A DNA stretch of 44,091 nucleotides, taken from an uncultured Ruminococcus sp. Lineage in GTDB: Bacteria; Bacillota; Clostridia; Oscillospirales; Acutalibacteraceae. The DNA lies in assembly GCA_902768825.1 (NCBI GenBank), contig CACXMR010000015.1, positions 1 through 44,091 of the forward strand, read 5' to 3'. Both the position numbers and the translations under genes were made by a program. The notes under the pieces were generated by a model that saw only the letters and a program-made list of their open reading frames with translations, did not search any database and was not told the DNA's origin. Position 1 is the first letter of the stretch. Each line of letters starts with the position of its first letter. Positions 1-44,091 of this stretch are shown piece by piece.

Positions 1-12
1 TTCACTCCTTCC
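1..12 (-). promoter_or_regulatory. Shine-Dalgarno of a divergent gene outside the window
   Basis: Read on the minus strand, these bases give GGAAGGAGTGAA, a strong ribosome binding site. The start codon of a leftward gene would lie just before position 1. That gene is otherwise invisible here. Positions 13-171 would then be a divergent intergenic region. Confidence 0.5.
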
Positions 13-102
13 AAAAAAATACACATAGATTATATCACAGCGTGGAATAATATGCAATATGGTCTTGTTGAGGGTAAAAAGGTGTTGCTGACAAAAAATG
101 TA

Positions 103-131
103 TTCGTCTTTTTTATGCTTGCTGTGATAAT
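103..131 (+). promoter_or_regulatory. candidate extended -10 promoter for the adaptor/permease operon
   Basis: GATAAT at 126-131 is preceded by TGT, an extended -10. The -35 position at 103-108 (TTCGTC) is a poor match. This is the best candidate in the region ahead of the adaptor gene. Confidence 0.35.
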
Positions 132-171
132 TCATGTAATATGATGAATACTAAAAGGGGAGATGAGTGAA

Positions 172-1176
172 ATGAAGAAATATGTTTACTTATTGTTGTC
201 AACTCTCCTGATAGTGGGTGTGATAACAATGTCGGGCTATATGATAAAGGGAACAAGTGCGGATGTGGAGGTCACTATCCTGTCAAAGCGCAGCGTGGAC
301 AACACTATCACCGCCGGCGGCAGGCTGCAGTATCGCAGCGGTAAGCAGGTGAGGTCAAAGGCTGCGGGCATCATGGGGACTGTCAATGTCAGCAACGGTG
401 ATGCCGTCAAAAAAGGCGATGAGCTTTATTCCTTCTACAAGATAGATGAAGCATATACGGCAATGCTCTCTCAGTATTCGGGTCTTGGGGGCTTGGAAGC
501 GGTTTTTGGCGCTGCGTCGATGTACGCATCCCCCTCGGAGCTTGTGACTGAGCTGAAAAAGCACTGCTCGCTGGAAACCGTGGTCTCAGAGGCAGAGGGC
601 CGTGTCACGGATATAAGCTTCGGAGCTGATGAGATCTTTGAAAAAAACGCCCTGATAATGAAGATAAGTGAGGAAAACTCTCTTGAGGTGCCTGTGAATA
701 TCAGTGAAAACTACATCGGCAGCATAAGCATAGGGCAAAAGGCTGAGGTGAAGTTTAATGCTATACCTGACAGGGTATTCGGCGGGAAGGTCACAAAAAT
801 AGCGGATGAAGCCGCAGTGACAAGCGGTCTTACCGGAAAGGAGACCACTGTGGAGGTCACTGTGACTCTTGACAAGGGGGACAAGGAGCTGAAAGCAGGC
901 TACAGTGCCTCATGCACCATAAAGCTGTCTACGGATGAAAACGTGATTGTTCTGCCCTATGAGCTGCTGCGCTCCGACGATGGGGGAGATTATGTTTATC
1001 TTGCAATAAAGAACAAGGCTCATAAAAGATATGTCACCATCGGAAAGGAATACAAAAACGGTGCGGGTATTTCTGAGGGGCTTTCTCAGGGTGATGCTGT
1101 CATAAACAACAGCGAGGGACTGACGGATGGCAATAAGGTCACAATAACCAGACGGACGGTGCAGGAAAATGATTGA
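172..1176 (+). CDS. MacA/HlyD-type membrane fusion (efflux adaptor) protein
   Basis: This is probably the extracytoplasmic adaptor of an ABC-type exporter, linked to the permease that follows. An N-terminal membrane anchor (about residues 4-24) is followed by the paired lipoyl-like half motifs and beta-barrel of the family. The segment around GKQVRSKAAGIMG and the return segment SEAEGRVTDISFGADE are the recognisable halves. The stretch between them is only about 75 residues and has no long coiled-coil hairpin, so the adaptor is short for the family. I place the start at ATG 172 because the AGGGGA ribosome binding site (156-161) sits 10 bases ahead of it. An in-frame ATG at 163 lies directly against that site. 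The gene overlaps the permease by 8 bases. The substrate is unknown. Confidence 0.8.
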   Translation: MKKYVYLLLSTLLIVGVITMSGYMIKGTSADVEVTILSKRSVDNTITAGGRLQYRSGKQVRSKAAGIMGTVNVSNGDAVKKGDELYSFYKIDEAYTAMLSQYSGLGGLEAVFGAASMYASPSELVTELKKHCSLETVVSEAEGRVTDISFGADEIFEKNALIMKISEENSLEVPVNISENYIGSISIGQKAEVKFNAIPDRVFGGKVTKIADEAAVTSGLTGKETTVEVTVTLDKGDKELKAGYSASCTIKLSTDENVIVLPYELLRSDDGGDYVYLAIKNKAHKRYVTIGKEYKNGAGISEGLSQGDAVINNSEGLTDGNKVTITRRTVQEND

Positions 1177-2350
1177 CATGATTCTCAACTCAATCCGGAT
1201 ACTATTCAGGAAAAGAACAAGGACTCTGCTGACTCTCTTTGGCATTATGGTGGGAGTCGCTTCGGTAATAATAATCAATAATATCAGCCAGTGCGGCAGC
1301 AGCGCTCTCTCCTCGGAGATCGACCAGCTTGGAATGGGCGGTCTTTCGATAATGCAAAAAAACCAGTCCGCTCCTCTTGCTCAGGAGGAGCTGGAGGCAA
1401 TCAGCGGGCTTCCCTGTGTGGAATACGCAATGCCGCTGATGTTTGAGTCCACGGACGCATATATCCGTCAGGAAAAAAACGCCGTATATCTGTGGGGCAT
1501 TGACAAAAGCGCAAAGGATATGATAAATCTCAGCCTTATTCACGGGAGATTTATCAATTCTGCGGACATATCATCATATTCAAAATGCTGTCTCATCGAC
1601 AGGAAGCTCGCTCAAAACTGCTTTGGCAGCGATAACGTTGCCGGCAGGAAAATAATCATAAACAGCGGCGGCACCGGCAGTGAATATGAGATCGTGGGTG
1701 TGGTCAAAACCGGCGGCGGCATACTTGAAAACATGATGGGAAGCTATATACCTGTCTTTTTGTATGTGCCCTACACCACTCTCCAGGCAAGTCTCGGCAC
1801 CGGAAACTTTTCACAGATAGCAGTAAAGGTAAAGCCGGGCTTTGACAGTGATGAGGCAGGGACGAGTGTTATCAGGACCATCGAGAGGACGACAGGTCTG
1901 AAGGGCGCTTATATGGTGACCAATCTGTCCCGCCAGAAGGAAAACATAGACAGCATTATTGACATATTCACCATAGTGCTCACCTGTGTGGGAATAGTCT
2001 CGCTGTTTGTGGCTGGGCTGAGTATTATGAATGTGATGCTTGCCTCTGTTACGGAGCGCACCCGTGAGATAGGAATAAAAAAGGCTCTCGGTGCTTCAAA
2101 AAAAATGATAATCACCGAGTTTCTGTGGGAGTCTCTTGTGATGACGCTGATTGGAGCTGCTGCCGGAATAGTCCTGGGGACTGCGCTGTCCCTTGTGGGA
2201 GCGGGTCTTATCGGCTTGACGTTGATACCCGAAATTGGTATAATCCTTACAACGGTACTGTTTTCACTGGCTGTAGGGGTGATTTTTGGCATCTATCCTG
2301 CGCTGAAGGCTGCGTCCCTGCATCCGGTGGAGGCTCTGAGAAGCTACTGA
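1169..2350 (+). CDS. ABC transporter permease, FtsX/MacB family
   Basis: The protein has the MacB_PCD plus FtsX layout: one N-terminal membrane helix (about residues 19-38), a large extracytoplasmic domain (about 40-260) and three C-terminal helices (about 265-385). The sequence MNVMLASVTERTREIGIKKA before the second C-terminal helix is the cytoplasmic coupling segment typical of the family, and the end PALKAASLHPVEALRSY is also characteristic. It overlaps the adaptor by 8 bases, so the two are translationally coupled. A MacB-like permease needs an ATPase subunit, and none is encoded beside it on this side. It may lie upstream of the window, beyond the divergent gene, or be supplied from elsewhere. 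Efflux or mechanotransmission rather than import is expected. The cargo cannot be predicted. Confidence 0.85.
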   Translation: MIDMILNSIRILFRKRTRTLLTLFGIMVGVASVIIINNISQCGSSALSSEIDQLGMGGLSIMQKNQSAPLAQEELEAISGLPCVEYAMPLMFESTDAYIRQEKNAVYLWGIDKSAKDMINLSLIHGRFINSADISSYSKCCLIDRKLAQNCFGSDNVAGRKIIINSGGTGSEYEIVGVVKTGGGILENMMGSYIPVFLYVPYTTLQASLGTGNFSQIAVKVKPGFDSDEAGTSVIRTIERTTGLKGAYMVTNLSRQKENIDSIIDIFTIVLTCVGIVSLFVAGLSIMNVMLASVTERTREIGIKKALGASKKMIITEFLWESLVMTLIGAAAGIVLGTALSLVGAGLIGLTLIPEIGIILTTVLFSLAVGVIFGIYPALKAASLHPVEALRSY

Positions 2351-2364
2351 CTGGAGGGTTAGGT

Positions 2365-3114
2365 GTGGAGGAGGTTTTTACAAGGCAGCCAAACATTCCT
2401 TTTGGGAGGGTCAGCCTTGTTATCATGTCGGGCATAAAAAAGTGCGTCAGCGAGGAGCTTTCAAGGCTGGGGGTCAGGCGGATCGACCCTTGGAGTCTGG
2501 AGGGAATTTCCGGCGCTGAATCAAGCCATGCGGATATGAGCTTTTGCCATACGGGAGGCAGGAGGATCTTTTGTGCCGGTAACGGGGACGCTTCGGCATG
2601 GAGGTTATTGGAGGAAGAGGGCTTTGAGCTGATTAAGACCTGTGCCCCAGTATCATCCGCTGTCCCGTCTCTGAATGTGTGCATAATAGGGGATAAGGTG
2701 CTATGCGATACAAAAAGGACTGACAAAGATCTTATGTCAGCCCTCGAAGCGGAAAAATACACTCTCCTTCATACTAACCAACGCTATGCAAGGTGTTCGG
2801 CGGCTGTTATCGGCAAGGACGCACTGATAACCGCCGACCCGTCGATTTATGAGCTTTGCAGGAATAATCTTATTGATGTGCTCAGGATATCACCCGGCGG
2901 TATAGAGCTTGACGGCTACAGCTACGGGTTCATCGGAGGCTGCTGCGGTCTGCTGTCTCCGGATATTCTTTGCTTCAGCGGGAATGCTGCGATGCATCCC
3001 GACTATCTTAACATAAAGTCCTTTGCAAGGGATCACGGTGTCAGTCTGTTGTGCCTGTCGGATGAGCCGCTTTATGATATCGGCGGGATTTTGCCGATAA
3101 AGGAGCATAGGTAA
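2365..3114 (+). CDS. DUF6873-like (GME-fold) protein of unknown function
   Basis: This is a 249-residue soluble protein with no signal peptide. The C-terminal half, including SPGGIELDGYSYGFIGGCCG and the later FSGNAAMHPDYL, resembles the clostridial family annotated as DUF6873 with a guanidino-modifying-enzyme fold. I am recalling that family and have not searched. No reaction is known to me. The start is GTG 2365, with GGAGGG (2353-2358) six bases upstream. The frame stays open back into the permease gene, but a start there would overlap it heavily. The gene begins 14 bases after the permease stop and is probably its last operon partner. Two adjacent cysteines in the GGCCG turn are a candidate active-site feature. 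Confidence 0.6.
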   Translation: MEEVFTRQPNIPFGRVSLVIMSGIKKCVSEELSRLGVRRIDPWSLEGISGAESSHADMSFCHTGGRRIFCAGNGDASAWRLLEEEGFELIKTCAPVSSAVPSLNVCIIGDKVLCDTKRTDKDLMSALEAEKYTLLHTNQRYARCSAAVIGKDALITADPSIYELCRNNLIDVLRISPGGIELDGYSYGFIGGCCGLLSPDILCFSGNAAMHPDYLNIKSFARDHGVSLLCLSDEPLYDIGGILPIKEHR

Positions 3115-3160
3115 TTCCCATTTTGATAAATGACAGCGTTTTGGTATGTCACTTTTAACC

Positions 3161-3334
3161 CCATCTCTAACTCAAAACTCAGCGGTTTGAATAAAGTTAC
3201 TCATATCTCCATCTCTAATTCAAAACTCAGCGGCTTGAATAAAGTTACTAATATCCCCATCTCTATTTCAAAACTCAGCGGTTTGAATAAAGTTACTCAT
3301 ATCTCCATTTCCACCCCAAAACTCAGCGGTTTTA
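3161..3334 (+). repeat. 48-bp tandem repeat, three full copies and one partial
   Basis: Copies start at 3161, 3209, 3257 and 3305 (partial). The core CAAAACTCAGCGG occurs at 3173, 3221, 3269 and 3317, exactly 48 bases apart. Full copies differ at only a few positions. 48 is a multiple of three, so the array is open in one frame, but there is no ribosome binding site for it. I read the array as non-coding. It occupies most of the 408-base gap between the DUF6873 gene and trmN6, together with the palindrome that follows. Confidence 0.85.
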
Positions 3335-3346
3335 GGAAAGGGGTTT

Positions 3347-3385
3347 GGGGAATAACCCTTTTTCCGCCGGAAAAGGGTTTTCCCC
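3347..3385. repeat. long palindrome after the tandem repeat
   Basis: The arms GGGGAATAACCC plus TTTTTCCG (3347-3366) and CGGAAAAGGG plus TTTTCCCC (3368-3385) form a long hairpin with one bulge. The left side shares AGGGGTTTGGGGA with the minus strand of the repeat island near 7180, which suggests the same dispersed repeat family. It could also stop transcription leaving the upstream operon, although there is no clean T-run. Confidence 0.65.
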
Positions 3386-3453
3386 AAAGAGCTCCAAAGA
3401 GCCCCAAAGGACCCCCAAGAAACAGTGTTTTTTGTGAATCGGATAGAATGTTC

Positions 3454-3482
3454 TTTACGAGGAGGTGCTTTTGTGGTATAAT
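3454..3482 (+). promoter_or_regulatory. sigma-A promoter of the trmN6-rsmI-maf operon
   Basis: TTTACG (3454-3459) and TATAAT (3477-3482) are separated by 17 bases. TGG before the -10 gives an extended -10 element. It lies about 40 bases ahead of the trmN6 start. Confidence 0.7.
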
Positions 3483-3522
3483 CCTTTTGTAAGGAATAGG
3501 GCTGTTTGGGAGTGATATTTAT

Positions 3523-4266
3523 ATGCTTAATGCGGGCGAAAGGTTAGAGCCTCTTGGGAGCGGGATCAGGGTCATAGTGTCAAGGGAACACGGGTTTGGC
3601 ACAGACACGGTGCTGCTTGCAAATTTTTCGTCTCCGGGAAGGAAGGATAAGGCCTGCGAGCTTGGCACGGGCTGCGGTGCAATACCTCTTATCTGGAGCC
3701 GTGACGGAGTGCCTGCCCATGTTACCGCTGTGGATATCCAGGAATCAGCCTGTTCGATGCTGAAAAGAAGCGTTGAGCTTAACTGCCTTGAGGACAGGAT
3801 AAGTGTGCTTCATTCGGACCTGCTGGATCTCAGGGGCAAGGTGGAGCTTTCATCCTACGACCTTGTGGTGTGCAACCCGCCATACAAGGCAGCGGGCACA
3901 GGGATCGTTAACCCTGAGGAGGCCCACAAGATCGCAAGGCATGAGTTTACTTGCACCATGGATGATATTATCAGGGTCGCAGCGGGATTGCTGAATTATT
4001 CGGGAAGGCTGTGCCTTTGCCAGCGCCCGGAGAGACTGTGCGATATTATTTGCTCAATGCGCCAGCACGGCATTGAACCCAAAAGGCTGCGCTTTGTCCA
4101 GCAGAGGACAACAAAGGAACCAAAGCTCTTCCTCATCGAGGGCAGACGCGGAGGCCGCCCCAATGGTCTGAGGACCGAGCCTGTATTGCTTATCGAAAAC
4201 CCTGCAGGGGATCTTTCGGATGAGATGATAGCAATCTACGGGGCGTATAAGGAGGATTATCTTTAA
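3523..4266 (+). CDS. trmN6: tRNA1(Val) (adenine37-N6)-methyltransferase, TrmN6/YfiC family
   Basis: This is an S-adenosylmethionine-dependent Rossmann-fold methyltransferase predicted to make m6A37 in tRNA(Val). The SAM-binding loop is CELGTGCGAIPL (about residues 45-56). The N6-adenine catalytic motif NPPY is at 118-121 and is followed by the family-typical insertion with NPEEAHKIARHE. At 247 residues the length is normal. GGGAG about 10 bases ahead supports ATG 3523. The gene ends directly at the rsmI start, and Firmicutes commonly pair these two RNA methyltransferases. The GIY-YIG gene (yazA) found between them in Bacillus is absent. Confidence 0.88.
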   Translation: MLNAGERLEPLGSGIRVIVSREHGFGTDTVLLANFSSPGRKDKACELGTGCGAIPLIWSRDGVPAHVTAVDIQESACSMLKRSVELNCLEDRISVLHSDLLDLRGKVELSSYDLVVCNPPYKAAGTGIVNPEEAHKIARHEFTCTMDDIIRVAAGLLNYSGRLCLCQRPERLCDIICSMRQHGIEPKRLRFVQQRTTKEPKLFLIEGRRGGRPNGLRTEPVLLIENPAGDLSDEMIAIYGAYKEDYL

Positions 4267-5097
4267 ATGTCAGGAAAGCTGTATGTAGTAGGTACGCCTA
4301 TAGGCAATCTTTCGGATTTTTCGCCGAGAGCCATTGAGACACTTTCACAGGTGGATTTTATTGCCGCAGAGGACACGAGAGTGACTATCAAGCTGCTTAA
4401 CAAATTCGGTATCAATACACCGATGGTCAGCTATCATAAGTATAATACTCAGGAAAGAGGAGACGAGATATGCAGCCGCATAGAGCAGGGTGAGGACTGC
4501 GCTATCGTCACGGATGCGGGAATGCCCTGTATCTCTGACCCCGGAGAACAGCTTGTCAGGCTTTGCGCCGACAGAGGCATAACCGTCTGTGCAGTGCCCG
4601 GACCTACTGCTCTTGCATCGGCACTTGCCATATCCGGACTGCCCACCGGAAGGTTTGCCTTTGAGGGCTTTCTGAGCGTAAACAAGCCCGGCAGGAGGGA
4701 TCATCTGATTTCTCTGATACACGAAAAGCGCACCATGGTGTTTTACGAGGCACCTCATAAGCTTTCGGCAACGCTGAGGGATATGCTGCAATATTTTGGC
4801 GACAGAAGGATATCCATAGTCAGGGAGCTGACGAAGATACACGAGGAAGTGATCCGCACCACACTTGCAGAGGCTGTAGAGAAATACGGCGATGACAGCC
4901 TGAAGGGTGAGATAGTGCTTGTCATAGAGGGAAGCACCGAACCGGAAAGGTCGGACAGTACCCTTGATGATGCTGTCGCTACTGCTAAAGAGCTTGCTAA
5001 GACCGGATTGTCATCTTCGGACGCCGCAAAGGAAAGCGCAAGGCTGACGGGCTTCAAAAAAGGTGACATATACAAGAGACTGCTCAGTGAAAAATAA
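4267..5097 (+). CDS. rsmI: 16S rRNA (cytidine1402-2'-O)-methyltransferase RsmI
   Basis: RsmI 2'-O-methylates C1402 in the decoding centre of the 30S subunit. It belongs to the tetrapyrrole methylase fold family. Visible motifs are VVGTPIGNLSDFSPRA at the N terminus, AAEDTR near residue 35, and TDAGMPCISDPGEQLV near residue 80. The C-terminal tail with SSDAAKESARLTGFKKGDIY is the small helical domain of RsmI proteins. The length of 276 residues is usual. The ATG follows the trmN6 stop with no gap, so translation is coupled. Confidence 0.95.
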   Translation: MSGKLYVVGTPIGNLSDFSPRAIETLSQVDFIAAEDTRVTIKLLNKFGINTPMVSYHKYNTQERGDEICSRIEQGEDCAIVTDAGMPCISDPGEQLVRLCADRGITVCAVPGPTALASALAISGLPTGRFAFEGFLSVNKPGRRDHLISLIHEKRTMVFYEAPHKLSATLRDMLQYFGDRRISIVRELTKIHEEVIRTTLAEAVEKYGDDSLKGEIVLVIEGSTEPERSDSTLDDAVATAKELAKTGLSSSDAAKESARLTGFKKGDIYKRLLSEK

Positions 5098-5133
5098 ATG
5101 TTCTGGGATCAAATACATAAGGGAGATGGTTTT

Positions 5134-5736
5134 ATGGATATCATACTTGCTTCGGCTTCCCCAAGAAGAAAGGGTCTGCTCAGCCTGATCTACAATGAGT
5201 TCAGGATCATTCCCTCGGATATCAGAGAGCTGGTGCCAAGAGATCTTCCGGTTGACAGGTGCCCGGAATACCTTGCCTGCATGAAGGCGGAGAATATTTC
5301 AAGGGGCCGTGAGAGTGCTCTTATCATCGGCTGTGACACCTCTGTGATTATCGAAGGAAAGATACTCAACAAACCAAGAAGCACCAATGACGCCCGTGCA
5401 ATGATGCAGCTGCTCTCAGGCAAGACCCATCAGGTGATTACAGGCTGCTGCCTCTATCATTTAGGACGCTTCAAAAGCTTCTCAGAGGTAACGGATGTGG
5501 AGTTCTATCCTTTGTCAGAGGAGGAGATCGAGCAGTACATAAAGACCTCCGAGCCCTATGACAAAGCCGGAGGCTATGGCATACAAAACAAGGGCGCACT
5601 GTTTATCAAGGGTATAAAGGGAGATTACTACAATGTGGTGGGTCTGCCCGTTGCGAGACTGAAACGTGAGATACAGGCATTCCTTGCACAGGAGGACGCA
5701 CCGGAGGAGCCGCCCGAGCCAAGAAAAAAAAGATAA
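5134..5736 (+). CDS. maf: Maf family nucleoside triphosphate pyrophosphatase
   Basis: Maf proteins hydrolyse non-canonical or modified NTPs (dTTP/UTP, or m7GTP, depending on subfamily) to NMP and pyrophosphate, as house-cleaning enzymes linked to septation and cell arrest. The N-terminal signature ILASASPRRKGLL and the catalytic stretch GCDTSVI (near residue 63) are clear, and EPYDKAGGYGIQ is the conserved late motif. I start at ATG 5134, which has AGGGAGATGG about 7 bases upstream and begins exactly at the family N terminus. The frame is open to an ATG at 5098, but that adds 12 residues the family lacks. The C terminus is a short proline- and lysine-rich tail. Confidence 0.92.
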   Translation: MDIILASASPRRKGLLSLIYNEFRIIPSDIRELVPRDLPVDRCPEYLACMKAENISRGRESALIIGCDTSVIIEGKILNKPRSTNDARAMMQLLSGKTHQVITGCCLYHLGRFKSFSEVTDVEFYPLSEEEIEQYIKTSEPYDKAGGYGIQNKGALFIKGIKGDYYNVVGLPVARLKREIQAFLAQEDAPEEPPEPRKKR

Positions 5737-5747
5737 AAAACTAAAAT

Positions 5748-5800
5748 ATACCGCACTTTTCCGGCATATAATCTATCAGATATGTCGGGAGGTGCGGTAT
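5748..5800 (+). promoter_or_regulatory. two-part inverted repeat covering the carboxypeptidase ribosome binding site and start
   Basis: ATACCGCAC (5748-5756) is the exact reverse complement of GTGCGGTAT (5792-5800), which includes the first two bases of the start codon. An inner pair, CCGGCATAT (5761-5769) with ATATGTCGG (5780-5788), also matches with one G-T pair. In RNA this would bury the GGGAGG ribosome binding site and the AUG. A TATAAT at 5767-5772 lies in the middle. If that is the active -10, the repeat acts as a DNA operator rather than an RNA hairpin. Confidence 0.55.
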
Positions 5801-6956
5801 GAATTATTTAAGGACTATTTCTGTTGTGTTGACATTATCTCTCATTGTCTCGCTGCTGAGTTTTTCCGGTATGCGTGTAATCGCCGTTACTGAGGATGAT
5901 CTAAGCGCACCATCTGCGGTGCTGATGGAAGCCTCTACAGGTAAGGTGCTCTTTGAGAAGGACTCACACGGCATAAGACCCTGCGCTTCCATAACCAAGG
6001 TAATGACGCTGATCCTTGTGATGGAGGCAATCGACAGCGGCGCTCTGAGCTATGATGAAATGGTGACTGCTTCCGCTCATGCGGCGTCCATGGGCGGCTC
6101 GGATATCTGGCTGGAGCCCGGAGAAACCATGACAGTGGAGGATATGATAAAGGCTACGGTGGTGGCAAGTGCAAATGATGCTGCTGTTGCACTGGCAGAA
6201 GCTGTCAGCGGCACTGAGGAGGAATTTGTCCGTCAGATGAACGAAAAGGCCGCTTCCCTGGGGATGAAGGATACGGTATTCAAAAACTGCAACGGACTTG
6301 ACGAGGAGGGTCATGTTACCAGCGCATACGATGTTGCACTGATGTCAAGAGAACTGCTAAAGCACGACAGAATCCTTGATTTTACAGGGATATGGATGGA
6401 CGAGCTGAGAGGCGGCAAGACCCAGATAGTGAATACCAACAAGCTGCTCAAGAGCTATAACGGCATCACAGGTCTCAAAACAGGGACTACCTCCCAGGCG
6501 GGAAGCTGTATCACAGCTACTGCAAAGCGTGACGGTCTGGAGCTAATAGCGGTAGTTTTGGGCTGCAGCACCGGAAACGACAGGTTTAGTGATGCCCGCA
6601 AGCTTCTTGACAGCGGCTTTGCGGGTTACATGATGTTTACACCGGAAATACCCGATGAAGCAATGACCACACTCACGGTCAGGAAGGGCATGACCGATTC
6701 TGTGGGGACCGTTACCGGAGAAGTAGGTTCACTGCTGCTGCAAAAGGGCAAGGGTAGCACCGCTCAGGCAAAGGTCTATCTTCCCGCCGAGGTAGAAGCC
6801 CCCATCAGCAAAGGCGACGTCATAGGCAAGCTGGTATACGAAAGCGACGGCAAGCAGATAGCAGAGTATCCGATTGCCGCCGCCGAGGACGTCAAGGAAA
6901 TAAACTTTTCTGATGTGTCGGGACTTGTTTTTTCAAGTCTTTCTGGTAGCGGCTGA
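5799..6956 (+). CDS. secreted D-alanyl-D-alanine carboxypeptidase (PBP5 type, peptidase S11)
   Basis: The enzyme removes the terminal D-Ala of peptidoglycan stem peptides outside the membrane. The N terminus is a hydrophobic signal sequence (about residues 5-29). The three penicillin-binding motifs are present: SITK (SxxK, near residue 63), SAN (SxN, near residue 127) and KTG (near residue 226). A C-terminal beta-rich PBP5_C domain follows (about 290-375). No second membrane helix or amphipathic anchor is obvious at the C terminus, so how it stays at the surface is unclear. GGGAGG at 5787-5792 precedes ATG 5799. The inverted repeat over this start suggests control at initiation. It may be dacF- or dacB-like, and I do not assign a symbol. 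Confidence 0.9.
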   Translation: MNYLRTISVVLTLSLIVSLLSFSGMRVIAVTEDDLSAPSAVLMEASTGKVLFEKDSHGIRPCASITKVMTLILVMEAIDSGALSYDEMVTASAHAASMGGSDIWLEPGETMTVEDMIKATVVASANDAAVALAEAVSGTEEEFVRQMNEKAASLGMKDTVFKNCNGLDEEGHVTSAYDVALMSRELLKHDRILDFTGIWMDELRGGKTQIVNTNKLLKSYNGITGLKTGTTSQAGSCITATAKRDGLELIAVVLGCSTGNDRFSDARKLLDSGFAGYMMFTPEIPDEAMTTLTVRKGMTDSVGTVTGEVGSLLLQKGKGSTAQAKVYLPAEVEAPISKGDVIGKLVYESDGKQIAEYPIAAAEDVKEINFSDVSGLVFSSLSGSG

Positions 6957-7126
6957 TAGTTCTTCAGTATCTTCATGCGGACATTGAAGCATATCTCCTC
7001 AATGACATACATTGCGAAGTCGGGAACGGCGAGCCGATAGGGGAGCCTCCCTTATTGCGTCCCCTGGATGAATTATCCTGCTGACGAAAGTAAGCACAAA
7101 GCGGGCAGCTTTGCGCCATGAAAATT

Positions 7127-7156
7127 GCCTGATTCCTGCCGGAATCAGGCTTTTAT
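7127..7156 (+). terminator. intrinsic terminator after the carboxypeptidase
   Basis: GCCTGATTCC (7127-7136), loop TGCC and GGAATCAGGC (7141-7150) form a perfect 10-bp stem followed by TTTTAT. It lies about 170 bases past the stop codon. Positions 6957-7126 hold no gene I can support. Confidence 0.8.
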
Positions 7157-7166
7157 CTTATACATT

Positions 7167-7509
7167 GGTGAGCTTCGCTCCCCAAACCCCTTAGCAGGGA
7201 CGCCGTCCCTGCACCCTGCAAGCCTTTGAAAAGGCTTGAGCGAAACTTTTGTGTTGTCGTTCTTGGTTAGACTATCAGCCGCGAGCAGCCAACTTAGAAA
7301 TCAGATTTTCTGCCCCCGCGAACAAGGGAGCGGCAGCTTGCCGCCGCCGGCGAGCCGCCGGAGCCAATTTCGCGATGAAACTCACTCTGACCATACAATT
7401 TAGTGTCCGCGTGAAGATAGTAACAACCGCGAGGGTGCAGTTTTGGTCTGTACACAAAGCGGAGCGCAGTGAAGCGCACCCTGCGAAATCGGGAGCGGCA
7501 GCTTGCCGC
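7167..7509. repeat. intergenic island of modular hairpins
   Basis: The 553-base gap between the two carboxypeptidases holds no credible gene. After the terminator come perfect hairpins: GCAGGGAC/GTCCCTGC (7194-7212) and CAAGCCTTT/AAAGGCTTG (7219-7238). GCGGCA-GCT-TGCCGC occurs at 7330-7344 and again at 7495-7509. The second copy abuts the stop codon of the minus-strand gene. The same modules recur near 18.2 kb and 36.2 kb, which marks this as a dispersed REP-like family. Confidence 0.8.
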
Positions 7510-8892
7510 TCACTCTTCCGGATCGTAGTCGTTTTCTGTGGTGAAGTTCAGACCGTAAAGCTCAAAAGCTTTCTTAAACATGGTGTTGCAGTCCTCATAC
7601 TTTGTGTAAAGAGTGTAACCGTTCATGGCTACGGCTATGAAGGTGTGGCCCTCCATGGTTGCGGAAGCTACGACTGAGGTGCCCGCTTCATCCGTAAAGC
7701 CTGTTTTCATGCCGTCGCTGTATTTTGAATAATAGCCCGAACCGCTGAGGATAAGCTTGTTTGAATTTGTCCAGGAGATGGTGCCGCCCTTTATCAGGTC
7801 CCACTCAACATAAGCCTTTGCACAGGAATCCCTCACAATGGGAATCGTTTTTGCAAAGTCGCCTATGACAGCAAGGTCGTGAGCAGAGGTGTAGTGGTTA
7901 TCGTCATGCCAGCCGTCAGGCGTGACAAAATGGGTATTTACAGCTCCGATCTGCTGGGCACAGTCGTTAACAAGCTCCATAAAGATCTTCACAGCCTCTT
8001 CGTTGGGGATCGTCTTGTCGTTCTTATAGATTCGTGCTGCATTTACAGCCATGGTATAGGCTGCGTCGTTGCCAGAGGGGAGCAGAAGCGCATCCATCAG
8101 CATCTCAAAGGTGAGCTGCATTCCTTCCTGGATATATGCCTTGCTGGATTCCCAGTCGCAGAGGTTGATCTCATCACCGACGGTGATAACGGTTTTCGGG
8201 TCCTTGATAATGCTGCTTGCAGTGATAGCTGTGAGCAGCTTTGTTGTGCTTGCAGGGTAGATCTTCTTTTTAAAGTCGTTTGTATATATGATCTCGTCTG
8301 CGGTTGCGTCATAGAGTGCCACATAGCTTGTTGTCAGTGTGGCATCCAGCTCATCCTGCACAGCCTGAGACAGTCTGTTATAATTGAGGGTATATTTGTG
8401 GGGATTGTAATAGACCGGCTTTTCCATGGGCTGATCTGCCGGTTTTTCGGATGATTCACTTATTTCTGAGGAGGACTGCAGGGAGGTCTGAGCTGCGCTT
8501 TCTAAGGCAGTGTCTGAGGATGCTTCTGCGTTATCATCCCTGGTCTGCTGTGAAACGGTGCTTTCGGAGGTCTGTGATTCCTTTTTGTCAGAGCCTGTGC
8601 AGGAAATATTCAGTAAAACGAAGGCAACCACAGCAAGCATAGCCACAAGCACAACTGCGGATATCATCATTGTCTTTTTCCTGCGGCGCTGTGTCTTCTT
8701 ATATTCAAGATAGCTCTTTCGCATGATATCGTCAGCGGAGCCTGATTTTTTAACAGGAGGTCTGCCCTGGGGAGGTCTGCCGCTGTGAGAGGGAGTCGGT
8801 CGCTGGGGATTGTTTTTCGTGGGGTGTGGGGGACGTCCGTATATCCTTTGCTGTTCAAAGTCAGAACGGTTTCTTCTATCATTTGGGTTCAT
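7510..8892 (-). CDS. membrane-anchored D-alanyl-D-alanine carboxypeptidase family serine hydrolase
   Basis: This is a 460-residue peptidase S11 protein. The first 75 residues or so are hydrophilic and rich in Arg, Pro, Asn and Gly. One membrane helix follows (about 78-98), then a Ser/Thr/Glu-rich linker, then the catalytic domain. Its motifs are STTK (SxxK), SGN (SxN) and KTG in DGMKTGFTDEAG. It is therefore a type II membrane enzyme acting on peptidoglycan, unlike the cleavable-signal enzyme it faces. There is no PBP5_C domain. The start is ATG at 8892, with AAGGAA about 11 bases upstream. An upstream in-frame start at 8937 lacks this spacing. A role in trimming cross-links is inferred from the family. 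Confidence 0.88.
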   Translation of the reverse strand: MNPNDRRNRSDFEQQRIYGRPPHPTKNNPQRPTPSHSGRPPQGRPPVKKSGSADDIMRKSYLEYKKTQRRRKKTMMISAVVLVAMLAVVAFVLLNISCTGSDKKESQTSESTVSQQTRDDNAEASSDTALESAAQTSLQSSSEISESSEKPADQPMEKPVYYNPHKYTLNYNRLSQAVQDELDATLTTSYVALYDATADEIIYTNDFKKKIYPASTTKLLTAITASSIIKDPKTVITVGDEINLCDWESSKAYIQEGMQLTFEMLMDALLLPSGNDAAYTMAVNAARIYKNDKTIPNEEAVKIFMELVNDCAQQIGAVNTHFVTPDGWHDDNHYTSAHDLAVIGDFAKTIPIVRDSCAKAYVEWDLIKGGTISWTNSNKLILSGSGYYSKYSDGMKTGFTDEAGTSVVASATMEGHTFIAVAMNGYTLYTKYEDCNTMFKKAFELYGLNFTTENDYDPEE

Positions 8893-9031
8893 ATATATAT
8901 CATTCCTTTTCAGAGCTTTACGATAAAATAAGCGCACAGATAAAATTTACAACATTTTTGGTGCAATGTCAAGCCGAAAAGTGCCTGTTTTGGCAGGTTT
9001 CCGGAGATAGAAAAAATAATTTTACTTTTTA

Positions 9032-9060
9032 TGTAACAAATCGAAACAAAATCGTACTAT
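9032..9060 (+). promoter_or_regulatory. candidate ECF-type promoter ahead of the sigma factor
   Basis: TGTAAC (9032-9037) and CGTACTAT (9053-9060) are 15 bases apart. They resemble the AAC-type -35 and CGT-type -10 of ECF promoters, as expected for autoregulation. TACTATTATAGTA (9055-9067) is also a perfect palindrome with a one-base centre. Positions 8893-9031 are divergent upstream sequence without other clear signals. Confidence 0.5.
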
Positions 9061-9093
9061 TATAGTAGAAAGGGCTCAGGGGGAGGCGATAAA

Positions 9094-9651
9094 ATGGAGG
9101 ATGAAAGGATAATAGAGCTGTTCTTTGACCGGTCAGAGGAAGCAATCAGGGAGCTGAATGAAAAATACGGCGATCTTTGCATCCGGATTGCCGAAAACAT
9201 CCTCAACAGCAAACAGGATGCGGAGGAATGTGTGAATGATACGGGCCTTGCTGTGTGGAACAGGATACCACCGGAGAGACCTGTTTCCCTGCAGGCTTAT
9301 GTGTCGAGGATAGTCCGGAATCTTGCGCTGAAAAAGTCCGAAAGGGAAAATGCCCATAAGCGCAGGGGTAACCACGGTGTGTGCATTGAGGAGCTGTCGG
9401 AGGTGCTGCCCTGCAGGGACGAAACTGAGGACAGGGTCGATGCAAAGCTGGTGAAGGATACGGTGAATGATTTCCTATCCGGATTAAAAAGCGATGACCG
9501 TGTATTGTTTTTGCGGCGCTACTGGTATTCGGACAGCTATGAGCAGCTCTCACGCCGCAGCGGCATGAAGGAGGGAGCCATTCGCACAAGGCTCTCGCGT
9601 ATAAGGAAGCAACTAAAGGAATACCTTAGGGAAAAGGGGGTGTCGGTATGA
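9094..9651 (+). CDS. ECF-family RNA polymerase sigma factor
   Basis: This 185-residue protein has the two-domain sigma-70 layout of group IV factors. Region 2 is near residues 18-85, with DAEECVNDTGLAVWNRIPP. Region 4 is near 120-180, and YEQLSRRSGMKEGAIRTRLS is the helix-turn-helix. A strong GGGGGAGG site lies about 7 bases before the ATG. The stop overlaps the start of the next gene (ATGA), the arrangement expected for a sigma factor and its membrane-bound controller. The target regulon and signal are unknown. The candidate ECF promoter upstream suggests positive autoregulation. Confidence 0.9.
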   Translation: MEDERIIELFFDRSEEAIRELNEKYGDLCIRIAENILNSKQDAEECVNDTGLAVWNRIPPERPVSLQAYVSRIVRNLALKKSERENAHKRRGNHGVCIEELSEVLPCRDETEDRVDAKLVKDTVNDFLSGLKSDDRVLFLRRYWYSDSYEQLSRRSGMKEGAIRTRLSRIRKQLKEYLREKGVSV

Positions 9652-11762
9652 AAACAGAAGATATCATGGATGTAGTTAAGGATGAATACATAATTGAAGC
9701 GGAGAATTATTCATTTAAAAAAACTGATAATGTAAAAAGCAGCCTGCTGAAATGGAGTCTGGCTGCTGCGGCGGTGGTAATGCTATGTACCGCTCTGGTC
9801 ATACTGCTGTCAGTGCCCGCAAAAGATACCGCAGTCACAGATGACGCGGCTTCCGGCGATGCTTCGGTCGAGACCTCAAGGCCTGCCTCTGGGGATTCTT
9901 CCGGATCTCAGTCTGAGGATGAGCCAATATCAAGCGATGTCACACCGGAGACGTTCAACTATATTGAGGGCACTGTCTATCTTGCCGGGCCTGAACAGCC
10001 CATACCCCTTGCCGTAAACAAAGCCGTTACCATCAGAAACGTCTATACACCAGAAAAAGAAGGCTATAACGGCGGCATACACTTTCAGGTTTCGCTGGAA
10101 GGCTACCGTATTGATGCAATGACTGATCACGGTTCACTTACCGCTGACAATGGCGTTGACAATGCAAATTATTACTCAGGAAATCAGGATACGGCAATGT
10201 ATTTCTTCGGACGGGATCAGCTCAAGGGTGTGTGGCACCCTACGATGCAGGAGGATTATTGGGATCAGGAAGCGGTCATCAGGCTATATGCAGTCAAGGA
10301 CAATGCAATATATATGTACGCTGTAATCAACATTAAGCCCGAAAACAACACAGACTTTGTTGCTGAGCTGTCTGAGAATGAGAGCTATGTTGACATCGGA
10401 GGTGTGGTCATCACCGATGAAAACCGTGACAAATTCTATCCCGAAGGCAAGACAGAATACAAAACCTGTGATATCAATGATGTGCTTGCAGGCAAAAAGC
10501 CGACCTATATTTCCTTGAACGCACAGCAGCCCATAACCATGAAGATAAACCCGCTGAATACGGGGGATGAGTATGTCCACAAGTATGTGCGTGATACCCT
10601 GCCCTTCAGTGTGCCGCTGTTGGCGGATAAGCCGGAAGGCAAATATAAATATGTCGGCGGAGGAAACGGCCTCAACTATGACCCGGAGCTGTGCCTTGTT
10701 GGGCCTGAAATATACTACTATCTTGCCGAAAACAATGCAGTTATGTCCAAGAACCTGCAAAAGGTATACAAAAAGGGCATTGACAGTAAGGATGAGTTAA
10801 AGTTTCTTGTTATGCCTGACGGCTTTGAATACAAAATCGAAAACCCGTCGCAGATAGCTGAGAAGGAGCTTTCCTTTACCGTAAAGGTGACTACAGGTCT
10901 ATTTGTGAAATCCCTTGCAACCTTTGGAGTCTACACATATCCTATTGACGATCATCATTCTGAGACCATATTCATTATCGAAAAATATGAGGAATATGAG
11001 CATGACGACCATAAGCTGCATGGCAAGCCGGATGACAACGACACGCTGACGGACTTTAACAAAGGCAGTGCAGAGAAGAGAGCCGAGGAGATATGGAGCT
11101 CACTGCCGGAGCTTACGGACGAGCTTATCGAGTATGTTACAAAAATGTGCGAAGCAGCTGGTTACAGTGATAATTCTCTGGAATGGATTACAAACTGGGC
11201 GTCAGAGCTGAAAAAGCCTTATCCTGCCAGTTTGGTAAAGTACTATATCATAGATCAGATGAAGAGTGTGATAACCGAAAATCCTCAGCTTGACAACGAG
11301 TCCATAGCAGAGTACGGTATGCTCAGAAGCTTCTCCTTCTACGGCAGAAACGGCGGAGGAGAACAGGCTAAGCTTGACCTCAGGCTTGCCCAGGCATTGG
11401 GAAAGATAAGCAGGACACAGCCCCCGATTACGCTCCTGGAGGCGGAGGAATGTATAGAGGAGTTCAAAAAGATTTATGCTGTAGATGACAGCGACGATAC
11501 CGAATGGTTTTTCAGCAGAAAGGACGCTGATCGTCTGGTTGAAATGTTCAACGAATATGCAGGAGCGCCGGATATGACCGTAAGATGGGAGGCATCTGGT
11601 ACATACTCCCAAAGCCTCCAAAGCGTTTATCAGCTTGCCGATGGCAGCCACATGGTGGTCAACTACCGCAATTTTGAGACGGTAGGAAGCAGCAATGTCA
11701 CAGTAGAGCATATAGCCAACGACAACAGCAGAAAATGGCTGTTTAATACAGAAAACCAATAA
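9648..11762 (+). CDS. large single-pass membrane protein, probable regulator of the ECF sigma factor
   Basis: No named domain is recognisable. The first 35 residues are predicted cytoplasmic and charged. One membrane helix spans about residues 36-55. A Ser/Asp/Glu-rich linker (about 58-100) leads into roughly 600 extracytoplasmic residues. The four-base overlap with the sigma gene argues for an anti-sigma or sensor role. No zinc anti-sigma motif (HxxxCxxC) is visible, and the cytoplasmic part is too short for a classic ASD, so any binding mode would be non-standard. At 704 residues it is unusually large for an anti-sigma factor. The outer region could sense a wall or extracellular cue. It could instead be an effector merely co-expressed with the sigma factor. 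Confidence 0.65.
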   Translation: MKTEDIMDVVKDEYIIEAENYSFKKTDNVKSSLLKWSLAAAAVVMLCTALVILLSVPAKDTAVTDDAASGDASVETSRPASGDSSGSQSEDEPISSDVTPETFNYIEGTVYLAGPEQPIPLAVNKAVTIRNVYTPEKEGYNGGIHFQVSLEGYRIDAMTDHGSLTADNGVDNANYYSGNQDTAMYFFGRDQLKGVWHPTMQEDYWDQEAVIRLYAVKDNAIYMYAVINIKPENNTDFVAELSENESYVDIGGVVITDENRDKFYPEGKTEYKTCDINDVLAGKKPTYISLNAQQPITMKINPLNTGDEYVHKYVRDTLPFSVPLLADKPEGKYKYVGGGNGLNYDPELCLVGPEIYYYLAENNAVMSKNLQKVYKKGIDSKDELKFLVMPDGFEYKIENPSQIAEKELSFTVKVTTGLFVKSLATFGVYTYPIDDHHSETIFIIEKYEEYEHDDHKLHGKPDDNDTLTDFNKGSAEKRAEEIWSSLPELTDELIEYVTKMCEAAGYSDNSLEWITNWASELKKPYPASLVKYYIIDQMKSVITENPQLDNESIAEYGMLRSFSFYGRNGGGEQAKLDLRLAQALGKISRTQPPITLLEAEECIEEFKKIYAVDDSDDTEWFFSRKDADRLVEMFNEYAGAPDMTVRWEASGTYSQSLQSVYQLADGSHMVVNYRNFETVGSSNVTVEHIANDNSRKWLFNTENQ

Positions 11763-11769
11763 GCTTTAC

Positions 11770-11802
11770 GAGCCGGTCCTGATGGGATCGGCTCTTGCTT
11801 TT
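11770..11802 (+). terminator. intrinsic terminator of the sigma-factor operon
   Basis: GAGCCGGTCC (11770-11779) pairs with GGATCGGCTC (11785-11794), with one G-T pair, and is followed by TTGCTTTT. It sits 7 bases after the stop codon. Confidence 0.8.
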
Positions 11803-11825
11803 GCGTCAGTAAAGGTCGCTTCTGA

Positions 11826-11854
11826 TTGACAAACATATTATAAAGTAGTAGAAT
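11826..11854 (+). promoter_or_regulatory. sigma-A promoter of the antiporter gene
   Basis: Consensus TTGACA (11826-11831) and TAGAAT (11849-11854) are 17 bases apart, 32 bases before the ATG. Confidence 0.8.
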
Positions 11855-11886
11855 AGCTTTCGGAACTAAAGGGGGATGGTTATGCA

Positions 11887-13191
11887 ATGGAGTTTGAGGT
11901 AATAAATATTCTCTACTATTGTGCGATGATACTGCTTTTTACTAAGCTCTTCGGCATCATCACACGAAAGTTAGGTCTGCCTCAGGTGGTTGGTATGATA
12001 ATAGCGGGACTTCTGATAGGCCCTGCTATAGTGGGACAGCTTGGACTTGGTTCATTTAAGGGTCTGGTAGTCCCAAATGCGGTGGAGCTGGATGTGCTGA
12101 AAAGCTTTTCGCAGATAGGTGTGGTGTTTATCCTGTTTTCCAGCGGACTGGAGACTGACTTCCAAGAGCTGAAAAGCAGCGGGCTTGCGGCAACCTTCAT
12201 AGCCCTTGCGGGAGTGCTGGTGCCGGTGGCGCTGGGCACCGGAGCGGCAATGCTCTTTATGGGTGGCGACATGACCCAGGAAAAGATCATGAACGCCCTG
12301 TTTGTGGGCATGATATTATCCGCCACCAGTGTGGGCATCACAGTCGAGACCCTCAAGGAGCTGGGCAAGCTCAACACAAGGGTCGGAACGACGGTGCTGA
12401 GTGCCGCTATCATCGACGACGTTATGGGCATTATCCTGCTGAGCATCGTTACCGCTATCGGCGGCGGCGGAGACGTGGGCATGACTCTGCTCAAGGCTGC
12501 GGGCTTCTTCGTCTTTACTATTGGTCTTGGCATAATCCTCAGGATATTCTTCAAATACATGACAAAAAGATACCCCCACAAGCGCAGGACAGGTATCTTT
12601 GCCCTTGCAATGTGCTTTTTCTATGCTTTCTTTGCAGAGAAGCTCTTCGGAGTGGCAGCAATAACCGGCGCTTACATGGCAGGTCTTATGCTCAGCGGAC
12701 TAAAGGATACTTCCTTCGTTGACAGGAAGGTAGTCATCAGCGGATACATGATCTTTACACCGATATTCTTTGCCTATATCGGGATCAGCGCCGATTTCAG
12801 CAGCTTCAGAAGCTCCGAGCTGGTGTTTGCTCTGGTATTTGTTCTGCTTGGCGTTATCGGAAAGATCGGCGGCTGCGCCCTGGTGGCAAAGCCCTTTAAG
12901 TATAGCGGCAGGGAGTCTCTTACCATCGGCTGCGGCATGATAGCGAGGGGAGAGGTTGCACTTGCCATTTATGCAACGGGTCAGAGTCTTATCTGTTACG
13001 ACGGAAAGACCCTCGTTGGCATCGATCCGCTTGTGCCGACGATCTTGCTCATTGTTGTGTCATCTATCCTTTGCCCGATTCTCCTGAAGCTTGTGTTCAG
13101 GAACCAGAAGCATGAGGTGATACAGGGCAGGGCGGACAAGACCACGATACACACCGAGGCTATCGAGAATCCTCAGCCCAAAAATGAATAA
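11887..13191 (+). CDS. CPA2-type cation:proton antiporter (Kef/Na+-H+ exchanger family)
   Basis: This is an integral membrane protein of about 12-13 helices over 434 residues. It should exchange K+ or Na+ for H+ across the cytoplasmic membrane. The region LSAAIIDDVMGIILLSIV (near residues 170-190) carries the paired aspartates (DD) that bind the ion in CPA2 exchangers. The N-terminal LGLPQVVGMIIAGLLIGPAI is the family signature. It ends without an RCK/TrkA domain, leaving only a short hydrophilic tail, so gating by NAD or glutathione is not expected. ATG 11887 has GGGGGAT about 10 bases upstream. An overlapping ATG at 11882 is out of frame. It is flanked by its own promoter and terminator and is therefore monocistronic. 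Confidence 0.9.
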   Translation: MEFEVINILYYCAMILLFTKLFGIITRKLGLPQVVGMIIAGLLIGPAIVGQLGLGSFKGLVVPNAVELDVLKSFSQIGVVFILFSSGLETDFQELKSSGLAATFIALAGVLVPVALGTGAAMLFMGGDMTQEKIMNALFVGMILSATSVGITVETLKELGKLNTRVGTTVLSAAIIDDVMGIILLSIVTAIGGGGDVGMTLLKAAGFFVFTIGLGIILRIFFKYMTKRYPHKRRTGIFALAMCFFYAFFAEKLFGVAAITGAYMAGLMLSGLKDTSFVDRKVVISGYMIFTPIFFAYIGISADFSSFRSSELVFALVFVLLGVIGKIGGCALVAKPFKYSGRESLTIGCGMIARGEVALAIYATGQSLICYDGKTLVGIDPLVPTILLIVVSSILCPILLKLVFRNQKHEVIQGRADKTTIHTEAIENPQPKNE

Positions 13192-13200
13192 TGACTATAT

Positions 13201-13230
13201 AGGGACGAGCGCACAGCGGCGTCCCTTTTG
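13201..13230 (+). terminator. intrinsic terminator after the antiporter gene
   Basis: AGGGACG (13201-13207) pairs with CGTCCCT (13220-13226), with inner GC/GC pairing, and a short T-run follows. Confidence 0.7.
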
Positions 13231-13283
13231 CTTTGCATTGAAGAAAAAAGATGATAAATATATGTATTAAGCGATGTTTCTTA

Positions 13284-13312
13284 GTGACAAATCCTATGGT
13301 ATGTGGTATGAT
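13284..13312 (+). promoter_or_regulatory. sigma-A promoter of the STAS/phosphatase operon
   Basis: GTGACA (13284-13289) and TATGAT (13307-13312) are separated by 17 bases. The transcript would have a leader of roughly 80 bases before the STAS gene. No riboswitch is evident in it. Confidence 0.65.
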
Positions 13313-13398
13313 ATTGGTGTAGGTAACGATTATGTTCCGACTCTCGGTGTTTATAAGAAGGAACTCATCGGGACAAAAAAATAAAGGAGCGATTTAGT

Positions 13399-13686
13399 AT
13401 GAATATTGAAAAAACCGTTAACGGAACCACTGCTGTTATTTCACTTGAGGGCTGGCTTGATACAAAGACTGCTCCTGAGCTGGGAGCCGCAGTCAGTGAG
13501 CTTCCCGCTGAAGTGAAGGAGCTGACACTTGACCTTGCAAAGACCGAATATATCTCATCTGCCGGTCTGCGTCAGATAGTCGCTATTCACAAGAAGATGG
13601 ACAGCTTCATAGTAAAGAATGTTTCACCTGAGCTTATGGAGATATTCAAGATGACAGGCATTAACAACCGCCTCAATATGCAGTAA
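13399..13686 (+). CDS. STAS-domain anti-sigma factor antagonist (SpoIIAA/RsbV type)
   Basis: This 95-residue protein is a single STAS domain, the phosphorylatable switch of partner-switching systems. The segment TEYISSAGLRQI (about 49-60) is the phospho-acceptor loop. By alignment on the glycine, Ser54 corresponds to the phosphoserine of RsbV. In the usual scheme the unphosphorylated form binds an anti-sigma kinase and frees its client. The downstream gene encodes both a PP2C phosphatase and an RsbW-like domain, so the whole switch may be these two proteins. AAGGAG lies 10 bases ahead of the ATG. Confidence 0.9.
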   Translation: MNIEKTVNGTTAVISLEGWLDTKTAPELGAAVSELPAEVKELTLDLAKTEYISSAGLRQIVAIHKKMDSFIVKNVSPELMEIFKMTGINNRLNMQ

Positions 13687-13689
13687 GCT

Positions 13690-15771
13690 ATGAAAAAGGA
13701 TATTAACGCCAAGGATCAGGAAAAAAGCCAGGAGCTCACCCCATCAGCGGCTGAGGCTTCTGCTGAAGCTGTAAAGAAAGGCAAGCAGCGTAAGCGTTCA
13801 GTGCTTGCCTTTGTGGTAGCTGCCTTTGTGATTTCCACTGTGGTGACTCTTATCAGCTGCTGGTCGGTGAGCATGGCAGGAAAAATGCATGAGATACGCA
13901 GCGATTCCTCCGACAAGGCAAAAACTGTTGCGAATATTGTCAACGACATCTATTCCTCAGGGCTGCTTCTGGCGCCGCCTCCTACTGATGAACCTACAGA
14001 ACGCTACTATCCTCCGCTTTCTGAAAAGCGTAAGGCAATGCTTCAGGCACTCTGTGACAGCTTTGACTTCAAGTATCTTTATCTCTTATCCCTTGATGAG
14101 CAAAAAAGCAATATCACCTACCTTTTTGTGGTCTCATCTGATCCTGCAATGAACGTTACGCTGGAAAAGGAAAGACCATACGGCACTGTCGTCCACATGG
14201 ATAGTATTCCGGAGTCGATGATATCGGCTGCCCACGGAAAGATCAACAATACCTTCTGGGAGGATGACAACGATTTCGGCAAGACCTACGGCTGGGCATA
14301 TCCTCTTGTGATGGACGATGAAAACCCGGATGAATGCCTGGTTATTGCCGCAGAATTCGATGTGGACCAGCTTAACGGCGAGGTTATCAACAGGGCTTTG
14401 CTTATGAGCATACCATTTATAGTTATACTCATAGTCAACCTTCTGATACTGCTTTTCATCATCAGGAGGAAGATTCTCAAGCCCATCAAAACTATCTCAA
14501 CCAAGATGAACAGCTTTGCAGACGGCGGTGATCTGTCTGATGAACGTCTCAACATGACCAAGAATGATGAGATAGGAGAGATAGCCAATTCCTTTGACAA
14601 GATGTCGGACGATATCAAGGAATATATCGACAACATCAACGATCTTACCACCTACAGGGTGCAGACCAACACCCAGATGGAAATAGCCGAAAGGATACAG
14701 TATGGCATTGTTCCCGAAAGGACGGAGATTTCCGAGAAGGGACTCAGCGCCTGTGCTATCGAAAAGCCGGCTAAGCTTGTGGGCGGAGATTTCTATGACT
14801 GCTTTATGCGGGACGATACCCATTTCTGCATGGTGATGGGGGATGTGTCCGGCAAGGGCATTACGGCGGCACTGTTTATGGTAATGGTCAAGACCGCTAT
14901 CCGTGAAAAGCTGGTCAGCGGTATGGGTCCGGCGGACATCCTGAATATCGTTAATGACGAGATCTGCGCCACAAATCCGGAGGGACTTTTTGCCACTGTA
15001 TTTGTGGCTGAGCTGGATACCATGACCGGTCTTTTGCGCTATGCAAATGCAGGACATACTGCGCCGGTGATTATATCAGGCAAAGCGGAGTATTACAGAC
15101 CGGATCCCGGGATCACTGTGGGACTCTTTGAGGATGCGGGAATAGTGGAAGGCTCCATGCTTCTGAAACCCGGTGAGGGAATAGTCCTTTATACTGACGG
15201 CGTTACCGAAGCCGTAAATCCCGACGACGTTTTCTATGGCGAGGACAGGCTGCTCTGCGCACTTGAAGGCTCATCGGGAGCCGCTCAGGCCGTAAATGCG
15301 CTCAAGGACTCTATCATGGAATTCTACGGCGAAAGAGAGCAGTTTGATGATCTCACCATCCTGTCAGCATTCTATACCTCATCAGAGGAGACGCTCACCC
15401 TGAAGCCTGAGCTTGAAGAAATGGAGAGGATAACAAGGCTTCTCAGGAGCGAAGCAGGTGGATGCAGAAACCTTATGCAGATTATACTTGCCTGTGAGGA
15501 AATATTTGCTAACATAGTCAATTATTCAGAGGCGACCATGTCGGTTTTCTGCTGTCGGCGGCTGGAAGATGATGTCCTGTGCGTTGAGATGCTTGACGAC
15601 GGAATTGCTTTTGACCCTGTTTCCGCAGAGATTCCCAAGAAGGAATTTGAGGATTACGATACCGGCGGCATGGGTATTTCACTTGTAAAGCAGATCACGT
15701 CCTCGGTATCCTACAAACGTGTGGGCACATTCAATGTTCTGAGGATGACCTTCGATTTGTCCGGCAAATAA
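13690..15771 (+). CDS. membrane sensor with HAMP, SpoIIE-type PP2C phosphatase and RsbW-like HATPase domains
   Basis: The domains in order are: a charged cytoplasmic N terminus (1-36), TM1 (37-60), an extracytoplasmic sensor region (61-236), TM2 (237-258), HAMP (259-315), a PP2C/SpoIIE phosphatase (about 340-562) and a GHKL ATPase (about 565-690). Phosphatase metal motifs are GGDFYD (365-370), GDVSGKG (384-390), YTDGVTE (501-507) and QFDDLTI (551-557). The kinase N-box has E603 and N608, the G1 box DDG is at 636-638, and GGMG is at 659-662, so both enzymes look intact. It starts three bases after the STAS stop codon with no good ribosome binding site of its own, which implies coupling. The likely job is setting the phosphorylation state of the STAS protein in response to an external cue. 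The final client is not encoded nearby. Confidence 0.88.
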   Translation: MKKDINAKDQEKSQELTPSAAEASAEAVKKGKQRKRSVLAFVVAAFVISTVVTLISCWSVSMAGKMHEIRSDSSDKAKTVANIVNDIYSSGLLLAPPPTDEPTERYYPPLSEKRKAMLQALCDSFDFKYLYLLSLDEQKSNITYLFVVSSDPAMNVTLEKERPYGTVVHMDSIPESMISAAHGKINNTFWEDDNDFGKTYGWAYPLVMDDENPDECLVIAAEFDVDQLNGEVINRALLMSIPFIVILIVNLLILLFIIRRKILKPIKTISTKMNSFADGGDLSDERLNMTKNDEIGEIANSFDKMSDDIKEYIDNINDLTTYRVQTNTQMEIAERIQYGIVPERTEISEKGLSACAIEKPAKLVGGDFYDCFMRDDTHFCMVMGDVSGKGITAALFMVMVKTAIREKLVSGMGPADILNIVNDEICATNPEGLFATVFVAELDTMTGLLRYANAGHTAPVIISGKAEYYRPDPGITVGLFEDAGIVEGSMLLKPGEGIVLYTDGVTEAVNPDDVFYGEDRLLCALEGSSGAAQAVNALKDSIMEFYGEREQFDDLTILSAFYTSSEETLTLKPELEEMERITRLLRSEAGGCRNLMQIILACEEIFANIVNYSEATMSVFCCRRLEDDVLCVEMLDDGIAFDPVSAEIPKKEFEDYDTGGMGISLVKQITSSVSYKRVGTFNVLRMTFDLSGK

Positions 15772-15852
15772 CAATGCAGTCAAGGTTATCACAGCGGTTT
15801 GTTCCCTGAGACAATGCAATACATCTCAGTAACACAAAAGAATAATCATTCA

Positions 15853-15886
15853 GGGCTGGTCTTTGTTGAGACCAGCTCTATTGTTT
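15853..15886 (+). terminator. intrinsic terminator after the phosphatase gene
   Basis: GGGCTGGTCT (15853-15862), loop TTGTTG and AGACCAGCTC (15869-15878) are followed by TATTGTTT. Confidence 0.8.
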
Positions 15887-15935
15887 TAAGAAAATGTAAT
15901 AAATGACTAAAAATCAGAAATATATAATTTAGATA

Positions 15936-15964
15936 TTGACAAATCTGCATAATTATTGTATTAT
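15936..15964 (+). promoter_or_regulatory. sigma-A promoter of the GH13 gene
   Basis: TTGACA (15936-15941) and TATTAT (15959-15964) are exactly 17 bases apart. The leader of about 65 bases contains a small hairpin, ACCTG-TCTG-CAGGT. No catabolite-response element is obvious. Confidence 0.8.
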
Positions 15965-16038
15965 AGTGAAGTGCTTTTAAGGTACCTGTCTGCAGGTCAG
16001 ACGCATAGCGAAACAGTAAAGGAAAGGAAGAATAATTA

Positions 16039-17352
16039 ATGGGAAACTGGGGTTATGAAGCGGTATTCTATCAGATATATCCGCTGGGCTTCTGCGGAGC
16101 ACCCTTCGAGAATGACGGAGTGCAGGAGCATAGGATACTGAAGGTGATCGACTGGGCTGATCACATTGCAAAGCTTGGCTGCAATGCTGTATATTTTTCA
16201 CCGGTCTTTGAATCCGACACCCACGGCTATAACACAAGGGATTATTGCAAAATCGACACGAGACTTGGCACTAATGAGGATTTCAAGCTTGTGTGCGACA
16301 AGCTTCACGAAAAGGGAATAAAGGTAGTGCTGGACGGTGTGTTCAATCATGTCGGCAGAGGCTTCCCGCAGTTCCGTGACGTGTGCGAGAAAAAATGGAA
16401 CTCTCCCTATAAGGATTGGTTCAACATAAACTTTGACGGCAACAGCGGCTATAATGACGGCCTGTGGTATGAGGGCTGGGAGGGTCACTATGACCTTGTC
16501 AAGCTCAACCTGAAGAATCCTGCAGTGGTGGATCATCTTCTCAATGCAGTGAAATACTGGGTGGATTACTTCGGCATAGACGGCATTCGTCTGGATGTGG
16601 CTTATTGCCTGGACTTTGACTTCCTGAGGAGACTGCGCAGCTTTACAAACGGCCTGAAGGAGGATTTCTTCCTCATAGGAGAGCTGCTCCACGGTGATTA
16701 CTCCCGCTGGGTCAACCAGGATATGCTCCATTCCGCAACAAACTATGAGTGCTATAAGGGCCTGTTCTCGAGCTTCAACTCAATGAATATGTTTGAGATA
16801 TGCCATTCTCTCAAAAACCGCTTCGGCCCGGAGCAGTGGTGTATGTACAGAGGTCTGCACCTGCTGTGCTTCGCCGATAACCACGATGTAACCCGTGTGG
16901 CAAGCATACTGACAAATCCTGCACATCTGCCGCTGATCTATACCATGCTTTTCGGAATGCCCGGCATTCCCTGTGTTTACTATGGCAGCGAGTGGGGCGC
17001 AAAGGCAGAGAAGAAGGACGGCGACCCGGCACTGAGACCCTCTTTTGACGCACCCCAGGAGAATGAGCTTACCGAGCACATCAGAAGGCTTGCCAAGGCT
17101 CACCGTGAGTGCAAGGCTCTGTGCTACGGCGATATCAAGATACCGGTTCTGACCAACAAGCAGTGTGTCATTCAGCGTGACTTTGAGGGTCAGAGGGTGT
17201 TTGTAGCTATCAATGCGGACGATCAGCCTTATGTTGCACATTTTGATGCAGGCTATGGTCTTGCTGATGATCTTGTTACCGGCAAGACCCATGATTTCGG
17301 CGGCGGCAGCGAGATGGAGCCGCTCAGCAGTCATATCTGGCTGTGCAAATAA
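16039..17352 (+). CDS. cytoplasmic alpha-amylase family (GH13) glycosidase
   Basis: The protein is a (beta/alpha)8-barrel GH13 enzyme of 437 residues with no signal peptide, so it acts on imported alpha-glucans or maltodextrins inside the cell. Conserved regions are DGVFNHVG (I), GIRLDVAYCL (II, with the nucleophile Asp), FLIGELLHGD (III, with the acid/base Glu) and FADNHDVTR (IV, with the transition-state Asp). There is no N-terminal carbohydrate-binding domain of the neopullulanase type, and the C-terminal beta domain is short. This suggests a compact maltodextrin glucosidase or amylase-like enzyme, but linkage specificity cannot be read from these motifs. Its strong promoter and terminator make it a single-gene unit. 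Confidence 0.88.
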   Translation: MGNWGYEAVFYQIYPLGFCGAPFENDGVQEHRILKVIDWADHIAKLGCNAVYFSPVFESDTHGYNTRDYCKIDTRLGTNEDFKLVCDKLHEKGIKVVLDGVFNHVGRGFPQFRDVCEKKWNSPYKDWFNINFDGNSGYNDGLWYEGWEGHYDLVKLNLKNPAVVDHLLNAVKYWVDYFGIDGIRLDVAYCLDFDFLRRLRSFTNGLKEDFFLIGELLHGDYSRWVNQDMLHSATNYECYKGLFSSFNSMNMFEICHSLKNRFGPEQWCMYRGLHLLCFADNHDVTRVASILTNPAHLPLIYTMLFGMPGIPCVYYGSEWGAKAEKKDGDPALRPSFDAPQENELTEHIRRLAKAHRECKALCYGDIKIPVLTNKQCVIQRDFEGQRVFVAINADDQPYVAHFDAGYGLADDLVTGKTHDFGGGSEMEPLSSHIWLCK

Positions 17353-17360
17353 TAAAACCT

Positions 17361-17399
17361 GATCCGGGTCGGTGCCTTGCCGATCCGGATTCTTTTTTT
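17361..17399 (+). terminator. intrinsic terminator after the GH13 gene
   Basis: ATCCGG (17362-17367) with the following TCGG pairs with CCGA and CCGGAT (to 17390), and TTCTTTTTTT follows. The T-run directly abuts the GGGAGG of the next gene, so any read-through would supply that gene. Confidence 0.75.
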
Positions 17400-17412
17400 G
17401 GGAGGTATGGAT

Positions 17413-18186
17413 ATGAAGATCACGGTTCTTGCAGAAAACACTTCAGGGTGCGATCTCCCTTGCGAGCATGGTCTTAGCCTTTATATCGAGACCAACGGAC
17501 AGAGAGTGCTTTTTGATTCGGGACAGTCCGGTCTTTTTGCGGATAATGCCGCAAGTCTGGGGGTTGACCTGTCAGGGGTAGATATTGCTGTGCTGTCCCA
17601 TGGGCACTATGACCACGGCGGCGGTCTTAAAAGATTCCTGGAGCTTAACGGCAAAGCATTGATCTATATGAGCAGATACGCCTTTGAGCCGCACTACAAC
17701 GGCAAGGAAAAATACATCGGCCTTGACAGTGAGCTTCTTGACAGCGGCAGGATAGTCTTTACCCAGGGCGTTACAAATATCGGAGAAGGACTGACCCTTG
17801 ACAGCGGTGAGGGTATGAGGTCCATTCTTGATCTCGGCTCCTTCGGACTGAATATGATGCTCGATGGTGAGCTTGTACCGGATGATTTCAGGCACGAGCA
17901 CTATCTGCTTGCAGAGGAAAAGGGCAGGCGGATACTGATAAGCGGCTGTTCCCACCGGGGAATAAACAACATTGAGGAGCATTTCAGGCCGGATGTGCTG
18001 GTAGGCGGCTTTCATCTGTCAAAGCTTCCTTTGGGAAAGGAGCTTGAGGAGATATCTCTCATGCTTGACAGGTATGACACGGATTATTACAGCTGTCACT
18101 GTACGGGGGTGGAGCAGTATCAATTCATGAAAAAACACATGAAAAGACTCAGCTACATTTCAACGGGAATGACAGTGGATATCTGA
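17413..18186 (+). CDS. MBL-fold metallohydrolase
   Basis: This is a metallo-beta-lactamase superfamily protein of 257 residues with the metal motif HGHYDH (HxHxDH) near residue 58. A later SGCSHRG and GGFHLSKL supply the further histidine ligands. The closing segment YSCHCTGVEQY is typical of the subgroup annotated as dihydropterin-aminobenzene-phosphate synthase-like hydrolases. That annotation rests on distant archaeal similarity and should not be taken as a function. The start is ATG 17413, seven bases after GGGAGG. ATG 17407 is too close to that site. The protein is cytoplasmic and its substrate is unknown. Confidence 0.82.
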   Translation: MKITVLAENTSGCDLPCEHGLSLYIETNGQRVLFDSGQSGLFADNAASLGVDLSGVDIAVLSHGHYDHGGGLKRFLELNGKALIYMSRYAFEPHYNGKEKYIGLDSELLDSGRIVFTQGVTNIGEGLTLDSGEGMRSILDLGSFGLNMMLDGELVPDDFRHEHYLLAEEKGRRILISGCSHRGINNIEEHFRPDVLVGGFHLSKLPLGKELEEISLMLDRYDTDYYSCHCTGVEQYQFMKKHMKRLSYISTGMTVDI

Positions 18187-18215
18187 TTCTAATACTACTT
18201 AAAGATTAGACAAAA

Positions 18216-18450
18216 ACAAAAGTTTCGCCAGCCTTTTCAAAGACTGCGGGGTCCATGGGGTGCGGGTGTCCAGCGGACACCTATGCGAAGCAGAAGCACC
18301 GACCGAGCGCAGTGAAACAAGTGCCCTTGGGGTGCCGACAGGTGAGACTCAGAGCCCCTGGCCGCTGTCCGCAGACAGCGAAGCTCTTTGGGGGTTCGGG
18401 TGCTTTGCCCCTGACATCTCAGGCGTTTTGCCTGCCTTAGCAAGGGCAGG
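18216..18450. repeat. second copy of the modular hairpin repeat island
   Basis: The 362-base gap before the next gene holds no credible gene. AAAAGTTTCGC followed by GCCTTTTCAAAG is the reverse complement of the module at 7221-7255, with small changes. Perfect hairpins are GGTGTCC-AGC-GGACACC (18265-18281) and CGCTGTC-CGCA-GACAGCG near 18362-18380. GAGCGCAGTGAA is shared with the island near 7465. Short open frames here are a by-product of GC-rich repeats. Confidence 0.75.
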
Positions 18451-18496
18451 ATCTGAATTGTATAAAAGCTGTTTCACATAAATTATTCCGGTTAAT

Positions 18497-18532
18497 AAAA
18501 AAGCTTCCGTACCACGAGGATACGGAAGCTTT
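18497..18532 (-). terminator. intrinsic terminator of the PucR-type regulator gene
   Basis: AAGCTTCCGTA (18501-18511) and TACGGAAGCTT (18521-18531) form a perfect 11-bp stem. On the minus strand it is followed by a T-run, fitting the gene that ends at 18549. It could also serve rightward transcripts. Confidence 0.85.
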
Positions 18533-18548
18533 GCTGTTTGTTTATATA

Positions 18549-19634
18549 TCAGTATTTGATGGGGTTTGATGAAAGATACTTCTTGACCATGAGGGCTACC
18601 TTAAATACGATAGCGTCCTCAAACTCTCTGAGATCGAGACCTGTGAGCTTCTTGATCTTCTCAAGTCTGTAAACCAGGGTGTTTCTGTGGACGAAGAGCT
18701 TTCTTGATGTCTCGGAAACATTCAGGTTGTTCTCAAAGAAACGCTGAATAGTGAAGAGTGTTTCCTGATCGAGAGATTCGATGGAGCCTCTCTTGAATAC
18801 CTCCTTGAGGAACATATCGCAGAGGGTGGTGGGAAGCTGATATACAAGTCTTGCAATACCAAGATTGTCATAGCTGATGATGGTGCGCTCTGTGTCGAAT
18901 ACCTTGCCGACTTCAAGTGCGACCTGAGCCTCCTTAAAGGAACGGGCAAGATCCTTGATGCCTGTTACGGGAGTGCCGATACCGATGACGCAGTGAGTGT
19001 AAAACTCTCCGGAAAGGGTATCCACTATGGAGCTTGCAAGCTTTTCAAGATCCTTGGAATCAGTGTCATTCTTTATCTCTTTGACAAGAGCGATATCGGT
19101 CTCGTTGATATTGATGACGAAATCCTTTGTCTTGTCGGGGAAAAGGTTTTGTATAACATCATAAGCAGAAATATCCGTCTTGGTAGATATCTTTATAAGG
19201 AAGCATACTCTCGTGACATCGGCATTGAAGCGCAGCTCTCTTGATTTGAGGTAGATATCACCGGGAAGGATATTATCAAGTATAACATTTTTGATAAAAT
19301 TGCCCCTGTCATACTTCTCATCATAATACTGCTTGATGCTTCCGAGAGAGATAGCGAGGATAGCCGCATACTTCTGGGCAGCATAGTCGTTACCGGCAAC
19401 AAAGACAGCATACTCTCCTCTCGGCTTGTTTCCGAAGGATCTGTATGTGTAACCGTTAAGCACGAAGGGAGCAGTCGAGGTAAGCATCTCGGAGGTGATG
19501 TGTTCATTAACTTCACCGATCTTGCCAAGCTCACTGCAGGCAATAACTACCGAGGTCTCATCAATTACACCTATGGTACGGTCAATAGTATCTCGCATCT
19601 GGTGGATCACACCTTGAAATAGTCTGTTTGACAT
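18549..19634 (-). CDS. PucR/CdaR-family transcriptional regulator
   Basis: This 361-residue protein ends in the PucR C-terminal helix-turn-helix, with SETSRKLFVHRNTLVYRLEK near residues 310-330. A GGDEF-like CdaR central region (about 140-270) precedes it. The N terminus resembles a small ligand-sensing domain. It has no membrane segment or signal peptide. Family members sense sugar diacids, purine-pathway compounds or other small metabolites and usually activate nearby genes. The neighbours give no clear regulon, and the divergent U32/TrhP-uvrB operon is the nearest candidate target. GAGGG lies about 7 bases before the ATG. It is monocistronic, with its own terminator. Confidence 0.82.
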   Translation of the reverse strand: MSNRLFQGVIHQMRDTIDRTIGVIDETSVVIACSELGKIGEVNEHITSEMLTSTAPFVLNGYTYRSFGNKPRGEYAVFVAGNDYAAQKYAAILAISLGSIKQYYDEKYDRGNFIKNVILDNILPGDIYLKSRELRFNADVTRVCFLIKISTKTDISAYDVIQNLFPDKTKDFVININETDIALVKEIKNDTDSKDLEKLASSIVDTLSGEFYTHCVIGIGTPVTGIKDLARSFKEAQVALEVGKVFDTERTIISYDNLGIARLVYQLPTTLCDMFLKEVFKRGSIESLDQETLFTIQRFFENNLNVSETSRKLFVHRNTLVYRLEKIKKLTGLDLREFEDAIVFKVALMVKKYLSSNPIKY

Positions 19635-19906
19635 TTATTTTCCCTCACTTTTTTAGTTATTCGATCATAGAATCACACTAATGATACACTATAAAAATTT
19701 ACTATATACATTTTACACAAAACAAAAACAAAATGCAACCTTTTTATAAAAATTTCATTGAAATCTTATTGATAATTTAATGGAAAATTATGAAAAATTA
19801 CGGCGAGGCTCACAAACATGAGATAATTAAAAATAAACGCACATTATTGCTATCGTAATGAATAAAGACAACGGCCTTTCACAGGGTTCTGAGGATAACT
19901 TTGAGA

Positions 19907-19935
19907 TTGCAATATATGTACATTGATGATATAAT
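19907..19935 (+). promoter_or_regulatory. sigma-A promoter of the TrhP-uvrB-topoisomerase operon
   Basis: TTGCAA (19907-19912) and TATAAT (19930-19935) have a 17-base spacer, and TGA before the -10 makes an extended -10. The rest of the 339-base divergent gap (19635-19973) is AT-rich. It must also hold the leftward promoter of the PucR-type gene, which I cannot fix with confidence. Confidence 0.7.
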
Positions 19936-19973
19936 CAGATTGATTTTATATTTTTACGAAAAAGGTGATAATA

Positions 19974-21191
19974 ATGTTCAAAGGGGAGCTTCTTTCTCCT
20001 GCAGGAGATGCGGAGTGCTTTGATAATGCGCTGAATTTTGGTGCGGATGCTATATATCTTGCAGGCAAGCAGTTCGGGATGAGGAGCGCACCGACAAATT
20101 TTGATACTGACGACCTGCGCACTGCTGTCAGCAAGGCTCACAGCAAGGGGGTAAAGGTCTATGTTACCTGCAACACTCTTCCGAGGAATGAGGAGATAGA
20201 CCGCATGCCTGAGTTTCTTGAGACCGTTGCAGACTGCGGAGCCGATGCCTTTATTATTGCCGACCTTGGTGTTATGTCCCTGGCTGCAAAGTATGCCCCC
20301 AAGGTGGAGCGTCATGTGTCAACGCAGGCGGGAGTCGTCAACTATCAGACTGCCAGGATGCTTTATGATATGGGGGCTTCCAGGGTGGTGCTTGCAAGAG
20401 AGCTTACCCTTGAGGATATCGCAGGCATTAGGGCAAAGACCGATCCTAAGCTGGAAATAGAGACCTTTGTGCATGGCTCAATGTGCGTATCGTTCTCCGG
20501 CAGGTGCCTGATCTCAAGCTATCTCACCGGCAGAGACGCAAACCGAGGTGACTGTGCCCAGCCCTGCCGCTGGAAGTATTATCTCTATGAAGAGCACCGT
20601 GAGGGTCAATACTTCCCTGTGATGGAGGAGGACGGCGGGACCTTTCTTTATAATTCCCGTGACCTGTGCATGATAGAGCATATCGACGACCTGCTCAAAG
20701 CAGGAGTGAAGAGTTTGAAGATAGAGGGCAGGGCCAAGGCCGCATATTACGTTGCCGTCACCACAAACGCCTACAGACACGCACTGGATGACTATTACGC
20801 TCAGGGCGACAGCTGGAAGCTTGCGCCATGGATAAAGGAGGAGCTGGAAAAGGTCAGCCACCGGGCATATAACACGGGTTTTTTCTACGGCGGAGAGCCA
20901 GGACAGAGCACCTCTGACGGGGGCTACATCCGCAAATACGAGGTTGTGGCGGTTTGTGAGGACTACAGGGACGGCACGGCTTATCTTACCCAGAGGAACA
21001 GGTTCTTCCTCGGTGACACCCTGGATATACTTCCGCCCAGCGGCATACCCTTTGAATTCAAAGCCGATAATATGTTCAACGACAAGGGGGAGCCTATTGA
21101 GTCGGCACCCCACGCAATGCAGAAGCTTACCATAAACACAGACGTAGTAATTCCGGCAGGCTCTATCCTGAGGAAAAGACGTGATGTTTGA
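19974..21191 (+). CDS. U32-family protein, probable tRNA hydroxylation protein TrhP
   Basis: U32 'peptidase' proteins of this type (YegQ, YrrN/YrrO) are now linked to prephenate-dependent hydroxylation of U34 in tRNAs, giving ho5U. The family core FVHGSMCVSFSGRCLISSYL (about residues 168-187) and the following DANRGDCAQPCRWKY hold the cysteines proposed to bind an Fe-S cluster. The N terminus starts with GELLSPAGDAECF, as in the family. The start is ATG 19974, with AAAGGTG about six bases upstream. A GTG at 19965 sits inside that site. It is the first gene of a long rightward operon with uvrB. A protease role is unlikely. Confidence 0.87.
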   Translation: MFKGELLSPAGDAECFDNALNFGADAIYLAGKQFGMRSAPTNFDTDDLRTAVSKAHSKGVKVYVTCNTLPRNEEIDRMPEFLETVADCGADAFIIADLGVMSLAAKYAPKVERHVSTQAGVVNYQTARMLYDMGASRVVLARELTLEDIAGIRAKTDPKLEIETFVHGSMCVSFSGRCLISSYLTGRDANRGDCAQPCRWKYYLYEEHREGQYFPVMEEDGGTFLYNSRDLCMIEHIDDLLKAGVKSLKIEGRAKAAYYVAVTTNAYRHALDDYYAQGDSWKLAPWIKEELEKVSHRAYNTGFFYGGEPGQSTSDGGYIRKYEVVAVCEDYRDGTAYLTQRNRFFLGDTLDILPPSGIPFEFKADNMFNDKGEPIESAPHAMQKLTINTDVVIPAGSILRKRRDV

Positions 21192-21212
21192 TCTTTATAA
21201 GGAGGTATCAGG

Positions 21213-23168
21213 TTGGACGGTTTCAGATTGGTTTCGGACTATAAGCCCACAGGGGATCAGCCTCAGGCTATTGACGCACTGGTGAGGAGCATCGAAAAGG
21301 GAAATAAGGAGCAGACGCTTTTAGGTGTTACCGGTTCGGGCAAGACCTTCACTATGGCGAATATCATTGCAAGGCTCAACCGCCCCACCCTTGTGCTCGC
21401 CCACAACAAGACACTGGCGGCACAGCTCTGCACGGAGTTTAAGGACTTTTTTCCGGAGAATGCGGTGGAATACTTTGTCTCATACTACGACTACTACCAG
21501 CCGGAGGCCTACGTCCCGACTACGGACACATATATAGAAAAGGACAGCTCTATCAACGACGAGATAGACAAGCTCCGTCATTCTGCGACCCTTGCCCTTT
21601 CTGAGCGGCGGGATGTGATTATCGTGTCAAGCGTTTCCTGTATTTACTCTCTCGGCAACCCGATTGACTACCGCACCATGGTTATCTCCCTTCGTGAAGG
21701 CATGGTAAAGCCCAGGGATGAGCTGCTGAGGAAGCTTGTGGAGCTGCAGTATGAGAGGAACGACATTGACCTGTCAAGAAACAGGTTCCGTGTCAGGGGA
21801 GACGTGGTGGAGATCTTTCCTGCGGCGTCATCGGATACTATCATACGGGTGGAATTCTTCGGGGATGAGATCGACCGCATTGCCGAAGTAGAGCCTGTCA
21901 CCGGCAAGGTGAAGGGCACTGTCAGACACGCTGCCATCTATCCGGCGTCACATTATATAGTACCCAGGGATAAGATGGAGATCGCCATTGCAGAGATCGA
22001 GCAGGAGCTTGAGCAGAGGGTAAAATTCTTCACAGACAAGGGCAAGCTGCTGGAGGCCGAAAGAATACAGCAGCGCACAAGATACGACATGGAGATGCTC
22101 AGGGAGATCGGCTTCTGCACAGGTATTGAGAACTATTCAAGGGTGCTCTCCGGCAGGAAGCCCGGCTCAGCGCCCTATACTCTTCTGGATTATTTCCCCA
22201 AGGACTATCTGCTCTTTGTGGATGAATCTCATGTGACCCTGCCTCAGGTCAGGGGAATGTACGGAGGCGACAGAGGCCGCAAGGAAAACCTGGTGGAGTT
22301 TGGCTTCCGCCTGCCCTCAGCCTATGACAACAGGCCCCTGAATTTTGACGAGTTTTATCAGAGGATAAATCAGGCGGTGTTTGTCAGCGCTACGCCGGGG
22401 GATCTGGAAAAAGAGAAGAGTCAGGTAATAGCAGAGCAGGTCATCAGACCTACAGGTCTGCTTGATCCTGAGATAAGTGTCAGACCCACCGAGGGACAGA
22501 TGGACGATCTTATCTCTGAGATCAACCTGCGCACCGAGAAAAAACAGAGAGTGCTTGTCACTACCCTTACAAAAAAGATGGCGGAGGATCTGACGGAATA
22601 CTTAACCACAATGGGGATAAAGGTCAGATATATGCACCATGATATAGATACTGTCGAAAGAATGGAGATCATCCGTGACCTGAGACTGGGAGAGTTTGAC
22701 GTGCTGGTGGGCATCAACCTGCTCAGGGAGGGTCTTGACATACCGGAGGTGTCCCTTGTGGCAATACTCGACGCCGACAAGGAGGGCTTCCTCAGGAGCG
22801 AAAGATCTCTCATCCAGACCATAGGCAGAGCCGCAAGAAACTCTGAGGGCAAGGTCATAATGTATGCAGACGTGGTGACCGACTCAATGGAGAAGGCAAT
22901 AACAGAGACCGAGCGCAGGCGGGCTATCCAGGAGAAATACAACAAGGAGCACGGCATCACGCCCAAGACCATCATAAAGAAGGTAAGCGACATCATAGAG
23001 ATATCCACCCATTCAAAGGACGACGCCGCTCCGAAGAAAAAGCTGACAAGAGCCGAGAGGGAAAAGCTCATCGAGCAGCTCACCAAGGAGATGAAGGCCG
23101 CCGCAAAGCTTCTTGAATTTGAACACGCCGCCTATCTGCGTGACAGGATAAAGGAGCTGAGGGGATAG
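21213..23168 (+). CDS. uvrB: excinuclease ABC subunit B
   Basis: UvrB is the damage-verifying helicase-like subunit of nucleotide excision repair, receiving DNA from UvrA and recruiting UvrC. The Walker A motif GVTGSGKT is near residue 39, and the beta-hairpin segment with [20 protein letters not shown] is near 95. Helicase motifs ([40 protein letters not shown]) and the C-terminal UVR domain ([15 protein letters not shown]) are all intact. The start is TTG 21213, with AAGGAGG about 10 bases upstream. The length of 651 residues is normal. uvrA and uvrC are not in the window. Confidence 0.97.
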
Positions 23169-23195
23169 AGCAGCCTTTTGAAGGGGGAAACAAAG

Positions 23196-24011
23196 GTGTC
23201 AGAAATACTCGGACTTGACAAAATCATAAAAATATCGGATAATACAGACTTGGATGTAAACATCACAGGTCTTGATATGATACGCAGTGAGGCTGAGGGA
23301 ATCAGCATCACCGGGCTTGACAGCATCAGGAGCATCTTTACAAACGACTTCCCAAAGCTCTCCACCTTTGCTATGGAGCTGCTTGAGCTTGCTTCAAGGG
23401 CAAGGGAGCTGGACAGTGAATTCAGACAATACGGCTCTGAGCGGCACAGGTATGAGTTTGCTCCTGTAGCAACGCTGTCTCAGGTCAGGGACTTTGAGGC
23501 AAGGCACAGCATTACACTGCCCCGGAGCTATGTGGAATTTCTTACTCAGGTGGGTAACGGCGGTGCAGGTCCCGATTTTGGGATGTTCTCTCTTGAACAG
23601 CTGGAGCTTCGCAACTTCTGCGCCCACTCAAACAGGAGCATAGCCTATTCCATGGTGCGCTGTGAGGAGGATTTCTACAGCTTCTCCTTTTCAAGCGACA
23701 AGCCTATGATGCTTGATTCTGCCCTTACTCCGGCAAAATGGGACAGCGCCTGTCTTGCCCTTTCGGAGATCAGCCCCGGAGAGAGACCCACGGACTATGA
23801 GGAAAGACGCAGGGAGCTTTACAACGGCGTGATACAGATAGCCGATACCGACAGCTCCTTCTGTCCTGTGCTCATCTGCGCAGGAGATATGCAGGGTGAG
23901 ATATCAGAGTTTTCCCATGACCTTGATATGCCCAGATACCTTGGAAGAACCTTTGAGGACTGGATAATCGGGTATTTCGAGGACGTGATAAGCAGATTTG
24001 CCCGCAAATGA
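23196..24011 (+). CDS. SMI1/KNR4-family protein
   Basis: This is a 271-residue cytoplasmic protein. The SMI1/KNR4 (SUKH) fold lies at about residues 90-250, with EARHSITLPRSYVEFLTQVG as its signature. The N-terminal 80 residues contain three related short units beginning LGLDKI, ITGLDMIRSE and ITGLDSIRSI, spaced 19-25 residues apart. Many SUKH proteins are immunity proteins of contact-dependent toxins. No toxin gene is adjacent here, and the position between uvrB and a topoisomerase operon looks like fixed chromosomal context. I take it as a housekeeping or regulatory member of unknown role. The start is GTG 23196, with AAGGGGG about 8 bases upstream. A TTG at 23178 precedes that site. Confidence 0.72.
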   Translation: MSEILGLDKIIKISDNTDLDVNITGLDMIRSEAEGISITGLDSIRSIFTNDFPKLSTFAMELLELASRARELDSEFRQYGSERHRYEFAPVATLSQVRDFEARHSITLPRSYVEFLTQVGNGGAGPDFGMFSLEQLELRNFCAHSNRSIAYSMVRCEEDFYSFSFSSDKPMMLDSALTPAKWDSACLALSEISPGERPTDYEERRRELYNGVIQIADTDSSFCPVLICAGDMQGEISEFSHDLDMPRYLGRTFEDWIIGYFEDVISRFARK

Positions 24012-24037
24012 AAACCCAATGAAAAGAGGATAAAGAA

Positions 24038-26026
24038 TTGGCACGAAAAAACACTCCAAGCAGCTACGGAAACGAAAGCATCACCTCCCTCAAGGGTGCT
24101 GACCGTGTAAGGAAGCGTCCTGCGGTCATCTTCGGCTCTGACGGCATAGAGGGCTGCGAACATTCCATATTTGAGATACTTTCCAACTCCATCGACGAAG
24201 CCAGAGAGGGCTACGGTAAGGAGATAATCGTCACAAGATATGAGGATAATTCCGTTGAGATAGAGGATTTTGGAAGAGGTATCCCTGTTGATTACAACAA
24301 AAACGAGGAACGCTTCAACTGGGAGCTGGTTTTTTGCGAGCTTTATGCCGGCGGCAAATACAACAACAGCGAGGCTGAGAGCTATGAGTTTTCTCTGGGA
24401 CTTAACGGTCTCGGACTATGCTCTACCCAGTATTCCTCGGAATATATGGACGTTGACATCAGGCGTGACGGCACCCGCTTTACCCTGCACTTTGAAAAGG
24501 GTGAGAACATCGGAGGACTGAAGCGTGAGCAGTATACCGGCAAAAAGACCGGCACCCGCATCCGCTGGAAGCCTGATCTTGAGGTCTTTACGGACATCGA
24601 CGTGCCTGATGAGTATTACCTTGATATCATCAAGCGTCAGGCCGTTGTCAATGCAGGGATAAACTTCATTTACCGCTCAGAGAAGGATGGACAATTCGAG
24701 ACCACTGAGTTTTGCTATCAAAACGGCATCTATGACCATGTGAAGGAGCTGGTGGGTGAGGACGCTCTCTCCCAGATACAGCTCTGGCAGACTGAGCGCA
24801 TGGTCAGTGACCGTGACGACAAGCCGCCCTACAAGACCAAGATAAACATAGCCCTTGCTTTTTCAAACAAGGTGAGCGTCTCTGAATATTATCACAATTC
24901 AAGCTGGCTGGAGTATGGCGGTGCACCGGAAAGAGCGGTCAAAAACGCTTTTGTCTATTCCATCGACTCATATCTGAAGCAGACCGGAAAATATAACAAG
25001 AGCGAGAGCAAGATAAACTTTGATGACGTCAGGGACTGCCTGGTAATAGTTATTTCATCCTTCTCCAGCGTTACCTCCTACGAAAACCAGACCAAGAAGG
25101 CTATCACCAACAAGGGTATCCAGGACGCCATGACGGAATACCTGCGCCACCAGCTGGAGGTCTACTTCATTGAGAACAAGCTGGACGCAGAAAAGATAGG
25201 CAATCAGGTGCTCATCAACAAAAGGAGCCGTGAGAGCGCCGAAAAAACCCGCCTTAACATAAAAAAGACCCTTACCGGAAGCATGGACATGACCGGCAGG
25301 GTGGCAAAGTTTGTTGACTGCCGCAGCAAGGACAAATCCGAAAGGGAGCTGTTCATTGTGGAGGGCGACTCGGCTCTGGGCGCCTGTAAGCAGGCAAGGA
25401 ACCCTGACTTTCAGGCTATCATTCCCATCAGGGGAAAGATACTCAACTGCCTGAAGGCGGATTATGACAAGATTTTCAAAAGCGAGATCATCACTGACCT
25501 GCTCAAGGTGCTGGGCTGCGGCGTTGAGGTCAAGTCAAAGGCCAACAAGGAGCTTTCCTCCTTTGACCTTGAGCTGCTGAGATGGAACAAGGTCATATTC
25601 TGCACCGATGCGGACGTTGACGGCTTTCACATCAGGACACTGCTGCTCACCATGATATACAGGCTTGCTCCAACTCTGATAAAAGAGGGCAAGGTGTTTA
25701 TTGCTGAGTCGCCGCTGTATGAGATCAATACCAAGGATAAGGTCTATTTTGCATACACCGAGGCGGAAAAAGAAAAGTTTCTCTCGGAGATAGGAGACAA
25801 AAAGTACACCATCCAGCGTTCAAAGGGATTAGGTGAAAACGAGCCTGAGATGATGAGCCTGACCACCATGAATCCCGCCACCCGCAGGCTGATAAAGATT
25901 ATGCCTGACGATGCTGCAAGGACCTCGGAGATGTTTGATATTCTTCTGGGAGACAATCTTGCGGTGAGACGTGATTACATTATCGAGAACGGCTATAAGT
26001 ATATCGATGATCTGGACGTTTCATAA
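24038..26026 (+). CDS. parE: type IIA DNA topoisomerase subunit B (ParE/GyrB-like)
   Basis: This is the ATPase/Toprim subunit of a type IIA topoisomerase. GHKL ATPase motifs are ILSNSIDEAREG (Asn/Asp box) and DFGRGIP. The glycine-rich lid reads LGLNGLGLCSTQYS, divergent from the usual GLHGVG. Toprim motifs are VEGDSALGACKQARNPDFQA and FCTDADVDGFHIRTLLLT, and QRSKGLGENEPEMM follows. Of these, EGDSALG departs from the canonical EGDSAGG. At 662 residues it is full length. The start is TTG 24038, with GAGGA upstream. It pairs with the subunit A gene after one intervening GNAT gene. It could be topoisomerase IV or the atypical second gyrase-like enzyme common in Clostridia. The symbol reflects the pairing with a subunit A that lacks a GyrA box. 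Confidence 0.87.
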   Translation: MARKNTPSSYGNESITSLKGADRVRKRPAVIFGSDGIEGCEHSIFEILSNSIDEAREGYGKEIIVTRYEDNSVEIEDFGRGIPVDYNKNEERFNWELVFCELYAGGKYNNSEAESYEFSLGLNGLGLCSTQYSSEYMDVDIRRDGTRFTLHFEKGENIGGLKREQYTGKKTGTRIRWKPDLEVFTDIDVPDEYYLDIIKRQAVVNAGINFIYRSEKDGQFETTEFCYQNGIYDHVKELVGEDALSQIQLWQTERMVSDRDDKPPYKTKINIALAFSNKVSVSEYYHNSSWLEYGGAPERAVKNAFVYSIDSYLKQTGKYNKSESKINFDDVRDCLVIVISSFSSVTSYENQTKKAITNKGIQDAMTEYLRHQLEVYFIENKLDAEKIGNQVLINKRSRESAEKTRLNIKKTLTGSMDMTGRVAKFVDCRSKDKSERELFIVEGDSALGACKQARNPDFQAIIPIRGKILNCLKADYDKIFKSEIITDLLKVLGCGVEVKSKANKELSSFDLELLRWNKVIFCTDADVDGFHIRTLLLTMIYRLAPTLIKEGKVFIAESPLYEINTKDKVYFAYTEAEKEKFLSEIGDKKYTIQRSKGLGENEPEMMSLTTMNPATRRLIKIMPDDAARTSEMFDILLGDNLAVRRDYIIENGYKYIDDLDVS

Positions 26027-26058
26027 GTATTGACAGGAATATACTTGTGAGGTGGATT

Positions 26059-26517
26059 ATGGGTTTTTCTGATATAATAATCAAGCATTTCGATGAGCTT
26101 TCCAATGACGAGCTGTATGAGATACTCAGGGCAAGGGAGGCCGTCTTTGTGGTGGAACAAAACTGTCCCTATTTTGACATTGACGGCAAGGACAAAGAGA
26201 GCTTCCATATATTTATCAAGCGTGAGGACGGCAGCGCTGCCGCCTGTCTCAGGGTGTTTATGCGTGACATAGACAAGAATATCGCTCAGATAGGCAGGGT
26301 CGTCACCACTGCAAGGGGCTGCGGACTCGGAGGAAGGATACTCCATGAGGGCGTGGTCTTTGCCAGGGAAAAGCTGAATGCAGCCGGGATATATCTTGAA
26401 GCTCAGTGCTATGCTATAGGCTACTATGCCAAGGAGGGCTTTGAGGTGGTGTCCGGAGAGTTTTTAGAGGACGGCATCCCTCATGTGAAGATGTTCCTTG
26501 ATCTGAAGGATGAATGA
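26059..26517 (+). CDS. ElaA-like GNAT N-acetyltransferase
   Basis: This 152-residue single-domain GNAT protein has the acetyl-CoA loop VVTTARGCGLGGRIL (R/QxxGxG/A type) near residues 86-100 and AREAVFVVEQNCPYFDIDG near the N terminus, which is typical of ElaA. The substrate is unknown. It lies inside the topoisomerase operon, 32 bases after subunit B and overlapping or abutting the leader of subunit A. The start is ATG 26059, with GAGGTGG four bases upstream. A GTG at 26047 is too early. Whether it modifies a topoisomerase subunit or is only co-transcribed is open. Confidence 0.85.
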   Translation: MGFSDIIIKHFDELSNDELYEILRAREAVFVVEQNCPYFDIDGKDKESFHIFIKREDGSAAACLRVFMRDIDKNIAQIGRVVTTARGCGLGGRILHEGVVFAREKLNAAGIYLEAQCYAIGYYAKEGFEVVSGEFLEDGIPHVKMFLDLKDE

Positions 26518-26537
26518 TATTTCTTAGGAGAGAAAAT

Positions 26538-28775
26538 ATGGCAAAGAGAAAGAAAAGCAACGAAAGAGAGTCTCAGACGAAGCTGCAGGGCTATATTGCC
26601 GGAGCCGGAGAGGTAGTGGAGGAAAATATCGCTTCGACTCTCCAGGGCAACTTCATGCCCTATGCAATGAGCATTATCCTGTCAAGAGCTATCCCTGAAA
26701 TAGACGGCTTCAAACCCTCCCACAGGAAGCTTCTTTACACTATGTACAAGATGGGGCTGCTCAGCTCCGCAAGAACAAAGTCTGCAAATATTGTGGGGCA
26801 GACCATGAAGCTCAATCCCCACGGAGACGCCGCCATCTATGACACCATGGTAAGACTCAGCCGGGGCTATGAAGCTCTCCTGCACCCGTTTGTTGACTCC
26901 AAGGGCAATTTCGGTAAGTTTTACAGCCGTGACATGGCATGGGCTGCCTCCAGATATACCGAGGCAAAGCTTGACCCGATATGCAGCGAGCTTTTTGGAG
27001 ACATAGACAAGGACACGGTGGATTTTGTAGACAACTATGACAATACCCTCAAGGAGCCGACCTTGCTTCCGGCGGCATTCCCCTCGGTGCTGGTAAACGC
27101 TAACACAGGCATCGCCGTGGGCATGGCAAGCTCGATATGTTCCTTTAACCTTGAGGAGGTCTGCCGCACTACCATCGGACTTCTCAAAGACCCCGACTTT
27201 GACATTATGTCCACCCTCATTGCGCCTGATTTCACCGGAGGAGCCCAGATAATCTATGACCGTCAGGCAATGGAGAATATCTACAGCACCGGCAGGGGCA
27301 GCATTCGTCTCAGGGCAAGATATACCTACGACAAGTATGCTAACTGCATTGATATACTGAGCATACCTCAGACCACTACCTGCGAGGCTGTCATCGAAAA
27401 GGTCATCGATCTCGTTAAGCAGAGCAAGATCAGAGAAATAGCCGATATCCGTGACGAGACGGGCATAGACGGACTGAAGATCACCATTGACCTGAAGCGT
27501 GGAGTAAACCCCGACAAGCTCATGCAGAAGCTCTACAAAATGACCCCCCTTGAGGACACCTTCTCCTGCAACTTCAACGTGCTGATAGCCGGGACTCCCA
27601 GGGTCCTCGGAGTGCGGGAGCTGCTGAACGAGTGGTCGGCATTCCGCATAGAGTGCGTAAGAAGAAGGACTTACTATGACCTGCACAAAAAGCAGGACAG
27701 GCTGCATCTGCTCAGGGGTCTTGAAAAGATCCTGCTTGACATTGACAAGGCCATCAGGATAATCCGAGGCACCGAAGAAGAGAGCATGGTGGTGCCAAAC
27801 CTTATGCAGGGCTTTGACATTGACGAGATACAGGCTGAGTATGTGGCGGAGATAAAGCTCAGGCACCTTAACAGAGAGTATATCCTCAGGCACACGGAGG
27901 ACATTGCCCAGCTAGAAAAGGATATTGAGGAGCTGGAGTCCATACTCGGCAGCAATAAAAAGATCAAGGCTATCATCATCAAGGAGCTTGAAAACATAAT
28001 CAAAAAGTACGCCCAGCCCCGCAGGAGCATGATAATCTATGCGGATGACATAGTAGAGGACGAGGAGGAGGAGGATGTTCCGGATTATCCTGTAAATCTG
28101 TTCTTTACCAAGGAGGGCTACTTCAAGAAGATAACACCCCTTTCCCTGAGAATGGGCGGCGAGCAGAAGCTCAAGGAAGGGGATGAGGTGACAGAGCACA
28201 TAGAGACTACCAACAACAGCGAGCTTGTGTTCTTCTCCGACCGTCAGCAGGCGTATAAGGTGAGGACACCTCAGTTTGCGGACACAAAGGCAAGCGTCCT
28301 CGGTGATTACATTCCCTCAAAGCTGGGCTTTGACGAGGGAGAGAACGCAGTCTATATGATCTCCACAAAGGACTACAGCGGCTATGTGTTTTTCTTCTTT
28401 GAAAACGGCAAGGCCGTAAAGGTCGCTCTTGAGGCCTATTCCACAAAGACCAACCGCAAAAAGCTTACGGGAGCATATTCCGATAAGGACAAGCTGGCAG
28501 CTGTGGTCTTTGTCCCCGACGATGACACGGAGATACTCATAAAATCATCCTCCGGCAGGAAGCTGCTTTTCAGGGCGTCTGACCTTGCCACAAAGACTTC
28601 CAGGGCGACCCAGGGCGTTGCACTGATGAAGCTCACCAAAGGACACAGGGTAATCTCTGCCTGTGTATATACGGAGGGAATGCTGGTTTCTCCTGACAGG
28701 TACAGGGCAAAGAACCTTCCCGCCATGGGACAGTTTCCTGCCGCCGAAGAGTCCGGTGAGCAGATCACATTCTGA
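26538..28775 (+). CDS. parC: type IIA DNA topoisomerase subunit A (ParC/GyrA-like)
   Basis: This is the DNA-breaking/rejoining subunit. The catalytic tyrosine lies in AWAASRYTEAKL, matching AAMRYTE of GyrA/ParC. The winged-helix segment with SRAIPEIDGFKPSHRKLLY and the coiled-coil gate around QLEKDIEELESILGS are clear. The C-terminal beta-pinwheel is present, but no GyrA box (QRRGGKG) is visible. This favours topoisomerase IV-like decatenation over negative supercoiling. The start is ATG 26538, with AGGAGAG seven bases upstream. The length of 745 residues is slightly short of typical ParC. It is the last gene of the operon that begins with the U32 gene. No clear terminator follows. Confidence 0.87.
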   Translation: MAKRKKSNERESQTKLQGYIAGAGEVVEENIASTLQGNFMPYAMSIILSRAIPEIDGFKPSHRKLLYTMYKMGLLSSARTKSANIVGQTMKLNPHGDAAIYDTMVRLSRGYEALLHPFVDSKGNFGKFYSRDMAWAASRYTEAKLDPICSELFGDIDKDTVDFVDNYDNTLKEPTLLPAAFPSVLVNANTGIAVGMASSICSFNLEEVCRTTIGLLKDPDFDIMSTLIAPDFTGGAQIIYDRQAMENIYSTGRGSIRLRARYTYDKYANCIDILSIPQTTTCEAVIEKVIDLVKQSKIREIADIRDETGIDGLKITIDLKRGVNPDKLMQKLYKMTPLEDTFSCNFNVLIAGTPRVLGVRELLNEWSAFRIECVRRRTYYDLHKKQDRLHLLRGLEKILLDIDKAIRIIRGTEEESMVVPNLMQGFDIDEIQAEYVAEIKLRHLNREYILRHTEDIAQLEKDIEELESILGSNKKIKAIIIKELENIIKKYAQPRRSMIIYADDIVEDEEEEDVPDYPVNLFFTKEGYFKKITPLSLRMGGEQKLKEGDEVTEHIETTNNSELVFFSDRQQAYKVRTPQFADTKASVLGDYIPSKLGFDEGENAVYMISTKDYSGYVFFFFENGKAVKVALEAYSTKTNRKKLTGAYSDKDKLAAVVFVPDDDTEILIKSSSGRKLLFRASDLATKTSRATQGVALMKLTKGHRVISACVYTEGMLVSPDRYRAKNLPAMGQFPAAEESGEQITF

Positions 28776-28828
28776 AAAATCAACAAAAATCAGATAACTA
28801 TTCTGTAGGAAGTAAATATAAAAAAATC

Positions 28829-28857
28829 TTGATTTTATAGAGATAGTGTGATATTAT
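28829..28857 (+). promoter_or_regulatory. sigma-A promoter of secG
   Basis: TTGATT (28829-28834) and TATTAT (28852-28857) have a 17-base spacer, and TGA before the -10 adds an extended -10. Confidence 0.75.
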
Positions 28858-28898
28858 AGATAAGTATTGTTAAAGCTACATTTAGGAGGTTCTCAAAA

Positions 28899-29450
28899 AT
28901 GGGAATTTGGCAGATTATCGTAGGTATTGTCGTTCTTATCCTTTCAGTCCTGATGATCATTGTTATCATCCTCCAGGAGGGTCATGATGCAGGTCTGGGA
29001 ACGATCACAGGCGGTGCTGATTCGTTTACAAAAAGAGGTAAGGCAAAGACTGCGGATGCAATGTTTGCTAAGGTCACTAAGTTTTGTGCTATTCTTTTCT
29101 TCGTCTTTGTAGTGGTTCTGAATGCTCTCTCTTATTTCGGCCTTACCGGCAAGCCTAAGGCAGAAAAGGCTCAGGAGACCATTGAGTCATCATCCACAGT
29201 TTCGGAGGCTTCAACAGAGGCTTCGGCTCGGGCATCAGGTGAGGCTTCAGAGCAGGCGTCAACAGAGGCTTCAAAGGAAGCTTCAGCTCAGACTTCAACA
29301 GAGGCGTCAAAGGAAGCTTCAGCTCAGACTTCAACAGAGGCGTCAAAGGAAGCTTCAGCTCAGACATCAGCAGAAGCGTCAAAGGAAGCTTCAACTCAGA
29401 CATCAGCAGAGGCATCAAAGGAAGCTTCAACTCAGAGCTCAGCAGCTTGA
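28899..29450 (+). CDS. secG: preprotein translocase subunit SecG with a repetitive C-terminal tail
   Basis: SecG is the small membrane subunit of the SecYEG channel. Residues 1-75 are a normal SecG: helix 1 at about 5-24, the loop LQEGHDAGLGTITGGADSF, and helix 2 at about 51-72. Instead of ending near residue 80, the protein continues for about 105 residues of Ser, Ala, Glu, Thr, Lys and Gln with no hydrophobic segment. Most of this is a 12-residue repeat in five copies. SecG has both termini on the outer face in the usual topology, so the tail should lie outside the membrane. AGGAGG lies about 11 bases ahead of the ATG. It is followed by its own terminator. Confidence 0.93.
   Translation: MGIWQIIVGIVVLILSVLMIIVIILQEGHDAGLGTITGGADSFTKRGKAKTADAMFAKVTKFCAILFFVFVVVLNALSYFGLTGKPKAEKAQETIESSSTVSEASTEASARASGEASEQASTEASKEASAQTSTEASKEASAQTSTEASKEASAQTSAEASKEASTQTSAEASKEASTQSSAA
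29259..29438 (+). repeat. 36-bp in-frame tandem repeat in secG, five copies
   Basis: Five contiguous 36-base units encode STEASKEASAQT (three copies) and SAEASKEASTQT/S (two copies). They end three codons before the stop. Near-identity of the units at DNA level indicates recent slippage-type expansion, so copy number probably varies between strains. Confidence 0.92.
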
Positions 29451-29478
29451 TAGGATAAGATACATATTGATACAATGG

Positions 29479-29511
29479 GCATCTTCAATGTTATCATTGA
29501 GGGTGCTTTTT
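29479..29511 (+). terminator. intrinsic terminator after secG
   Basis: GCATCTTCAATG (29479-29490), loop TTAT and CATTGAGGGTGC (29495-29506) are followed by TTTTTG. The hairpin lies just ahead of the cca ribosome binding site, so cca depends on read-through or a weak promoter. Confidence 0.75.
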
Positions 29512-29528
29512 GTTAAAGGAAGGTAAAG

Positions 29529-30887
29529 ATGGATCATAGTATTGACGTTCCCAAAAGAGTAAGCTATATAATCGAAAGGCTCATAGGCGCAGGCTACAGC
29601 GCTTATGCCGTTGGCGGCTGCGTCCGTGACAGCATAATTGGCAAGGTGCCTTCCGACTGGGATATCTGTACCTCAGCATTGCCCCAGCAGACCCTTGAGG
29701 TGCTCGGCAAGCCGAATTTGGTGGAAAACGGCATGAAGCACGGGACTGTTACAGTCAGGTATGACGACGAGAACTATGAGATCACTACCTTCCGCTCCGA
29801 CGGGGTGTATGATGATAACCGCCACCCAAGACAGGTGAGCTTTGTGAGTGACCTGAGAGAGGATCTTGCAAGGCGTGACCTGACCATAAATGCCCTTGCC
29901 TATAACCAGCGGGACGGGCTTGTGGATCTTTTCGGCGGGGCTGAGGACATCGAAAAGGGCATAATAAGGTGCGTGGGTAACCCGGATGAGAGGTTCAGTG
30001 AGGACGGTCTGAGGATAATGCGCACACTGAGATTTGCTTCTGTTCTCGGCTTTGACATTGATGAAGAGACTGCTTTATCCGTGCATAAAAACGCCCATTT
30101 GCTTAAAAACATCTCTGCCGAAAGGATCGCGTCGGAGTTTAACAAGCTGCTTATGGGCAAAAACGCCGAGAGGGTGCTTTCCGAATACTATGACGTGATA
30201 GCTGTCTTTATACCGGAGCTGCTTCCCATGGTGGGCTTTGAGCAAAAGACCCCTCATCATGTATATGATGTCTGGGAACACACTGTAAAGGTGATTTCCT
30301 TTTCACCTGAAGACAGGATTCTGAGGTTAACTGCATTTTTTCACGACATTGGCAAGCCGGAATGCTTTACAGTTTCTCCTGACGGAACAGGGCACTTTCA
30401 CGGTCACCCTGATGTAAGCGAAAGGATTGCTGCAGATGTGCTCAGAAGGCTTAAATATGATAATAAAACCATCAATACGGTTTGTCTTTTGGTGCGGCTG
30501 CATGACAAAAGACCGCCCGCTGAACCGAAATATGTAAGGCGGTTCCTCAGCGAGCTGGGAGAGGAGCTTTTTCCGGAGCTGTTAAAGCTGAAAAGGGCAG
30601 ATGCCATGGGACAGAGTGAGTTTCGGCGCAAGGAAAAGCTTGAATACATCAGCGAGCTGAGGCGTCTGTATGATGAGGAGCTGGAAAAGGGCTCTGCATA
30701 CAGTCTCGGTATGCTCAGGATAAACGGAAGGGACATTATGTCACTTGGAGTAAGGGACGGCAGACAGGTAGGTATGATACTCAGGAAAATGCTTGATTTT
30801 GTGATAGACGGCGAGCTTGAAAATGACAGGGAGAGGCTTCTTGCCTGTGCAAAAGAGCTTGCATTGAGTGATAATGCCGGAATTTAA
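29529..30887 (+). CDS. cca: CCA tRNA nucleotidyltransferase with HD domain
   Basis: The enzyme adds or repairs the 3' CCA end of tRNAs. The class II nucleotidyltransferase core has GGCVRDSIIG and DWDICTSALP (metal-binding DxD), with RRDLTINALAY as the next motif (near residue 116). The RNA-binding head domain is at about 165-230. A C-terminal HD domain carries HHVYDVWEHT and FHDIGKP. The HD part suggests added phosphatase/phosphodiesterase activity, as in other bacterial CCA enzymes. The length of 452 residues is normal. AAGGAAGG precedes ATG 29529. Whether it is a full CCA-adding or an A-adding enzyme cannot be settled from these motifs. Confidence 0.92.
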   Translation: MDHSIDVPKRVSYIIERLIGAGYSAYAVGGCVRDSIIGKVPSDWDICTSALPQQTLEVLGKPNLVENGMKHGTVTVRYDDENYEITTFRSDGVYDDNRHPRQVSFVSDLREDLARRDLTINALAYNQRDGLVDLFGGAEDIEKGIIRCVGNPDERFSEDGLRIMRTLRFASVLGFDIDEETALSVHKNAHLLKNISAERIASEFNKLLMGKNAERVLSEYYDVIAVFIPELLPMVGFEQKTPHHVYDVWEHTVKVISFSPEDRILRLTAFFHDIGKPECFTVSPDGTGHFHGHPDVSERIAADVLRRLKYDNKTINTVCLLVRLHDKRPPAEPKYVRRFLSELGEELFPELLKLKRADAMGQSEFRRKEKLEYISELRRLYDEELEKGSAYSLGMLRINGRDIMSLGVRDGRQVGMILRKMLDFVIDGELENDRERLLACAKELALSDNAGI

Positions 30888-30949
30888 GACTGATCGGAAT
30901 AAATTTGTTATTTTTTATTGTCGGGATTAATTTTTCTCCTGATTTGTGA

Positions 30950-30955
30950 TATAAT
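30950..30955 (+). promoter_or_regulatory. extended -10 promoter of the dnaD-like operon
   Basis: A perfect TATAAT is preceded by TGA (TGN extended -10). The -35 position (30927-30932, TTAATT) is weak. It is 30 bases before the DnaD-like start codon. Confidence 0.6.
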
Positions 30956-30984
30956 TGAGAAAGAAGAAAATAGCGGAGGAAGAA

Positions 30985-32046
30985 ATGGATTATCGTTTTG
31001 ATCTCGGGGCGTGGAACAGAGTTTTTGTCGTTCCTGCCGACATTGTGGATAAACATCTCAGGCTTGCGGGAGCTGCCCAGCTGAAGGTTATGCTGTGGAT
31101 GCTCCGCCACGCCGGGGAGAGCTTTGAAATCGGAGATATATCAAAGGCACTGTCGATGCACGAAGCCGATGTAAGGGACAGTATGCAGTATTGGGTGCAG
31201 ACGGGAATAGTCTCGATGTGTGAGGGGGAGATAAAACCTGCGCCCTTTGTGCCGGGGGAGAAGCAGGATTCAGCCGTAAAGGAATCACCGGCTACGGAAG
31301 CCCCGGGGGAAGAGACCGTCTCATCTTCGGAGCAGGAAAAGACGGAAGAGCCTGATAAGCACAAGAGGGCACTCTCCAGACCTGAAAAGCCCGATGTAAA
31401 ATATCTCAACCAAAGGATGAAAAACGACCCTGCCGTTGCCTGCCTGATGCAGTCTGCGGACGAGATTTTTGGAAGGATAACGAGCAACAACGACAAGCAG
31501 ACCCTCCTTCTGATACATGAATATGACGGTCTGCCTGTTGAGGTAATTCTCATGCTGCTGCAATACGCTGCGGGCATTGGCAAGACGAATATGCGCTTTA
31601 TAGAAAAGATGGCGATTTCCTGGGCCGAGGATGAAGTCTTTACCCTTGACGCTGCCGAAAAAAGGATCATGCGCCTGACGGCAGGCAACACTGCCGCAAG
31701 ACGTGTCCAGAGGATAATCGGTGCAGAGCCTCATTCTCCCACGGAAAAGGAAATAGGCTATGCTGAGCTTTGGATAGAGCAGTGGCATTTCAGTGATGAA
31801 CTCATAAGAGCCGCCTATGAGGCCTGCGTGGACACAAAGGGAGCGTATTATGCCAAGTATGCAAACTCTATACTTCATAGATGGTATAATTCCGGTATCA
31901 AGACTATGGATCAGCTAAGCAGGATGAAGCAGGCGGAGAGCAGCACACGAAAGCAGAAAAAGGAAGAAACAGGCTTTAAGCCTGCATACGATATTTCCGA
32001 ATATGAAAAAACCGGAATGCTGGGCGAGGAGTGGGATGAAGCATGA
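30985..32046 (+). CDS. DnaD-domain replication initiation protein
   Basis: This 353-residue protein has an N-terminal winged-helix-like DnaD domain (about 1-75, with VVPADIVDKHLRLAG and ALSMHEADVRDSMQYW). A Pro/Glu-rich linker leads to two DnaB_2/DnaD C-terminal domains (about 145-220 and 235-310), the second with ELWIEQWHFSDELIRAAY. DnaD-type proteins help load the replicative helicase in Firmicutes and remodel DNA. The DnaI-like loader gene overlaps its stop by four bases, which supports that role. The start is ATG 30985, right after GGAGGA. An in-frame TTG at 30955 lies within the -10 element and cannot be used. Confidence 0.88.
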   Translation: MDYRFDLGAWNRVFVVPADIVDKHLRLAGAAQLKVMLWMLRHAGESFEIGDISKALSMHEADVRDSMQYWVQTGIVSMCEGEIKPAPFVPGEKQDSAVKESPATEAPGEETVSSSEQEKTEEPDKHKRALSRPEKPDVKYLNQRMKNDPAVACLMQSADEIFGRITSNNDKQTLLLIHEYDGLPVEVILMLLQYAAGIGKTNMRFIEKMAISWAEDEVFTLDAAEKRIMRLTAGNTAARRVQRIIGAEPHSPTEKEIGYAELWIEQWHFSDELIRAAYEACVDTKGAYYAKYANSILHRWYNSGIKTMDQLSRMKQAESSTRKQKKEETGFKPAYDISEYEKTGMLGEEWDEA

Positions 32047-33038
32047 GTTATTCACCTGAAATCATTGAGACTGCCGAAAAGGAGCTTGAAAAGAGACGCA
32101 TGGCGTCTGAGACCGAGCTGGAAAAGCGCAGAAGCATACTTTTTGCCCGTTCACCAAGGGCAGAGGAGATAGAGAGGATGATAGCCCGCACCTCAGTGGC
32201 TGCTGCCAGAGCAATACTTGGGGGGGCGGACCGCAGGGCAAGGCTGGAATCCCTGAGGGATCAGAATCTTGCTCTCCAAAAGGAGCTTGCAGGGATAGTG
32301 AAAGGCTTCGGATTTCCCGAAAACTACCTTGATCTCTGGCACAGGTGTGACAAATGCGGGGATCACGGCTATGTTGACGGCAAAATGTGCACATGTATGA
32401 AAACTCTGCTCCGTCAGATCTCATACGATCAGCTCAACAGTATGTCACCCCTGTCCCTTTCAAGCTTTGATGATTTCAGCCTCGAATACTACAGCAAATC
32501 GCCCTCCGACGGTGAAAGCGGAATCAGTCAATACACACAGATGTCGAGGGTGCTTTCCAGGTGCAGGGCATACGCAAGAAACTTTTCTTCATCCTCCAAC
32601 AGCTTGCTTTTTCAGGGAGCGCCCGGCCTTGGCAAGACCCATCTTTCCCTGGCCATCGCTAAAGAGCTGATAGACTCCGGCTTCGGCGTCATATATACAT
32701 CGGCTCCGACCCTTATGACCAAGCTCAGCCATGAGAGCTTTGATTATTACCGCAGCGGAGGGCAAAGCTCCACAGAGCAGCTTTTAGCCGACTGTGACCT
32801 GCTGATAATAGACGACCTTGGCACGGAATTTACATCCCGTTTTACCGTGTCGGCAATACATAATATCATCAATACAAGAATGATCGTTTCAAAGCCCACC
32901 ATAATAAGCACTAACCTTTCAGTGCCGGATCTGGAGAAAAAATATGATATGAGGATCTTGTCCCGTATCATCGGAACTCTCGAAAGGATAGTCTTTGTGG
33001 GAAGCGATATCAGACAGCAGAAAAAAAGAGCCAGATAA
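32043..33038 (+). CDS. DnaI/DnaC-type helicase-loader ATPase
   Basis: This is a 331-residue AAA+ protein. An N-terminal helical part (1-90) is followed by a zinc-binding cluster, CDKCGDHGYVDGKMCTCM. The ATPase domain has Walker A GAPGLGKTH and Walker B LLIIDDLG, with ISTNLS as sensor 1. Bacillus DnaI has the same N-terminal zinc region that holds the helicase. The gene overlaps the DnaD-like gene (ATGA), so the pair probably forms the helicase-loading system. IstB transposition ATPases are similar but lack the zinc N terminus and occur with IstA, which is absent here. Confidence 0.88.
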   Translation: MSYSPEIIETAEKELEKRRMASETELEKRRSILFARSPRAEEIERMIARTSVAAARAILGGADRRARLESLRDQNLALQKELAGIVKGFGFPENYLDLWHRCDKCGDHGYVDGKMCTCMKTLLRQISYDQLNSMSPLSLSSFDDFSLEYYSKSPSDGESGISQYTQMSRVLSRCRAYARNFSSSSNSLLFQGAPGLGKTHLSLAIAKELIDSGFGVIYTSAPTLMTKLSHESFDYYRSGGQSSTEQLLADCDLLIIDDLGTEFTSRFTVSAIHNIINTRMIVSKPTIISTNLSVPDLEKKYDMRILSRIIGTLERIVFVGSDIRQQKKRAR

Positions 33039-33111
33039 ACAAGACCTGACAGTGAAGACTGAAAGGTCATCAGCAAAAAATTAAAGTATAGAACGATTGG
33101 AGTGCAATGCA

Positions 33112-33963
33112 ATGTCAAAGATCATACTCAGCGCAGACAGTACACTTGATGTATCGGGAGAGCTTCTCAAAAGCACAGGGGCGCATCTGTTTCCAATGCA
33201 CATTATCCTCGGAGAAAAAAGCTATGATGACGGCGTGAATATTACTCCGGACGAGATATATGCTAATTTCCGGGCAACAGGCAGGCTTCCCAAGACCGCC
33301 GCAATCAACACTCAGGAATATGTGAATTTTTTCCGTCCCCTTGTGGAGGCCGGCAATGACGTCATCCATATCAACCTCGGTTCGGCTATATCCTCATCAC
33401 ATCAGAATTGTGTGACGGCAGCTTCAATCCTCGGGCACCTTTATCCGGTGGATTCCTGCAACCTTTCCTCAGGTCAGGGTCATCTTGTTTTAGAGGCGGC
33501 TGAGATGATCAAAAACGGCATGGAGGCTCCTCAGATTGCCGCAAAGCTCAAGGAGCTTGCACCAAAGGTACATTCAAGCTTTGTGATAGACAAGCTTGAC
33601 TATCTCCGTGCGGGAGGACGCTGCTCCACCCTTGCCATGCTGGGGGCCAACCTGTTCAAGATAAAGCCCAGCATCTTGGTCAATAACAAGGACGGCTCGA
33701 TGACCGTGGGCAAGAAATACAGAGGTACCCTTGAAAAGGTGCTTGTTGAGTATGTAAACGATCAGCTCTCAGAGTTTGACAATATCCGTGACGACAAGAT
33801 ATTTGTCACCCATGCGGGAATAGATCAGAAATATGTGGACATTGTCAAGTCCGAGGTGGAAAAGAGGAACTTCTTTAAGAAGATCTATGTGGAGCAGGCA
33901 AGCTGCACCATATCCTCACACTGCGGACCCGGCACTATAGGAATATTGTTTATGACAGAATAA
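33112..33963 (+). CDS. DegV family fatty-acid-binding protein
   Basis: DegV/FakB proteins bind a fatty acid and present it to the FakA kinase for phosphorylation before membrane lipid synthesis. The N terminus ILSADSTLDVS and the segment VIHINLGSAISSSHQN are family motifs. DKLDYLRAGGRCS and SHCGPGTIGILF at the C terminus complete it. At 284 residues the length is normal. The start is ATG 33112, with GGAG nine bases upstream. No fakA (DAK-domain) gene is in the window. It lies between dnaI-like and rnr without an obvious terminator on either side. Confidence 0.9.
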   Translation: MSKIILSADSTLDVSGELLKSTGAHLFPMHIILGEKSYDDGVNITPDEIYANFRATGRLPKTAAINTQEYVNFFRPLVEAGNDVIHINLGSAISSSHQNCVTAASILGHLYPVDSCNLSSGQGHLVLEAAEMIKNGMEAPQIAAKLKELAPKVHSSFVIDKLDYLRAGGRCSTLAMLGANLFKIKPSILVNNKDGSMTVGKKYRGTLEKVLVEYVNDQLSEFDNIRDDKIFVTHAGIDQKYVDIVKSEVEKRNFFKKIYVEQASCTISSHCGPGTIGILFMTE

Positions 33964-33978
33964 TTAAGGAAGGAATAA

Positions 33979-36099
33979 ATGAGATACGAAGATAATGAAC
34001 TGATACTGGAGCTTCTTTCCCACTACAGCGAGCCGGTGGAAAGAACAGAGCTGTTGCTTCAGTCCGGAATGGATCCTGAGCATTTCAACAATGCCGTGTC
34101 CTATCTTGATTCCAAGGGACAGCTTGTAATTATCAAAAGAAAGAAACTCGCCCTGCCGGATATTGCCGGATGCGTCAGGGCAACCGTGGTCAGGGTCAAC
34201 CGCTGGTTCCTGTTTGCACACCCGGAGGACGAGGATATGAGCGATATTTTTATCCATGCGGGATCAAGCAAGGGTGCCATGCCCGGAGACCTTGTTATGC
34301 TCAAAAACATTACCGACGGCGAAAAGGGACTTTCTGCCGAGGTGGATAAGATACTCGAAAAAGGCTCACGCATCATAACAGGCGTGGTCGAGCGTGAAAA
34401 GGGCAAAAAGGGTCAGGCTCACGTCATGCCGGACAACGGCTTTGCCTATCACCTCAGGATCGTGCCCGGCGGCGAGCTGAAAAGCAAAAACGGCGACAAG
34501 GTCAAGGCCGCCATACTCTATGACCCAAAGGACAAGAGGATCAAGGCGAGAGTCATCCATATATACGGTCGTGCTGACAGTGCTAAAATCTGCTCCGATG
34601 CGATCATTGACGCTGCAGGGATTCCCGTTAAGTTTTCGGTGCCCGTAAAGCACGAGGCAGCCAAGAGAGCCGCCGAGCCTATTACCCAGGAAGAGATCGC
34701 AAGGCGTCTTGACCTGCGTAATGAGGCTATCTTCACTATTGACGGAGCTGACGCAAAGGACCTTGACGACGCTATCTCCGTTAAAAAAACGGATAACGGC
34801 TGGGAGCTTGGGGTACACATTGCCGATGTTTCCCACTATGTAAGGGAAGGAAGCTTGCTTGACGAGTCCGCCATGGACAGGGGCACGTCTGTTTATTTTG
34901 CCGACCGTGTAATACCCATGCTGCCTGTGGAGATATCCAACGGCTGCTGTTCCCTCAATGCAGGAGTGCCCAAGCTCACATTTTCTGCCATAATGACCCT
35001 TGACAAAAAGGGCGAACTGGTGGATTACCGCTTTGAAAAGAGCGTGATAGAATCAAAGGTCAGGGGCGTATATTCTGAGGTCAATGCCATAATCGACGGC
35101 AGTGCCGATGAGAGCCTGATGACAAAATATTCTCCTGTTCTTGGCGCCATCAGGGACGGCCAGGAGCTTGCCGAAATACTAAAGGCAAAGGCAAAGCAGC
35201 GGGGAGAGCTGGAGATCGAGACCTCAGAGCTTCGTTTCGTGCTGGATGAGAGAGGTGTCTGCATCGGAGTCAGCGAACGTGAACGTGGAGAGGCCGAGGA
35301 GCTTATCGAGCAGTTTATGATTACCGCCAACCGTGCGGCTGCACTTTATGCAAAGAGCGCCCTTATACCCTTTGTCTACAGGGTACACGAGGCGCCGGAG
35401 AGTGACAGGCTTGAATCACTCGCCGAGCTTGCTGCGGCCTGCGGCTTCCAGACAAGGAGACTCAAGGAGGGTGTTCACCAGACCGATCTCAGTGAGCTTA
35501 TCGAAAAGGCCAAGGGCACAAAATATGCAAGGCTGATATCAACTCAGGTGCTGAGGACCATGGCAAAGGCAAGATATGCTCCGGAGCCACTGGGTCATTT
35601 TGGTCTGTCTCTGGCGGATTACTGCCATTTTACATCCCCCATAAGACGTTATCCCGACACCTCCATACACCGCATACTCACAGACCTGGTAAGTGGCGTA
35701 TCCATCGACAGGATACAGGAGCACTACGGCGAATTTGCACGGGAATCCTCCCGTATGTCATCTGACAGGGAGCTAAGGGCAATGCGTGCCGAGAGGGAAG
35801 CCGAGAAGTGCTATGCGGCAGAGTATATGACCTCCCACATAGGCGAGGTGCATCAGGGAATAGTCTCAGGGGTGACTAACAAGGGTCTGTTTGTTGCCCT
35901 CGAAACAGGCATAGAGGGTTTTGTGAGTCTTGTTGATGACGAACACGCCTTTTTTGAGTTTGACGGAACGGCATCCACTGTTGACCGCCGCACTGGAAAG
36001 AAGTATTCTATCGGAGACAGTGTTACGATCAAGGTAATAAACGCCAGTGTCCCCACAGGTACGATAGATTTCGATCTTCAGTCGTCGGGGGACAGATAA
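33979..36099 (+). CDS. rnr: ribonuclease R
   Basis: RNase R is a processive 3'-5' exoribonuclease that degrades structured RNA and works with tmRNA. An N-terminal winged-helix/cold-shock region (1-190) is followed by the RNB catalytic domain. There FTIDGADAKDLDDAISV holds the metal-binding aspartates, and HFTSPIRRYPD is the distal motif. A C-terminal S1 domain starts near residue 625 (HQGIVSGVTNKGLFVALE). The protein is 706 residues and lacks the long basic tail of some homologues. AAGGAAGGA lies four bases before ATG 33979. smpB, which often follows rnr in Firmicutes, is not here. Confidence 0.94.
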   Translation: MRYEDNELILELLSHYSEPVERTELLLQSGMDPEHFNNAVSYLDSKGQLVIIKRKKLALPDIAGCVRATVVRVNRWFLFAHPEDEDMSDIFIHAGSSKGAMPGDLVMLKNITDGEKGLSAEVDKILEKGSRIITGVVEREKGKKGQAHVMPDNGFAYHLRIVPGGELKSKNGDKVKAAILYDPKDKRIKARVIHIYGRADSAKICSDAIIDAAGIPVKFSVPVKHEAAKRAAEPITQEEIARRLDLRNEAIFTIDGADAKDLDDAISVKKTDNGWELGVHIADVSHYVREGSLLDESAMDRGTSVYFADRVIPMLPVEISNGCCSLNAGVPKLTFSAIMTLDKKGELVDYRFEKSVIESKVRGVYSEVNAIIDGSADESLMTKYSPVLGAIRDGQELAEILKAKAKQRGELEIETSELRFVLDERGVCIGVSERERGEAEELIEQFMITANRAAALYAKSALIPFVYRVHEAPESDRLESLAELAAACGFQTRRLKEGVHQTDLSELIEKAKGTKYARLISTQVLRTMAKARYAPEPLGHFGLSLADYCHFTSPIRRYPDTSIHRILTDLVSGVSIDRIQEHYGEFARESSRMSSDRELRAMRAEREAEKCYAAEYMTSHIGEVHQGIVSGVTNKGLFVALETGIEGFVSLVDDEHAFFEFDGTASTVDRRTGKKYSIGDSVTIKVINASVPTGTIDFDLQSSGDR

Positions 36100-36186
36100 A
36101 CTGAATTGCGACTTAACTGATCGCGGTTCTCAGCTGATTATCAATTCGCGGAAACAAAAGCTACAAGTCCGAAAAGCTATCAACGC

Positions 36187-36330
36187 GAAATTGGGAGCGG
36201 CAGCTTGCCGCAAGTTTTGGTCAAGCTTTTTCAAAAGCTTGCAGGGTCAAGGGACGGAGTCCCTTGTAGGTGGTTCGGAGGACGAAGTCCTCTGATATAT
36301 AAGAAAAAGAGCCTGATTCCGGCAGGAATC
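36187..36330. repeat. third copy of the modular hairpin repeat island
   Basis: The hairpins in order are GCGGCA-GCT-TGCCGC (36197-36211), AAGCTTTT/AAAAGCTT (36223-36240), CAAGGGAC-GGA-GTCCCTTG (36248-36266) and GAGGAC-GAA-GTCCTC (36278-36292). The last piece (36311-36330, GCCTGATTCC then GGCA then GGAATC) repeats the arm of the terminator at 7127. Order and spacing match the island at 7.2 kb read in reverse. Positions 36100-36186 contain nothing else I can name. Confidence 0.8.
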
Positions 36331-36373
36331 ATAATGCACTCTTATTAATATGATATAACGGCAGGTGTATACA

Positions 36374-37021
36374 ATGCCAAAAAACCATCACATAGCGGCC
36401 CCGGTCATCAGAAGGCTGCCCAGATATTACCGCTTCCTTGGAGATCTTCTTGAAAACGGTGTAAAGAGGATATCATCCCGTGAGCTTTCAGAAAGAATGG
36501 GGCTGACAGCGTCTCAGATAAGGCAGGATCTCAACTGCTTCGGCGGCTTCGGCCAGCAGGGCTACGGATATTCCGTTGAGGGTCTGCATAAAGAAATAGG
36601 CTCCATATTGGGGCTTGATAACCGCTACAAATCAATACTGATAGGCGCCGGAAACCTTGGCAAGGCTGTGGCGATACACATGGCCTTTGAGACAAGGGGC
36701 TTTGACCTTATAGGGATCTTTGACAACGACCCGGAAAAGATCGGTGAAAGGATCAGGGAGCTGACGGTTAGCGACACAGCACAGCTTGAAAGCTTCTGTC
36801 AGGAAAACAGCATTGACGCTGCCATACTGTGTGTGCCCAAAAGTGCGGCACCTCAGCTTGCGGACAGGCTCTATGCCCTTGGTATAAGGAATTACTGGAA
36901 TTTCAGCCACTATGACCTGTCCATGAGGTTTAAGGATATCGTTGTGGAAAATGTCCATCTCAACGACAGCCTGATGATTCTGTGCTATAAGATAACCGAC
37001 AGGGACAGACCTGAGCAATAG
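36374..37021 (+). CDS. rex: redox-sensing transcriptional repressor Rex
   Basis: Rex senses the NADH/NAD+ ratio and represses fermentation and respiration genes when NADH is low. The N-terminal winged helix (about 1-75) contains RISSRELSERMGLTASQIRQ and the family-specific DLNCFGGFGQQGYGY. The Rossmann domain follows with LIGAGNLGKAVA (near residues 88-99). The C-terminal swapped helix has NFSHYDLSM. Its length of 215 residues is normal. The start is ATG 36374, with GGCAGGTG eight bases upstream. No Rex operator (TTGTTAA/TTAACAA type) is visible in this window, so its targets lie elsewhere. Confidence 0.94.
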   Translation: MPKNHHIAAPVIRRLPRYYRFLGDLLENGVKRISSRELSERMGLTASQIRQDLNCFGGFGQQGYGYSVEGLHKEIGSILGLDNRYKSILIGAGNLGKAVAIHMAFETRGFDLIGIFDNDPEKIGERIRELTVSDTAQLESFCQENSIDAAILCVPKSAAPQLADRLYALGIRNYWNFSHYDLSMRFKDIVVENVHLNDSLMILCYKITDRDRPEQ

Positions 37022-37076
37022 TCATATTTTCCCTCGTGAGAGCATAAGCTTTACAAAAACATACGGGGGATTGTAA

Positions 37077-37337
37077 GTGTCGGATCAGGTCTTTTGGATC
37101 ATCATAGCCGCCGGAATCGTTGTTACTCTGGTATTAAAGGTCATATCTAAGGACAGACGTCCGCTAAGGGGCACTCTGCTGAGTCTGATGCCCGGCATTG
37201 CCGCATTGACTGTGATTAATCTGTTGTCTCCGCTCACAGGCGTAGGACTTCCAGTCAGCAGGCTGAGTGTTTCTGGGGCGGCGCTGCTGGGAGTGCCGGG
37301 TGTGACTGCGATGCTCATTATCCAGGCGTTGTTCTGA
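37077..37337 (+). CDS. small membrane protein, BofA-like
   Basis: This 86-residue protein has two or three hydrophobic helices (about 5-24, 33-52 and 66-86). The C-terminal VSGAALLGVPGVTAMLIIQ with its GxPG turn resembles BofA, the inhibitor of pro-sigma-K processing in Bacillus sporulation. BofA-like proteins also occur in clostridia where the sigma-K pathway differs. A sporulation role is therefore only suggested, and no other sporulation gene is nearby. The start is GTG 37077, with GGGGGAT six bases upstream. It sits between rex and the GTPase fusion. Confidence 0.65.
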   Translation: MSDQVFWIIIAAGIVVTLVLKVISKDRRPLRGTLLSLMPGIAALTVINLLSPLTGVGLPVSRLSVSGAALLGVPGVTAMLIIQALF

Positions 37338-37366
37338 GCGGGGACGGGAAAAAAGGAAGTGAATTG

Positions 37367-39955
37367 ATGAAAAAGCTTGTCATAGGGATACTTGCCCATG
37401 TGGATTCCGGAAAGACCACTCTTTCTGAGGCCATGCTTTATTGCTCAGGCAATATCAGAAGGCTGGGCAGGGTGGATCACGGAGATTCTTTTCTTGATAC
37501 CTTTTCTCTTGAGAGGGAGAGAGGTATCACTATTTTTTCCAAGCAGGCAATGCTTGAATATGGAGATACTCAGATAACCCTTCTTGACACTCCGGGACAT
37601 GTTGATTTTTCCGCAGAGACGGAGCGCACATTGCAGGTGCTGGACTATGCCGTGCTGGTTGTCAGCGGTACTGACGGCGTGCAGAGCCATACTCTCACCC
37701 TGTGGAGGCTTTTGCAGAGATACAGGGTGCCCTGCTTTATCTTTGTCAACAAAATGGACCTGCCCGGGGCGGATCAGAGTCAGATAATGCTTCAGCTCAG
37801 GGCAAGACTGAGCGAGAACTGCGTTGACTTTACAGAGAGGTCAGGGGCTGAATTTTATGAGAGGATAGCAGAGTGCGGCGACGAGCTTCTGGATCAGTAT
37901 TACAGCAGTGATAGGGTAGCACATGATGATATAGTGAAGGCCGTCCGTGAGCGCAGGGTGTTTCCCTGCCTTTTTGGTTCTGCGCTAAAAACAGAGGGAG
38001 TGGACAGCTTTCTTGAGGTCCTGTCGGAATATACTGTCATGCCTGATTACGGCGACAGCTTTTCCGGAAGGGTGTTTAAGATTTCTGAGGATAAGCAGGG
38101 CAGAAGGCTGACCTTCCTTAAAGTTACGGGGGGAAGTCTGCGGGTGCGTGAGATACTCCGTAGCGACAAGAACATTAACGGTGAAAAGGTCAGCCAGATC
38201 AGGATTTACTCCGGCGAGAAGTTTAGTGCGGTGGAGCAGGCGGATGCCGGAAGCGTGTGTGCCGTTACGGGAATAAGCTTCACATCCGCAGGAGACGGTC
38301 TCGGAGAAGCCGGAGCCTCTGCTTTGCCGGTGCTTGCCCCGGTGCTTACATATTCCGTGGAGCTGCCCAGGGAAATCAGTCCCCACACAGCTCTTGAAAA
38401 GCTGAAAATACTGGAAGAGGAGGACCCTCAGCTTAATGTAGTCTGGAACGAGCGCTTCGGGCGCATCCAGATCAGGGTGATGGGAGAGATACAGCTTGAG
38501 GTGCTCAAAAGCCTGATCCCCCAACGCTTCGGATTTGAGGTATCCTTCGGGACGGGCAGCATTATCTACAAGGAAACCATAACGGATACCGTGGAGGGAG
38601 TGGGTCACTTTGAACCTCTGCGGCACTATGCCGAGGTTCATCTCATTCTCAAGCCTGCGCCGAGGAACAGCGGTATACTCTTCCGGTCAGAGTGCCGGGA
38701 GGATCAGCTTGACCGCAACTGGCAGCGTCTGATACTTTCCAATCTCTATGAGAAGGATCATATCGGTGTGCTCACAGGCTCGCCCCTTACCGATGTGGAG
38801 ATAATCCTTGCTTCCGGCAGGGCGCACCCAAAGCACACTGAGGGCGGTGATTTCCGTCAGGCGGCACTGAGAGCCGTCCGTCAGGGACTCAGAAAGGCTC
38901 ATTCCGTCCTGCTTGAGCCGGTATATTCCTTTACACTTGAGCTGCCCTCCGAAAACATAGGGAGGGCGATAACCGACATACAGCAGATGAGCGGCAGCTT
39001 TGACCAGCCTGAGTCTGCCCCGGATAACATGACGGTCATAAGGGGCAGGGCGCCGGTGTCCGAAATGAACAGCTACGGCAGCGAGGTCCTTCGATATACC
39101 CACGGAAGGGGCAGGCTTGTGTGTGAGTTTTGCGGTTATGAAGAATGTCATAATTCCGAGGAGATCATCGGGAGCTTCTCCTATGACCCCGACAGGGACA
39201 CGGACAATCCCTGTGATTCTGTGTTTTGCTCACACGGGGCCGGCTTCATCGTCAAGTGGAACGAGGTGCCCGGATATATGCACCTGTCATCGGTGCTTGG
39301 TGAGCCAAAGCCCACAGCAAACGCCGAAGTCCTCAGAAACCGTGTGGCTTCCTCTGCAGGGAGAGGAGATATCTTTGCCCTTGACAAGGAGCTTATGCAG
39401 ATATTTGAAAGGACCTATGGTCCCGTCAGGCGCAGGCAGATATCCCAGCCCCGGGAGATCACGGCACCTCAGAAGGAACAAAAGGCCGGGAAATCTTCGC
39501 CGGACAAATATTCTGACCGGACAGAGTATCTCCTCGTTGACGGATATAATGTCATATTCTCCTGGGACGAGCTGAAAAAGCTTTCAGAGACAAACATAGA
39601 CGCCGCAAGGAATACCCTTGTCAATATTCTGTGCAACTATCGTGGCTACAGGAAATGCGAGCTGATATTGGTCTTTGATGCCTACAAGGTCAGGGGCGGT
39701 GCAGAGTCCGTGGAAAGGGTGGACAATATCAGCATAGTCTATACAAAGGAAGCCGAAACTGCGGATATGTACATAGAGAAGGTAACCCACTCCCTTGCAA
39801 AGGATCACCGTGTCAGAGTGGTAACCTCAGACAGGCTTGAACAGCTCATTATTCTCGGAAACGGCGCTCTGCGGATATCCTCAAGGGCCTTTCTTGCTGA
39901 GGTCAGGGAAGCCGAGGAGGAGATCAGGAGGATTATCTCAGAGCATAGTTATTGA
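37367..39955 (+). CDS. TetM/EF-G-like translational GTPase fused to a C-terminal YacP/NYN nuclease domain
   Basis: This is an 862-residue fusion. Residues 1-240 are a translational GTPase: AHVDSGKTT (G1), RERGITIF (switch I), DTPGH (G3), NKMD (G4) and GSALK (G5). EF-G-like domains II-V follow to about residue 640, with EPVYSFTLELPSENIGRAIT in domain V. A Cys-containing segment with RLVCEFCGYEECHN follows. A basic linker leads to a NYN_YacP domain (about 717-862) with LLVDGYN, VFDAYK, EAETADMYIEK and VVTSDRLEQ. These supply the four acidic residues expected of PIN/NYN nucleases. YacP of Bacillus (Rae1) cleaves mRNA in the ribosomal A site. The fusion may couple ribosome remodelling to mRNA cleavage. 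It resembles ribosomal protection proteins, but drug resistance cannot be assumed. The start is ATG 37367, 7 bases after AGGAAG. Confidence 0.85.
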   Translation: MKKLVIGILAHVDSGKTTLSEAMLYCSGNIRRLGRVDHGDSFLDTFSLERERGITIFSKQAMLEYGDTQITLLDTPGHVDFSAETERTLQVLDYAVLVVSGTDGVQSHTLTLWRLLQRYRVPCFIFVNKMDLPGADQSQIMLQLRARLSENCVDFTERSGAEFYERIAECGDELLDQYYSSDRVAHDDIVKAVRERRVFPCLFGSALKTEGVDSFLEVLSEYTVMPDYGDSFSGRVFKISEDKQGRRLTFLKVTGGSLRVREILRSDKNINGEKVSQIRIYSGEKFSAVEQADAGSVCAVTGISFTSAGDGLGEAGASALPVLAPVLTYSVELPREISPHTALEKLKILEEEDPQLNVVWNERFGRIQIRVMGEIQLEVLKSLIPQRFGFEVSFGTGSIIYKETITDTVEGVGHFEPLRHYAEVHLILKPAPRNSGILFRSECREDQLDRNWQRLILSNLYEKDHIGVLTGSPLTDVEIILASGRAHPKHTEGGDFRQAALRAVRQGLRKAHSVLLEPVYSFTLELPSENIGRAITDIQQMSGSFDQPESAPDNMTVIRGRAPVSEMNSYGSEVLRYTHGRGRLVCEFCGYEECHNSEEIIGSFSYDPDRDTDNPCDSVFCSHGAGFIVKWNEVPGYMHLSSVLGEPKPTANAEVLRNRVASSAGRGDIFALDKELMQIFERTYGPVRRRQISQPREITAPQKEQKAGKSSPDKYSDRTEYLLVDGYNVIFSWDELKKLSETNIDAARNTLVNILCNYRGYRKCELILVFDAYKVRGGAESVERVDNISIVYTKEAETADMYIEKVTHSLAKDHRVRVVTSDRLEQLIILGNGALRISSRAFLAEVREAEEEIRRIISEHSY

Positions 39956-39980
39956 CAGACAGGAAAAAATCTGTTATAGT
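39952..39980 (+). promoter_or_regulatory. sigma-A promoter of the B12-regulated operon, overlapping the upstream stop codon
   Basis: TTGACA (39952-39957) contains the TGA stop of the GTPase gene. TATAGT (39975-39980) follows after 17 bases, and TGT before it makes an extended -10. Transcription would start near 39987, just ahead of the riboswitch. Confidence 0.85.
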
Positions 39981-40005
39981 CAGATATGTCAGAAAAAATA
40001 TAAAG

Positions 40006-40120
40006 CTCTGCGGTCCCGTGCCTGGCGGTACGGATAAAGGGAATACCGGTGAGAATCCGGAGCAACCGTCATTACCGTATATGGCATTATGATGCCTGAA
40101 GTCGGAATACTTCCCGCAGA
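40006..40120 (+). promoter_or_regulatory. cobalamin riboswitch aptamer
   Basis: The conserved core GGGAATACCGGTGAGAATCC (from 40040) and the B12-box-like AAGTCGGAATACTTCCCG (from 40099) match the adenosylcobalamin riboswitch consensus. TCTGCGG (40007-40013) and CCGCAGA (40114-40120) close the structure as a terminal stem. The 382-base gap before the next gene holds only this RNA, its expression platform (about 40121-40310) and the ribosome binding site. Confidence 0.92.
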
Positions 40121-40273
40121 AAGCTTCGGCAATGCAGTCTTGGACGATGAAGAAGTGCAGCCGATCATGCATCGCAGTCTGTGCCGGAATGGTACAGGCT
40201 TGTGTTTGTTGTGTCTTTTTGCCGCAAAAACTGCGGTGTGACGCTTCCTTTTGGTGCCGATGCGGGTCTGTTG

Positions 40274-40305
40274 TGCTTCTCCGGAGTTACGGAGAAGCAT
40301 TTTTT
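40274..40305 (+). terminator. riboswitch-controlled intrinsic terminator
   Basis: TGCTTCTCCG (40274-40283), loop GAGTTA and CGGAGAAGCA (40290-40299) form a perfect 10-bp stem followed by TTTTTT. It is the probable OFF state of the riboswitch when cobalamin is bound. GAAGAAGTGCA (40149-40159) could pair with 40272-40282 and act as antiterminator. Confidence 0.88.
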
Positions 40306-40337
40306 GTTTCTGATCATTTCAGACAGGAGGATGAACA

Positions 40338-42395
40338 ATGAAAACGACAAAAAAATTGCTGTCAGCCCTTGTGGTATGCACTCTGGCAGTCCCGATGCTG
40401 GGCACGGGGGTGAATGCAAAGGAAAATGATCTGGGCAGCGTCAGGGTCATTATCGAAAACAATACCCTTTCCGAAGAAAACGGCGCCGACTGGACAGGCA
40501 CTCTTGCCGATCAGTGGGTAACTATCACCGAGGATGATTCGGCGATCACCGCATTCATGCAGGTCGTGGATGCTCAGGGCTTTTCCCAGACCGGTGCTCA
40601 GGAGGGCTACATCAGCGAGATCAACGGTCTTTCCGCAGAGGACGGCGGAGCCATGGGCGGCTGGATGTTCAGTCTTGACGATTGGTTTACAGACGAGGGA
40701 ATTGCCGCTTATACGGTCAGCTCAGGCAAGCTTGAGGACGGCGACGAGCTGCGCTTTTCCTATAGCTGCGCATGGGGTGGAGACCTTGACTATGACTGGT
40801 CGGGAGCCGACACCTCTCTGAAAAACGTGGTGTTCAGCGCCGGAGAGCTTGATAAGACCTTTGAGGGGACGACCTATGACTATGTTCTGACCCTTCCGGA
40901 GGAAACGGAGGCTATCACCGTAAGACCTGAGGTGCTGAATAAGGCTTACAGGTCAAAGGTATACAAGAACACCTACACTCCTGCGGAAAAGGGCACCGAC
41001 TACAAGTCAGGCAAGGAAATAGAAATAACTGACGGGGATGTAATCATTATCGGTGTCGCTTCTCCCGCATGGATGCAGAGTAACTACAACAACGCCCAGG
41101 AGAGCATATATCGCTTCCATATCAGTGAGGTGAGGACCACTGATCCTGTTGTGCAGGAGGCTGAGAGCCTGATAAACGCTATCGGCATGGTCACTCTTGA
41201 AAGCAGGGATAAGATAAAGGCTGCCCGCAGCTTTTTTGATAGTCTTACTGACGAACAGATGAGCAAGGTAAGCAACTATGAGCTTCTTGTGAATGCTGAG
41301 GAAGAATACGCAGGTCTTCTCCCGGACATGCCGAATATGGAGCTTTCCGAGCTGAGAGAGGCTGCGGGTCAGTATCTCAGTAAGGAGCCGGTTTTTGGAA
41401 ACGAGTGGGACATGATAGCCCTTACACGCCTGGGTCATGCCTCGGACAGCATGAAGGAAGGCTACATCGCAAGCGTCAAAGAAAAGCTCACAGACGCCGA
41501 TTCTCCAAGGCTCAGCGCTACACGGTCTACTGTAAATTCGGGCGTGGTTGCGGCTCTGACTTCTGCAGGTGCCGACCCCACTGACTTTTACGGATATGAC
41601 CTTACCCAGCCCCTGACGGATATTGAGTATGTCACAAGCCAGGGTGTCAATGGTGCGGTCTATGCCCTCATAGCCCTTGACAGTCACGGCTATGGCAATG
41701 ACGACATTCGTGCAAAGCTTATCTCCGTGATACTTGCGGCTCAGGAAAGCGACGGTGGATGGACAATCGACACCTGGACAGGCATAGATGACGGTTCTGA
41801 CGCTGATATGACCGCAATGGCGCTCCAGGCACTTGCGCCCTATGCAGGGACGGATGATAATGTCAGAGAAGCTTCATCCCGTGCCCTTGACTTCCTTGAA
41901 AAGAACCAGACTGACCTTGCGGGCTTTGTATCATACGGCAGCGAGGACTGCGAGAGCTGTGCTCAGGTAATGACGGCTCTCTGTGCCCTGAATATCGACC
42001 CGGAGACAGACGAAAAATTTACAGCAAGCGGCTATGGAGTGTTCAGGTCGCTCCAGCGCTTCTATAACAGCGATGACATGGGATTTACTCATCTTTTAGG
42101 GGGAGAAAGCAACTACATTTCCTCTTATCAGGCATATATTTCCGTGGCGGCATATTACAGGCTGGTTAACGGCATGACATCTCTCTTTGATATGAGCGAT
42201 ACAGAGCTTGCAGTATTCAGAGCTGAGGAAGCTTCAACGACTGAAAGCAGCACCCAAAGCTCCGCACCTGTTGTGGTGCCCGATGAAAAGCCGGTTCCCA
42301 CTGGTGAACCGTCCGCTCCGGCAATGACCCTTATCCTTGCACTGTTTACAGCCGCAGCGGCTGCCGTGATTTTAAGAGGACGCAGAGCAGAGTGA
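40338..42395 (+). CDS. surface protein with DUF4430 and alpha/alpha-toroid domains, probable cobalamin-binding protein
   Basis: The layout over 685 residues is: signal peptide (1-27), DUF4430 (about 35-150, with GGWMFSLDDWFTDEG), a cadherin-like beta-sandwich (about 160-263), a helical spacer (268-325), an alpha/alpha toroid of prenyltransferase type (about 335-612), a Ser/Thr-rich stalk (630-660) and a membrane helix (661-679) with RGRR after it. DUF4430 is the transcobalamin-like C-terminal domain, and an alpha/alpha barrel is the other transcobalamin domain, here in reversed order. The toroid shows QESDGGW and DMTAMALQALAPY. No LPxTG sorting signal is present, so the tail anchors it in the membrane. 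It is the first gene after the cobalamin riboswitch, with AGGAGG about 7 bases upstream. B12 binding is inferred from fold and regulation. Confidence 0.8.
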   Translation: MKTTKKLLSALVVCTLAVPMLGTGVNAKENDLGSVRVIIENNTLSEENGADWTGTLADQWVTITEDDSAITAFMQVVDAQGFSQTGAQEGYISEINGLSAEDGGAMGGWMFSLDDWFTDEGIAAYTVSSGKLEDGDELRFSYSCAWGGDLDYDWSGADTSLKNVVFSAGELDKTFEGTTYDYVLTLPEETEAITVRPEVLNKAYRSKVYKNTYTPAEKGTDYKSGKEIEITDGDVIIIGVASPAWMQSNYNNAQESIYRFHISEVRTTDPVVQEAESLINAIGMVTLESRDKIKAARSFFDSLTDEQMSKVSNYELLVNAEEEYAGLLPDMPNMELSELREAAGQYLSKEPVFGNEWDMIALTRLGHASDSMKEGYIASVKEKLTDADSPRLSATRSTVNSGVVAALTSAGADPTDFYGYDLTQPLTDIEYVTSQGVNGAVYALIALDSHGYGNDDIRAKLISVILAAQESDGGWTIDTWTGIDDGSDADMTAMALQALAPYAGTDDNVREASSRALDFLEKNQTDLAGFVSYGSEDCESCAQVMTALCALNIDPETDEKFTASGYGVFRSLQRFYNSDDMGFTHLLGGESNYISSYQAYISVAAYYRLVNGMTSLFDMSDTELAVFRAEEASTTESSTQSSAPVVVPDEKPVPTGEPSAPAMTLILALFTAAAAAVILRGRRAE

Positions 42396-42428
42396 TTATA
42401 TTCCATGCTGCCGGAAAGGAGGATGTCC

Positions 42429-43334
42429 GTGTCGGCATTACCCAAAAAGCATATCAAGACAATAATTGCGGCTATAGTGATAGCGGCTGCCCTGACAGCG
42501 GCATTCTTCCTGACGGGCAGCCCAAAAAACGATAGCTCAGATAATCCGTCTTTGCCGCAAAGCAGTGTTGTTTCTGAGCAAAGCCCACCCTCAGAGCATA
42601 GCCCGGAGTCATCAGCGGTCAAAAGCATCGGGGATAAAGCTGAGAGCATTGATGATAAGCCTCTCCCGTCAGATTCGGGTGAGGCTGTATCAGTGTCGGC
42701 GGCAAATTCCTCATCACCATCCGTGCAGGATGATCCCGTATCAGTCATCGTGGAGAGCCTTGCCTTACCGTCAGAAGAATCCTTTGCTCCGTCAGAGCTG
42801 TCGGACAATCCGGTGAGTGAGCCTGCTTCCCTTGAAGAAAGCAGTGAGGAAGAAAGCTCTTTTGAGCAGGTCAGTGCCGAGACTCCGGTGCAGATTTCGT
42901 CAGAGCAGTCCGAGTCCTTGGAATGTACAATCTCCGTATCCTGTGAGACTCTGCTTTCCCACATGGAGGAGCTAAAAAAGAACAAGCGCTCTCTTGTGCC
43001 GGCGGACGGGATGATTCTGTCTCCGTTGACGGTTGAGATAAATGAGGGAGAGAGCGTCTTTGACCTGACAAAAAGGGTCTGTCGGGAAAGAGGCATACCC
43101 TTTGAGTTTACCATGACGCCGATCTACAACACCGCCTATATTGAGGGGATATTTAATCTTTACGAGTTTGACTGCGGGAGCGGTTCGGGTTGGGTCTACA
43201 CCGTCAACGGGGTACAGCCCTCTGTAGGCTGTTCGGACTACCCTCTCAATAAGGGGGATATCCTTGAGTGGCACTACACCTGTCGGCTCGGAAAGGATAT
43301 CTCAGCCCCGGCAAGGAGGGATGACAATGCATAG
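42429..43334 (+). CDS. membrane-tethered DUF4430 (transcobalamin-like C-terminal domain) protein
   Basis: This is a 301-residue protein with an N-terminal membrane helix (about 9-30), a Ser/Pro/Glu-rich flexible stalk (about 31-165) and one C-terminal DUF4430 domain (about 195-292). The domain shows FDCGSGSGWVYTVNGVQPS and LNKGDILEWHYTCRLG, the most recognisable part of the family. It has no catalytic motif. It should stand on the outer membrane face beside the first DUF4430 protein and could pass ligand to the ECF transporter. The start is GTG 42429, six bases after AGGAGG. ATG 42423 touches that site, and ATG 42405 has none. The stop overlaps the EcfT start. Confidence 0.78.
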   Translation: MSALPKKHIKTIIAAIVIAAALTAAFFLTGSPKNDSSDNPSLPQSSVVSEQSPPSEHSPESSAVKSIGDKAESIDDKPLPSDSGEAVSVSAANSSSPSVQDDPVSVIVESLALPSEESFAPSELSDNPVSEPASLEESSEEESSFEQVSAETPVQISSEQSESLECTISVSCETLLSHMEELKKNKRSLVPADGMILSPLTVEINEGESVFDLTKRVCRERGIPFEFTMTPIYNTAYIEGIFNLYEFDCGSGSGWVYTVNGVQPSVGCSDYPLNKGDILEWHYTCRLGKDISAPARRDDNA

Positions 43335-44091
43335 CAGAGCCTTTTCTCAGGTGCATCCCTTAGTGCAGTTCTGCTTTTTCATGCTTGTGATGCTCTTTAC
43401 AATGCTTGTGTCCCAGCCGGTGCTGCTGCTGATATCCTTTTCCTGCTCAATGGTCTGCGGTATGCTTTCGGGCGGCAAAGGCTCCGTCAGGAGCTTTTTT
43501 CGTTTTATCCTGCCATCATCACTTCTGATAAGCGTCATCAATCCTCTCTTTGACCATGCAGGGGTCACTATCCTTTTCTACCTGCCCGACGGCAATGCCT
43601 TCACGCTGGAATCCGTCGTCTACGGTCTTGTGTCGGGTCTGATGCTTTCCTCGGTGATGCTGTGGTGCCTTTGTCTGCGCCATACAATGACCTCTGACAG
43701 AGTGATATATCTCTTTGGCAGGGCGGCTCCGAGGCTTGGCCTGCTGCTATCCATGATAATCAGGTTCATACCCCAGCTTGCAGGACAGTTCCGAAGGGTG
43801 CGCACTGCCCAGCGCTGTCTTGGCAGGGATATCAGTCAGGGGAATATCTTCCAAAGGACAAGGAACCTTGCAAGGCTGATCTCCTCGGTAATAGGCTGGT
43901 CGATGGAGCACTCGCTGATAACTGCGGATTCCATGAGGAGCAGGGGCTACGGCTCCGGCAGGAGGACGTCCTTTGCTCTTTTCCGTTTTGAGCGGCGTGA
44001 CGGGCTGATACTCACGGCTATGCTTTTACTTTCATGCTGTGTGTTGTGGGGCTGCATAACGGGAACGGGGGAGTATTACTATTTCCCGTGC
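43327..44091 (+). CDS. ECF transporter T component (EcfT/CbiQ family), truncated by the window end
   Basis: The frame stays open to the last base, so only the first 255 residues are seen. At least four hydrophobic helices are present (near residues 10-35, 55-75, 87-112 and 215-235). The motif DSMRSRGYG near residue 203 matches the Ala-Arg-Gly coupling motif through which EcfT contacts the ATPases. EcfT joins a substrate-binding S component to the EcfA ATPases for vitamin import. Position in a cobalamin-riboswitch operon suggests a CbiQ-like or B12-dedicated module. The S component and ATPases would be downstream. The start is ATG 43327, with AAGGAGGG six bases upstream, overlapping the previous stop. 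Confidence 0.85.
   Translation, partial: MHSRAFSQVHPLVQFCFFMLVMLFTMLVSQPVLLLISFSCSMVCGMLSGGKGSVRSFFRFILPSSLLISVINPLFDHAGVTILFYLPDGNAFTLESVVYGLVSGLMLSSVMLWCLCLRHTMTSDRVIYLFGRAAPRLGLLLSMIIRFIPQLAGQFRRVRTAQRCLGRDISQGNIFQRTRNLARLISSVIGWSMEHSLITADSMRSRGYGSGRRTSFALFRFERRDGLILTAMLLLSCCVLWGCITGTGEYYYFPC

Follow-up and report, generated by a model that had tools for sequence, protein, structure and literature searches.

A predicted vitamin B12 uptake operon with transcobalamin-like surface proteins and a CbrT-like ECF importer in an uncultured Ruminococcus

The operon at the 3' end of the window, i.e. the whole stretch of 44,091 nucleotides analysed here, is likely a dedicated uptake system for corrinoids (vitamin B12), in which two surface proteins, P1 and P2, would form a trap that passes the corrinoid to a CbrT-like ECF importer. 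An earlier, sequence-only reading of this DNA had proposed that the two proteins are a Gram-positive analogue of transcobalamin feeding an ECF transporter. Sequence comparisons and structural models argue for this proposal: a cobalamin riboswitch, a CbrT-like S component and the ranks of the fold comparisons all support it, and the binding of B12 is predicted from them.

We envisage the following course of uptake. When adenosylcobalamin is low, transcription would run past the riboswitch terminator; aptamer and terminator are observed and would act together as an OFF switch. P1 and P2, which carry signal-peptide-like, transmembrane and sorting-like sequences, would be exported and kept at the cell surface. 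There, the P1 toroid and the P2 DUF4430 domain would act as equivalents of the alpha and beta domains of transcobalamin and close over the corrinoid, as we infer from the fold, from the order of the genes and from relatives that naturally combine the two in one chain. The captured corrinoid would pass to the CbrT-like S component and be imported by EcfT and the joined ATPases – all of these components are observed – and would finally serve a B12-type methionine synthase.

Organization of the operon

The features are listed below with their positions in the window, except for the last one, which lies on another contig.

39952..39980, plus strand: promoter-like site TTGACA-17-TATAGT, sigma-70-like (11 of 12 consensus positions; chance expectation for the stretch, 0.5 such sites)
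39994..40132, plus strand: cobalamin riboswitch aptamer, compact form (RF00174, 33.5 bits, gathering score 31.5)
40273..40300, plus strand: intrinsic terminator of the leader (expression platform), hairpin and T run (stable hairpin in the predicted fold; 0.3 terminators expected by chance in the leader stretch)
40338..42395, plus strand: P1, 685 aa, with signal peptide-like N-terminus, DUF4430, beta-sandwich, alpha/alpha toroid and anchor
40434..40766, plus strand: N-terminal DUF4430 of P1, residues about 33-143 (Pfam match 73-130; strands and helix in the model)
40809..41129, plus strand: cadherin-like beta-sandwich of P1 (PF12733, 17.6 bits, below the cut-off of 24.2; strands 161-264 in the model)
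41343..42167, plus strand: alpha/alpha toroid of P1, residues about 336-610 (profile and model)
42294..42392, plus strand: C-terminal anchor of P1, with VPTGE, hydrophobic stretch and basic tail (alignment A3; helix 659-684 in the model)
42405..43334, plus strand: P2, 309 aa, with N-terminal transmembrane helix, Ser/Glu/Pro stalk (both recognized by eye) and C-terminal DUF4430
42921..43289, plus strand: DUF4430 domain of P2 (PF14478, 57.8 bits, cut-off 23.8; alignment A4)
43327..44091, plus strand: EcfT (CbrV-like), open at the contig end (CbiQ/EcfT PF02361, 42 bits, cut-off 25)
L055:11742-14387, minus strand: 881-aa EcfA-EcfA'-S fusion protein, next after EcfT (contig C14)

Position 39952, previously given as the start of the system, lies within the final codons of the preceding gene and on the -35 hexamer.

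The cobalamin riboswitch and the terminator that the sequence-only reading had placed ahead of P1 are both recovered. The riboswitch is the sole Rfam match at gathering score in the window and the sole RF00174 match in the genome; the leader RNA folds with a z-score of -4.05, and a second terminator-like hairpin, weaker-looking, is found at 40176-40200. Pfam scores and the P1 model also bear out the described gene order, i.e. P1 with DUF4430 and toroid, P2 with DUF4430 on a stalk, and EcfT. As to the tight gene overlaps described for the operon, the one between P2 and EcfT holds (8 nt), whereas P1 and P2 are separated by a 9-nt gap; EcfT and the gene after it overlap by 19 nt where the two contigs are joined.

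The N-terminal DUF4430 domain of P1 (PF14478) reaches 33.3 bits (cut-off 23.8). The toroid itself stays under the Pfam cut-off (SQHop_cyclase_C, 20.7 against 26.1 bits); in alignment A2, which is composed of one-chain relatives together with toroid-only and DUF4430-only stretches, including two window pieces, 17 of 37 rows match Prenyltrans at E<=0.01. Within the toroid, D490 and T492 are invariant in alignment A3; they belong to a D-x-T-A-M motif that may resemble residues touching B12 in transcobalamin. The VPTGE motif near the C-terminus corresponds to VxTGD in many relatives, with a nearly invariant T655 (alignment A3), and P1 is thus a candidate for anchoring via sortase.

The ECF importer

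The 3' end of the window overlaps another contig of the same genome (C14) by 99 bases, on which EcfT is completed to 294 aa. The S component and the EcfA genes that had been hoped for downstream are present there, with EcfA, EcfA' and S in one 881-aa chain. Its two ECF ATPase stretches score 339.9 bits with TIGR04520 and 330.9 bits with TIGR04521 (NCBI cut-offs 315 and 330), and its S component scores 39.4 bits with PF07155 (cut-off 26.7). The best S-component Pfam name is thus ECF-ribofla_trS, which would suit a transporter of riboflavin or another vitamin and would have counted against the sequence-only reading. We find such a specificity hardly credible: among all solved chains, the only significant match of the S component is 6fnp_A, the S component of ECF-CbrT (E 1.6e-11; the next match has E 1.7), and a cobalamin riboswitch is located upstream. 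The S component is CbrT-like and not clearly one for another vitamin.

The cobalt transporter CbiMNQO was considered as a candidate and rejected: EcfT scores 35.6 bits against a cut-off of 111.8 for the CbiQ equivalog TIGR02454, and the S component is CbrT-like. The same two observations make it quite improbable that, instead of complete cobamides, the system takes up cobalt or a precursor or lower-ligand portion of B12 such as cobinamide or alpha-ribazole, even though EcfT belongs to the CbiQ family and ECF-CbrT is described as carrying cobinamide too (PMC5997447); of these, cobinamide may still be a substrate. Because a general ECF module stands separately on contig C12, the ECF module of the operon appears to be a dedicated one.

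Structural relation to animal B12 carriers

In some relatives, toroid and DUF4430 are joined in a single chain. When the AF2 model of one of them (pLDDT 83.0, pTM 0.64) is compared with solved structures, the first nine ranks all go to the animal carriers transcobalamin, intrinsic factor and haptocorrin (E between 4.9e-8 and 3.9e-6; 526-563 columns). The rmsd to these carriers is 13-18 A (TM 0.28-0.39 of the query); the match is one of fold per domain, and the model therefore does not show a closed sandwich. For the AF2 model of P1, rank 1 is transcobalamin as well (E 1.3e-4); 12 of its matches reach E<=0.001, four of them alpha-2-macroglobulin-like. In both models, strands around one helix are seen in the DUF4430 domain. 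With transcobalamin ranked first by both predictions, the proposed likeness of fold gains support, and the domain order of P1, with DUF4430 before the toroid according to Pfam and the model, is indeed reversed compared to the animal proteins. A toroid followed by a beta-grasp in a single chain occurs only in the one-chain relatives and in none of the window proteins. The models thus point to a fold of both domains that is common to the operon proteins and the animal carriers, while the placing of the domains is not reproduced.

At the sequence level, phmmer with P1 gave no match at E<=1 and the single-sequence search with P2 (E<=10) only noise; PDB profile searches with the toroid, one-chain and DUF4430 alignments yielded terpene cyclases or noise and no animal carrier, and no Pfam family of the animal carriers is found among the matches of the 37 members of A2. 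The operon proteins are predicted to share the fold of toroid and beta-grasp cap with transcobalamin, intrinsic factor and haptocorrin, but have no sequence-level match to them. They further differ in being two membrane- or wall-held proteins, in which a beta-sandwich and an additional DUF4430 precede the toroid, and they would deliver to a transporter, whereas the animal carriers deliver to a receptor for endocytosis.

The toroid sequence matches squalene-hopene and other terpene cyclases best, and the name DUF4430 tells nothing of the ligand. P1 and P2 could accordingly bind another hydrophobic or sugar ligand by means of a terpene-cyclase or lyase relative, and the link to the riboswitch would be incidental. 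We judge this to be highly improbable: by structure, B12 carriers outrank terpene cyclases with both models, the riboswitch stands upstream of P1 in 19 of 19 cases (see below), and the S component is CbrT-like.

Split and one-chain forms

Ten relatives possess toroid and DUF4430 in one chain, in the order of transcobalamin and with a hairpin of two hydrophobic stretches in between (examples are L054, L079, L090-L093 and L117); EcfT directly follows the gene in nine of them. These chains suggest, only indirectly, that the ligand is held between the two proteins of the split form. In the toroid tree (quick method), the 75 rows comprise ten one-chain rows and 65 called split, the latter including some whose partner lies outside the sequence that was fetched, as well as three large ORFs with several domains (L049, L050, L114) with a toroid and then a weaker DUF4430 match; on this basis, the tree contains two changes between split and one-chain forms, both forced by starred branches, with fusion and fission indistinguishable as to direction.

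We consider it an evenly balanced possibility that the system is a transcobalamin in two pieces, in which the P1 toroid and the P2 cap, each on its own membrane- or wall-held protein, would close over B12 in trans; loading and release would depend on the parting of P2 from P1 at the ECF transporter, and chains like those of L054 and L092, in which a single transmembrane hairpin carries both domains, would be living bacterial counterparts of the ancestral form of the animal carriers. Another model makes P1 alone the binder, with its own N-terminal DUF4430 capping the toroid in reverse order and P2 as a second binder or as a protein for the hand-off from P1 to the S component. Both domains are present in P1, likewise in the toroid proteins of the 20 loci that are ordered exactly as in the window, and Burroughs et al. 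recorded toroids before as well as after the domain and suggested that the two cooperate (PMC1796856). This model is nevertheless doubtful to us, given that the DUF4430 behind the toroid is P2-type in the ten one-chain relatives, and that in L048 and L052 a P2-type gene follows a toroid protein with no DUF4430 detected in it or upstream, although the profile may miss divergent domains. If P1 and P2 close over the ligand together, the additional DUF4430 at the N-terminus of P1 probably has an accessory role, because it is a separate gene in some relatives and undetected in others.

Relation to known uptake systems

The idea of a surface trap for B12 is already known in kind since 2007, when Burroughs, Balaji, Iyer and Aravind (PMC1796856) predicted bacterial SLBB (transcobalamin-like) B12 scavengers beside CbiO/CbiQ genes. 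The portions of that account concerned with these proteins describe a DUF4430-type beta-grasp to either side of which an alpha/alpha toroid is attached, operons that encode a paralogue as another surface protein and have neighbours resembling CbiO and CbiQ, and proposed surface complexes; the riboswitch, a CbrT-like S component, the ATPase-S fusion, the one-chain form with membrane hairpin and a structural model for the bacterial proteins are absent from those portions. Our analysis adds the CbrT-like S component, the riboswitch counts, the one-chain forms and the structural match. A literature search found no published test of the 2007 prediction.

ECF-CbrT/CbrUVT (Santos 2018, PMC5997447; Rodionov 2019, PMC6593275) likewise consists of an EcfT, two ATPases and a CbrT-like S component. 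According to these descriptions, CbrT of L. delbrueckii uses a module in common with other S components, whereas the module described here is dedicated, joins ATPases and S in one chain and shares its operon with surface proteins. The L. delbrueckii transporter is described as importing cobalamin in liposomes and E. coli (PMC5997447), and the operon of G032 (L071) contains a lipoprotein-like DUF4430 gene and no detected toroid. Both would fit an ECF part that imports B12 on its own, with P1 and P2 serving another purpose at the surface under the same switch, such as corrinoid storage, selection among cobamides or acquisition of B12 from a carrier of the host. We regard this as unlikely: EcfT comes after P1 and P2 in each of the 20 loci that share the window's layout, P1 adjoins the riboswitch, and the fold matches B12 carriers; storage or selectivity would, moreover, remain B12 handling.

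BtuG and BtuH of Bacteroides (PMC6143338, PMC8941943) also capture B12 at the surface or membrane ahead of the transporter, but their folds are set apart by description (beta-propeller; C-terminal domain without known relatives), and no chain of this type appeared in the single-sequence searches with P1 (E<=1) or P2 (E<=10). Capture of cobamides outside the membrane is described as less known for Firmicutes (PMC8941943), and it is little known for Gram-positive gut and rumen bacteria. If B12 is bound as proposed, the operon would account for the way in which such bacteria compete for a vitamin in short supply; P1 and P2 would be bacterial counterparts of the B12 carriers of humans, and small two-part B12 binders open to study.

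Host need and occurrence in relatives

The organism, which is related to rumen bacteria, appears unable to make vitamin B12, as judged by one marker gene: CbiC, the only corrin-ring marker looked for, was not found in the genome. The genome encodes one B12-binding protein, with MetH domains (B12-type methionine synthase). Another member of the genus, G019, has both the uptake system and CbiC.

All 19 riboswitches detected in 24 relatives of the genus (15 and 4 from two search sets; 11 pass the gathering score) are located upstream of a P1 gene on the same strand. No riboswitch was found in two of 23 relatives (G004, G027) with the upstream stretch covered, and of 18 loci searched with cmscan, 13 gave none that reaches the gathering score; this set includes four genomes already among the 23 relatives and some stretches that end before the operon start. 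A SEED-style name exists for an additional lipoprotein belonging to a predicted cobalamin ECF transporter; a literature search for it found no paper.

When loci are fetched by P1 alone, nine of 23 end at contig ends (four of the nine reach EcfT), and EcfT, ATPases and S are present in 13 of the 14 others. L047 contains toroids without the ECF cassette. In the window's class as a whole, one or other domain of the one-chain relative is matched in 141 of 391 sampled genomes.

Gene organization and the ECF cassette

The region 39952-44091 carries a corrinoid uptake operon that is real and conserved, its surface proteins resembling transcobalamin. The sequence-only reading had placed a cobalamin riboswitch and a terminator ahead of P1, P2 and EcfT, and this arrangement holds:

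39952-39980, promoter-like site
39994-40132, cobalamin riboswitch (RF00174; score 33.5 bits, gathering threshold 31.5)
40273-40300, terminator hairpin with a T run
40338-42395, gene of P1 (DUF4430, beta-sandwich, alpha/alpha toroid, anchor)
42405-43334, gene of P2 (N-terminal transmembrane helix, stalk, C-terminal DUF4430)
43327 onward, beginning of the EcfT gene, open at the contig end

This riboswitch is the sole one found in the genome, which at E<=0.001 has no DUF4430 matches other than P1 and P2; both proteins would be displayed at the cell surface. The upstream gene (37364-39955, plus strand) encodes an elongation-factor-G-like GTPase, presumably of the tetracycline ribosomal-protection type, joined in a single chain to a C-terminal YacP-like NYN domain.

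The window is an entire contig, and its final 99 bases recur exactly at the end of C14, another contig of this genome. Completed across this join, EcfT comprises 294 residues and overlaps by 19 bases the gene of a single 881-residue protein (L055:11742-14387, minus strand). A pair of ECF ATPase domains (TIGR04520 and TIGR04521, both above cut-off) lies within the first ~520 residues of the latter, and the last 290 form an S component (PF07155, above cut-off). The S component and the EcfA genes sought beyond the contig end are both present, fused in one protein; the join is based on the 99-base overlap, and the same gene order in relatives supports it. Compared with all solved chains, the S-component part has one significant match, 6fnp_A, the S component of ECF-CbrT (E 1.6e-11); the second-best reaches only E 1.7. 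CbrT was demonstrated as a B12 S component for L. delbrueckii (PMC5997447), and the name CbrUVT has been applied to the B12 ECF transporter (PMC6593275). Captured B12 would be delivered to the transporter encoded by the operon. The general ECF module of the genome lies on a separate contig (C12), preceding a truA-like gene (recognized by eye).

Conservation of the gene set

P1 alone fetched 23 loci, in nine of which the contig stops short of the full cassette (four of these reach EcfT). EcfT, ATPases and S component are present in 13 of the 14 uncut loci. Classed by gene order, 20 of 45 distinct loci among L032-L079 show the order of the window (DUF4430-toroid, DUF4430, EcfT, ATPase-ATPase-S), including L044, where EcfT is split over two frames; another 15 are truncated where their contigs stop, nine are variants, and one, L047, which is also the exception among the uncut loci, lacks ECF genes. 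Because L057-L079 were fetched via EcfT, they give no independent information on its presence. The variants include separate ATPases and S component, toroids without a detected DUF4430 of their own, one-chain forms, extra large proteins, and L071. In the class, 141 of 391 sampled genomes have a match to one or both domains of the one-chain relative L054.

In L071 (genome G032, minus strand, ~4046-8664), a DUF4430 protein with a lipobox-like N-terminus is followed by EcfT, ATPases and S component under a strong cobalamin riboswitch (114.9 bits); a toroid was not detected in this operon. Giant ORFs of ~2000 residues with DUF4430 and toroid occur at L045:4191-10085 and L050:4443-10487, the latter directly upstream of a toroid, DUF4430 and ECF operon. 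L045 also has a second EcfT gene (13254-14165) immediately after the S component.

Riboswitch association

Of 24 further genomes in the genus, 19 gave a single RF00174 match at E<=0.01 (11 above the gathering score). Each of the 19 precedes a P1-type gene on the same strand, within ~0.5 kb; 15 placements come from the first coordinate set, those of G010, G011, G014 and G021 having been made separately. Among relatives with a P1 gene (G032: DUF4430 gene) and a covered upstream stretch, 21 of 23 possess the riboswitch; none was found upstream of P1 in G004 and G027. With cmscan at the gathering score, five of 18 loci (L033, L040, L044, L045, L091) yielded it and 13 did not, several stretches ending before, or beginning inside, the operon; this sample overlaps with the genus set (L040 is G018, L036 is G007, L060 is G004, L079 is G027). 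The genus riboswitches are compact (123-153 nt in 17 of 19) and low-scoring (23.5-46.7 bits); those of G032 and G037, from other families, reach 107-125 bits. The window and its genus possibly carry a reduced variant.

Probable corrinoid requirement

CbiC, a marker of corrin-ring synthesis, was not found in the genome; it occurs in three of 16 searched genomes, one of which (G019, same genus) also has the operon. The one B12-binding protein found carries B12-type methionine synthase domains, and a Met_synt_B12 activation domain was not found in it. Since CbiC was not found and methionine synthase domains are present, the bacterium probably needs external corrinoids, as judged from CbiC as the one marker.

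Resemblance to animal B12 carriers

Sequence-only comparison found no link to the animal carriers. The AF2 model of L054 (37 aligned rows, pLDDT 83.0, pTM 0.64) has exclusively B12 carriers as its nine best solved-structure matches (E 4.9e-8 to 3.9e-6, 526-563 alignment columns), namely transcobalamins (rat, human and one entry without species), intrinsic factor and haptocorrin; terpene cyclases rank after them. The rmsd of 13-18 A means that the domains match individually, their closure not being seen in the model. P1 modeled as a single chain (pLDDT 82.5, pTM 0.51) likewise ranks transcobalamin first (E 1.3e-4), in line with the proposed likeness; its 12 matches at E<=0.001 comprise eight transcobalamin and four alpha-2-macroglobulin-like structures. 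By analogy, P1 and P2 would bind B12.

Burroughs et al. 2007 (PMC1796856) describe DUF4430-type (SLBB) domains fused to either side of toroids in Gram-positive bacteria from which key genes of B12 synthesis are usually absent. Another surface protein, a paralogue, is often encoded with them, as are CbiO-like and CbiQ-like proteins. The authors proposed that these proteins scavenge B12, that the paralogues form complexes at the surface, and that there was a transfer to animals. The idea of a bacterial transcobalamin-like system is therefore a restatement of that prediction, not a new one. Our literature search, with most subscription papers outside its reach, found no experiment on toroid/DUF4430 proteins.

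Proposed pairing of the toroid with DUF4430

Ten relatives (L054, L079, L082, L083, L090-L093, L095, L117) possess toroid then DUF4430 in a single protein, i.e. in the order of transcobalamin. Two hydrophobic stretches and basic residues, read by eye, separate the domains, a layout resembling a fusion of P1's C-terminal anchor with the N-terminal anchor of P2. EcfT directly follows in nine of the ten; for L095 it was not detected within the 1 kb covered downstream. Genes found fused in some genomes and separate elsewhere usually encode cooperating products. This joined-versus-apart occurrence is the best evidence that the P1 toroid pairs with a P2-type DUF4430, and the two pieces would then close on each other. 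A tree of 75 toroids, inferred by a quick method that cannot tell fusion from fission, requires two changes between split and one-chain forms, both forced by well-supported branches; 10 rows are one-chain and 65 were called split, the latter including some with the partner beyond the fetched stretch and three large multi-domain ORFs (in L049, L050 and L114) whose toroid precedes a weaker DUF4430 match.

An additional DUF4430 is common; it either forms part of the toroid protein (the case of P1) or has its own gene upstream (e.g. L092, L099-L102). L048 and L052 showed none beyond the P2-type one, though the profile may miss divergent copies. Given this variability, P1's N-terminal DUF4430 seems to be accessory. 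In two species of one genus (L079:5365-7182 and L082:1501-3279), the one-chain proteins differ in their toroid halves yet share an almost identical hairpin and DUF4430 half, a pattern suggestive of recent interspecies recombination.
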